Assembly: GCA_005777405.1 (NCBI GenBank)
Contig: SXMH01000007.1
Span: 1-47,761 of the forward strand
Direction of reading: 5' to 3'
From: Actinomycetota bacterium
Lineage (GTDB): Bacteria; Actinomycetota; Actinomycetes; Actinomycetales; Microbacteriaceae
DNA: 47,761 bases
This document shows, piece after piece, positions 1 through 47,761 of this stretch. The notes under the pieces were generated by a model. That model saw nothing but the letters and a program-made list of their open reading frames with translations. It did not search any database and was not told where the DNA came from. Each line of letters opens with the position of its first letter. Position 1 is the stretch's first letter. The position numbers and the translations under genes are program-made.

Positions 1-1882
1 CCACATCGGTGGCCACGAGCACCTTCACCCGACCGCTCGTGAGCTTCTCGAGGTTGCGAGTGCGGCGTGCCTGGTTGAGGTCACCGTGCAGGCTGACTGC
101 CGGAATGCCGGCGTCGTCGAGCTGGTCGGCGAGCTCTTCGGCGAAGGCGCGAGTGCGGGCGAAGACGAGAGTCTTGCCGTCTCCCGAGGCGAGCTGCTCG
201 ATGATGGCGCGCTTGTCGCGCTGCTCGACCATGAGCACCTTGTGGTCGATCGTCGACGACTGCTGGTCTTCACCGGCGACCTCGTAGACGCTCGGGTTCT
301 GCAAGAACTCGTCGACGAGGTTGGCGACGCCCGAGTCGAGCGTGGCCGAGAAGAGCAGCTTCTGGTTGCCCTGACGCGTGCGGCGGATGATGCGCTGCAC
401 CGGCTCCAAGAAGCCGAGCTCGCACATGTGGTCGGCCTCGTCGAGCACGACGATCTCGATCTGGCTGAGGTCGAGGCGACCCTGCTCGATGAGGTCTTCG
501 ATGCGACCGGGGGTGCCGATGATGATGTCGACACCGCGCTGCAGGGCTCCGACCTGGCGGCCCTGGGGCACACCGCCGTAGATCTGCGTGGTGAAGAGGC
601 CCACACTGCGGGCGATGGGCTGCACGGTGCGGTCGATCTGCAGCGCGAGTTCACGCGTCGGCGCCATGATGAGCGCGCGAGGAGCGCGGCCCATCTGACG
701 CTTCTTGCCTCCACCGTTCTCCATGAGGCGCTCGACGAGCGGGGCTCCGAAAGCGATGGTCTTGCCCGAGCCGGTGCGGCCGCGGCCGAGCACGTCGCGA
801 CCCGCGAGCACGTCGGGAATCGTCGCCGCCTGAATCGGGAACGGGGCGATCGCGCCAAGCTCTTCGAGCGTGCGGGTGATGTTGCCGCCGAGACCGAGGT
901 CGCCGAAGGTCACGCCCTCGACGTCGCGAGCCTGCACGGCGTCAGCAGCGAGGCGCTCGAGCACGACATCGTCGGTCGGGCCGCTCTTCGCATCGCGGCT
1001 CGGGTAGAAGCTCGACTCGGTGCGAGCCGGTCGAGCTGCGCGGTCGTCGCGGTCGAAGCTGCGAGCCGGGCGGTCGTCACGGTTGGTCGAACGGGGAGCA
1101 CGCTCGTCGCGGTCGAAACTGCGGGCCGGACGGCTGTCGCGGTCAAAACTGCGGGCCGGGCGGTCGTCTCGACCGGTCGAACGAGGAGCACGCTCGTCGC
1201 GCTCGAATGACCGGGCCGGGCGCGCGTCGCGGTCCCAGCTGCGGGCCGGGCGGCCCTGGTCGGTCGAGCGCTCCTGCGGGCGCCACTCCGGGCGGTGAGC
1301 CGTGCGACCGGTGCCGGTGCGCTGCTCGGTCGTGCGAGCGGGGCGTCCGCCACGGTCGTTGCGGTCGAACGAGCGAGCGGGGCGCGCGTCGCGGTCGAAG
1401 CTGCGAGCGGGTCGGTCGTCGCGGCTGTTCGAACGAGGAGCGCGGTCGTCACGGTCGTAGGAGCGCGTGGGCCGCGCGTCACGATCGTTCGAGCGCGCGG
1501 GTCGAGCGTCGCGGTCGTTCGAGCGTGCGGGACGAGCATCGCGGTCGTAGCCTCGGCTCTGGCGAGCATCCCGATCATCGTGACCGGCGCGAGGCGCGCG
1601 GTCGTCACGGTCGTTCGAGCGCGCGGGGCGGTCATCGCGCTCGCCGCGGCGGTCGGGAGCGTGGCCGCGGTCGGCGCGGTCGTCTTTGCTCCAGCGCGCC
1701 TTCTTGGCGGGAGCTTCTTGCTCTTCGGGGCGGTAGCCGCGGTGCTTGGGACTGCGGGCTCCGGGGGCTCCGGCGCGGGCCGTCGTGCGGCTGCCCGAAG
1801 GGTTCTCGGTGCGGTCGTTACCGCGGGCGGGCTGACTGGTGGTGCGGGCGCGCGCGGGCGCACCCTGCTTCTTCTGAGGCAT
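1..1882 (-). CDS. DEAD-box ATP-dependent RNA helicase with long N-terminal Arg/Asp-rich repeat tail (C-terminus off the window)
   Basis: The frame opens at ATG 1882 (MPQKKQG...) and runs off the left edge after about 627 codons, ending at VLVATDV just before helicase motif V would finish. The helicase core begins near residue 324 and shows a Q-motif (PFPIQ), Walker A GRTGSGKT with Lys374, PTREL, TPGR, DEAD at 481-484, SAT and the start of the second RecA domain (LVFARTRAFAEELADQL). Known role of the family: ATP-driven remodelling of RNA duplexes or RNPs in ribosome assembly or mRNA decay. The first ~320 residues are a low-complexity tail of repeats of the type SFDRDxRPAR and SNDRDDR. A disordered, basic RNA-binding tail is inferred. 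Such tails are usually C-terminal in well-studied bacterial members, so an N-terminal one of this length is notable. The missing part should hold motifs V-VI. Confidence 0.93.
   Translation of the reverse strand, partial: MPQKKQGAPARARTTSQPARGNDRTENPSGSRTTARAGAPGARSPKHRGYRPEEQEAPAKKARWSKDDRADRGHAPDRRGERDDRPARSNDRDDRAPRAGHDDRDARQSRGYDRDARPARSNDRDARPARSNDRDARPTRSYDRDDRAPRSNSRDDRPARSFDRDARPARSFDRNDRGGRPARTTEQRTGTGRTAHRPEWRPQERSTDQGRPARSWDRDARPARSFERDERAPRSTGRDDRPARSFDRDSRPARSFDRDERAPRSTNRDDRPARSFDRDDRAARPARTESSFYPSRDAKSGPTDDVVLERLAADAVQARDVEGVTFGDLGLGGNITRTLEELGAIAPFPIQAATIPDVLAGRDVLGRGRTGSGKTIAFGAPLVERLMENGGGKKRQMGRAPRALIMAPTRELALQIDRTVQPIARSVGLFTTQIYGGVPQGRQVGALQRGVDIIIGTPGRIEDLIEQGRLDLSQIEIVVLDEADHMCELGFLEPVQRIIRRTRQGNQKLLFSATLDSGVANLVDEFLQNPSVYEVAGEDQQSSTIDHKVLMVEQRDKRAIIEQLASGDGKTLVFARTRAFAEELADQLDDAGIPAVSLHGDLNQARRTRNLEKLTSGRVKVLVATDV
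1010..1640 (-). repeat. Degenerate in-frame repeats encoding the Arg/Asp-rich helicase tail
   Basis: On the + strand, variants of GCGGTCGAA / GCGGTCGTT and GGGCGGGCCG-type blocks recur many times, spaced by about 30-36 bases. In the helicase reading frame they encode units like DRDARPARSFDR and DDRAPRSTGR. Unit length varies and copies are imperfect, so this is coding low-complexity sequence that probably expands and contracts, not a CRISPR array. Confidence 0.8.
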
Positions 1883-2109
1883 GGTTCTTTCTGGGTTTCG
1901 CACAAGAGGCGTTGCCGGCGCACGCAGCGCCATGATCCCAGGCTGTCGTCGACTGGGGGCCGTCACATCTCGATGGTGAGCTCGTACCGTCGAACGACGG
2001 CGAGCACCGGCCTGGAGGCGCACACAAGAGCACACGGAAAACCGCTTCGCCTCGAGCCGACCCTTCAGTGTAGCCGACGGGCCCTCCACGCCCCAGTATT
2101 CTCTGGCTT

Positions 2110-2577
2110 GTGATCACGATCGCCGTCGAGAGTCCGCGCCAGCCCGAGGTCGAAGCCCTGCTGCACGCGGGCGAGGCCTATGCCCGCAGCCTCTACCCCG
2201 CCGACAGTTGCTACATGCTCAACCTCGACGAGCTCGAGGCGCCCGGCGTGCATGTGCTCGTCGCGCGAGACGGCGACCAGAGCGCGCTCGGCATGGCGGC
2301 GCTCGTCAATCGCGGCGACGAATCTGCTGAGCTGAAGAGACTCTACGTCGACGAGGCGGGTCGCGGTCGCGGCATTGCGACGACGATCATGGATGCTCTC
2401 GAGCAGCTCGCGCGCGAGCAGGGCATCCGCGTGGTGCAGCTCGAGACCGGCCCGAAGCAACTGGCCGCGATCGCCCTCTACGAGGGGCGCGGATACTCGC
2501 ACATCGAGAACTTCGGGCCCTACGTGGGCGACGACTTCAGCGTGTGCATGGAGAAGGCGCTCGCGCCGAACGACTAA
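2110..2577 (+). CDS. GNAT family N-acetyltransferase
   Basis: This is a 155-residue single-domain protein of typical GNAT length with a GTG start. Acetyl-CoA-binding motif A is clear: a beta strand (AELKRLYVDEAGRG) followed by GRGIATTIMDALEQLA at about residues 86-101, then a motif B-like strand and helix (VVQLETGPKQLAAIALYEGRGY) and the C-terminal FGPYV. The family transfers an acetyl group from acetyl-CoA to an amine; the substrate cannot be told from sequence. It stands alone, divergent from the helicase and convergent with the ion channel, whose stop codon overlaps this one. It is cytosolic, with no signal peptide. Confidence 0.9.
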   Translation: MITIAVESPRQPEVEALLHAGEAYARSLYPADSCYMLNLDELEAPGVHVLVARDGDQSALGMAALVNRGDESAELKRLYVDEAGRGRGIATTIMDALEQLAREQGIRVVQLETGPKQLAAIALYEGRGYSHIENFGPYVGDDFSVCMEKALAPND

Positions 2578-3566
2578 GCGCCCGAGCGCAGCCGCTCGAG
2601 CTCGTCGCGAATGCGGCGCAGGTGATCGGGGTGTGCTGCGCCGCTGCGCTCGAGGTCGGCAACCTCGGTGAGCAGGGCATCCACGTCGCCGTTGCCGTCG
2701 GTCGATGAGGCCGCACCCGGCAGCCGAATTGTGCCCGTCGCTGTCGGCAGTCCTTCTTTCGCGCGCTCGGCCGTGACCTCTTCGCGGGCTTGGTCCATCG
2801 CGGTGAGCACGATGCCGATGAGCACGTTGAGCACCGTGAAGACGATGAAGAACATGTAGCTCAAGAAGTAGAGCAGCGCCCACGGCGTGACGTCGAGCCC
2901 GCCGAGGAACGAGTCGGGAAAGTTCTCGAGCGTCAGCATGACCGTGAGCGTGATCATCGCCGCACCGAGGGTGCCCCACTGCTCGGGGTTCTGCGCCCCG
3001 AAGAGGTACACGCCCGCCATGGCGTAGATGAACATGAGGAAGCCGATGAGCACGGCCAGGTTGGCGAGCGGCGCGGTCGACTTGATCATCGACAGCATGA
3101 GAATGCGCGCCTCGGGCAAGAAGCGGAAGATGCGCAGGATGCGCAGCAGTCGCACGAGTCGGAAGATGACCGTGGCGCCGTTCAGGAACGGGATGGCGAC
3201 CACGATGGCGAAGTCGAAGATGTTCCAGCCGTTGCGGAAGAACATCCACGGCTTGCGGCCGTACGACACGATGCGCAGCAGCACTTCGATTGTGTAGAAG
3301 ATGATCGCCGCGCCGTCGATGAACGTGGCGACGGCGAAGACGCCCGGCGCGAGGTCGGGGTAGGTGAGCACCGCGAGGGCGGCGGCGTTCGCGATGATGA
3401 CGGCGATCGTCAAGAACTCGAAGGCGTTGCCGTACATGATGCGGGCGAGCCACTGGATGCGGTACGGCGCCAGCTGCACCGTCGTGTTCGAGAACACGCC
3501 GGGGGAGACGATGCTCGAGTCGTCGGGAGCGGCGGAAGCTGCGGGGGCGGAGTCGGGCGCGGCCAT
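2574..3566 (-). CDS. Voltage-gated cation channel of the bacterial NaChBac-like family
   Basis: This 330-residue protein has six membrane segments: S1 about 48-68, S2 75-100, S3 114-130, S4 131-150, S5 165-190 and S6 229-257. S4 carries five arginines at every third position (136, 139, 142, 145, 148), the hallmark of a voltage sensor. The pore loop between S5 and S6 contains TLENFPD at 212-218 in place of the TLESWAS filter of NaChBac, so the Glu is kept but the following Ser-Trp is replaced and an Asp is added. A short charged C-terminal helix (290-329) resembles the tetramerising bundle of BacNav channels. One subunit per gene and assembly as a homotetramer are known for the family. Its stop overlaps the convergent GNAT gene. 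Ion selectivity (Na+ or Ca2+) is open. Confidence 0.9.
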   Translation of the reverse strand: MAAPDSAPAASAAPDDSSIVSPGVFSNTTVQLAPYRIQWLARIMYGNAFEFLTIAVIIANAAALAVLTYPDLAPGVFAVATFIDGAAIIFYTIEVLLRIVSYGRKPWMFFRNGWNIFDFAIVVAIPFLNGATVIFRLVRLLRILRIFRFLPEARILMLSMIKSTAPLANLAVLIGFLMFIYAMAGVYLFGAQNPEQWGTLGAAMITLTVMLTLENFPDSFLGGLDVTPWALLYFLSYMFFIVFTVLNVLIGIVLTAMDQAREEVTAERAKEGLPTATGTIRLPGAASSTDGNGDVDALLTEVADLERSGAAHPDHLRRIRDELERLRSGA

Positions 3567-3631
3567 AGCGAATCGCTTTCGGTCAGGGGGTGAGCCGAGC
3601 CTACTGCGCGCGCGGCACCCCCGTCATCGAG

Positions 3632-6600
3632 CTAGGCCGCGGCGCCCTCCGCGGCTTCAGCCTTCGCCGCGCGGCGCTCGGCCCGGCGCTCTTTGGCGCC
3701 TTCGACGAGGTAGTACAGCGCCGGCAGCACGATGAGCGTGAGGATCGTCGACGACAGCAGTCCGCCGATGACGACGATCGCGAGCGGCTGCGAGATGAAC
3801 CCGCCGCTGCCCGTGATGCCGATACCGAGCGGCAGCAGCGCGAAGATCGTCGCGGCCGCGGTCATGAGAATCGGCCGCAGGCGTCGAGACGAGCCCTCGA
3901 CGACGGCGTCGTGCGCCCGCATCCCTCGTTCTCGGTACTGGTTGACGAGGTCGATGAGCATGATGGCGTTCGTCACGACGATGCCGATGAGCATGAGCAC
4001 ACCGATGAGCGAGGGCACACCGAGCGGAATGTCGGCGATGAGCTGCAGGGCGATGGCGCCGGTCGCGGCGAAGGGGATCGACACGAGCAGCAGCAACGGC
4101 TGACGCAGGCTCTTGAAGGTCGCGACCATGATGACGTAGACGATGAGGATCGCCGCGAGCAGCGCGAGGCCGAGCTGGCTGAAGGCGTCAGCCTGCTGCG
4201 CGGTCACGCCGCCGAGGCTCGCCTCAGCACCGGTCGGCAGGGTGGCCTCGTCGACCGCGGTCTGCACGGCAGTCGAGGCGGCGCCGATGTCGGCGATCGC
4301 GGGAGTGACCGTGATGGTCGCGCTGCGCACTCCACGAATGGTCGTGATGCTCGCGGGTCCCTCGACCTGCGAGATGGTGGCGAGCTCTTCGAGGTCTTGC
4401 GGGCCCTGCGCGGTGGGGATGCTGAACTCGCGCAATTCGTCGACCGTGGTGGGAGCATCCACATCGCGGATGAAGATCGACAGCGTGGTCTCGTCGATGA
4501 CGACGCTGCCCACCGAGGCCGGGAACATCGCGGCCGTGACGATGCCACCGACGGCGACCTCGCTCAGGCCGAGCTCAGCGGCGCGCTCGCGGTCGACCTC
4601 GATCGCGAGGTAGGGCTGCGTGTCGGCAAGGTTGCTCGTCGCTTCGGCGGTCTCGTCGAGAGCGCGCACCTCGTCGAGGATGCTCTGCGCAGCGGTCTCG
4701 AGATCGTCAGTCGATTGCGCCGTGATGTCGATCTCGATGTCGCTGCCGCCGAAGCCGCCGCCCTGGCTGGCCTGCACGCTCAGCTCGCCGACGCCCTCGA
4801 GGTCGGCGATCGCGTCGCGCACCGACTGCTGCAGTTCGACCTGGTCGAACGATTCGTCGGTCGTGAGCGAGAAGGTGATGTCGCCGCCGCCGAAGATGCC
4901 GGCGAGGGTGCCCGTGCCGGAGCCGATCGAGGCCTGCACGGTCTCGATGCCGTCGACGCCGAGCAGTTCGTCTTCGACGACGGTCGCGGCCTCGTCGAGC
5001 GCTTCGAGGCTCGAACCGTTCTCGAGCGTCTGCGTGACGGTGAGCGTGTTCTGGCCGGAGTCGCCGATGAAGTTGGTCTTGAGGCCGGTGGCGAGAAAAC
5101 CGGTGCCGCCGAGCACGAGCAGGGCGAGCAGGAGGGTCGCGACGGGGCGACGGAGGGTCCAGCGGATGACCGGCAGGTAGCCGCGCTGCAGCAGCGTGGG
5201 CCGCGCCGATTCTTCTTCGAGCGTCATGGGCCCGCTCGTGAGCGCACCCTCGACGGGCTCGGCGCCCGCGGCGTGCTTGTGCGGCTTGGGCGCGCGCAAG
5301 AACCAGTACGACAGCACGGGCACGATCGTGAGCGACACGAAGAGCGAGGCACCGAGGGCGATGGCCGTGGTGAGAGCAAAGGGTCGGAAGAGCTCGCCCG
5401 TGATGTCGCCCACGAGGGCGATGGGCAAGAAGACGGCAATGGTCGTGGCGGTGGCAGCGGTGATCGCGCCCGCGACCTCTTTCACGCCGATGAGAATCGC
5501 CTGCGTCTTCTCTTCACCGAGCGCGAGGTGCCGCTTGATGTTCTCGACGACGACGATCGAGTCGTCGACGACACGGCCAACCGCAATCGTGATGGCGCCG
5601 AGGGTGAGGATGTTGAGCGTGTAGCCCGAGACCTGCATGCCGATGAAGGTCAGCAGCACCGAGGTCGGAATGGAGATCGCCGTGACGATCGTCGATCGCA
5701 CCGAGAGCAAGAAGATGAGAATGACGATGACCGCGAAGGCGAGGCCGAGCAGGCCCTCGGTCGCGAGCGACTCGATCGACTTCTCGATGAACGGTGCCTG
5801 GTCGAAGACCACGGTGAACTCAGTGCCTTCGCCGATCGCTTCGGCGATGGCGGGCAGGGCCGCCTGCACGGCACGCGACACCTCGACGGTGTTGCCCGCG
5901 GGGGTCTTGGTGATCGCGAGGGTCAGGGCGGGCTCGCCGTTGACGCGCGAGTAGCTCGTGACGGGGTCGCTCTCGACCACGACCTCGGCGACATCGCCGA
6001 TGCTCGTGCCCTCTTGGTTGGCGTCGAGCAGCGGCAGGGCGGCGAGAGTCTCGGCGTCGTCGATGCGCACACCCGAGACCACCGGGAGCTCGAAACCGTC
6101 TTCGGTGATCGTGCCGGCGGGCAGCAGCACTCCGTACTCGTCGAGCGCGTCGGTGATGTCGGCGTTCGAGAGTCCGCGCTCGAACAGTTCGTCTTTGTCG
6201 GGCGTGATGGTGACGCGATCGCCCACGGCACCTTGCACCGAGACTTCACGCACGCCGTCGACGTCGTTGAGCTCGGTGACGGCCTGCGACTCGAGAGCGG
6301 CATCCAGCGCGCCGGAATCGAGGTCGCTCGTGACGGCGATCTGCACGATCGGGAAGTCGTCGATCGATCCGGTGAGCACTTGCGGCTCGACGTCGTCGGG
6401 CAGGTCGAGGCGGTTGATCGCGAGCTGCACGCGCTGCTCGGTGCGCACGAGGTCGGTGCCGAAGGTGAAGCTCGCCGAGACGATCGAGAAGCCGGTGCTC
6501 GAGGTGGCGTTGGAGGCATCGAGGCCTGGGATGCCCTGCACCGCGGTCTCGATGGGTGTCGAGATGTCTTGCTCGACGATCTCGGGTGCCGCACCCGGGT

Positions 6601-6754
6601 ACTGCGTGATGACGATGACCTGCGGGAAGGCGACCGAGGGGATGAGCTCTTGCTTGAGCGTCGTGAGCGCGATGCCTCCGAAGAGGCCCACCACGATCGT
6701 GACGAGCGCGATGAGTGCGCGGTTGCGCAAGCTGAACACCGAAAGAAGGTGCAC
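3632..6754 (-). CDS. RND-family (HAE1/SwrC-like) efflux permease
   Basis: This inner-membrane transporter of about 1040 residues has the duplicated RND layout: TM1, a large extracytoplasmic loop, TM2-6, TM7, a second loop, TM8-12. The proton-relay region GRVVDDSIVVVENIK in TM4 carries paired Asp397-Asp398. The family is driven by proton motive force and exports drugs, lipopeptides or other amphiphiles. In Gram-positive bacteria it works without an outer-membrane channel, as in Bacillus SwrC. GTG 6754 was chosen because GGAG lies 5 bases upstream and the protein then begins VHLLSVFSLRNRAL; GTG 6784 gives 10 more residues but has no ribosome-binding site. No membrane-fusion partner gene is adjacent. 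A palindrome at 6895-6904 may be its operator. Confidence 0.9.
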   Translation of the reverse strand: MHLLSVFSLRNRALIALVTIVVGLFGGIALTTLKQELIPSVAFPQVIVITQYPGAAPEIVEQDISTPIETAVQGIPGLDASNATSSTGFSIVSASFTFGTDLVRTEQRVQLAINRLDLPDDVEPQVLTGSIDDFPIVQIAVTSDLDSGALDAALESQAVTELNDVDGVREVSVQGAVGDRVTITPDKDELFERGLSNADITDALDEYGVLLPAGTITEDGFELPVVSGVRIDDAETLAALPLLDANQEGTSIGDVAEVVVESDPVTSYSRVNGEPALTLAITKTPAGNTVEVSRAVQAALPAIAEAIGEGTEFTVVFDQAPFIEKSIESLATEGLLGLAFAVIVILIFLLSVRSTIVTAISIPTSVLLTFIGMQVSGYTLNILTLGAITIAVGRVVDDSIVVVENIKRHLALGEEKTQAILIGVKEVAGAITAATATTIAVFLPIALVGDITGELFRPFALTTAIALGASLFVSLTIVPVLSYWFLRAPKPHKHAAGAEPVEGALTSGPMTLEEESARPTLLQRGYLPVIRWTLRRPVATLLLALLVLGGTGFLATGLKTNFIGDSGQNTLTVTQTLENGSSLEALDEAATVVEDELLGVDGIETVQASIGSGTGTLAGIFGGGDITFSLTTDESFDQVELQQSVRDAIADLEGVGELSVQASQGGGFGGSDIEIDITAQSTDDLETAAQSILDEVRALDETAEATSNLADTQPYLAIEVDRERAAELGLSEVAVGGIVTAAMFPASVGSVVIDETTLSIFIRDVDAPTTVDELREFSIPTAQGPQDLEELATISQVEGPASITTIRGVRSATITVTPAIADIGAASTAVQTAVDEATLPTGAEASLGGVTAQQADAFSQLGLALLAAILIVYVIMVATFKSLRQPLLLLVSIPFAATGAIALQLIADIPLGVPSLIGVLMLIGIVVTNAIMLIDLVNQYRERGMRAHDAVVEGSSRRLRPILMTAAATIFALLPLGIGITGSGGFISQPLAIVVIGGLLSSTILTLIVLPALYYLVEGAKERRAERRAAKAEAAEGAAA

Positions 6755-6894
6755 GGGAACTCCGGACTGTGGGGTAGAGGGCACGTGGTGCGGCGAAGGC
6801 CGCGGGCGCAGTAATGGGGCTGTGGTGCGCGCTCAGGATTCCAGCGCCCGCTGAGTATTCACACAGCGAGCCCTGAGGGCGCACCCCGAATCTT

Positions 6895-6904
6895 ACCGAT
6901 CGGT
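6895..6904. promoter_or_regulatory. Palindrome ACCGATCGGT upstream of the RND permease
   Basis: This perfect 10-bp palindrome lies in the 178-base gap between the MocR gene stop and the RND permease start, about 140 bases upstream of the latter. It has the form of operators used by TetR-family repressors of efflux pumps. No TetR gene is adjacent, so the regulator is unknown and the role is inferred. Confidence 0.4.
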
Positions 6905-6932
6905 CAGAACCCGTCGGTGTGCCGCCGAGCGC

Positions 6933-8402
6933 CTAGACCACGGCGGCGAGCGCCTCGGCTTCGGCTTCGGGCGTCGCGGCCGCCAGAGGTGTGCGCCGCG
7001 CGACGCGCGCCCAGGCCCTCTCGAGCAGGTCGAGCGAGGGCAGCGTGATCTCGGGCCCGCGACTGAAGGGCAGACGCAGATAGCGCTCGAAGGCTCCATC
7101 GAGCCCGAACCGCGGGCCCGCCCCGATGAGCAGCCCTTCGGCGCGTGCTGCGAGCGCGAGTTGCGAACTGACGGGTTCGCCGATGCCGACCCACAGCGAG
7201 AGGCCGCCGTCGACGTGGGGCACGTGCCACTCGGGAAAGCGTCGCTGCAGTTCGCCGGTGAGGAGTGCGTGGCCAGTGCGCAATTGCTCGCGGCGAGCAT
7301 CCAGCACCCGGTCGTAGTGACTCAGCAGCCGCAGCAGCATGAGTTGTTCGAGCACGGGGCTGCCGAGGTCGCCCGAGAGTCGCGTGCGCGCGAGGTGCGT
7401 GATGGTGTCGCGGTCGGCGCGTACCCAACCGAGTCGCACTCCACCCCAGATGCTCTTGCCGACCGAGCCGATCGTCACGACGCGCGCACCGAACTGCTCC
7501 GCATCGACGGCAACCGGCGGCAAGTGCTCGGCCGTCGGCCCGAAGCCGAGCTCTGACATGGTCTCGTCTATCATGAGGGTCGTGCCGTGGGCGGCCGCCA
7601 GCTGCAGTAGGCGGCGGCGCTGCTCGACCGGCATGGTGCGCCCGGTGGGGTTGTGAAAGTCGGGCATGAGGTAGGCGAGCGCCGGTGAGGTGCGCGGGAT
7701 GACCTGCTCGAGCACGTCGGAATCCCACCCGCTCTCGGTCGTCACCGGCACACTCACGAGCCGGGCTCCCGCCGCCTGCAAGGCCTCGAGCGCGTGCGGA
7801 TAGCTCGGGGCTTCGACCAAGGCGCGGTCGCCGCGATGCAGCAGGGTGCGCGCGACGAGAGCGATGGCGTGCTGCGCGCCGAGCGTGATGATGATCTGGT
7901 CGACGTCGGTGGGCAGCCCGCGCGCCGTGTAGCGATCGGCGAGCGCCTGCCGCACATCGGGCAGGCCGTAGGCGTCGAAGCCGCTCTCGTGCAGGTAGGC
8001 CGGCAGCAGTTCAGCCGCTTCTCGCGCCGCCTCAGTGACGAGAGGAATGGCCGGCAGCGTGGCTTTCGAGAGGTCGAGCACGCCCGGGCCGGGTTGGTCG
8101 CCGATCGACGGAGTCTCACCGAAGGCGTTCTCGGGCAGTCGCGCAACGCTGCCCGAGCCGCGCACGCTGTGCAGGTAGCCGAGCTCGCGCAGTCGCGCAT
8201 AGGCATTGGCGACGGTGGTGCGGCTGAGCGACTCGTGCTCGGCGAGCAGTCGCTCCGCAGGCAGGCGCGTGCCGAGGGCAATGCGGCCGTCGAGCACGAG
8301 CAGTCGCACGCGGTCAGCGAGCGCTTCGTAGAGCGGTGCGTTGTCGCGCGGTCGCCAGTCACCCAACTGCAAGGCCAATGACCGGGCTGAAAGGGAGGGC
8401 AT
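6933..8402 (-). CDS. MocR-family transcriptional regulator (GntR DNA-binding domain fused to a PLP aminotransferase-like domain), YczR-like
   Basis: The 489-residue protein has a GntR-type winged helix at about 15-85 (LYEALADRVRLLVLDGRIALGTRLPAERLLAE...SRTTVANAYARL) and a fold-type I aminotransferase domain from about 120 to the end. The PLP-binding lysine is Lys316 in SVGKSIWGG, preceded by DFHNPTGR and MIDETMSELG. Known members sense PLP or amino-acid adducts and act as transcription factors, not as transaminases. It is divergent from a YczE-type membrane protein over only 61 bases, the recurrent arrangement of the YczR subgroup. An inverted repeat in that gap is the likely binding site. 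Confidence 0.92.
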   Translation of the reverse strand: MPSLSARSLALQLGDWRPRDNAPLYEALADRVRLLVLDGRIALGTRLPAERLLAEHESLSRTTVANAYARLRELGYLHSVRGSGSVARLPENAFGETPSIGDQPGPGVLDLSKATLPAIPLVTEAAREAAELLPAYLHESGFDAYGLPDVRQALADRYTARGLPTDVDQIIITLGAQHAIALVARTLLHRGDRALVEAPSYPHALEALQAAGARLVSVPVTTESGWDSDVLEQVIPRTSPALAYLMPDFHNPTGRTMPVEQRRRLLQLAAAHGTTLMIDETMSELGFGPTAEHLPPVAVDAEQFGARVVTIGSVGKSIWGGVRLGWVRADRDTITHLARTRLSGDLGSPVLEQLMLLRLLSHYDRVLDARREQLRTGHALLTGELQRRFPEWHVPHVDGGLSLWVGIGEPVSSQLALAARAEGLLIGAGPRFGLDGAFERYLRLPFSRGPEITLPSLDLLERAWARVARRTPLAAATPEAEAEALAAVV

Positions 8403-8421
8403 GCGGCCACATTACCCCGAT

Positions 8422-8442
8422 TGGACTCTATGAAACAGTCCA
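8422..8442. promoter_or_regulatory. Inverted repeat TGGACT-N9-AGTCCA between mocR-type gene and yczE-type gene
   Basis: The 61-base divergent promoter region holds perfect 6-bp inverted arms TGGACT (8422-8427) and AGTCCA (8437-8442). Its position between the regulator and its probable target makes it the best candidate operator for the MocR protein, serving both promoters. Binding is inferred from placement and symmetry. Confidence 0.55.
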
Positions 8443-8463
8443 CTTCGCGAGCACACTGGCTTC

Positions 8464-9171
8464 ATGACCTCGCGCCGCCTCCTCCGCCGCTGGACCCAAC
8501 TGCTCGTGGGCTTGGCCCTGTACGGCGTCGCGGTCGCACTGCTCATCGAGGCCAATGTCGGATTGGACCCCTGGACGGTCTTCGCGCAGGGCCTCGAGAA
8601 CCAGACCGGGTGGTCGATCGGTCTCATCGTCGTCATCATCGGCGCGGGCGTGCTGCTGCTCTGGATTCCGCTGCGCCAGAAGCCCGGCATCGGCACGGTA
8701 CTCAATGTGCTGCTCATCGGGCCGGTCATCGACCTCGCGATGCTCGTCATCGAGACTCCCGCCGAATGGTGGATGCAGTGGCTCATGTTCTTCGGCGGCC
8801 TCGCGCTGCTCGCCCTCGCCACCGGGTTCTACATCGGCGCGCGTTTCGGGCCGGGCCCGCGTGACGGCCTCATGACGGGAGCCCACGCGCGCTTCGGCTG
8901 GAAGATCTGGAAAGTGCGCACCGTCGTCGAACTCACGGTGCTCGGCACCGGCTGGCTGCTCGGCGGCACGGTGGGGCTCGGCACGATCGCGTTCGCGCTG
9001 CTCATCGGCCCCATGGTGGGTGTGACGCTGCCACGGTTGCGGGTTCCCGAAGCGCAGCCCCTCAAGCCCGGGTCGGCGGAGACGACGCCCTCCGCCGATC
9101 CGACCAACACCGTCCCGACCAAGACCGACCCGACCCCCAGCACCCCCACCGCTCCGGTGGTGCTGCCGTGA
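8464..9171 (+). CDS. YczE/YitT-type integral membrane protein
   Basis: This 235-residue membrane protein has about five hydrophobic segments, near residues 10-30, 48-68, 77-95, 101-122 and 152-192. The motif GARFGPGPRDGLMTG (about 126-140) is typical of YczE/YyaS-like proteins. Function is not firmly established in the family; in Bacillus YczE has been linked to secondary-metabolite production. The last ~40 residues are a Thr/Pro/Asp-rich tail (TNTVPTKTDPTPSTPT) of probable disorder. Expression is probably controlled by the divergent MocR-type regulator. Its stop overlaps the GTG of a small downstream frame. Confidence 0.87.
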   Translation: MTSRRLLRRWTQLLVGLALYGVAVALLIEANVGLDPWTVFAQGLENQTGWSIGLIVVIIGAGVLLLWIPLRQKPGIGTVLNVLLIGPVIDLAMLVIETPAEWWMQWLMFFGGLALLALATGFYIGARFGPGPRDGLMTGAHARFGWKIWKVRTVVELTVLGTGWLLGGTVGLGTIAFALLIGPMVGVTLPRLRVPEAQPLKPGSAETTPSADPTNTVPTKTDPTPSTPTAPVVLP

Positions 9172-9308
9172 TCGGGCTGTCGCTCGCGCTCGCGGGCTTG
9201 GCGCTCTGGTCGGTCATCGCGACGATCGAGGTCGTGGCGAGGGATGGGTATGGGCCCCTACCCATCCGCCCGCTCAGCGAGACCTACGCGAGCTCGCTCG
9301 CCGCGTAG
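9168..9308 (+). CDS. Putative 46-residue single-pass membrane protein
   Basis: GTG at 9168 overlaps the TGA of the preceding gene (GTGA), suggesting translational coupling. The frame encodes one hydrophobic segment (LSLALAGLALWSVIATIEVV) followed by ARDGYGPLPIRP. A short hydrophobic helix followed by an (A/T)DGYxxxPxR tail is a pattern I recognise from small actinobacterial membrane proteins, which supports the call. The last 25 bases overlap the end of the convergent MerR gene, and a strong hairpin lies inside the frame, so a non-coding intergenic region is the alternative. Function is unknown. Confidence 0.5.
   Translation: MIGLSLALAGLALWSVIATIEVVARDGYGPLPIRPLSETYASSLAA
9242..9267. terminator. 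Hairpin between convergent yczE-type and MerR genes, probable bidirectional terminator
   Basis: Perfect 9-base arms GGATGGGTA (9242-9250) and TACCCATCC (9259-9267) flank TGGGCCCC, whose GGGCCC can extend the stem after one mismatch. It lies between the stops at 9171 and 9284 of convergent genes. No T-tract follows, as is common in high-GC actinobacteria. It also falls inside the putative 46-codon frame. Confidence 0.5.
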
Positions 9309-10030
9309 ACCCGCATCGCCTCGCGCACGTACTCGGCGCCGTCGGGGCCGCCGTAGTGCTTCGCGAAGCGCGGGTCGGCGACGTACATGTCGCCGAGCCC
9401 GAGGTAGGCCTCGGCGCTCGGCGCCGTGCCGCCCCAGCCCGCGCGCACCCAGGCGTAGTGCCGGGCGATGAGCGCTTGCACCTCGGCGTTGTCGGCCGGC
9501 GTGCCGGCGGCGTGCGCTGCTGCGAGCCCACCGCTGATCGCGGCCTCTTCGGCCTTGAATGCAGCCTGGCCCTCAGCGCCGAGTTCACGCCACCAGCGGT
9601 CGCTCTTCGCGTAGGCCTCCGCACCCCAGCGCTCTTCGACCTCGTCTTTGTAGACGGTGTGGTCGAAGCCGTCGAGCATCTCTTCTGCCATCAGTTGTTC
9701 ACCTCCTTCCATTTTTCGAATCGTGGTCGTGACGCTCGCGATCTGCCGCTCGACTCTCGCTCGCTCTTGTTCGAGCCAGTGCAGGTGAGCGACGAGCGCG
9801 CGTGCGTCGTCGGTCTGGCCAGCGAGCACCTCAGCGATCGCGGGCAGTGCAAGGCCGAGATCGCGCAGCATGAGAATGCGCTGCAGTCGTGTGAGCGCCG
9901 CTTCGTCGTAGTAGCGGTAGCCGTTGGTTCCGATACTGGTCGGCGGCAGCAGCCCGATGTCGTCGTAGTGCCGCAGGGTGCGGCTCGTTGTGCCCGACAG
10001 CCGGGCGATGTCTTGAATCGACCACTGCAT
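9284..10030 (-). CDS. MerR-family regulator with TipAS-type antibiotic-recognition domain
   Basis: This 248-residue protein has an N-terminal MerR helix-turn-helix (WSIQDIARLSGTTSRTLRHYDDIGLLPP, then GYRYYDEAALTRLQRI) at 1-70, a dimerising coiled coil at about 78-112, and a C-terminal TipAS-like helical domain at about 120-248 (EVEERWGAEAYAKSDRWW, then RHYAWVRAGWGG, then YVADPRFAKHYGG). In Streptomyces TipAL the last domain captures thiopeptide-type compounds and the protein activates its own promoter. ATG 10030 is preceded by GAGGAGA; a longer frame from 10141 has no such support. The upstream promoter has the 19-base spacer expected for MerR activation. Confidence 0.92.
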   Translation of the reverse strand: MQWSIQDIARLSGTTSRTLRHYDDIGLLPPTSIGTNGYRYYDEAALTRLQRILMLRDLGLALPAIAEVLAGQTDDARALVAHLHWLEQERARVERQIASVTTTIRKMEGGEQLMAEEMLDGFDHTVYKDEVEERWGAEAYAKSDRWWRELGAEGQAAFKAEEAAISGGLAAAHAAGTPADNAEVQALIARHYAWVRAGWGGTAPSAEAYLGLGDMYVADPRFAKHYGGPDGAEYVREAMRVYAASELA

Positions 10031-10082
10031 GTGCGTCTCCTCTCGTGCTCTCGTTGTCGTGCTGACGACTGCCGTGCTGACG

Positions 10083-10113
10083 ACGCTAGAGGTTGACGTT
10101 GCGTCAAGGTCAA
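10083..10113 (-). promoter_or_regulatory. MerR-type promoter with 19-bp spacer and operator dyad
   Basis: Reading leftward, a -35 TTGACC (10113-10108) and a -10 TAGCGT (10088-10083) are separated by 19 bases. The spacer contains the perfect dyad TTGACG-CAA-CGTCAA (10107-10093). A long spacer with the operator inside it is the known signature of promoters activated by DNA distortion by MerR proteins. Transcription would start about 50 bases upstream of the MerR gene start, implying autoregulation. Confidence 0.75.
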
Positions 10114-10160
10114 GCGCTCCGGTGAAACCCGCGTCGAGCATCCACTTGCGCAGTGGGCAT

Positions 10161-10205
10161 TTCGCGATATATCGTGACTTTCACGACAACGCGATATATC
10201 GCGAA
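10161..10205. promoter_or_regulatory. Nested palindromic operator upstream of the DUF4097-PadR operon
   Basis: Two 14-bp arms, TTCGCGATATATCG (10161-10174) and CGATATATCGCGAA (10192-10205), are exact inverted copies, and each contains the self-complementary CGATATATCG. The two cores start 27 bp apart, between two and three helical turns. The site lies 36 bases before the DUF4097 start. PadR-family proteins bind AT-rich palindromes in their own promoters, so autoregulation by the downstream PadR protein is the natural inference. Confidence 0.65.
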
Positions 10206-10241
10206 TGGATGCCCGGCTCGGGCTCGAACAATGGAGCACTC

Positions 10242-11078
10242 ATGGCTCAAGAGACTTGGATCATCACCGAACCGACCGTCATCGACCTCGAAACCGTGCG
10301 CAAGCTCAAGGTGGGGCTCATCGGCGGGCAGATCGACATCGTCGCCCACGACGAGCCGGGTGCTCGCGTCGAGGTGCACTCGGTCTCGGGTCGCGACTTG
10401 AAGGTCTCGCTCGAGGGCGACACCCTCGTTGTCGACCACCCGCAGTTGAAGTGGGAGACCTTCTTCGACAACTTCAAGCTCTTCGGTGCGAAGGCTCGCG
10501 CTGAGGTCAGCATTCTCGTGCCGCGGGGCACGACCGTGTCGTACAGCGCGGTCTCGGCCGAGGCGCTCATCAGCGGCGTGCACGCCGAGGTCACCGTCAA
10601 CACGGTGAACGGCGACGTCGTGCTCGACAGTCTCGTCGGCGATGTCACGGTGCACGCGGTGAGTGGCGAGGTGTCGGTGCGCGGGCTCACGGGTGACTTT
10701 TCGTGCTCGACGGTCGCCGGCGACGTGACCGTCTCGGGCGCGGTGCGTCGCTTCACCTGCGACGGCGTCTCGGCCGATGTCGTGGCTGACCTGCGCGGCA
10801 CCCCCGACCGTGTGAAGAACAACACCGTCGCGGGCGACCTCACGGTGCGGCTCGACGGGGGTGTGCCGACGCAGTACTCGATCAGCACCGCCACGGGGCG
10901 ACTGCAGCTCGACGATGCGCGCATCACCGGAGTGAAGGGCCAGTACTCCGGCCGCTACGGGCAACTCGCTGGCTCGTTCACCGAGGTGCGCGCGAACTCG
11001 GTGTCGGGTGATGTGTCGGTCGTGCACGCCGTGCGCGACGCCGGTGCGTCGTCTGAGCCGGCGGAGGCGTCGGCGTGA
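10242..11078 (+). CDS. DUF4097-family beta-helical protein
   Basis: The 278-residue protein starts at ATG 10242 (MAQETWIITEP), with GGAG a few bases upstream; an upstream in-frame start would translate through the operator. It is made of repeating short beta strands with a VNTVNGDVVLDSLVGDVTVHAVSGEVSV rhythm through about 100-260, typical of the DUF4097 right-handed parallel beta-helix fold. No signal peptide or membrane segment is seen, so it is probably cytosolic. Its biochemical role is unknown. Its stop overlaps the PadR start by GTGA, so the two are translationally coupled; DUF4097-PadR pairing is common in actinobacteria and suggests a membrane- or envelope-stress response. Confidence 0.85.
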   Translation: MAQETWIITEPTVIDLETVRKLKVGLIGGQIDIVAHDEPGARVEVHSVSGRDLKVSLEGDTLVVDHPQLKWETFFDNFKLFGAKARAEVSILVPRGTTVSYSAVSAEALISGVHAEVTVNTVNGDVVLDSLVGDVTVHAVSGEVSVRGLTGDFSCSTVAGDVTVSGAVRRFTCDGVSADVVADLRGTPDRVKNNTVAGDLTVRLDGGVPTQYSISTATGRLQLDDARITGVKGQYSGRYGQLAGSFTEVRANSVSGDVSVVHAVRDAGASSEPAEASA

Positions 11079-11860
11079 GCCCCGCAGTGTTCGGCCACGG
11101 GCACTTGCGGCTCTACTTGCTGTTCGTTCTCGACGAGCGACCGATGCACGGCTACGAGATCATCCAGGCGTTGAAAGACCGCTTCGGCGGCACCTACGTT
11201 CCGTCGGCCGGCACGATCTATCCGCGGCTGGCAAAGCTCGAGGCCGAGGGCCTCGTGACGAAAGAGTCTGACGGTCGCAAGACCGTCTACGCGCTCACCG
11301 ACGCGGGTCGCGCTGAGCTCAACGATCGCCGTGACGAACTCGAGGGCATCGAGAACGGCATCGGTGATTCGGTGCGGCGCTTGGCCGATGAGGTGCGGGC
11401 TTCGGTCGGCGAGGCGATGACCTCGCTTCGCGCCGAGTTGGCGGCGGCGTCGCGAGACGTGCGCGATGCGGCTCGCGACGCCGCACGGGATGCTCGCCGC
11501 GCCGCCGACGACGCCTCGAGCTCCGCGGGCTTCGGCGCAGACTTTGCTGAAGCGTTCAGTGCGGGGTTCTCGTCGAGTGACGAGGCGTCTGGGTCGACTG
11601 CATCAGCCCCGTCGACTGGGTCATCCGACAGCGAGACGACGACCGAGTCGGCGTCGATGCACTCGAACGTCACGGAGTCGCGCGCCGAAGCCCGCGCGCA
11701 GGTGCAACGCGCCGAGTTGCTGCTGGCCGAGTTTCGCCAAGACGTGCGCACCGAGCTGCGCACGGCCGCGAGCCGCGGCTCGCTCGACGCAGCAACGATC
11801 GACGCGCTCGAGTCGGGGCTCGATGAGCTGCGGAAGGGCATCCTTCGCCGCGTGGTCTGA
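11075..11860 (+). CDS. PadR-family transcriptional regulator with extended Ala/Ser-rich C-terminus
   Basis: The 261-residue protein has a PadR winged helix at 1-85 (LRLYLLFVLDERPMHGYEIIQAL, then VPSAGTIYPRLAKLEAEGLV, then KTVYALTDAGRAEL). The rest is a long Ala/Arg helix (about 100-150), a Ser/Thr/Glu-rich low-complexity stretch (about 150-210) and a final amphipathic helix. Typical PadR-s1 proteins are around 180 residues, so the middle is an insertion of probable disorder. It represses promoters with AT-rich palindromes in known cases, and the site at 10161-10205 is the likely target. Translation is coupled to the DUF4097 gene. Confidence 0.9.
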   Translation: MSPAVFGHGHLRLYLLFVLDERPMHGYEIIQALKDRFGGTYVPSAGTIYPRLAKLEAEGLVTKESDGRKTVYALTDAGRAELNDRRDELEGIENGIGDSVRRLADEVRASVGEAMTSLRAELAAASRDVRDAARDAARDARRAADDASSSAGFGADFAEAFSAGFSSSDEASGSTASAPSTGSSDSETTTESASMHSNVTESRAEARAQVQRAELLLAEFRQDVRTELRTAASRGSLDAATIDALESGLDELRKGILRRVV

Positions 11861-11925
11861 TCGCGAGTGCGGTCAGCGCGGGGCCGCGCGTCGTCTCGGC
11901 GGCCCTTCCACAACAGCGGATGGCC

Positions 11926-11982
11926 CTTCAAGAAACGCGGAACACGGTGACACGGGTTCGCTTTGTTCCGCATTTCTTGAAG
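11926..11982. repeat. 19-bp imperfect inverted repeat between convergent genes
   Basis: The left arm 11926-11944 (CTTCAAGAAACGCGGAACA) and right arm 11964-11982 are inverted copies with one mismatch, separated by 19 bases. It lies in the 191-base gap between the PadR gene and the convergent Ig-like protein gene. It could be a bidirectional terminator, though it has no T-tract and fairly AT-rich outer arms, or a small mobile-element remnant. No other gene is visible in this gap. Confidence 0.6.
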
Positions 11983-12051
11983 CAGCGGCAATCACAAAGT
12001 CCGCGCCAAGAGTTGGCCCGAATGGCGTTGCCGCGCGGTCGTCGCGTCGAC

Positions 12052-12717
12052 CTACTCGGCCCAGGTGAGCGGCAGGTAAAGGTCTTGCACGCGGTCGGCG
12101 ACGGCCGTGTGGTCGTTGCGGGTGTAGAGCCCGCAGACCTCGACCGTGCAGTCGACGTTCTCGTCGGCCGCGGCCGGCACCTCTATATAGGCGGTGAAGG
12201 TTCCGGCGTCGGTGTCGTCGAAGCTGCGGGCGCCGAAGAGGCGCCAGGCGAATGCTTCGTTGATCCAGTTGGAGGCTCCGTACTGCACGACGCCTTCCTC
12301 GAACTCTTCGACCTCTTGCGATCCGACGCCGCCGAGGCAGGGGCCGGGCTTGCCGTCGAGCTCATCGGGCACGCGGCAGACCGCGACATAGAGGCCCTGG
12401 TTGCCGTCGAACCCTTCGCCGCTCACCACGAGGCGGTCACCCTCGGCGACGGCACTGAGGTCGGGCATCCCGCCTGATTCGTCGGCGACCGACAGCGTGC
12501 GCGTGCGTTCGTCATCGCCCGTGGCGGTGACCGAGGTGGGATACTCCCCCGCTGGCACGCGCGCCTGGCCCGAACTGCCCTGCGGCTGGTGGGTGAGAAT
12601 CGGCACGACGACGATCGCGATCACGACGAGCAGCAGCACGACGAGGCCTGCGATGACCCACGGCCATCGGCGACGCTTGCGCGCTGCGGGTGGGGTGGTG
12701 GGCTCGGGCGCGGACAT
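12052..12717 (-). CDS. Membrane-anchored protein with neocarzinostatin-like Ig-fold domain
   Basis: This 221-residue protein has a short cytosolic Pro/Arg-rich N-terminus, one membrane anchor at about 22-44 (PWVIAGLVVLLLVVIAIVVV) and an extracytoplasmic domain from about 60. The domain pattern VSGEGFDGNQGLYVAVCRVP, an early Cys pair, VDCTVEVCGLYTRNDHT and a terminal DLYLPLTWAE resembles neocarzinostatin-like Ig domains found in actinobacterial surface proteins, some next to HtaA heme-binding domains. ATG 12717 begins MSAPEPTTPP; a longer frame to 12783 reads through sequence without coding character. Ligand and role are unknown. Confidence 0.75.
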   Translation of the reverse strand: MSAPEPTTPPAARKRRRWPWVIAGLVVLLLVVIAIVVVPILTHQPQGSSGQARVPAGEYPTSVTATGDDERTRTLSVADESGGMPDLSAVAEGDRLVVSGEGFDGNQGLYVAVCRVPDELDGKPGPCLGGVGSQEVEEFEEGVVQYGASNWINEAFAWRLFGARSFDDTDAGTFTAYIEVPAAADENVDCTVEVCGLYTRNDHTAVADRVQDLYLPLTWAE

Positions 12718-12773
12718 GCCGCCAGTGTAGTGAGCGGGGCTCGCGCGGGGATGAGCCGAACGTCCCGCAAAGG

Positions 12774-12817
12774 TTGACAGCACTGCGCGCGGCGCTATGG
12801 TTAAGCAACTACTTAAC
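12774..12817 (+). promoter_or_regulatory. Promoter and ArsR-type operator of the ArsR-SRPBCC operon
   Basis: A -35 TTGACA (12774-12779) and a -10 TATGGT (12796-12801) are spaced by 16 bases. The inverted repeat GTTAAG-N6-CTTAAC (12800-12817) overlaps the end of the -10, and AAGGAG follows at 12819-12824. ArsR-family repressors bind such dyads in their own promoters, so autorepression is likely. Confidence 0.7.
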
Positions 12818-12829
12818 TAAGGAGTGGCC

Positions 12830-13207
12830 GTGACGTCCGTCATCGACGAGGTGGATGCTGAACAGCAGTTGTCGCGGGTCTTCGCCGCGCTCGCCGACCC
12901 GACGCGGCGCCGCATTCTCTCCCAGCTCTCCACCGGCCCGGCTCGCGTGGGTGAAGTCGCATCGCGATTTGAGGTCAGCGCCCCCGCGATCTCGCAGCAC
13001 CTCAAAGTGCTCGAGAGGGCGGGACTCGTCTCGCGCACGGCCGAGGCCCAGTGGCGCACGCTCTCACTGCAGACCGCTCCACTCGACGCGGCCGCGGCGT
13101 GGGTCGACGAGCAGCGGCGCGAGTGGAACCTCCGGCTCGACTCGCTCGAGCGCCATCTTGCGGTGATGAAAGCCCGCACGACCATCGAAAGGAACGACCT
13201 TGACTGA
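12830..13207 (+). CDS. ArsR-family winged-helix repressor
   Basis: This 125-residue protein starts at GTG 12830, five bases after AAGGAG; the in-frame GTG at 12824 overlaps that site and is less likely. It has the ArsR pattern VFAALADPTRRRILSQLS, then RVGEVASRFEVSAPAISQHLKVLERAGLVSRTAEAQWRTLSL. No cysteine metal site is present, consistent with the non-metal subgroup that pairs with SRPBCC/AHSA1 proteins. It overlaps the next gene by 8 bases. The operator in its promoter suggests autoregulation. Confidence 0.92.
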   Translation: MTSVIDEVDAEQQLSRVFAALADPTRRRILSQLSTGPARVGEVASRFEVSAPAISQHLKVLERAGLVSRTAEAQWRTLSLQTAPLDAAAAWVDEQRREWNLRLDSLERHLAVMKARTTIERNDLD

Positions 13208-13655
13208 CACGACGCAACCCGAGTTCACGATCACCCGCACGTTCGACGCTCCGCGCGAGCTGGTGTGGCGGGCCTGGACCGATGAGGGCGAGCTCGCCCA
13301 GTGGCTTCACCCCTTCGGGGTCACGACCGACGCGGTGTCGTTCGACGTGCGCGTCGGCGGTCGCTACCTCTACACGATGACGGTCGACGAGACGGGCGAT
13401 GTCTACCCGACCGGTGGTGAGTTCGTCGAAGTAGAACCTTTCGACCGACTCGTCTTCTCGTGGGGCATGCCCGATGCCTCGGTCGACGAAGCGCCCCGCA
13501 TCACGCTCACCTTCATCGAGCGCGGCGACCAGACCGAGCTCATCTTCCACTTGCGCGGCTACGCCGGCCGGCCAGGCGACAACGACGTCTACGACGGCTG
13601 GAACGAAACGCTCACGAACATGCAGCGCCACCTGGCTGGCGAGCAGCTCGCCTAA
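13200..13655 (+). CDS. SRPBCC/AHSA1-domain protein
   Basis: The 151-residue protein fits the AHSA1 (START-like) fold: FTITRTFDAPRELVWRAWTDEGELAQWLHPFG at the N-terminus, a central VGGRYLYTM strand, and a C-terminal helix YDGWNETLTNMQRHLAG. These small helix-grip proteins bind hydrophobic ligands; the ligand here is unknown. A TTG start at 13200 is proposed because AAAGGA lies 5 bases upstream, the frame overlaps the ArsR gene by 8 bases, and no ATG or GTG follows before the conserved start of the domain. ArsR-SRPBCC pairs are common and co-regulated. Confidence 0.88.
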   Translation: MTDTTQPEFTITRTFDAPRELVWRAWTDEGELAQWLHPFGVTTDAVSFDVRVGGRYLYTMTVDETGDVYPTGGEFVEVEPFDRLVFSWGMPDASVDEAPRITLTFIERGDQTELIFHLRGYAGRPGDNDVYDGWNETLTNMQRHLAGEQLA

Positions 13656-13692
13656 CGCTGCTGACCGCACCGCCGCGAGTAGGCTCGCGCGG

Positions 13693-14133
13693 GTGACGGT
13701 TCAGGCGAGCAAGCGGCAGGGCGCTAGCCCCCGCGATCTCGCTGCGGTGTTCGTCGGCAGCCTCATCGGCACCACCCTGCGCGTGCTGCTCGACGGCGCC
13801 ATCGCGCACGACCCCGACGAGTTCGCCCTCAGCACCCTTATCGTCAACGTGATCGGCTCCTTCGTGCTCGGCCTGCTCGTTGCCGCCCTCTGGCCGCGCG
13901 TGCCGGGTTGGGTGCGTGTGGGGCTCGGCCCGGGCATCCTCGGCTCCTTCACCACCTTCTCGGCACTTGCCGTCTCGATCGTGACTCTCGCCCAGGGCGG
14001 CGAGATCGTGCTGGCGATCGTCTCGATCGTGGTGAGCATCGGGCTCGGGATGCTCTCCGCCTGGGCGGGACTCGCCCTCGGTGCCCGGCTCAGGCCTGGA
14101 CAGCCGCCCGAGATTGCCGAGGCGCAAGAGTGA
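13693..14133 (+). CDS. crcB: Fluoride channel subunit Fluc/CrcB (first of two)
   Basis: The 146-residue protein has four membrane segments, with the family signatures NVIGSFVLGLL and GILGSFTTFSALAVS. CrcB/Fluc proteins are dual-topology dimeric fluoride channels that let F- leave the cell. Actinobacteria often carry two adjacent homologues that form an antiparallel heterodimer, and the second copy follows here with a GTGA overlap. The N-terminus is about 15 residues longer than the minimal fold (SKRQGASPRDL), so the GTG start is moderately certain. No crcB fluoride riboswitch was recognised upstream. Confidence 0.9.
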   Translation: MTVQASKRQGASPRDLAAVFVGSLIGTTLRVLLDGAIAHDPDEFALSTLIVNVIGSFVLGLLVAALWPRVPGWVRVGLGPGILGSFTTFSALAVSIVTLAQGGEIVLAIVSIVVSIGLGMLSAWAGLALGARLRPGQPPEIAEAQE

Positions 14134-14522
14134 CCGCGCTCGTGCTGCTCGCCGTCGCCGTGGGCGGAGCCCTCGGCGCCGTGCTTCGTCAACTCACGTC
14201 GGTGAGTCTCGCGGGCCGAGGCCGCATTCCGTGGGGCGTGCTCGTGGTCAACGTGGTCGGGTCGTTCGTGGCGGGGGTTGCCCTCGGGGCGCCGCTCGAC
14301 CCCACTCTGCAGCTGATCATCGTGAGCGGGTTCTGCGGAGGCCTCACCACTTTCAGCACCTTTGCCGTGGAGACGGTGCAGCTCGTGCTTGAGGGCAAGC
14401 ACCGCGCAGCGGCCGCGAGCGTCGCCCTCAACCTCGCCGTAGGTGTGGCCGCTGCACTGATCGGTCTTTCCATCGCCCTCGCGCTGTTTGGCTCGGGATG
14501 CACCGCCACGGTCTTGCGATAA
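14130..14522 (+). CDS. crcB: Fluoride channel subunit Fluc/CrcB (second of two)
   Basis: The 130-residue, four-segment membrane protein has GALGAVLRQL, NVVGSFVAGV and the pore/Na+ site motif GFCGGLTTFSTFAVE. It has the more canonical sequence of the pair. Its GTG overlaps the TGA of the first copy (GTGA), consistent with co-translation and heterodimer assembly. Role: export of fluoride by passive diffusion. Confidence 0.92.
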   Translation: MTALVLLAVAVGGALGAVLRQLTSVSLAGRGRIPWGVLVVNVVGSFVAGVALGAPLDPTLQLIIVSGFCGGLTTFSTFAVETVQLVLEGKHRAAAASVALNLAVGVAAALIGLSIALALFGSGCTATVLR

Positions 14523-14571
14523 CTGCCATCACTAGAATGTGGATTTTCTTCCCAAGACTGTCGAGAACTTG

Positions 14572-15552
14572 TCAAGCCGACCCTGTTCCGAGCGGCGGAA
14601 AGTCCAATCCCAGGAAACGTGCGCGGCTAGAGGGCTCACTCGGGGCTGGCTCGCTCCAGCTCAGGTCAATAGTCACTGGCCTTCGGATTGGAACGACAGA
14701 CTGAGCGGAGCGACGACTTGCCACATCAGCTCGAAACTGTTCAGACAGTAGTTCAGAGTCCATCGACTCGCCGGTCGTGTCGAATTCGTAGATTGTGATT
14801 TCCAACCCAACGAAGTACTCCATCATTCGTAATCGCTCAGAGAATCTAATCTTGCTCCAGAAGGGAGATGACGACCACTCTAGAATCTCGGGATCTATTC
14901 CGACGCGAGGGTTGATCTGGATCTCTTCCGGCTCTACATCGCGACCAAACTCAATCCGAGCCAGTCGCCCGACGCCATCAAGCAGTGTTCGCTCCCCCCA
15001 ACTGAACTGCGGATTCGAGTCAAACGGCGCGGCCAACACGGGCTCAGCTTGGGCGACACGAGCCGTGGAAACTGCCATGGTTCGATGACGGTCTACGCGC
15101 GCAAGACGATTGAGCCAGCCGAGAAAGTTGGCATCCAAGTCAGAACCAAAAGGCTGCATCGTGTGGAGCATCTCGCGATGGTGATCGGCAAGTGGGGCGA
15201 GGCGATAAAGGTTCCTCTTCCACGCAGTTTCGTCATCGTAAATCGGATACTGCAGCGATCCTTCTCCGGGAGGGGGGTACTGACGAGAGGTGTGAACGGC
15301 CGCTGCCCAGATCACATAGTCGAGCGCGCTGCGAAGGTTGTAAAGCCACTCGCCAAAGAGAACCGACATCCGAGTAGGCAAAGCTGAACGCTGTAGAACT
15401 TGCAGTTCGTACGTCTTGTCGGATACACGCTGCAACACGAACTCGAATGGATGCGGCTTTAGAAACTCATTCCAAATACAAGCCATTTCAGCGGAGTGCT
15501 CGCCTGCCCGCTCCACTCGCGCCCTCGCAGGGTCAAACTCAACAGCAGACAC
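14572..15552 (-). CDS. Hypothetical protein, lower GC, probably acquired
   Basis: I do not recognise the family. The 326-residue soluble protein has no signal or membrane segment. Residues about 66-86 (FGEWLYNLRSALDYVIWAA) form an amphipathic helix of a type seen in many uncharacterised bacterial proteins, and RVDRHRTMAV follows at about 150-160. Base composition is visibly more AT-rich than the neighbours (many AAT, AGA and ATC stretches), and codon use differs from the GAG/CTC/GCG pattern around it, suggesting transfer. The start is GTG 15552 and is uncertain. It is convergent with crcB and lies just downstream of the glycosidase operon. Confidence 0.75.
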   Translation of the reverse strand: MSAVEFDPARARVERAGEHSAEMACIWNEFLKPHPFEFVLQRVSDKTYELQVLQRSALPTRMSVLFGEWLYNLRSALDYVIWAAAVHTSRQYPPPGEGSLQYPIYDDETAWKRNLYRLAPLADHHREMLHTMQPFGSDLDANFLGWLNRLARVDRHRTMAVSTARVAQAEPVLAAPFDSNPQFSWGERTLLDGVGRLARIEFGRDVEPEEIQINPRVGIDPEILEWSSSPFWSKIRFSERLRMMEYFVGLEITIYEFDTTGESMDSELLSEQFRADVASRRSAQSVVPIRRPVTIDLSWSEPAPSEPSSRARFLGLDFPPLGTGSA

Positions 15553-15591
15553 ATTGGCATGCTAGACCGCAGGGACCATTCGTCGAGTCGG

Positions 15592-16872
15592 CTAACCCCG
15601 CCCAAACTCCACGCGGTAGTCGCTGATATACACGTGCTCGTCGTCCTTCATGTCTTTGAAGAACAACCGAGCCTCAGCACCCAACCGCAAGCACGTCCGC
15701 TTCGCGGCCAGATCTTCCGCACTGTCGGTCGGCTGCAGCGACGGGTACCAGAGCGTGTGACCGGGGCGGTGCACGATGCGCACCGGCGTCGACCACTGCT
15801 GCGCGTTGTCGCCGAACCCGAGATCCCGATTGGGGTTGATCGACAAGAACAGGCTGTCGCCCACCCAGAAGCTGCCGTCGACACGACCGAGCAGCATGAC
15901 CCACACCTGCAGGTGCTCGTTCCAACTGACGGAAGGGCCCCAGTAGTAGAGCTCATCCCCTTGAGAGACCGCGCCGCCACCCTCTGAGGTGGGGATGCGC
16001 AAGCTCGCGATCGGCTGACCCACGCCGTCCCACTCCGCATCGAAGGCCGTGCCGCTCCAGCGGCGCGCGGCCCCGGTCGGAGCATCCAAGTCGGCCAAAG
16101 GCACGCGCGCCACGCTCACGCACTGCGCCGCCGCCTCCGTCTCGCGATCCCACGACTCGGCGTCCCACGCGGTCGGGTAGGCGTATTCACCGAAGAAGAC
16201 ATACAGGTGATCGCCCGACGCGACTGCGCTCGGGTCGCCGACGCCGCCCGGAAAGCAGTTGTTGCGGTTCACCGGCAGGCGAATCATGCGCTCGTCGCGG
16301 TCTTCGAGCAAGATGCCGTGGTTCACCCACGACTCTCCGCCGTCGGTCGACTTCATGATGCCGATGCGCGGCACCGCCTGCACCGACTCGGGGCCGGTGA
16401 GCCCGGGAGGCCAATCCTCCGAACGCAAGCCCTCACCCGTCGCCTCGTCGAACGGCAGCGTCTCGGGGTAATTCTCGTTGTGATAGAGCGCATAGAGGGT
16501 GCGGCCCGACTCGTCAGACGGGTCTTGGTAGACCGTCTCGAACCACACGGCACCGTGCAGACCCGGCTCGCCCGGAGGCGTGTTCGGCGGCATCGTCGGC
16601 TCGACGAACTCTTCGGGCCGGCGCGAGAACGCCTCGGTCACCGTGGCACCGTCGGCGTGCTTGAGCTCGTGCGCCTCGCCCCACACGGGGTCTTCTCCGT
16701 ACTTGCCGGGGAAGATTCTGAACCGGTCGCCCACCCACGCGGTCGCCATGTTGCAGTCGACGAAACTGCCGAACGTGAACCTCTCGGTGGGCACCAGGGT
16801 CACGGTGATGTCGTCGACCCCCGTCGCAATCACGGTGGGCTCGGTGCGGCTGGTCGCCTCGTCGTGCGTCAT
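15592..16872 (-). CDS. Predicted beta-propeller glycosidase-like protein with an Asp-box (function unknown)
   Basis: The 426-residue protein starts at ATG 16872 with GGAGAG a few bases upstream, 7 bases after the beta-galactosidase stop. It is predominantly beta-strand. One clear Asp-box (STDGGESW, near residue 195) and the segment CFPGGVGDPSAVASGDHLYVFFGEYA suggest a five- or six-bladed propeller of the sialidase / GH43 / DUF4185 type. No signal peptide is seen. As the last gene of an operon with GH36, GH38 and GH2 enzymes it probably hydrolyses or binds a glycan. I cannot assign a catalytic residue set, so the enzyme class is inferred only. Confidence 0.75.
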   Translation of the reverse strand: MTHDEATSRTEPTVIATGVDDITVTLVPTERFTFGSFVDCNMATAWVGDRFRIFPGKYGEDPVWGEAHELKHADGATVTEAFSRRPEEFVEPTMPPNTPPGEPGLHGAVWFETVYQDPSDESGRTLYALYHNENYPETLPFDEATGEGLRSEDWPPGLTGPESVQAVPRIGIMKSTDGGESWVNHGILLEDRDERMIRLPVNRNNCFPGGVGDPSAVASGDHLYVFFGEYAYPTAWDAESWDRETEAAAQCVSVARVPLADLDAPTGAARRWSGTAFDAEWDGVGQPIASLRIPTSEGGGAVSQGDELYYWGPSVSWNEHLQVWVMLLGRVDGSFWVGDSLFLSINPNRDLGFGDNAQQWSTPVRIVHRPGHTLWYPSLQPTDSAEDLAAKRTCLRLGAEARLFFKDMKDDEHVYISDYRVEFGRG

Positions 16873-16879
16873 GACTCTC

Positions 16880-22980
<6,101 letters not shown>

Positions 22981-23029
22981 GGTGGTGTCTCCGCTGTGGT
23001 GGTGGGCGGTGTCGTGGTGGTGACGGTGC

Positions 23030-25096
23030 TTAGTCGAGCGGCGCCAGGTGCAGCATCCACGAGGTGACGCTCGACGCGCCACTGAGCGGGATGCCGCTCT
23101 CGAGCAGCTCGTCACCGCTCGCCTCGTGCCCCGCCCCCGTCGCGAGGTCGGTCACACGGTAGCGACGGTCGGTGTCGAGTGCCTGCGGCGTCACGTGGTC
23201 GGGCCGTGCACCTCCATCGAGCACGATCGCGAGCACAACGTGCGCCTCGCCCGCGCTCAGCTGGAACACGGGAGCCCGCTCGCCGAAGCCGCCGCGCACG
23301 GGGCTGGGGGTGAGAGTGCGTAGCACACCGTCGCGCACGAGCGGCGCGAGCACCTGCTGGTAGAGGCGCACGTGCTCGGCGAGGCGCGCGAGCAGGTCGG
23401 GGCTCAACTCGGGCAGGCGCAGGCTGACACCGAAGCGGTGCACCATCGCCGCGCGCAGCATCGTGTCGAAGGCATCGGTCGTGATCGACGTCCAGTCGTA
23501 CTGCGAGCCCGGGTAGTCGCCGCGCCACTGCGACCACGACCAGTGCAGAATGCCCACCGGCGGCAGCAGGTTGCGCACGCCGTGCAGCACCTGAAGGTGG
23601 TGCTCGGTGTAGTCGGGGTCGCTGAGGAACATGCCGTGCACGTGACGCGCGAGGCCGAGGTCGATGCGCAGGCCGCCCGAGCTGCAGGCTTCGAGCACGA
23701 TGTCGGGGTGGCGTTCGCGCACCTCGTCGAGCACCGCATAGAGGCCCTCGTAGTGGCGCAGCAGTCCGTCGCCGGCGCCGTGGCCGTGGTCGGTGCGCGT
23801 GCAGCCGGCGTCGGGGTCGATGTTGAAGTCGAGCTTGATCCAGCGCGCGCCGGTCGTTGAGATGAGCGTGCTCATCGACTCGAGCACGTGCTCGCGGCCC
23901 GCGGGCGAACCCATGCAGACATAGCCGAGAAAGGTCGGGTCGGCCGGGTCGAGCGACTCGGTCATGAGGCGGTACTGGTGGTCGTGGCGTCGACCCTCGA
24001 CCGAGTGCGCCATGGCCTCGGGGTGCGCGGCCCGCAGCAGCGAGTGCGCGCCGACCGCTTCGGCCTCGATCCACATGCCCGGCAGCACGCCCGCATCGCG
24101 GATGCTCTGCCCGAGCGCCTCGAGGCCCGAGGGGAACCGCGCGGTGTTGACGCTCGACCAGTCGCCGCGCTGTTCGCTCCACACGCTCGTGGGGTCAGCG
24201 GTGCCGAACCAGCCGGCGTCAACCGTGGCGATCTCGATGCCGATCGATGCAGCGACGCGAGCATTCTCGGCGATGACAGCCTCGTCGACCTCTTGGTCTT
24301 CATAGGGCCACCAGTGGTTCCACTCAACCGGCAGGCTGTCGGTGAACTCGGTGCGGGGCATCCAATCGGCGGCGATCGCGCGCTGCATGCTCACGGCCAC
24401 ATCGTCGAGGGTCTCGCCGAGGGCGATAACGACGCCCGGCGCGGTGACGCTCTCACCCGGTGCAAGCTCGACGCGCAGCAGCCACGGCGAGATGCCCGCG
24501 GTGACGAAGCCGCCGGCCATGGCGTGAATGTGCCAGTTGCCGCTGTAGGCGGGGGTGACGGCGACCGCGGCGCGGTGGTCGTGAGCTCCGTAGCCGTTCG
24601 CGTCGGCCGCACCGCGCTCGAGGCCGAGCCACGGCACTGTGCCTTGCGAGCTGCGCCCGGCGCGGCTCTCGAGACTGAGGTCGTGGCCCGCGTGCCCGGC
24701 GGGAACCGCGCGATACTCGTCGCCCCACGCGGAGCGGTACGAGTGCGTGCGCCACGCTGGTCCGGCAGCGAGCGCGAGCGGGTCCATGCGCGTGATGCCG
24801 ATCGGATGCTCGCCATCGTTGCGCAGCACCATCGAGAGTTCCCACACGGGCTGGTCGGCCACTCGGCGAGCGCTCCAGTCGACGTCGACGCGCTCACCCG
24901 CGGCCGTGCCGTCGAGGTGTCCGCGCAACCGCAGCTGGTCGTCGCTCTGCTCGATGATCGGCTCGATGAGGGCGCTGTAGCCGCGCCGCTCGATCTCTAC
25001 CAACAGGGGAGCTGCCTCACTCAGCACGTGGCCGTCGAGATCGAGGGTCAGGGTGCCGCCGTCGTGGGGCAGCAAACGCAACGTTGCGCGGGTCAT
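23030..25096 (-). CDS. GH36 alpha-galactosidase
   Basis: The 688-residue protein has an N-terminal beta-supersandwich domain (about 1-260), a TIM barrel (about 270-590) and a C-terminal beta domain. The catalytic nucleophile is Asp423 in KLDFN, and the acid/base is in SDPDYTEHH (Asp493 or Asp495). GH36/clan D enzymes release terminal alpha-galactose with retention. It is the first gene of the leftward glycosidase operon; ATG 25096 has GAGGA 8 bases upstream. A GntR box overlaps its promoter 26-40 bases upstream. No signal peptide is present. A 49-base GTG-rich spacer separates it from the mannosidase gene. Confidence 0.93.
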   Translation of the reverse strand: MTRATLRLLPHDGGTLTLDLDGHVLSEAAPLLVEIERRGYSALIEPIIEQSDDQLRLRGHLDGTAAGERVDVDWSARRVADQPVWELSMVLRNDGEHPIGITRMDPLALAAGPAWRTHSYRSAWGDEYRAVPAGHAGHDLSLESRAGRSSQGTVPWLGLERGAADANGYGAHDHRAAVAVTPAYSGNWHIHAMAGGFVTAGISPWLLRVELAPGESVTAPGVVIALGETLDDVAVSMQRAIAADWMPRTEFTDSLPVEWNHWWPYEDQEVDEAVIAENARVAASIGIEIATVDAGWFGTADPTSVWSEQRGDWSSVNTARFPSGLEALGQSIRDAGVLPGMWIEAEAVGAHSLLRAAHPEAMAHSVEGRRHDHQYRLMTESLDPADPTFLGYVCMGSPAGREHVLESMSTLISTTGARWIKLDFNIDPDAGCTRTDHGHGAGDGLLRHYEGLYAVLDEVRERHPDIVLEACSSGGLRIDLGLARHVHGMFLSDPDYTEHHLQVLHGVRNLLPPVGILHWSWSQWRGDYPGSQYDWTSITTDAFDTMLRAAMVHRFGVSLRLPELSPDLLARLAEHVRLYQQVLAPLVRDGVLRTLTPSPVRGGFGERAPVFQLSAGEAHVVLAIVLDGGARPDHVTPQALDTDRRYRVTDLATGAGHEASGDELLESGIPLSGASSVTSWMLHLAPLD

Positions 25097-25121
25097 ATCG
25101 GAGTCCTCACCGGTAGAGTGC

Positions 25122-25135
25122 TTACATCATACCTA
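25122..25135. promoter_or_regulatory. GntR box 1, between the alpha-galactosidase operon and the Gfo/Idh-ThuA pair
   Basis: TTACATCATACCTA on the + strand (TAGGTATGATGTAA leftward) lies between the divergent starts at 25096 and 25176. The 14 bases are identical to box 2 at 30790, and the 11-base core is shared with box 3 at 30868. The core includes TATGAT, which could serve as the leftward -10. The spelling is like operators of FadR/FCD-type GntR regulators. Confidence 0.72.
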
Positions 25136-25175
25136 AAGGGCTCGCGCCCGAATGCTCTCCTGCGAGGATCTTCTT

Positions 25176-26300
25176 GTGACTACCACTCCCGCTACCCCCC
25201 ATTCCGCACGCGATCGAGTCGAGGGCCCCTTGCGCGTGGGCGTCATCGGGCTCGGCATGGGCTCGGTGCACGTCGAAGCCTTCAGCCGCGTGCCGGGCGT
25301 CGAGGTCGTGGCTCTCGCCGGCAAGGAGGTCGAACGCCGCACGCAGCTCGGCGAGCAGTGGGGCATCCCGCACCTGCTCGACGAGTGGGCCGACCTCGTG
25401 GCCCTGCCCGACGTCGACATCGTCAGCATCGCCGCCCCCAACTCGCTGCACCACCCCATCACGATGGCGGCGCTCGCGGCCGGCAAGCACGTGTTCTGCG
25501 AGAAGCCCCTCGCGCTCGACACTCCGCAAGCGCGCGAGATGGTCGAGGCGGCGATCGCGCATGACCGCGTGCTCGAAGTGGCGTTCAACCACCGTCGCCG
25601 CGCTGACGTGCAGTACGCTAAGCGCTACCTCGACGAGGTCGGCATCGGTCGCATCTACCACTCGCGTGCCTCGTGGAAGCGGCGCGCGGGCATTCCGGGC
25701 CTGCACTCGTGGTTCACGAGCAAGCGCATGTCGGGTGGCGGTGCCCTCATCGACCTCGGGCCGCACGTGCTCGACTCACTGCTCTTCCTGCTCGGTGAGC
25801 GCCGCGTCGTCGCCGTGAGCGCCGTCGCGCACGGCGAGCTGGGCCGCGCGGGCTACGGCGCGATGGATCGCCGCGAGCAGATGGCGGGCGACTCGGGAGC
25901 CTTCGAGGTGGAAGACCTCGCGAGTGCGCTGTTCCGCTTCGACGACGGCTCGAGCGCCGCGTTCGAGATCACCTGGGCGAGCCACGCGGTCGACGACGAA
26001 GACATCTCGATCGAACTGCTCGGCGTCGACGGCGGCGTGCGACTCTTCGTGCCGCGCTATGCGAGTGACGACACACTGCGCTTCTACCGCGACGTCGCCG
26101 GGCGCCCCGTCGAGATCGCGCCCGACGTGCACGTGCCGGGCGGCGAACACCCCATCGTCATCGCCGAGTTCATCGAGCACGTGCGCTCGGGCGAATGGGA
26201 GCACCACCGCGGCGAGTTTGCCCTGCACCGCACCGAAGTGCTCGACGCGTGCTACCGCTCGGCCGCCGAAGGCCGCGAGATTCGACTGGAGACCGCATGA
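25176..26300 (+). CDS. Gfo/Idh/MocA-family sugar oxidoreductase
   Basis: The 374-residue protein has an N-terminal Rossmann fold ([16 protein letters not shown] at about 20-35), the family motif CEKPLALD with Lys110, and a C-terminal alpha/beta substrate domain with [14 protein letters not shown]. Members oxidise or reduce sugar or cyclitol hydroxyls with tightly bound or exchangeable NAD(P). GTG 25176 has GAGGA upstream; ATG 25152 would add 8 residues without a ribosome-binding site. It is coupled by ATGA to a ThuA-like gene, as in thuA-thuB loci where the oxidoreductase makes 3-keto-glycosides. The substrate here is not determinable. GntR box 1 lies upstream. Confidence 0.9.
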
Positions 26301-27052
26301 CCACCCCCGCCCCTGCCCCCCTGCGCGTGACCGTCTGGAACGAGAACCGTCACGAGAACTACCCCGACTCGCTCACCGCCAAGCTCTACCCGACCGGGAT
26401 GCACGGCGCGATCGCCGAGGGACTCACCTCGCTGCTCGGCCAGGCCGTCGAAGTGCGCACCGCCACGCTCGACGAGCCCGAGCACGGGCTGCCGCAGTCG
26501 GTCGTCGACTCGACCGACGTGCTGCTGTGGTGGGGCCACGAGGCGCACCCCGAGGTGCACGACGAGGTCGTCGACCGCGTCTACGACGCGGTGCTCGGCG
26601 GTATGGGCATCATCGTGCTGCACTCGGGCCACTACTCGAAGATCTTCAAGAAGCTCATGGGCACGACGTGCTCACTGCGCTGGCGCAACGACGGCGACCG
26701 CGAGATCGTGTGGACGGTCGACCCGACCCACCCCATCGCAGCCGGTGTGCCCGACCCACTCGTCATCGAGGCTCAAGAGATGTACGGCGAGTTCTTCGAC
26801 ATCCCCACCCCTGACGAGCTCATCTTCATCTCGTCGTTCACGGGCGGCGAAGTTTTCCGCTCCGGCGCGACCTGGACTCGCGGTCACGGGCGAGTGTTCT
26901 ACTTCTCGCCGGGCGACCAGGAGTACCCGGTGTACCACCAGCCGGGCATCCACCGCGTGCTCGCCAACGGCGTGCAGTGGGCGGCACCGACGCGGCGTGG
27001 GCCGGCGATCGACGCGACCTTCCACGCGCGCGGCTGGTTCGAAACCGCCTAG
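26297..27052 (+). CDS. ThuA-like protein (class I glutamine amidotransferase fold)
   Basis: The 251-residue protein begins at ATG 26297, overlapping the previous stop. It shows ThuA signatures: TVWNENRHE near the start, [10 protein letters not shown] at about 72-82, [20 protein letters not shown] at about 107-127, and a late [14 protein letters not shown]. ThuA proteins accompany Gfo/Idh dehydrogenases in disaccharide use, originally trehalose in rhizobia; the family lacks amidotransferase activity. A role acting on a keto-sugar made by the preceding enzyme is inferred. Full length, no signal peptide. Confidence 0.9.
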
Positions 27053-27079
27053 CGACCGACGCGCGTACGACGCAGCGCG

Positions 27080-27262
27080 TCAGCGGGTTCTGCGGCCAAG
27101 TGGCACCAGCGGTAGAGCGAGACCGAGCACGACGTAAAGCAACGGCAGCAGTGATTGGGTCGCAATCGCCATAGCGATGCCGGTGGCCGCGACCACCCCG
27201 GCAAGAATCCACAGGGCAAGGCGAAGTCGAGTCAAGCTGCGTGAATTGTCGGCGCGAGTCAT
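27080..27262 (-). CDS. Putative 60-residue two-pass membrane protein
   Basis: ATG 27262 opens a frame with two hydrophobic segments (about 15-33 and 36-54), a short basic N-terminus and a C-terminal GRRTR, consistent with cytosolic ends. It is not a member of a family I recognise. No strong ribosome-binding site is present and base composition is somewhat lower in GC than the neighbours. It lies between convergent units, after the ThuA gene. Confidence 0.5.
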   Translation of the reverse strand: MTRADNSRSLTRLRLALWILAGVVAATGIAMAIATQSLLPLLYVVLGLALPLVPLGRRTR

Positions 27263-27346
27263 GCGCGCACGGTAACAACGGCACCTTGGTGATCGCCGAC
27301 GATTGCTCGCATGCTGAGGGCGAGGTCAGAGGATTTCCGCCCTTAC

Positions 27347-27392
27347 ACAGCACCGCGGGGCCGCACCTGATCGGCGCGACCCCGCGGGCTGT
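27347..27392 (-). terminator. GC-rich hairpin after the ABC permease operon
   Basis: The arms at 27347-27360 and 27380-27392 pair as ACAGC-(A)-CCGCGGGG with CCCCGCGGGCTGT: 13 base pairs with one bulge and a 19-base loop. It starts 9 bases after the leftward permease stop. No T-tract follows, which is usual in actinobacteria. The remaining bases of the 348-base gap between the ThuA and permease genes hold the small frame at 27080-27262 and nothing else I can identify. Confidence 0.65.
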
Positions 27393-27400
27393 CGTGATGC

Positions 27401-28255
27401 TTAGCGGCTGACGCCGACCTGCAGACCTTGCATGATGTACTTCGACGCGAAGGCCAGCAGCAGCAGCGGCACCGAGGCCGTGATGAAGAGGCCCGCCGAC
27501 ACGAGCGGCTGGTCGGTGAGGAAGCGTTCACCGATGCTCGCGAGCTGCGGTGTGAGCAGCCGCATCGACTCTTCGGGAATGAGGATGACCGCGAAGATCA
27601 GCTCGTTCCACGCGCCGAGGAACTGCAGTACGGCGAGCGTCGCGAGTCCGCTCGACCCCATCGGCGCGATGATCGACCACATGATGCGGAAGAACCCTGC
27701 GCCGTCGATGCGTGCCGCCTCGATGACCTCATCGGGGATGCCGCGGAACGACAGCGTGAGGAAGAACGTGGCGAACGGGAGCCCGGTCGCGACGTACACG
27801 AGGATCAGGCCGGTGTAGCTGCCGACGATCTCGAGCCTGGCGAGCATGAGGTAGATCGGAATGATGAGCACGGGGCCAGGAATGAGCATGACCGACACGA
27901 AGGTGGCGGTGATGTACTTCTGCCCCGGCACCGGCAGCTTCGCGAGCGCGTAGCCGGCGAGCGACGCGAGCACGAGGATGATCGAGACCGAGATCGTTCC
28001 GACGAACAGGCTGTTGAGAAACGCCTGGCCGATGCCGTACGTGTTGACGAGGTTGAGGTAGTTCTCGAACGTCCAGACACCTGGCAGACCGAAGGGGTCT
28101 TGCAGGTAGTCAGAGTTCGGCCTGAACGACGTGATGATCACGAAGTACAGGGGGTAGATGATCGTCGCAGCCACGACGAGCAGCGCGATGAAGATCGGCC
28201 ACTGCGTGCGGCTCGACGAGATGCGCTTGCTGATGACGACGTCTTCTTCAGCCAT
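27401..28255 (-). CDS. Carbohydrate ABC transporter permease (MalG-type)
   Basis: The 284-residue protein has six membrane segments and the permease EAA loop EVIEAARIDGAGFFRIMWSIIAP. The C-terminal SKYIMQGLQVGVSR is typical of MalG-like subunits. It starts two bases after the stop of the first permease gene, so it is the last gene of the binding protein-permease-permease operon. It forms the channel for an oligosaccharide together with that subunit. No ATPase is encoded nearby, so a shared MsiK-type ATPase elsewhere in the genome is inferred. Confidence 0.93.
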   Translation of the reverse strand: MAEEDVVISKRISSSRTQWPIFIALLVVAATIIYPLYFVIITSFRPNSDYLQDPFGLPGVWTFENYLNLVNTYGIGQAFLNSLFVGTISVSIILVLASLAGYALAKLPVPGQKYITATFVSVMLIPGPVLIIPIYLMLARLEIVGSYTGLILVYVATGLPFATFFLTLSFRGIPDEVIEAARIDGAGFFRIMWSIIAPMGSSGLATLAVLQFLGAWNELIFAVILIPEESMRLLTPQLASIGERFLTDQPLVSAGLFITASVPLLLLAFASKYIMQGLQVGVSR

Positions 28256-28257
28256 GA

Positions 28258-29202
28258 TCAGTCGTCCTCCCCGAGCTTGAAGACCCTGTTCTGGATGAGC
28301 GTCAGGATGCCGATGAACAAGAACAGGATGACCGCGAGCGCCGCGCCCGAACCGAGGTTCGTGCTCGAGAAGGCCCGCAGATAGACGAGGTAGTCGATCG
28401 TGGTGGTGTCGAAGCCGGGTCCACCCGCCGTCATGACGTAGACGAAGCCGAAGAGCGACGAGAACGTGTAGATCACGTTGATGATGAACACGAAGCCGAG
28501 CACGCGGCGAATGTTGGGCAGCGTGATGTACCAGAGCCGCTTCCACCACCCGGCACCGTCGATCGCGGCCGCCTCGAAGACGGCGGGGTTGATCGAGGTG
28601 AGGCCTGCGAGCAGCAGCAGGGACTGGTAGCCGAAGCCCGCCCAGACGAGCGCGAGGATGATGATCGCAATCGCGGTCGAACCGTTCGTGAAGAACTGGA
28701 TGGGCTCGATGCCGAAGAGCGCGAGCGCCTGGTTCACGCCGCCGTAGTAGCCAAAGGCATTGCGGAACATGATGCCGATGACGGCGACCGAGAGCACATT
28801 CGGCAAGAAGAAGATGACGCGGAAGTACTTCCAGCCGCGCACTCGCTCGAACAGCAGCACCGAGACGATGAGCGCCGTGAAGATGACGAGCGGCACCGAG
28901 ATGAGGAACGTCACGTTGTTGAGGAAGACCTGATGCACGATCGGGTCGTTCAGCAGCGCGATGTAGTTGTCGAGGCCGCGGAACTCGAACCTCAGTCCAT
29001 TGGTCTTCGTGAACGAGATGAAGACGGCGAACGCGACGGGGAAAGCCATGAAGCCGACCACGACGAGGAAGGCCGGAAGCACAGCGAGCAGACCGACAAT
29101 GCGGTCACGCCGGCGGATGCCTCCGGGCTTGTGGCGCGGGGCCCCGCCCGTGGGCGCCGCCGAAGCGGCGCCCACGCGCGAGGTGACAGAAGCCGTGGTC
29201 AC
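28258..29202 (-). CDS. Carbohydrate ABC transporter permease (MalF-type)
   Basis: The 314-residue membrane protein has six segments, a first segment at about 33-55 (IVGLLAVLPAFLVVVGFMAF) and the EAA loop FEAAAIDGAGWWKRLWYITLPNI. Its GTG start overlaps the stop of the binding protein gene (GTGA). It pairs with the following MalG-type permease in the importer induced with the glycosidases. Confidence 0.93.
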   Translation of the reverse strand: MTTASVTSRVGAASAAPTGGAPRHKPGGIRRRDRIVGLLAVLPAFLVVVGFMAFPVAFAVFISFTKTNGLRFEFRGLDNYIALLNDPIVHQVFLNNVTFLISVPLVIFTALIVSVLLFERVRGWKYFRVIFFLPNVLSVAVIGIMFRNAFGYYGGVNQALALFGIEPIQFFTNGSTAIAIIILALVWAGFGYQSLLLLAGLTSINPAVFEAAAIDGAGWWKRLWYITLPNIRRVLGFVFIINVIYTFSSLFGFVYVMTAGGPGFDTTTIDYLVYLRAFSSTNLGSGAALAVILFLFIGILTLIQNRVFKLGEDD

Positions 29203-30533
29203 AGGTTCGCGATCTCGGATTCGTACGATGCCTTGAGCTGCGCGACCGCGTCCTCCGGCGTGATGCTGCCGATGAAGACACCGGCGTTCACGCGGTAGAA
29301 CAGGTCGATCGTGGCCTGCGGCATCACGCTGTCGAAGGCGAAGGTGACGCCGTCGGTGGCTGCCGAGAGCTGCTCGAACTGCTGACGCAGCAGCGGGCTC
29401 TCGATCTTCGACGGGTCGCCGTCGACGTGGTTCGAGCCCTGCGTCTGGTAGAGCTCAACGAACACGTCCTGGTTCTCGGCCTGCGCGAGGTAGGTCAAGA
29501 ACTCAGCAGCGAGCTCCTGGTTGTCGCTGTAGTTGGTGATCGACAGGGCGATCTCCGGGCCACCAGCACCGATGTTCGGGAATGCCGAACCCTCGAGCGT
29601 CGGGATGAAGAACGAGCTCACGCCCTCTTCGCCGAAGGCGTCGAGCATGTTGTTGTTCTCCCAGCTACCGACGAGGTAGTAGGCGCTGCTGCCGTTGACG
29701 AATCCAGCGGTCGACTCACCGTTCGACACCTGACCGGCGTCGGGGTTGGTGAGACCACTTGCGCCCCACTCGGCGAAGGCCTCGTAGGCCTTGACCATGG
29801 CCGGGTCGTCCACGGGAATGTCACCCGCGTACATCTGGGTGAAGACCGACTCGCCGAGTTCGCCACCGACGAGCGCCGAGATCATCCACGCACCGACATA
29901 GCCCTCGAGGTTCGCAACCCAGAAGCCGTTCTTGTCAGTGTTGTCGACGACCTGCTGGCCGTTCGCGATGAGCTCTTCCCACGTCGTGGGCGGGTTGGCC
30001 GGGTCGAGACCAGCCTCAGCGAGCACCTCGTGGTTCTGGAAGACCGTGAAGAGGTTGCCGGCGCCATAGGGCATGCCGAGCAGCGCGCCGTCGGGGCTGT
30101 AGCCCGCGCGGTTCACGTTGACACCGGCAAGGTTGTCGAGAACCTCGGGAGCAATGAGTTCGTCGAGGTCGGTGAAGAAGTCAGCGAACGAGAGGGTCGG
30201 GCCACCCGCGTACTGAATGCGGATGTCGGGGCCGTCGCCGGCGATCGAGGCGGCCTGGAACTGCGCGGCGGCCGAGGTGATGTCGCCACCCTGCTGCACG
30301 ACCGTGATGTCGACGCCCGGGTTCTCTTCTTCGAACTGCACGGCCATCTTGTCGATGAACGAGTTCTCGAGGTCGGGGTCACCGTTCTCGAGGGTACGGC
30401 CAAGAATGCCGGTGGCCCAGATGAGCAGCTCGCCGCCCGTCTCTTCTGCCGGCTCGCCCGTCGAGCACGCCGCGAGGCTGCCGACGAGGCCGAGGGTCGC
30501 GATGATCGCGACTGTAGCCTTCCGTGTCTTCAT
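29199..30533 (-). CDS. Extracellular solute-binding lipoprotein of a sugar ABC importer
   Basis: The 444-residue protein starts at ATG 30533 with AAGGAC upstream. It has a lipoprotein signal: a basic N-terminus, a hydrophobic run and the lipobox LAAC with Cys22. The mature part is a type I (MalE/UgpB-like) binding protein, with FEEENPGVDITVV and ENFFVPTLEGS-like segments around the cleft. It captures the oligosaccharide outside the membrane. It is the first gene of the importer operon. A leader of about 250 bases separates it from GntR box 2. Confidence 0.93.
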   Translation of the reverse strand: MKTRKATVAIIATLGLVGSLAACSTGEPAEETGGELLIWATGILGRTLENGDPDLENSFIDKMAVQFEEENPGVDITVVQQGGDITSAAAQFQAASIAGDGPDIRIQYAGGPTLSFADFFTDLDELIAPEVLDNLAGVNVNRAGYSPDGALLGMPYGAGNLFTVFQNHEVLAEAGLDPANPPTTWEELIANGQQVVDNTDKNGFWVANLEGYVGAWMISALVGGELGESVFTQMYAGDIPVDDPAMVKAYEAFAEWGASGLTNPDAGQVSNGESTAGFVNGSSAYYLVGSWENNNMLDAFGEEGVSSFFIPTLEGSAFPNIGAGGPEIALSITNYSDNQELAAEFLTYLAQAENQDVFVELYQTQGSNHVDGDPSKIESPLLRQQFEQLSAATDGVTFAFDSVMPQATIDLFYRVNAGVFIGSITPEDAVAQLKASYESEIANL

Positions 30534-30789
30534 TGCTGTGTCCTTCCTAGTGGAGGACCGGGCCGACGACCGGCCGGTCGGGAGTCCGCGAACAGCGCAC
30601 CAGCACCTCGCTGGACGAGCGCGCGTGTCGCGTGCTTCACGCGGGCTGGGTCGCCCGTGGAAGATCGAAGGGCAATGGGGGAGTGCAGGCAGGCCGCGAC
30701 GCCGGCAACGGCCGGTGCGCTCCACATCAACTGCGACATCATCGTCCCATTTCGTTCAGACCACGGTGTCCCCGGGGTCGGTGCAACTA

Positions 30790-30803
30790 TTACATCATAC
30801 CTA
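30790..30803. promoter_or_regulatory. GntR box 2, ABC importer promoter
   Basis: TTACATCATACCTA on the + strand, identical over 14 bases to box 1. On the leftward strand it reads TAGGTATGATGTAA and lies directly downstream of a TTGACA -35 element (30826-30821), so a bound repressor would cover the -10 of the importer promoter. Confidence 0.72.
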
Positions 30804-30867
30804 CGGGTTCTGTCCGCAAGTGTCAAGCGCACAATACCGGGCTATGGATTGCCTGGCGATGTGTAAC

Positions 30868-30878
30868 GTATGATGTAA
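30868..30878. promoter_or_regulatory. GntR box 3, promoter of the dehydratase-GntR operon
   Basis: GTATGATGTAA lies in the rightward orientation with TATGAT at 30869-30874 as probable -10, about 95 bases before the dehydratase start. It shares the 11-base core with boxes 1 and 2. Its position upstream of the operon that includes the GntR gene implies autoregulation. Confidence 0.7.
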
Positions 30879-30972
30879 CCTGCTCCGCACGGTGGCGGTC
30901 ACGGGCTCGCGCTCGCATCCGCTGCCCGCGACGCACGCACCAGTCCACCAGCGCGAAGGCGGCACACAGCCC

Positions 30973-32172
30973 ATGATCATCGACTCCGTCGACTTCTACT
31001 ACGCGTCGATGCCCGAGGTCACCCTCGAGGCCGACGGCAGTCAAGATGCGCTGCTCGTGCGCGTCGTCGCTGATGGCGTCGAAGGGTGGGGCGAATGCGA
31101 GGCGTCGCCGCTCACCTCGATCGCCGCCTTCGTCGCCCCGCGGTCGCACGGCGTGTGCCAACCGGTCGCCGCCTCGGTGCTCGGCGAGACCGTCGACGGC
31201 CCCGACGACATTCTGCGCATCGGCCGCAACGTCGCGCGCAACAGCATGGACCTGCTGCAAGCCGCCCACACCTGGTCGGGCATCGAGATCGCGCTGTGGG
31301 ACCTGCTCGGCAAGCTGCGTGACGAGCCCGTGTGGCGCATGCTCGGCTACACCGAGAATCACGCGAAACTGCCCTACGCCTCCATGCTCATGGGCGACAC
31401 CCCGCAAGAGACCCTCGACCGCGCTCGCCTCGCCCGCTCCAACGGCTTCCTCGCCGTGAAGTTCGGCTGGGGCGCCTACGGCACGGCCGACCCGCGCGAC
31501 GACGCTGACCACGTCGCCGCCGCGCGCGAGGGTCTGGGTGACGACGCGCAGCTGCTCATCGACGCCGGCCAGATCTGGGGCGATGACCTCGAGCTCGCTG
31601 TCGCGCGACTCGAAGCGCTCGAAGACGCCCGCGCCACATGGTTGGAAGAGCCCTTCGTGCCGCACGCCTTCGTCGCACACGCCGCGCTCGCGTCGCGCGC
31701 GCGCACCGTCGGCATTGCCGGTGGTGAAGGTGCCCACAGCGTGCACATGGCGACCAACCTCATCGACTACGGCGGCGTGCGCTTCATCCAAATCGACACG
31801 GCACGCATCGGCGGCATCGGCCCGGCGAAGGCAGTGGCCGACCACGCCGTGCGCCACGGTGTGACGTACGTCAACCACACCTTCACCTCGCACCTCGCAC
31901 TCTCGGCATCGCTGCAGCCCTTCGCCGGCCTCGCCGAGCACCGCATCTGCGAATACCCGGTCGAACCGAAGGCCGTTGCCCTCGCGATCTCGTCGAACCA
32001 CCTGCTGCCCGATGAGAACGGCGAAGTGCGCGCCCCCGACGCACCCGGCCTGGGCATCCAGGTCGACCTCGAAGGTCTCGCCCCTTACTTGCGCACCGTC
32101 GAGATTCAGATCGATGGTGAGAGCGTCTACGCGAGCCCCGGCGTGCCCCTTAAGGTGAGTGAAAGCGTCTAG
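30973..32172 (+). CDS. Enolase-superfamily (mandelate racemase/muconate lactonizing-type) sugar-acid dehydratase
   Basis: The 399-residue protein has the N-terminal capping domain (MIIDSVDFYYA...) and a TIM barrel. Probable Mg2+ ligands are Asp197 (LLIDAGQIW), Glu225 or Glu226 (WLEEPF) and Glu252 (GGEGAH). A His-Asp dyad is suggested by Asp275 (QIDTARIGG) and His302 (VNHTFTSH). In the second-strand position usually KxK there is AVKFGWG with only Lys163. Known relatives dehydrate aldonates or aldarates to 2-keto-3-deoxy acids; substrate is not determined, though galactonate or fuconate would suit the locus. GAAGG lies 12 bases before the ATG. It is first gene of the operon with the GntR repressor. 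Confidence 0.9.
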   Translation: MIIDSVDFYYASMPEVTLEADGSQDALLVRVVADGVEGWGECEASPLTSIAAFVAPRSHGVCQPVAASVLGETVDGPDDILRIGRNVARNSMDLLQAAHTWSGIEIALWDLLGKLRDEPVWRMLGYTENHAKLPYASMLMGDTPQETLDRARLARSNGFLAVKFGWGAYGTADPRDDADHVAAAREGLGDDAQLLIDAGQIWGDDLELAVARLEALEDARATWLEEPFVPHAFVAHAALASRARTVGIAGGEGAHSVHMATNLIDYGGVRFIQIDTARIGGIGPAKAVADHAVRHGVTYVNHTFTSHLALSASLQPFAGLAEHRICEYPVEPKAVALAISSNHLLPDENGEVRAPDAPGLGIQVDLEGLAPYLRTVEIQIDGESVYASPGVPLKVSESV

Positions 32173-32190
32173 CCCGGGAGGAGGCCGCAC

Positions 32191-32958
32191 ATGGCGGACA
32201 TCGCCGTCGATGCCGACCGTTCCTCCGGCTATGCCATGCGCGGCCTGCAGGCCCGTGTCATCGATGGCATCGGTCGCCAGATCGTCGGAGGCGCCTACGC
32301 CCCGGGCGACCTGCTGCCGAAAGAAGCCGAGCTCACCGAGCAGTTCGACGTCTCGCGCACCTCGGTGCGCGAGGGCATGCGCGTGCTCGCCGCAAAAGGC
32401 CTCGTCGACATTCGGCAGAAGATCGGCACGCGCGTGCGCCCGACCGAGCACTGGAACGTCTTCGACAGCGACATCTTGCGCTGGCACAGCGAGGTCGGCC
32501 GCGGGTACGAGATCATGCGCAACCTCGTCGAGGTGCGGCAGATCATGGAACCCGCCGCCGCTCGCCTCGCCGCGGGTCGCGCGAGCATGGACGACTTGCG
32601 CAAGCTCGACGACGCACTGCACCGCATGTCGACGAGCCCGAATGACCGCGAGGCCTACGCCCACGCCGACGTCGACTTTCACCTCGCCGTCTACGCCGCC
32701 TCGCACAACGTGCTGCTGCGCCAGTTCGGCAGCGTGGTCGCCGACTTCATGTACACCTCGTTCAATGTGCAGCAAGCCGTCGTCGGCGACGACGACGTGC
32801 TCGCGCAAGATGCCGACTCGCACGCGGCAGTCTTCGAGGCCATCAACAGCGGCAACGGAGAGCGCGCCGCCGAGACCATGCTGCGTGTCGTGCTCGACGG
32901 CAAGAACTCGCTCATCAAGGCGCTCGGCGAGCAGCGCGATGCCGCGAGCGCGCGCTAA
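32191..32958 (+). CDS. FadR/FCD-type GntR transcriptional regulator, probable master repressor of the glycan locus
   Basis: The 255-residue protein has an N-terminal winged helix (ARVIDGIGRQIVGGAYAPGDLLPKEAELTEQFDVSRTSVREGMRVLAAKGLVDIRQKIGTRVRP is the region 21-85) and an all-helical FCD domain at about 100-245, with likely metal ligands in DVDFHLAVY (Asp and His near 155) and DSHAAVF (His near 211). FCD regulators usually sense sugar acids or other carboxylates and repress catabolic operons. The gene follows the dehydratase by 18 bases with GGGAGGAGG upstream of the ATG. The boxes with core GTATGATGTAA at 25122, 30790 and 30868 are its probable sites. Confidence 0.92.
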   Translation: MADIAVDADRSSGYAMRGLQARVIDGIGRQIVGGAYAPGDLLPKEAELTEQFDVSRTSVREGMRVLAAKGLVDIRQKIGTRVRPTEHWNVFDSDILRWHSEVGRGYEIMRNLVEVRQIMEPAAARLAAGRASMDDLRKLDDALHRMSTSPNDREAYAHADVDFHLAVYAASHNVLLRQFGSVVADFMYTSFNVQQAVVGDDDVLAQDADSHAAVFEAINSGNGERAAETMLRVVLDGKNSLIKALGEQRDAASAR

Positions 32959-32988
32959 CACTCTGCTCGCCCGCGCGGGAGGTCACTC

Positions 32989-33939
32989 GTGAGCGCTCAA
33001 GCGCCCGTCACTCTGCGACACGGCGCACTCGAGGCGACCGTGCTGGCCGACGAGGGCGGCGTGCTCGTGGATGCCCTGCTCGACGGCCGCCCCCTGCTCA
33101 CTCGCACGCCCTGGGCCTCGAGCGTCGTGCCGTCGGCGCGACCCGCGGCGACCGAGGCCGAGTGGGTCTCGCGCTGGCGCGGCGGCTGGCAGCTGTGCTT
33201 TCCGACGGCGGGGCAGCCCGACCCGGCATCCGCTGAGCCGCAAGGCTTCCACGGCACGGCCTCGCAAGCCCCCTGGTTGCTCGTGTCGCACGACGCGAGT
33301 TCGGCCGCCCTCGGCTGGGCAGACCGCGACGGTCTCAGCGCTGAGCGGGTGTGGCGACTCGGCTATGGCCCGAACGGTGACGCCCGCATCGAGGTCGCCA
33401 CGCGCGTGCGCAATGAAGGTGTCGCGACGCGCACGATCGTCGCCGCCGAGCACCTCATTCTCGGTGGAGACGTGCTCGCCGGCCCGCTCGAGATCACCGT
33501 GCCGGGCGGAGCCCAACTGCGGCCGCTCGACTATGACGGACTGCCGGCCGGCGCACTCACGCCGTGGCCGGGCGACCCTGCCGAGCGCTGGCCGACCGTC
33601 ACGCGGGCGACGCCCGCGCGCGTGACGGGGCTCGCGAACGTGGGCGGCGCTCGCGTGGGTGGCCAGCGGCTCGAGCTGCGCGGCGCTCACGTCGAGGCAT
33701 CCGTGCAGTGGCAGGGTGCGCTGCCCCACGCGCTGCTCTGGGAAGAGCTGGGCGTCTCGACCGAGTCGCCGTGGAACGGCGAGGTCGTCGCCCTCGGCAT
33801 CGAACCGACCACGACCCCGCACGGCGCGGGCACGGCGCACGACGAGGGCCTCGTGCACCTCGCGCCGGGTGCCACGCTCGAGTGGGGCGTCACGCTCAAC
33901 GTGCGGTGGGCATCCACCGCGGAAGGAGGCGGAGCATGA
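32989..33939 (+). CDS. Aldose 1-epimerase-like (galactose mutarotase fold) protein
   Basis: The 316-residue beta-sandwich protein starts at GTG 32989 with GGGAGG upstream. It shows mutarotase-fold features: VLADEGGVLVDALLDGRPLL near the start, WRGGWQLCFPTAGQP and GFHGTASQAPW in the middle (the His in GFHG aligns with a usual active-site His), and a late EELG motif. Members interconvert sugar anomers or bind sugars. Placed between the GntR and SDR genes, it probably supplies the anomer needed by the dehydrogenase. Sequence similarity to well-known GalM looks weak, so the substrate is open. Confidence 0.82.
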   Translation: MSAQAPVTLRHGALEATVLADEGGVLVDALLDGRPLLTRTPWASSVVPSARPAATEAEWVSRWRGGWQLCFPTAGQPDPASAEPQGFHGTASQAPWLLVSHDASSAALGWADRDGLSAERVWRLGYGPNGDARIEVATRVRNEGVATRTIVAAEHLILGGDVLAGPLEITVPGGAQLRPLDYDGLPAGALTPWPGDPAERWPTVTRATPARVTGLANVGGARVGGQRLELRGAHVEASVQWQGALPHALLWEELGVSTESPWNGEVVALGIEPTTTPHGAGTAHDEGLVHLAPGATLEWGVTLNVRWASTAEGGGA

Positions 33940-34658
33940 CCGCTCTGCGCACGATCGTCACCGGAGCCGCCAACGGCATCGGCGCCGCCATCGCCGACCG
34001 GCTGCGCGAGCGCGGCGACACCGTCGTCGGTCTCGACCGCGAAGCCGGAGAGAACATCATCGAGGTCGACCTCAGCGACGAGGCCGCTCGCGCTGCCGCC
34101 GTTGACGACGCCCTCGCCCGACTCGGCGGCGTCGACGTGCTCGTCACCGTGGCCGGCATCTTTCGCCAGGGCTCGATTCACGACAGCGGCTTCGACGACT
34201 GGCGCGCCGTCTGGGCGGTGAACCTGGATGCTCCGCTCGACCTCATGCGCCAACTCACCCCGCACATGGTCGAACAGCGATTCGGTCGCATCGTCACCAT
34301 CACGAGCGTGCACGCGCGCCAGGCTCAGCCCGGCTGCCTCGCCTACGACGTCTCGAAGGCCGGACTCGAGGCGGCGACCCGCTCGGCCGCACTCGACTTG
34401 GCGCCCTATGGCGTGCTCGCCAACGCCGTCGCGCCCGGCTTCGTACGCACGCGCATGAGCCTGCTGCCCGATGGCACCGACGAGACCGACACCGAGGCTT
34501 TTCGCACCGGCTATGTCGAGCGGGGCAAGCTGCCGCTCGGTCGCGCGGCCATGCCGGCCGAGATCGCACCCGCCGTCGACTTCCTCTCGTCGCGCGACAA
34601 CACCTACACAACCGGGCAGGTGCTGACCGTCGACGGCGGTCTCACCATGACGTTCTAG
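33936..34658 (+). CDS. Short-chain dehydrogenase/reductase (SDR)
   Basis: The 240-residue protein is a classical SDR: cofactor motif TGAANGIG at about 8-15, a VAGIF segment in place of NNAG at about 71-75, and catalytic Tyr137 and Lys141 in YDVSK, with an upstream Ser in ITSVHA. The C-terminal VDGG is typical. The Asp at the end of the second strand (LDREAG) suggests NAD+ preference. ATG overlaps the previous stop by ATGA. In this operon it probably oxidises a free sugar to a lactone or a deoxy-keto acid further down. Confidence 0.92.
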   Translation: MTALRTIVTGAANGIGAAIADRLRERGDTVVGLDREAGENIIEVDLSDEAARAAAVDDALARLGGVDVLVTVAGIFRQGSIHDSGFDDWRAVWAVNLDAPLDLMRQLTPHMVEQRFGRIVTITSVHARQAQPGCLAYDVSKAGLEAATRSAALDLAPYGVLANAVAPGFVRTRMSLLPDGTDETDTEAFRTGYVERGKLPLGRAAMPAEIAPAVDFLSSRDNTYTTGQVLTVDGGLTMTF

Positions 34659-34667
34659 GAGACCGCG

Positions 34668-35564
34668 ATGACCACTTCGCTGCGTGAGCTCGACCGTCTC
34701 GACGGCCTCGGATTTCCCGAAGCGCTGCGTTGGCGCGACGGCGCGCTCTACTTCAGCGACATGTTCCGCTCGCGCGTCATGCGCTGGGTGCCCGGCAGTG
34801 CGGCCGAGGTCGTGCTCGACCGCGCGGGCGGCGGACCGGTCACGCCCGGGGGCCTCGGCTGGCTACCCGACGGCGACCTGCTCGTCGTCGACTGCGACGA
34901 GCGCCGGGTGCTGCGACTCCACAGCTCGGGAGAGGTCACCGTGCACGCCGACCTCTCGACACTCATGAGCCACTCCGCCAACGACATGCACGTCGACCCT
35001 GACGGCACGGCCTGGGTGGGGGGCTACGGCTTCAACCCCGAGACCGACGAGCCTGTTGCCTCGCCGCTCGTGCGCGTGCATCCCGACGGCTCGGTCGCGA
35101 CCACCCCGGCGGGGTTCGTCTTTCCCAACGGCTGTGAGCGCACGGCTGCCGGCGACCTTCTCGTGGCCGAGACCTTCGCCGACACCGTGCAGCGGTTGAG
35201 CCCCTCCGGTGAGCGCTCGGTTCGCGCGCACTTCGCCGAGGGCAGCGGGCCCGACGGCCTCTCGATCGCGCCCGACGGCGCGGTCTACGTGGCGCTCGCC
35301 TTCGCGGGCGCTCTCGCGCGACTGGCCGACGACACCGAAGGCGTGGATGCTGCGCCGACGATCATCCACCGCCCAGCGCCGATCGCCGAGGGCCCAGGAG
35401 CCGGCGCGCTCGGGGTCTACGACTGTGCCGTTTACCCCGACAGCACTGTGCACCCCGACGCCGCCCCGAACGGCGGCACCCGCATCGCCGTCGCCATGGC
35501 GAGCCTCGACGAAGACCTCGCGATGCGCGTCGACACGGGTGCCGTCGTGCTGCTGGAGCTCTAG
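34668..35564 (+). CDS. SMP-30/gluconolactonase-family lactonase
   Basis: The 298-residue six-bladed beta-propeller has the family features FPEALRWRDGALYFSDM (a metal-binding Glu near residue 18), PGGLGWLPDGDLLVVD, NDMHVDPDGTAWVGG (metal Asn near 105) and GPDGLSIAPDGAVYVA (Asp near 200). These enzymes open sugar lactones using a divalent cation. The ATG has GGAG 8 bases upstream, 9 bases after the SDR stop. A dehydrogenase, lactonase and dehydratase in one operon outline an oxidative sugar route. Its stop overlaps that of the convergent permease gene. Confidence 0.92.
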   Translation: MTTSLRELDRLDGLGFPEALRWRDGALYFSDMFRSRVMRWVPGSAAEVVLDRAGGGPVTPGGLGWLPDGDLLVVDCDERRVLRLHSSGEVTVHADLSTLMSHSANDMHVDPDGTAWVGGYGFNPETDEPVASPLVRVHPDGSVATTPAGFVFPNGCERTAAGDLLVAETFADTVQRLSPSGERSVRAHFAEGSGPDGLSIAPDGAVYVALAFAGALARLADDTEGVDAAPTIIHRPAPIAEGPGAGALGVYDCAVYPDSTVHPDAAPNGGTRIAVAMASLDEDLAMRVDTGAVVLLEL

Positions 35565-36475
35565 CCCTTCTCGGCTCCGGCGGTGGTGTTCATGATGCGC
35601 CGCTGGAAGATGAAGAACAGAATCGCCACGGGAATCGTCATGAGCACCGCCGCTGCGAGCTGCAGCGGGAACTGATTGCCCGAGCCCAACTGTCCTGACA
35701 CGAGCGAGGCGACGCCGGTCGTGAGCGTGTTGAGTTCGGGGCTCTGCCGCGACACGATGAAGTGCCCCAGCTCGTTCCACGAGCCCTGGAAGCTCAAGAT
35801 GAAGAGCGTCACGAGCGCCGGACGCGCCATGGGCAGCACGATCGTCCAGAACGTGCGGAAGGTGCCGGCCCCGTCGATGCGTGCGGCCTCTTCAACGCTC
35901 ACCGGGATCGAGTCGAAGAACTGCTTCATGATGAAGACGCCCGCGGCGGTCGACAGCAGCGGGATGATCATGCCCCCGTAGGTGTCGTACAGCCCGAGCT
36001 GCTGCAGGATCAGGAAGCGCGGAATGAGCAGCACGACGCCCGGCACCGAGAGGATGCCGATGAAGGCCGCGAACACGAACGCCCTGCCCTTGAACTTCAG
36101 ACGCGAGAGCGCGTAGCCCGCGAGCGAGTCAAAGAACACCCGGCCGAGGGTCACGATCGTGGCGATCATCACCGTGTTGCCGGCCCAGAGCGGAAAAGGC
36201 ACGTCGCCGAAGAGCCGCTCGTAGGCCGCGAAGGTGATGGTGTCGGGAATCAGGCTCAAGGCATCTTGCGTCGCCTCGGCGTCGGTCTTGAACGAGGCCG
36301 CGATCGAGATGATGAAGGGGTAGATGTAGATGAGCGCGAGGCCGATGAGAATGAGGTAGCTCAGCAGCATGCCCGTGCGCACGCGGGCCCCGAGGCGCTT
36401 GCGCCGACGGAACGATCGCTGAGGGGCGTCGTCGCCCGGGATGCCCGACTCGGCTGACACGTCGACGGCGGTCAT
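35561..36475 (-). CDS. Carbohydrate ABC transporter permease (MalG-type), second importer
   Basis: The 304-residue protein has six membrane segments and the EAA loop VEEAARIDGAGTFRTFWTIVLPMARP. It has a longer basic N-terminus than the first importer's MalG (RRRKRLGARVRT). ATG overlaps the MalF-type gene stop (ATGA). It is the last gene of the LacI-binding protein-permease-permease operon. Confidence 0.93.
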   Translation of the reverse strand: MTAVDVSAESGIPGDDAPQRSFRRRKRLGARVRTGMLLSYLILIGLALIYIYPFIISIAASFKTDAEATQDALSLIPDTITFAAYERLFGDVPFPLWAGNTVMIATIVTLGRVFFDSLAGYALSRLKFKGRAFVFAAFIGILSVPGVVLLIPRFLILQQLGLYDTYGGMIIPLLSTAAGVFIMKQFFDSIPVSVEEAARIDGAGTFRTFWTIVLPMARPALVTLFILSFQGSWNELGHFIVSRQSPELNTLTTGVASLVSGQLGSGNQFPLQLAAAVLMTIPVAILFFIFQRRIMNTTAGAEKG

Positions 36476-37569
36476 CGCAGTCCTCCCTGAACCTTGGGCG
36501 TCACCTTCGACTGCTTGAACTTCTTCGGCCCGCGTTCGGCGAGCGCCCACCGTTGCAGCAGCGTGAGGATGATGATGAACACGAAGAGGATGAAGGCGAT
36601 CGCGGCACCCTGCCCCCATTGCAGGTCGACGAACGACGAGCGGTAGGCGAGGAAGGCCGGAGTCGAGATCGTGCCGCCGGCCGAGGTGCCGCCGAGCACG
36701 TAGATCTGGTCGAAGACCTGCCACGAGCCGATGAGGCCGAGCGTCAGCACCGTGAAGAGCGTGGGCCGCAGCATCGGCAGAGTGATCGAGAAGAACTTGC
36801 GCACGGGGCCTGCGCCATCCATGAGCGAAGCCTCGTCGATTTCGCTGCCGATGCTTTGCAGTGCAGCGAGGAACAGCAGCATGAACGTGCCCGAGGTCGT
36901 GAAGATCGCCAGGATGATGAGCGAGCTCATGGCCACCGAGGGGCCGGCGAGCCACTGCCAGCCAGAGATGCCGAGGAAGCCCGGCTCAGCGAGCAGCCCC
37001 GACGTGGGCGCGCCCACACCGAAGGCGCTGAGAATGCCGTGGAACACGCCTGTCGAATCGTTGAACCAGTCGGGCCCGTCGATGCCGAAGGCGCCGATGA
37101 CGGCGTTGACCGCACCGGAGGCCGTGAAGAGAAACTGGAAAACGATGACGATCGCGACCGTGCTCGTCACCGAGGGAAAGTAGAACGCGGTGCGAAAGAA
37201 GCCCTTGCCGCGCAGCGCTGCGCGGTTGACTTGCACGGCGAGCAGCAGCGCGATGATCGTCTGCAGCGGCACCACGAAGAGCACGTAGTAGAAGTTGTTG
37301 CGCACGGCCGTGCCGAAGTTGCGCTGATCGAGGCCGTCTTCGACGGTGATGGCGGCGTAGTTCTCGAGCCCGACGAAGTTGACGCGCGGGTTGAGGGGCG
37401 ACTGAAAGCCGTTCCAGTCGCTCACGCTCACCCAGAGGGCGAGCATGATCGGAATCACCAGGAAGACGGTGGTGATGATGACGGCGGGGGCGACGAAGAG
37501 CCACCCCGAGCGGGCCTCGCCGCGGCGGATTCCTCCGCCGCGACGAGGCCGTACTGCGGTGCGAGGCAC
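36472..37569 (-). CDS. Carbohydrate ABC transporter permease (MalF-type), second importer
   Basis: The 365-residue protein has a segment at about 21-43 (WLFVAPAVIITTVFLVIPIM) and an EAA loop IDEASLMDGAGPVRKFFSITLPML. GTG 37569 lies 4 bases after the binding protein stop and gives a normal length; a longer frame to 37734 would overlap the binding protein gene and is Arg/Pro-rich noise. The loop between segments 3 and 4 is longer than usual (about residues 150-205). Confidence 0.9.
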   Translation of the reverse strand: MPRTAVRPRRGGGIRRGEARSGWLFVAPAVIITTVFLVIPIMLALWVSVSDWNGFQSPLNPRVNFVGLENYAAITVEDGLDQRNFGTAVRNNFYYVLFVVPLQTIIALLLAVQVNRAALRGKGFFRTAFYFPSVTSTVAIVIVFQFLFTASGAVNAVIGAFGIDGPDWFNDSTGVFHGILSAFGVGAPTSGLLAEPGFLGISGWQWLAGPSVAMSSLIILAIFTTSGTFMLLFLAALQSIGSEIDEASLMDGAGPVRKFFSITLPMLRPTLFTVLTLGLIGSWQVFDQIYVLGGTSAGGTISTPAFLAYRSSFVDLQWGQGAAIAFILFVFIIILTLLQRWALAERGPKKFKQSKVTPKVQGGLR

Positions 37570-37573
37570 TGGT

Positions 37574-38800
37574 TTAGCCGTTCGCCTCGTCGTAAGCGGC
37601 CTGCAGGTTGGCCTGCAGCGTGGCGAGCAGCGACGACGGGTCAGCGCTGCCGATCTGCTCGAGCTGCGTGTTGAAGTCGGCGATCGCGGCCGCGGCGCCC
37701 TGGAAGGCGACGGGGCTCGTAGCCGAGGCGACACCCGCGACGAACGCGGCGTTGTCGGGGAACTGCTCGGCGTAGGCCGCCGAACCCGACTCGGTCGAGG
37801 GGATCACACCGAAGGCCTCGGCGAACGCGAGCTGCTGCTCGTCGCTCGTGAGGAACTCGATGAGGTCGATCGTTGCGTCACGCGTCTCTGAACCCACGGG
37901 CATGCCCCAGCAGTTGCTGAAGGCGAACGTGGATGCTCCCGCCGGGCCTGCCGGAAGCTCGACCGAGATGAACTCGCGGTCGGGGAAGTCGTTCGCCATG
38001 GCGCCGTTGATCCACGGACCCTCGATGACCATGGCGGCCTTGCCGAGACCGAAGGCCTCGCCGCCCCAGCCAGCTTCGAGCTCTTGCGGGAACTTCAGCG
38101 AGCCGTCAGCGATGAGCTGCTGCAGGTACGCGAGCCCTTCAGCGTTCTCCGCGCTGTCGGCGGCGATCGTCTCGCCATCGACGAGCGTGCCACCAGCCTG
38201 GTTCATGAAGACACCCACGCGGGCGTACTCGCGACCCATCGAGAGGCCCACCTGGTCGTCAGTCGTCAGCGCTGCGGCAACAGTCGCGAGCTGGTCCCAG
38301 TCGGTCGGAATGTCGGCGTCGGTGAGACCGGCGTCAGCCCAGGCCTGCGTGTTGATCTGGAGGCCGAGCGTCGAGAAGTCTTTCGGCGCGCAGTAGAACT
38401 GGCCGTCGTAGCTGAACTGCTCGCGCAACGCAGGCAAGAAGTCGCCCGCGTTGGCGAGGTCGTCAGCGTAGGGCTCGATGAATCCCTGGGCGGCGTAAGT
38501 CTGGAACTGGTCCCACGGCATGTAGAACAGGTCGGGCGGGTTGTTGCCCGAGAAGCCCTGGCCGAGCTGCTGCACGAGGTCGTTCGCGGCGATGACCTCG
38601 ACGCTGTTGCCGGTCTCGGCGGCCCACGCGTCAGCGGCAGCCTGCACGGCGTTCGTTTCGGCGTCGCCCGACGAGCCGATGAGCATGGTGAGCTCTTGAC
38701 CGGTGGCCTCGCCGCCGCTCTCGTCTGCCGGCGCGCACGCCGCTAGAGTGACGACGAGTCCTGCGGCGAGAGCCGCGGCACTCCATTGTGATGTCCTCAC
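37574..38800 (-). CDS. Extracellular sugar-binding lipoprotein, second importer
   Basis: The 408-residue protein begins with GTG 38800, with AAAGGA 8 bases upstream. It has a lipoprotein signal with lipobox LAAC (Cys22) and a MalE-type binding-protein body: PPDLFYMPWDQF at about 88-99, FSTLGLQINTQAW and VIEGPWINGAM. It lies 33 bases after the LacI gene on the same strand, so the two are probably co-transcribed. The ligand is unknown but probably an alpha-glucan oligosaccharide given the divergent debranching-type gene. Confidence 0.93.
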   Translation of the reverse strand: MRTSQWSAAALAAGLVVTLAACAPADESGGEATGQELTMLIGSSGDAETNAVQAAADAWAAETGNSVEVIAANDLVQQLGQGFSGNNPPDLFYMPWDQFQTYAAQGFIEPYADDLANAGDFLPALREQFSYDGQFYCAPKDFSTLGLQINTQAWADAGLTDADIPTDWDQLATVAAALTTDDQVGLSMGREYARVGVFMNQAGGTLVDGETIAADSAENAEGLAYLQQLIADGSLKFPQELEAGWGGEAFGLGKAAMVIEGPWINGAMANDFPDREFISVELPAGPAGASTFAFSNCWGMPVGSETRDATIDLIEFLTSDEQQLAFAEAFGVIPSTESGSAAYAEQFPDNAAFVAGVASATSPVAFQGAAAAIADFNTQLEQIGSADPSSLLATLQANLQAAYDEANG

Positions 38801-38833
38801 GATGTTTCCTTTCGATGGGTGATTGCCGGGGCC

Positions 38834-39889
38834 TCAGGCACCGGTGATCTCGCCGAGCGCACGGTGACCAGACCGGCGTTCGACAAGTCGAGGCACGAGG
38901 AGCCGATGCGTCGGCTCCTCGTTGCTGTCCGGATTCGGGCGCACGATGCCGCCCTCCGGGCCGAACAGCAGAGTCAGGGCAGAGGCGACGACCTCGTCGA
39001 GCGGCTGATCGATGCTCGAGAGGCCGACCGCCGCAGCGACGGGTGTGTTGTCGAAGCCCACGACGGGCAAGTCGAGGTGACCGGCAGCATCGGCCGCCAT
39101 GCGCGCGCCGAGGGCAAGCGAGTCGCTCGCGCACACGATGGCGTCGGGTGCGGCATCCATCGCCAGCAATTGCCGGGCCGATCGCACACCCTCATCGACA
39201 CCATCGAGCGTGACCACTTGGTAGCGCTCGAGGTCAGCCGTGTCGAAGCCGCTCGCTTCTTCCCAGCCGGCGCGGCGCTCGTCGCCCGTGCCGGAGGGGC
39301 TCGGCCATCCGATGTAGCCCACGCGCTGAGCGCCGGATGCTCGCAGATGCTGCACGGTGTCGCGCACTCCCGCGCGGCCATCGACGTCGACCCAGCGGTG
39401 CCGGTGGTCGTCGGTGGTCGAACCCCAGGGGCGGCCGAATGAGACGAAGGGCACCTCGTGCTCGATGAGCCACGAGATGCGAGGGTCGCCGTGGAAGGTC
39501 GCGATGAGCACGAAGGCGTCGATGTCGCTGCCGTCGCGCAGTCGCTTGATGTGCGAGAGCTCGTCTTCGGCGCCGTTGGCAGTGAAGATCATGACGCGCA
39601 AGCCTCGAGCGTCGGCTTGCTCGGCGAGCTTGTGCACGAAGCGGTCGAGCACGGCACCCGAGATGCCGTCGCGAAGGGGGTCGAGTCGCAGACCGATCGT
39701 CGACGAGGTGCGCGTGCGGAGGCGACGAGCCGAGGCGTGGGGTCGATAGCCGAGGCGGTCAATGGCTTCCTGCACTCGCTCACGCGTGGATTCCCGCACG
39801 ATCTCGGGCGAGTTCAGCACGTTCGACACGGTCTGGCGCGAGACGTTGGCAGCGGAAGCGACGTCATCGACGGTCGGCATGCGCCCCAT
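38834..39889 (-). CDS. LacI-family transcriptional regulator
   Basis: The 351-residue protein has an N-terminal helix-turn-helix and hinge (PTVDDVASAANVSRQTVSNVLNSPEIVRESTRERV, residues 5-39; then GYRPHASARRLRT) and a periplasmic-binding-protein-like effector domain from about 55. It represses sugar operons and is released by an imported sugar. ATG 39889 has AAAGGGGG upstream; ATG 39880 is a possible alternative, with GGAG before it. The palindrome at 39981-39994 lies 92 bases upstream, between this gene and the divergent hydrolase. Confidence 0.92.
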   Translation of the reverse strand: MGRMPTVDDVASAANVSRQTVSNVLNSPEIVRESTRERVQEAIDRLGYRPHASARRLRTRTSSTIGLRLDPLRDGISGAVLDRFVHKLAEQADARGLRVMIFTANGAEDELSHIKRLRDGSDIDAFVLIATFHGDPRISWLIEHEVPFVSFGRPWGSTTDDHRHRWVDVDGRAGVRDTVQHLRASGAQRVGYIGWPSPSGTGDERRAGWEEASGFDTADLERYQVVTLDGVDEGVRSARQLLAMDAAPDAIVCASDSLALGARMAADAAGHLDLPVVGFDNTPVAAAVGLSSIDQPLDEVVASALTLLFGPEGGIVRPNPDSNEEPTHRLLVPRLVERRSGHRALGEITGA

Positions 39890-39980
39890 CTCCGCCCCCT
39901 TTGGTGGTCTCATCAATCGGTTCGCCGGCACTGGCTTCGAGCCCCGCACCGACCGCGCAGCGCGGCATCGGGGTTCGCAT

Positions 39981-39994
39981 TTTGATCGATCAAA
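39981..39994. promoter_or_regulatory. LacI-type operator TTTGATCGATCAAA
   Basis: This perfect 14-bp palindrome with a central CG step, the usual core of LacI-family operators, lies in the 191-base gap between the LacI gene and the divergent hydrolase. A -10-like TAGTGT (40003-40008) follows on the rightward strand. It is the only strong operator in the gap and could control both transcription units. Confidence 0.8.
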
Positions 39995-40080
39995 TTATTC
40001 GGTAGTGTTACCCACGACGACACCGGTGTCAAGCCCGACCGGCACCGACACCTTCACGACGGCCCGGAGGCTCGACGACC

Positions 40081-41970
40081 GTGACCCACCCCTTGCAGCC
40101 CCTGCTTCACGACGAACTCGTCGTTCTGCGCGCTCCCACCCAGGTGTGGTCGGCCGAGAACGGCACCATCGGAGGGGCGCCCATCCACGGCATCGCGCAC
40201 AGCGATGTGCGGGTCGTGCGGGGGCTGCGCATGCGCGTGGGGGATGCTGCTGCCGAGCACCTCGTCACCTCCACCGTGAGCGCCGACCACGTCGTCATCG
40301 AGTCGCTGCTGCGGCATCTCGACGACCCCACACCCGACCCCGGAGTGCGGCTGCGCGTCGACCGCCGCGTCGACATCGACGGCTGCGCTGACACCCTCAC
40401 GATCATCAATCGGCACGGTACGCCCCTCACCACCACCGTGACGATCGAGCTCGATCTCGACGCGAGCCTCATCGACGAGATCAAGCAGGGCATCGTGCAG
40501 ACGCGGCCGATCGCCGTCGACCACACCGGCGACACCGCACGCTGGTCGGGCGAGAGCGTGGCCGCGCAACTCACCTCGAGCACCCTCACCATTGCGCAGC
40601 GCGAGGGCGGGCTCGCACTCACGGCGAGCGTGACGGTTCCCGCGCGCGGCGAAGCCTCCGTCGGGTGGAGGCTCGACGCTCAAGATGCGATCGGCGCGGT
40701 GCAGGGCGCGACGGGCCCTGCACCGTGGAGCGCCCCCACCACGGCGGGCACCGACCCGCGCCTACAGCGGTGGGTCGACCGCGCGTTGGGCGACCTCGAC
40801 GCGCTGCGATTGACCCTCGCCGGGCATCCCGAGCAGCAGTTCCTGGCTGCCGGAGCGCCCTGGTTCTTCACGCTCTTCGGGCGGGACTCCCTCTGGGCCG
40901 CGCGCATGCTGCTGCCGCTCGGCACGCGGCTCGCGGGCGACACCCTGCAGGTGCTCGCGCGACTGCAGGGCACGAAGCAGGTCAACGAGACGGCCGAAGA
41001 GCCGGGCAAGATCATGCACGAGCTGCGTCGCCAGTCGCTCGTCATCGACAACGACGTGACCCTGCCGCCGCTCTACTACGGCACCGTCGACGCGACCGCG
41101 CTGTGGATCTGCCTGCTGCACGATGCCTGGCGCGCTGGCCTGCCCGACGACGAGGTGCGGGCGCTGCTGCCGGCACTCGAGGGTGCGCTCGGCTGGATGC
41201 GCGACCACGGCGACGCCGACGGCGACGGTCTTCTCGAGTACATCGACCGCACCGGTCACGGGCTCGCCAACCAGGGGTGGAAAGACTCCGGCGACAGCGT
41301 GCAGTGGCGCGACGGCTCACTCGCCGAAGGCCCCATCGCCCTGTGTGAAGTTCAGGCCTACGCCTACGAAGCCGCGCTCGGCGGTGCAGCGCTGCTGGAA
41401 GCCTTCGGTCGCGACGGTGCAGAGTCGTGGCGCGAGTGGGCGGCGTCGCTGCGACGCATCTTCCACGAGAAGTTCTGGATCACCGACCCTGCCCTCACCG
41501 GCGAACTCGGCCCCTACCCGGCCATCGCGCTCGACGCGAACAAGCGCCCCGTCGACACGGTGACGAGCAACCTCGGCCACTTGCTCGGCACCGGTCTGCT
41601 CGATGCTGAGCAGTCAGAGCTCGTCGCACGACGACTCGGTTCGCCCGAGCTCGACTCGGGCTACGGTCTGCGCACGATGTCGACCGACTCGGCCGGCTAC
41701 TGGCCCATGAGCTACCACGGCGGTTCGGTCTGGACCCACGACACCGCGATCGCCATTCAGGGCCTCGCCCGCGAAGGGCACCACGAGGTCGCGGCCTCGC
41801 TCGCCGAGGGGCTGCTCAAGGTCGCCGAGTCGAACGGGTTCCGCATGCCCGAGCTGCACGCGGGGCTCGGCGCCGACGAGACGGCGCGCCCCTTGCCCTA
41901 CCCGGCGTCGTGCCGGCCACAGGCCTGGTCAGCTGCCGCTGCGATCACCGTGCTCGGAACTCTGGTCTGA
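40081..41970 (+). CDS. Amylo-alpha-1,6-glucosidase / glycogen-debranching-family protein
   Basis: The 629-residue protein has an N-terminal beta-sandwich domain (about 1-215, the glycogen-debranching N-terminal type) and a C-terminal (alpha/alpha)6 barrel (about 240-629). Barrel motifs include WFFTLFGRDSLW at about 261-272, GHGLANQGWKDSGDS at about 394-408 and PYPASCRPQAWSAAA near the end. Relatives cleave alpha-glucosidic or other glycosidic bonds by inversion. Small-substrate preference and cytosolic location are inferred from the lack of a signal peptide and the neighbouring importer. GTG start at 40081; control by the LacI regulator is probable. Confidence 0.88.
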   Translation: MTHPLQPLLHDELVVLRAPTQVWSAENGTIGGAPIHGIAHSDVRVVRGLRMRVGDAAAEHLVTSTVSADHVVIESLLRHLDDPTPDPGVRLRVDRRVDIDGCADTLTIINRHGTPLTTTVTIELDLDASLIDEIKQGIVQTRPIAVDHTGDTARWSGESVAAQLTSSTLTIAQREGGLALTASVTVPARGEASVGWRLDAQDAIGAVQGATGPAPWSAPTTAGTDPRLQRWVDRALGDLDALRLTLAGHPEQQFLAAGAPWFFTLFGRDSLWAARMLLPLGTRLAGDTLQVLARLQGTKQVNETAEEPGKIMHELRRQSLVIDNDVTLPPLYYGTVDATALWICLLHDAWRAGLPDDEVRALLPALEGALGWMRDHGDADGDGLLEYIDRTGHGLANQGWKDSGDSVQWRDGSLAEGPIALCEVQAYAYEAALGGAALLEAFGRDGAESWREWAASLRRIFHEKFWITDPALTGELGPYPAIALDANKRPVDTVTSNLGHLLGTGLLDAEQSELVARRLGSPELDSGYGLRTMSTDSAGYWPMSYHGGSVWTHDTAIAIQGLAREGHHEVAASLAEGLLKVAESNGFRMPELHAGLGADETARPLPYPASCRPQAWSAAAAITVLGTLV

Positions 41971-42117
41971 CGCCTCGGCTTCCGCCGCTGCGCGGTCTTC
42001 TGCCATCCGACGCCGCACGGGCGGCAGCACGACGGCGAAGAAGATCACCGCGAGCACGATGAGCAACACGACGAGCGTGACACCGGTGATCGCCAGGACG
42101 AGTGCGAGGGAGCTCAT
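41929..42117 (-). CDS. Small single-pass membrane protein
   Basis: The 62-residue frame has one hydrophobic segment at about 5-32 (LVLAITGVTLVVLLIVLAVI) followed by a charged tail (RRRMAEDRAAAEAEAS), a common pattern in small actinobacterial membrane proteins. GGAG precedes the ATG by only two bases. It overlaps the end of the convergent hydrolase gene by 42 bases. Function is unknown. Confidence 0.58.
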   Translation of the reverse strand: MSSLALVLAITGVTLVVLLIVLAVIFFAVVLPPVRRRMAEDRAAAEAEASDQSSEHGDRSGS

Positions 42118-42151
42118 CGCTCCAGTGTGTCAGCCGCGCTGAGGCCGCTGC

Positions 42152-42454
42152 CTACAACACCGTCGCGCCCAGGAAAGCGGCGTACGCGGCGAGCGCCGCC
42201 CACGCCGTGACGTCGACCACGCGCTTCGGGGCCTTGAGCAGCACAAGGGCCGCCGTCACTGCGAGCAGCGCCCAGCAGATCGAGTGCCCGAACCTGATGA
42301 GCCACTGCTGCACCCCACTCGTCGACTCTGCACGCTCGGGCACGACGAAGAGCCACAGCACCGCAAGCGCGATGCTGACGACGAGGCCGCCGGCCGCGAG
42401 GGCCGTGCGGTGGCGGGCGACGAAGCTGCGGGGGCGGTCAGGTGCGGTGGTCAC
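42152..42454 (-). CDS. Small integral membrane protein
   Basis: The protein of about 100 residues (GTG 42454) has three hydrophobic segments: ALAAGGLVVSIALAVLWLFVV, SICWALLAVTAALVLL and VTAWAALAAYAAFLGATVL. ATG 42490 would add 12 residues. No family is recognised. It is co-directional with the preceding oxidoreductase and the following small membrane protein gene. Confidence 0.68.
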   Translation of the reverse strand: MTTAPDRPRSFVARHRTALAAGGLVVSIALAVLWLFVVPERAESTSGVQQWLIRFGHSICWALLAVTAALVLLKAPKRVVDVTAWAALAAYAAFLGATVL

Positions 42455-42537
42455 GTTGACAGGCAAGCAGAGTGCTGCGTCAGCGGGCATCCATCGATGG
42501 GTGGATGCTCACCCACCGATCGGCGGACCACCCAGGT

Positions 42538-43638
42538 CTAGCGCCCCATGCGGCTGAGTTGCGCCACGACCTGCCGCGCAATGTTGCGGCCCGCGCGATT
42601 CGCGCCGATGGTCGACGCGGCGGGACCGTAGCCCGCGAAGAACACGCGGGGGTCGCGCTCAGAGCGGTGACTTGCGACGGTGACCCCGCCCTCTTTCTCG
42701 CGCAACCTCAGCGGAGCGAGATGACGAAGCTCGGGCCGGAACCCGGTGGCCCAGATGATCGCATCGGCGTGCTGTCGTGAACCGTCTGCCCACACCGCGC
42801 CGTCGGCGTCGAGTCGCTCGAACATGCCGCGGCTCTCGAGAATGCCCCGATCAAGAGCAGCCTGCACGCGGCGGGTGCGAGGCACACCTGTGCCCGAGAC
42901 GATGCTCGGCAGGGCGCGACCGGCGCGCGCGGCGTCGTCTTGCTGAGCGACGGCATGCTCGGCGGCCTCGAGGTTGAGCTCGCCCTCGTTGAGAAACTCT
43001 GGCGGACGCCGGGTCGCCCACGTGATGCTCGCGGCGTGCGGCTCGAGTTCGAGAATGAAGCCGATGGCGCTCGTGCCCGCACCGACCACGATGACATCCT
43101 GGCCCGCGAACTCCTCAGCAGCCACGTAGTCAGAGGTGTGCACGTGCCGCCCGGCGAAGTCGTCGCGACCGGAGTACCACGGCACGAACGGCGAGCCCCA
43201 CGTGCCGGTCGCGTTGACGATCGTCGACGTGCCGAGCTCAAGCGGGCCGTTCTCGGTCGTCAGTCGCACGAGCAAGTGGTGGCCCTCGTCTTCGACGTGC
43301 GTCACCGTCGCGGGGCGCACGACTTGCAGACCGTAGTGCTCTTCGTATTGCCGGTAGTAGTCGGCCACCACATCGCGCGCCGGCGCATGGTGGTCGGCAG
43401 TCTCGAAGCTCAGCCCCAGCTCGTCCATGCCGGGCAGGTCGTTGACGCGGTGCGCCGAGCCGAGGCGCAGCGCCTCCCAGCGAAACTGCCAGGCTCCACC
43501 CGTGCCGGGGCCGCGGTCGAGCAGCACGAACTCTTCCCCGGGTTCGAGCCCGAGTCGCCGCAGATAGAACGCAACAGAGAGGCCGGCTTGTCCCGCGCCG
43601 ATGACGACGGTCTTGGTCGTCAGATCCGGCTCGGTCAC
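42538..43638 (-). CDS. FAD/NAD(P)-dependent oxidoreductase, flavin-monooxygenase-like
   Basis: The 366-residue protein has an N-terminal FAD-binding GAGQAGLS (about 12-19) and GPGTGGAWQFRW, a second nucleotide-binding site VIVVGAGTSAIGF at about 170-182, and ATGFRPELRHL near 320. This two-dinucleotide-domain arrangement fits flavin-containing monooxygenases and related disulfide-independent reductases; the substrate is unknown. GTG 43638 begins MTEPDLTTKTVVIGAG, the expected position for the FAD motif. The longer frame to 43779 reads through sequence without coding character. Confidence 0.88.
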   Translation of the reverse strand: MTEPDLTTKTVVIGAGQAGLSVAFYLRRLGLEPGEEFVLLDRGPGTGGAWQFRWEALRLGSAHRVNDLPGMDELGLSFETADHHAPARDVVADYYRQYEEHYGLQVVRPATVTHVEDEGHHLLVRLTTENGPLELGTSTIVNATGTWGSPFVPWYSGRDDFAGRHVHTSDYVAAEEFAGQDVIVVGAGTSAIGFILELEPHAASITWATRRPPEFLNEGELNLEAAEHAVAQQDDAARAGRALPSIVSGTGVPRTRRVQAALDRGILESRGMFERLDADGAVWADGSRQHADAIIWATGFRPELRHLAPLRLREKEGGVTVASHRSERDPRVFFAGYGPAASTIGANRAGRNIARQVVAQLSRMGR

Positions 43639-43797
43639 CCCGTCAACGTTACCCGCTGACCGTGGATGCCCTCCGCCCGTTCCACGCGGTCGCAAGGCCC
43701 CTGCGTGATAGACTCTGCCGAGTTTTTCCACCGTTCTGATCGACATCGCGGGGTCGTCCCCCGACTCACCGGTCAACACTTTGTGAGGGGGTCACGC

Positions 43798-44016
43798 ATG
43801 GGGCGCGGCCGGCAGAAGGCGAAGCACACCAAGGTGGCTCGCGAATTGAAGTACTACACGCCTGACACCAACCTCAGCGCGCTCGAGCGCGAGCTCGCGG
43901 CGTCGAACGGCGACCTGTACGAAGACAAGTGGGCGCACCTCGTCGACGACGATGACGAGGATGACGACGCCGACGAACTCGACGACGACGAAGGCACGTC
44001 AGCGCGCACGGCGTAG
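43798..44016 (+). CDS. DUF3073-family actinobacterial protein
   Basis: The 72-residue protein starts MGRGRQKAKHTKVARELKYY, the conserved N-terminus of DUF3073, followed by TPDTNLSALERELA and an Asp/Glu-rich tail (residues about 47-67). Function is unknown; the basic head and acidic tail suggest nucleic-acid or protein contacts. GAGGGGG lies 6 bases before the ATG. DUF3073 genes commonly sit near purM/purF in actinobacteria, and here purM lies 1.6 kb away. Confidence 0.92.
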   Translation: MGRGRQKAKHTKVARELKYYTPDTNLSALERELAASNGDLYEDKWAHLVDDDDEDDDADELDDDEGTSARTA

Positions 44017-44033
44017 ACCCGTTCTGCCGCACG

Positions 44034-44552
44034 CTATCGTGCTGCGTCGACTGAGATCGAGACCAGTGCTGAGCGCACTTCCGAAACGTCGATTCCTGCC
44101 GCTACGGCAGCGAGAGCGCCTCTCCACGCTGCCACGAGGATGCTCGCGATAGCGCGGGCCTCGTTGGGCCAGTAGCTCGCCACGGCTTCTGTCATTCGAT
44201 CAGGTTCTGAGCGTGATGGCGGTACGTCGAGCAGGTGCGCGAGCTCCTCTCTCACCACGAAATCGAACGCCACCACGAGCGCTGCGTTCGCGGCCGCCGA
44301 CGGGTCACCGCCGACGCTCGCGCGAGCGCCCTCCATGCGGTCAAACAAGCGCTGTTCGACGTCGCGGCGCACGAAGGTATAGAGCCCGAGTTTGCTGCCG
44401 AAGTGGTGGTAGAGCACGCCCGTCGTCACGCCCGCGGCTGACGACAACTCGCCCACGCTCACGTCGTCGAAGGGTCGTCGCCCGAACTCGCGGATTGCCA
44501 CAAGCGCCACTCGCCCCTTGGCCGAGGTGGAGAGAGGAATCCACTCGCGCAT
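44034..44552 (-). CDS. TetR-family transcriptional regulator
   Basis: The 172-residue protein has a TetR helix-turn-helix at about 10-55 (ALVAIREFGRRPFDDVSVGELSSAAGVTTGVLYHHFGSKLGLY is the region) and a helical ligand domain after it. It is somewhat shorter than the family's usual 190-200 residues. It is divergent from a VOC-family gene over 58 bases that hold a perfect palindrome, so it probably represses that gene and itself. A 5-bp inverted repeat (GCACG-CTAT-CGTGC, 44029-44042) spans its stop codon. Confidence 0.9.
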   Translation of the reverse strand: MREWIPLSTSAKGRVALVAIREFGRRPFDDVSVGELSSAAGVTTGVLYHHFGSKLGLYTFVRRDVEQRLFDRMEGARASVGGDPSAAANAALVVAFDFVVREELAHLLDVPPSRSEPDRMTEAVASYWPNEARAIASILVAAWRGALAAVAAGIDVSEVRSALVSISVDAAR

Positions 44553-44592
44553 AACTCAATAATACGGTTATGCTCACCGTAACTGAGTTACG
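44551..44592. promoter_or_regulatory. TetR operator region between TetR and VOC genes
   Basis: The perfect palindrome CGTAACT-G-AGTTACG lies at 44578-44592. A second, related dyad ATAAC-N11-GTTAT (44551-44571) overlaps the TetR start codon. Outer arms TAACTCA (44552-44558) and TGAGTTA (44584-44590) also pair. Two related sites covering a short divergent promoter are typical for TetR autoregulation. Confidence 0.65.
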
Positions 44593-44610
44593 ACACGAAA
44601 GGACTCACTC

Positions 44611-44961
44611 ATGAAGCTCGAACTCTTCCTCATCCCCACTCGCGACCTGAGCGCGTCACTCTCCGTGTACCGCGACGGCTTCGGGTTCACCGAGCTGTGG
44701 CGAGAGGGCGACACGACTGCGGCGCTCACCCTGCCGGGCAGCGATGCGCAGATCATGCTCGACGCGAGCGACCCTGACGCCGCGCCGGGCCCGATGTTCG
44801 TCGTCGAGAGCGTCGCAGCGTTTCACAGCGCGCGCCCCTCGACGCTCACCGTGCTCGCCGAGCCTTCAGAGATTCCTGGCGGCTACCTCGCGACCTACCA
44901 AGAGCCGGGCGGCGCGACGATCTACGTGCTCGACCAGTCGACGGAGTCTGCCCCCGAGTGA
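44611..44961 (+). CDS. VOC-superfamily (glyoxalase/bleomycin-resistance-like) protein
   Basis: The 116-residue protein has the paired beta-alpha-beta-beta-beta modules of the vicinal oxygen chelate fold: MKLELFLIPTRDLSASLSVYRDGFGF at the start, then LPGSDAQIMLD, GGYLATYQEPGGATIYVLD at the end. Members bind metals or drugs; substrate unknown. AAAGGA precedes the ATG by 9 bases. It is divergent from a TetR gene and probably induced through it. Confidence 0.87.
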   Translation: MKLELFLIPTRDLSASLSVYRDGFGFTELWREGDTTAALTLPGSDAQIMLDASDPDAAPGPMFVVESVAAFHSARPSTLTVLAEPSEIPGGYLATYQEPGGATIYVLDQSTESAPE

Positions 44962-45026
44962 GGCGCGCTGAGGGCGCTACCGCTGCAACTGAGATCTCGA
45001 TGGCGAGTTCGCTCGCCAACTCGTAC

Positions 45027-45104
45027 CTATCGAAACCAGGCCGGTATCGAGACGAAGAGCAAGATCGAGAAGCCCGCCACGACAGCCGAGAGAACGTACG
45101 CCAT
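45027..45104 (-). CDS. Possible 25-residue hydrophobic peptide
   Basis: ATG 45104 is preceded by AAGGGG about 11 bases upstream and encodes MAYVLSAVVAGFSILLF followed by VSIPAWFR, a single hydrophobic helix with a basic C-terminus. It is the only coding-like feature in the 179-base gap between the VOC gene and the next leftward gene, 37 bases downstream of that gene's stop. It could be a small membrane peptide or chance; no family is recognised. Confidence 0.35.
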   Translation of the reverse strand: MAYVLSAVVAGFSILLFVSIPAWFR

Positions 45105-45140
45105 CTGCGATCACCCCTTCACTTTCGAAGCGCCCTGCCG

Positions 45141-45512
45141 CTAGCCTTGCCGGCCTCCCGCTTCAGTGTCGTCAGACGATTGCTGAACGATCGCGGATGT
45201 CACCCTGAGAATCTCGGCGAGGGTGATGCTCCACACGCCGCCCTCCGACGTGCGCCAACTCTCGATGCCCTCCGAGAACTCGGAGCCCACCGTCGCGTCG
45301 ATGCGACGGACTGCGGTGACGGAGGCGCGCAGTGCATGGGTCGCTATCGGAAGATGGCCCACCTGAATCGGTTCGATGAGCGAGACGTGTGCAATCCACT
45401 CTCGGTCCAGCCACCACTCGATATCCCCGATGACGAGAACACCGACGCCGTCGCCAGCGGCGAACTCCCACTCTTGCCCCACAGCGAACGGGGATAGCTC
45501 GGTGACGTCCAC
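45141..45512 (-). CDS. Hypothetical protein
   Basis: The 123-residue frame from GTG 45512 has AGAGGAAA 6 bases upstream and begins VDVTELSPFAVGQEWEF. The central segment VGVLVIGDIEWWLDREWIAHVSLI is beta-rich and suggests a small soluble beta domain. I cannot assign a family. Frames to 45539 would start at GTG/ATG before the ribosome-binding site and are less likely. Base composition is lower in GC than the flanking purM gene. Confidence 0.65.
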   Translation of the reverse strand: MDVTELSPFAVGQEWEFAAGDGVGVLVIGDIEWWLDREWIAHVSLIEPIQVGHLPIATHALRASVTAVRRIDATVGSEFSEGIESWRTSEGGVWSITLAEILRVTSAIVQQSSDDTEAGGRQG

Positions 45513-45586
45513 GTGCGGTTTCCTCTCTACACACATCACGCGTGCCGACGTTCCCGAGACGGGGCCTCACGCTCTCCCGAGGGCGG

Positions 45587-46681
45587 CTATTGCGCGAACG
45601 CCCCGACGAGCTTCACGGCCCCACCGTCGACACCCTTGGCGCCCTGCTCGAACCCGCTGAGGTCGTGGGCGGCCGTGGAGACTCGGCCGGCGACCCAGGC
45701 GGGCACGCCGCGGCTCTCCAACGCGCGGATGACCGAACTCGCGGTGTCGTGGGCAACGACGGCGAGCATCCCGATACCGAGATTCCAGGTGCCTTCCGTC
45801 GATTCGAGCGACTCCCCTGAGATGTCGGTGAGCACGCGGAAGATCGAGGGCGGGCTCCATGAGCCGCGGTCGAGTTCGACCCAGCTGCCGACGGGCAGCA
45901 CGCGCGCGAGGTTCGCCGCGATGCCACCGCCCGTCACGTGGCTCAGTGCGTGCACGGCGCCGGGCAGCTCGTCGAGCACGGCGAGCAGGGGCGAGGTGTA
46001 GAGGGCGGTCGGCACAAGCAGCGCACGGCCAACGACGCCGCCGAATTCGGCGAGCTCGTCGTGATAGCCGATGCCGCGCTGGGCGAGAATGTGGCGAACG
46101 AGCGAGAAGCCGTTGCTGTGCAGGCCCGAACTTGCCATCGCGATGACGACGTCGCCGTGCTGCACGCGCTCCGGGCCCAGGGTCTCGTCGGCTTCGACCA
46201 CGCCGACGGCGGCACCGGCGACGTCGTAGTCGTCGGGGCCCAGAAGACCGGGATGCTCTGCCGTTTCACCCCCGACGAGGGCCGTGCCCGTGGCCGCGCA
46301 CGCTTCGGCGATGCCCCGCACGATGTCGGCGATGCGCTGCGGGTGCACCTTGCCGCAGGCGATGTAGTCGGTCATGAAGAGGGGCTTCGCGCCCACGACG
46401 ACGATGTCGTCAACGACCATGGCCACGAGGTCTTGGCCGATCGTGTCGTGGATGTCGAGGGCCTGGGCGATGGCGACCTTCGTGCCGACGCCATCGGTGC
46501 TCGTCGCGAGGAGGGGGCGACGATAGTCGCGCAGTGCCGAGGCGTCCCACAGGCCGGCGAAGCCGCCGACGCCGCCAAGAACCTGGGCGCCATGGGTCGC
46601 CGCGACCGACGCCTTCATGAGCTCGACAGCGCGGTCACCCGCAGCCGTGTCGACTCCGGCGGCGGCATAGGAGTTCGTCAT
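45587..46681 (-). CDS. purM: Phosphoribosylformylglycinamidine cyclo-ligase (AIR synthetase)
   Basis: The 364-residue protein of normal PurM length starts MTNSYAAAGVDTAAGDRAVELMK. It shows the ATP-binding signature DGVGTKVAIAQ, the Asp-rich VVDDIVVVGAKPLFMTDYIACGKV, GGETAEHPGL and ASSGLHSNGFSLVR, and the late HVTGGGIAANL. It converts FGAM plus ATP to AIR, step 5 of purine synthesis. The gene is divergent from purF over 72 bases. Confidence 0.97.
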   Translation of the reverse strand: MTNSYAAAGVDTAAGDRAVELMKASVAATHGAQVLGGVGGFAGLWDASALRDYRRPLLATSTDGVGTKVAIAQALDIHDTIGQDLVAMVVDDIVVVGAKPLFMTDYIACGKVHPQRIADIVRGIAEACAATGTALVGGETAEHPGLLGPDDYDVAGAAVGVVEADETLGPERVQHGDVVIAMASSGLHSNGFSLVRHILAQRGIGYHDELAEFGGVVGRALLVPTALYTSPLLAVLDELPGAVHALSHVTGGGIAANLARVLPVGSWVELDRGSWSPPSIFRVLTDISGESLESTEGTWNLGIGMLAVVAHDTASSVIRALESRGVPAWVAGRVSTAAHDLSGFEQGAKGVDGGAVKLVGAFAQ

Positions 46682-46753
46682 TCGTTCATCCGTTCCGCGG
46701 TCTGACAGACTGGCCTCGTCACCGTCAACCTTACGGTCTGGAGCACTTCCCGC
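46682..46753. promoter_or_regulatory. Divergent purM-purF promoter region
   Basis: This 72-base gap contains the palindrome GTCTG-A-CAGAC (46700-46710) and a second GGTCTGG (46735-46741). Both pur genes must be expressed from here, so the dyad is a candidate operator. No known purine-regulator consensus was recognised. Confidence 0.4.
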
Positions 46754-47761
46754 ATGTGCGGCATCGTCGGTCTCGTCTCGTCGAGCCCGGTCAATCAGCA
46801 GGTCTACGACGCGCTCGCGCTGCTGCAGCATCGCGGCCAAGATTCCACGGGCATCGCCACGGCCGAAGGTCGCGTGTTGCACATCGTCAAGGCCAAGGGC
46901 CAGGTGCGTGAGGCCTATCGCACGCGTGACATGCGCAGCCTGCTCGGCACTCTCGGGCTGGGCCACGTTCGCTACGCCACGCGCGGGTCGGCGTCGAGCG
47001 AAGAAGAGGCGCAGCCCTTCTACGTCAACGCTCCCTACGGCATCATCCTCGTGCACAACGGCAACCTCACGAACACCCGCGAACTCACGCGCGAGCTGCA
47101 TGAGGTCGACCGCCGGCACCTCAACACCAACAGCGACACCGAGTTGCTCGTCAACGTGCTCGCCCACGAGCTGCAGACCCAGGTGCGCGGCGACGACCTC
47201 GACCCCGACCAGCTCTTCGCCGCGATCAGCCGCCTGCACGAGCGCGTCGAAGGGTCGTACGCGGCGATCGCGCTCATCGCGGGCCACGGACTGCTGGCCT
47301 TCCGCGACCCTTACGGCATTCGGCCGCTCATTCTGGGCCGCCGCACCACGGGCCTCACCGGTGACGAGTGGGTCGTCGCGAGCGAGTCGCTCGTGCTCGA
47401 AGCGGGCGGCTACGAGACGGTGCGCGACATCGCGCCCGGCGAGGCAGTGTTCATCTCGGCCTCGGGCGAGATGGTCGCACGGCAGTGTGCCGCCAACCCG
47501 CGGCTCATCCCGTGCTCGTTCGAGTACGTCTATCTCGCGCGCCCTGACTCGATCATGAACGGCATCTCCGTCTACGAAGCGCGCCTGCGCCTCGGCGATC
47601 GCCTCGCTGACACGATCGCGCAGTACACCCCCAAAGGCGACATCGACGTCGTCATGCCGATTCCCGACTCGTCGCGCCCTGCGGCCATGCAAGTGGCACA
47701 GAAACTCGGCATCGAGTACCGCGAAGGCTTCTACAAGAACCGCTACGTCGGCCGCACCTTC
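46754..47761 (+). CDS. purF: Amidophosphoribosyltransferase (C-terminus off the window)
   Basis: 336 codons are present before the right edge. The frame starts MCGIVGLVSS, with the N-terminal nucleophile Cys2 of the Ntn glutaminase domain, followed by LLQHRGQDSTGIAT, GHVRYATRG and LVHNGNLTN. The phosphoribosyltransferase domain begins after about 250, with the PRPP-binding VVMPIPDSSRPAA at about 297-309. It makes phosphoribosylamine from PRPP and glutamine, the committed step of purine synthesis. Roughly 150 residues are missing. Confidence 0.97.
   Translation, partial: MCGIVGLVSSSPVNQQVYDALALLQHRGQDSTGIATAEGRVLHIVKAKGQVREAYRTRDMRSLLGTLGLGHVRYATRGSASSEEEAQPFYVNAPYGIILVHNGNLTNTRELTRELHEVDRRHLNTNSDTELLVNVLAHELQTQVRGDDLDPDQLFAAISRLHERVEGSYAAIALIAGHGLLAFRDPYGIRPLILGRRTTGLTGDEWVVASESLVLEAGGYETVRDIAPGEAVFISASGEMVARQCAANPRLIPCSFEYVYLARPDSIMNGISVYEARLRLGDRLADTIAQYTPKGDIDVVMPIPDSSRPAAMQVAQKLGIEYREGFYKNRYVGRTF

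Follow-up and report, generated by a model that had tools for sequence, protein, structure and literature searches.

Among described proteins, the system closest to the one reported here is family GH183 (DUF4185, PF13810), whose member EndoMA1, an endo-D-arabinanase (8hhv, 8ic1), is a five-bladed propeller. For EndoMA1, Asp33 of a TDLG motif is reported as the nucleophile and Asp51 of an FGDT motif as the suggested acid/base; Glu243, a third essential carboxylate, lends support to Arg198, and the sugar stacks against Trp138 and Tyr293 (PMC10509167). In the GH183 enzyme DgGH4185b, activity was reported to be lost with both Asp changes and to be broadly retained with the Glu change (PMC10115798). 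The protein studied here, hereafter the target, resembles GH183 in being, by prediction, a five-bladed propeller with EndoMA1 as top fold match and DUF4185 as best of four profiles tested, in the conservation of the aromatic pair and in an aspartate, Asp39, which by motif spacing may correspond to Asp33. It differs from GH183 in that a PF13810 match is missing, in that Asp51, Glu243 and Arg198 are not conserved, in its predicted cytosolic location in Actinobacteria and in its partner genes, which are not those of the published GH183/GH172/GH116 cluster (PMC10509167). Since the acid/base Asp51 of GH183 is not conserved, the target is a relative and not a member of that family.

The window, i.e. 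the whole stretch of 47,761 nucleotides analysed, belongs to an actinobacterial genome of 2.48 Mb in 219 contigs (81.5% complete). The target gene runs on the minus strand from an ATG at 16872, 5' of which stands a Shine-Dalgarno-like GGAGAG, to a TAG ending at 15592, and a gap of 7 nt lies between the stop of the GH2 gene (16880) and this ATG. An earlier note on this DNA described the target as the fourth member of a glycosidase operon and as having one Asp-box. The gene is real, and three glycosidase genes (GH36-like/Melibiase, GH38 and LacZ-type GH2; Table 1) lie upstream of it on the same strand. The single Asp-box, S-T-D-G-G-E-S-W, is likewise confirmed at residues 175-182; the Pfam BNR model detects it in no more than 4 of 33 members, at E values of 0.12 and above. 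The ORF downstream of the target (14572-15552, minus strand) has no Pfam or NCBIfam match. Further away in the window, 3632-6784 (minus strand) encodes an AcrB-type RND transporter (ACR_tran, 698.7 bits), a kind of pump unusual in actinobacteria.

Table 1. The target gene and the cluster around it, in positions of the window.
Feature	Position	Strand	Match	Remarks
Propeller protein (target)	15592..16872	-		426 aa; five-bladed by prediction; no signal peptide seen
GH2, LacZ-type beta-galactosidase	16880..19939	-	Glyco_hydro_2_C 1.8e-92; Bgal_small_N 1.1e-45	
GH38 alpha-mannosidase	19936..23115	-	Glyco_hydro_38N 1.2e-96	start codon not settled
GH36-like (Melibiase) glycosidase	23030..25096	-	Melibiase 6.8e-31	
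Gfo/Idh/MocA oxidoreductase	25152..26300	+	3.8e-27	synteny
ThuA-family protein	26195..27052	+	9.9e-34	synteny
ABC permease	27401..28549	-	BPD_transp_1 5.5e-12	orthologue just before target in L012, L013
ABC permease	28258..29202	-	BPD_transp_1 7e-8	
ABC solute-binding protein	29199..30725	-	SBP_bac_8 7.1e-24	
Enolase-superfamily protein (MR_MLE), sugar-acid dehydratase-like	30892..32172	+	MR_MLE_C 4.8e-47	
GntR/FCD regulator	32191..32958	+		
SDR dehydrogenase	33564..34658	+	adh_short_C2 5.7e-50, residues 134-361	ORF probably over-long at 5' end
SGL/gluconolactonase-like protein	34668..35564	+	9.7e-25	

In the searches made, the target protein stands apart from known families. It yields no significant match in Pfam, PHROGs or PDB sequences and a single chance row in NCBIfam, and 33 members of its family as well as their profile produce chance-level rows only in Pfam, NCBIfam and PDB sequences (PHROGs were searched with the window protein). 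That no known family is matched, as had been stated from the sequence, is true for these databases. A PDB sequence search with the alignment gave just two chance matches, both chlorophyll-binding proteins (E 0.54 and 0.68). NCBIfam rows dismissed as chance or Asp-box noise were those for PEDO-1 (in 4 of the 33 members, with a best E of 0.044 and a cut-off of 550 bits), for the F510_1955 glycosylhydrolase (in 4 of the 33, with a best E of 0.077) and for Ycf48 (in one of the 33, E 0.096). PF13810 matches neither the window protein nor, over its cut-off, any of the 33 members, and nothing in the target's own genome at E 0.001; PF04616 (GH43) and PF04041 (GH130) are likewise without a match in the window protein and the 33 members. 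BNR_2 (PF13088) picks out one of the 33 members at E 0.071, and the target has one Asp-box only, in contrast to the several of sialidase/BNR (GH33-like) proteins. The searches with these Pfam models indicate no membership of GH183/DUF4185, GH43, GH130 or BNR_2. Plasmid records contain no relative of the target at E 0.01, and we found no paper naming its family, a family without a model not being searchable by name.

The species collection holds 185 related loci. The best 80 of these 185, which are 55 to 91% identical, comprise 13 from Actinobacteria (L002-L014) and 67 from Bacteroidota, 66 of the latter so named and one, L016, assigned by its position in the tree only; titles of the nearest loci (86 to 91% identity) name Microcella, Microbacterium, Microbacteriaceae or Actinomycetota MAGs. 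Among whole genomes, 13 contain one strong match apiece, and 98 residues are invariant across an alignment of 86 rows, from which eight loci (L083, L084, L086, L087, L089, L090, L091 and L093) were left out as duplicates. From the 185 related stretches, the matches in 13 whole genomes and the 98 invariant residues it follows that the conservation of the target is far beyond chance. In the tree of the 86 rows, which is midpoint-rooted so that its root gives no direction, the 19 actinobacterial rows form one side of a branch with a support of 100/100; a single transfer or a single split between the phyla therefore suffices to account for the distribution. Only 4 of 148 Bacteroidota genomes possess the target (the centre genome counted), and beyond these no relative is found in the 148 at E 1e-10 except for a second copy in G236 (L116, L117), which is decayed and contains internal stops. 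In 8 of 9 Bacteroidota genomes there are weak profile matches as well (E 9e-4 to 0.09); they lie in open frames of 852 to 1200 aa, cover profile positions 138-197, around the Asp-box, and were not regarded as paralogues. As far as seen, the family is patchy and sharply bounded.

AlphaFold2 models were obtained for the window protein (pLDDT 93.2, pTM 0.92) and for a Bacteroidota relative (pLDDT 88.4, pTM 0.88); the two draw largely on the same alignment rows and do not count as independent. Both bear out the earlier guess of a propeller, and by our reading the order of predicted strands fits five four-stranded blades closed by an N-terminal strand (23-34). Compared with the PDB by VIA-align, in which entries less than 1 Z apart count as tied, both models give EndoMA1 the top rank (Z 20.7 and 20.6; rmsd 3.5 to 3.7, 277 aligned) and BT_0996 of Bacteroides thetaiotaomicron (5mui, 5mt2) the second (Z 19.9 and 20.1), so that GH183 and BT_0996 are not rankable against each other. 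BT_0996, a glycoside hydrolase which we take to be GH137, aligns over 284 to 288 residues at Z 19.8 to 20.1 and thus ties with EndoMA1; it shows 11 to 13% identity with the target, the comparison with it covering the fold. GH43 comes third (Z 19.6 and 19.5). The GH43/GH62 arabinofuranosidases and galactanases share the fold with Z about 18 to 19.6 but are set apart by the missing PF04616 match, a low profile score and the first strand of blade 4, which in the target reads W-G-P-S and is without an invariant acid. Foldseek, in turn, places the GalNAc deacetylase 6n1b first (E 1e-6). As its top match is a deacetylase and not a glycosidase, likeness of fold is no proof of function. A viral structure library returned remote propellers only.

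Profiles of known propeller families were built from loci, with 33 rows for DUF4185, 23 for GH130, 25 for GH43 and 24 for BNR_2, after loci that were short or cut had been removed (7 of 30 for GH130, 5 of 30 for GH43 and 3 of 27 for BNR_2, and for DUF4185 5 of 38, of which 4 were short and one, L146, was not given). In hhalign comparisons, which are single-template comparisons of four families and not database searches, the target scores 95.7% against DUF4185 (P 8.5e-9), compared to 59.2% against BNR_2, 11.8% over 31 columns against GH130 and 2.9% against GH43; with the 86-row alignment the values are 95.6, 60.2, 11.4 and 2.0% for DUF4185, BNR_2, GH130 and GH43, respectively. Masking of the Asp-box leaves 71.4% (P 3.6e-5) for DUF4185, while the BNR_2 value collapses from 59.2 to 0.5%. 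Six column shuffles of the target alignment (A1), used as a control against DUF4185, do not exceed 1.3%. Between the known families themselves the values range from high (GH130-GH43 93.8%, DUF4185-GH43 88.9%, BNR_2-DUF4185 82.2%) to lower ones (BNR_2-GH43 48.1%, BNR_2-GH130 23.7%, DUF4185-GH130 0.5%). Judged by all these figures, the between-family values included, the nearest of the four families tested is DUF4185/GH183, and the apparent kinship is at the level of families within the fold.

To relate the target to EndoMA1 residue by residue, the numbering of the latter was tied to the DUF4185 profile via a PDB alignment showing the change of the D51N mutant. In the hhalign alignment Trp138 corresponds to Trp154 and Tyr293 to Trp375 of the target, both of which are invariant. 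Arg198, in contrast, falls on Ala248 and Glu243 on Gln304 (Gly312 with the gap closed), so neither is conserved. As hhalign leaves the first blade unaligned, the equivalents of TDLG and FGDT were placed by the spacing of the motifs, which is 18 residues in both proteins. In our reading of this spacing, which is not a superposition, Asp33 would correspond to Asp39 of the VDCNMA motif and Asp51 to Lys57 of an F-P-G-K motif present in 86 of 86 rows. Identical in all 86 rows are Asp39, Lys57, Glu60, Asp61, His106, Glu112, His131, Glu133, Asp213, Glu229 and Glu246; eight of these are acids, so that invariant acidic residues are numerous. With the aromatic pair conserved and Asp51, Glu243 and Arg198 not, the sugar pocket seems to be kept and the catalytic set changed. 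As to the triad of GH43 (Asp base, Asp modulator, Glu acid), Asp39 and Asp213-Pro214 could fill two of the places, and blade 3 has a GDP motif similar to the Asp-Pro motif of GH43.

The genes around the target allow a guess at the substrate. The GH38 protein is similar to the alpha-mannosidases 7ufs (773 bits) and 7ufr (747 bits) of the PDB, presumably both Bifidobacterium longum enzymes, and the GH36-like protein is nearest in the PDB to the alpha-galactosidase AgaA (116 bits). Taken with the LacZ-like GH2 and the sugar-acid genes, these matches suggest that the cluster acts on an oligosaccharide with mannose and galactose. The Gfo/Idh/MocA and ThuA genes (25152-27052, plus strand) are a conserved pair beside the GH36-like gene, which presumably recalls the ThuB/ThuA route via 3-keto-glycosides. 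Between the regulator and the SDR gene, 32989-33939 (plus strand) gives a sub-threshold match to DUF4432 (27.1 bits, cut-off 32.5) and is perhaps aldose epimerase-like. Beyond the lactonase gene, 35561-41970 comprises a second ABC set (two permeases and a binding protein), a regulator of the LacI type and a GDE/MGH1-like glycosidase for which NCBIfam gives no match; this block partly travels with the cluster.

As evidence, the operon alone turned out to be weak, since none of the 23 window genes searched was found near the target in L002 to L005 (L002 spans only 3.4 kb, and L004 shows 1.1 kb upstream). Co-occurrence across the genus was therefore used in its place. The target is present in 14 of 26 genomes of the genus, and the GH36-like gene as well as the enolase-superfamily gene occur in the very same 14; as members of a single cluster, the latter two do not provide independent evidence. 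Random dealing of labels would give so perfect an overlap with a chance of 1.0e-7, a figure which ignores descent and serves as a guide only. The tie to the glycosidases proposed in the earlier note hence stands, although it is not to three glycosidases alone but to a whole pathway which includes transport, oxidation and dehydration.

In 8 of the 14 genomes (our own, G005, G012, G013, G015, G016, G020 and G021) the target lies at the glycosidases, the linkage in G016 resting on a GH2 gene which adjoins the target on L008. It is located elsewhere in the other six (G007, G009, G011, G017, G022 and G025): about 930 kb and about 870 kb away in the single-contig genomes G017 and G022, respectively, and in G009 on another of four contigs than the glycosidases. 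For G007, G011 and G025 the placement rests on L004, L005 and L002, which are assumed to be identical with the contigs that carry the target and show no GH2 gene directly upstream. As the target keeps company with the cluster even where it lies apart from it, the link is more than one of neighbourhood. The six displaced targets form one group in the target tree (support 83/88, not starred), so that a single relocation suffices. In the 12 genomes fetched (G020 not among them) the cluster runs in the order GH2-GH38-GH36-like, Gfo/Idh-ThuA, two permeases and binding protein, enolase-FCD, followed by the SDR and lactonase genes wherever the stretch reaches that far; ends of contigs or stretches cut many of them, and in G009 the cluster is split over two contigs. 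The set of G015 (L191) is diverged (target 72%, GH36-like 65%, enolase 74%) and its target groups with Microbacterium in the tree (94/72, long branch), which hints at a second, separate joint acquisition of target and cluster. Outside the genus, in Salinibacterium (L012), a MAG (L013) and Pseudactinotalea (L014), the target stands beside ABC, enolase or GH36-like genes that are arranged differently, and the GH36-like gene is present in all four other actinobacterial target-bearing genomes tested (those of L010, L011, L012 and L014).

The Bacteroidota copies differ both in their N-termini and in their neighbours. The protein starts with a hydrophobic stretch in 66 of 67 of them and with a lipobox in the remaining one, whereas neither is found in the window protein and four actinobacterial loci by the same script, which evaluates hydropathy and lipobox and is not a signal-peptide predictor (the start of L012 is badly placed). 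In the region before the conserved core of the 13 actinobacterial loci, read by eye, no hydrophobic stretch was seen. A cytosolic location of the Bacteroidota copies was rejected on the basis of these N-termini; they look exported, and the actinobacterial copies look cytosolic. No orthologue of the GH36-like gene is found in 11 target-bearing Bacteroidota genomes (one 28% match) or in 13 without the target. No gene is adjacent to the target in more than 4 of the 67 Bacteroidota loci, the commonest being metallophosphoesterase-like (4 of 67) and others accounting for 3 or 2 loci each, mostly in near relatives; the widest gene cluster anywhere in the flanks reaches 8 of 67. A same-strand neighbour within 150 bp occurs in 40 of the 67 loci and falls into 39 clusters; in a scan of 37 of these, by a single representative apiece, each Pfam family appeared in two clusters at most. 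A DUF2911 gene directly follows the target in L017 and L077. In three related Cyclobacteriaceae (L068, L069 and L081) a sulfatase gene starts 9 bp after it. The Bacteroidota neighbours point to no single partner and, given also that the GH36-like orthologue is missing, the pathway link does not extend to this phylum. A protein that, as it seems, is active outside the cytosol in Bacteroidota but within it in Actinobacteria fits a self-contained catabolic enzyme.

On balance, we consider the target to be probably a carbohydrate-active, glycoside-cleaving enzyme which represents a new family of five-bladed propellers distantly related to GH183 and takes part in one oligosaccharide pathway. A candidate new glycoside hydrolase family, as proposed in the earlier note, hence is still the best reading, the tests made (within Pfam, NCBIfam, PHROGs and PDB) showing no membership of GH183, GH43 or GH130. 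In Microcella-like bacteria, the ABC transporter of the cluster would import an oligosaccharide of which the target would cut a glycosidic bond in the cytosol, beside the GH36-like, GH38 and GH2 enzymes, and the sugars set free would be processed further by the Gfo/Idh, ThuA, SDR, lactonase and enolase-superfamily proteins. The oligosaccharide may sit between Trp154 and Trp375, with Asp39, by spacing at the position of the GH183 nucleophile, as putative base or nucleophile. Because the acid/base position of GH183 by spacing falls on Lys57, the proton donor would be another invariant residue, the candidates being Glu60, Asp61, Glu112, Glu133, Asp213, His106 and His131. In Bacteroidota, where these partners are missing, the protein seems to act outside the cytosol. 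More tentatively, and as a possibility which we rate below an even chance, the target might be the founding member of a family which retains the GH183 pocket but has exchanged the catalytic set, an invariant lysine occupying the place of the acid/base and the donor lying elsewhere, and which comprises an exported lone branch in Bacteroidota and an actinobacterial branch working in a cytosolic pathway.

The fold would also accommodate chemistry other than glycoside hydrolysis. That the target is a sugar de-O- or de-N-acylase comparable to the GalNAc deacetylase of Flavonifractor plautii, and removes a group which would otherwise hinder the exo-glycosidases, is unlikely, if the least so of the alternatives. 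The top rank of 6n1b in Foldseek speaks for it and the invariant His106, His131 and Glu60 could bind a metal; moreover, a GalNAc deacetylase is named among the structural neighbours of EndoMA1 in the EndoMA1 paper (PMC10509167). Yet in VIA-align 6n1b attains Z 18.3 and 18.6 for the two models, at least 2 below GH183 in both searches; its identity with the target amounts to 11%. A glycoside phosphorylase of the GH130 type, in which phosphate stands in for an acid and a base that are missing and is bound by the invariant Lys57, Arg169, Arg402 or Lys406, would make sense of the several invariant basic residues and suit a cytosolic site, and GH130 mannoside phosphorylases are indeed fold neighbours (up to Z 18.6 for 3was; 3wau is third in Foldseek). 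However, PF04041 finds no match in the target and the GH130 profile covers 31 columns at 11.8% compared to the 95.7% of DUF4185, so that this option, raised in the earlier note, is not supported so far; since the Bacteroidota copies look exported, phosphorolysis there would presumably waste the phosphate sugar, and we regard it as improbable.

Slightly more improbable again is a lyase or epimerase-like enzyme acting on an oxidised (3-keto or acidic) sugar supplied by the Gfo/Idh partner. It would account for the Gfo/Idh and ThuA genes being part of the conserved cluster and, possibly, for Lys57 at a place where GH183 has an acid, but PL25 (ranks 21 and 26) is the sole lyase family among the 50 Foldseek matches listed, and we assume that ThuA may already perform such a step. 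Least probable of all appears a non-catalytic propeller, a decayed GH183 relative kept for sugar binding. Loss of the known catalytic residues with retention of the aromatic pair is what such a protein would display, but the 98 invariant residues in 86 rows, the eight listed acids and two histidines among them, fit an enzyme better, and a cytosolic binding protein has no clear use in an operon of exo-glycosidases.

The reading of the target as a glycoside-cleaving relative of GH183 goes beyond the earlier note, which missed the kinship to DUF4185/GH183, the exported relatives in Bacteroidota and the tie to a whole pathway. A family unseen by the profile libraries searched would thereby gain a predicted fold and a nearest relative, together with a pathway and a shortlist of residues to examine, and its strict co-occurrence with one catabolic cluster makes its function directly testable by growth and deletion. 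If the target indeed cleaves glycosides by means of a rearranged active site, it would be an example of a five-bladed propeller changing its chemistry and may become a tool for a sugar linkage uncut by known families.
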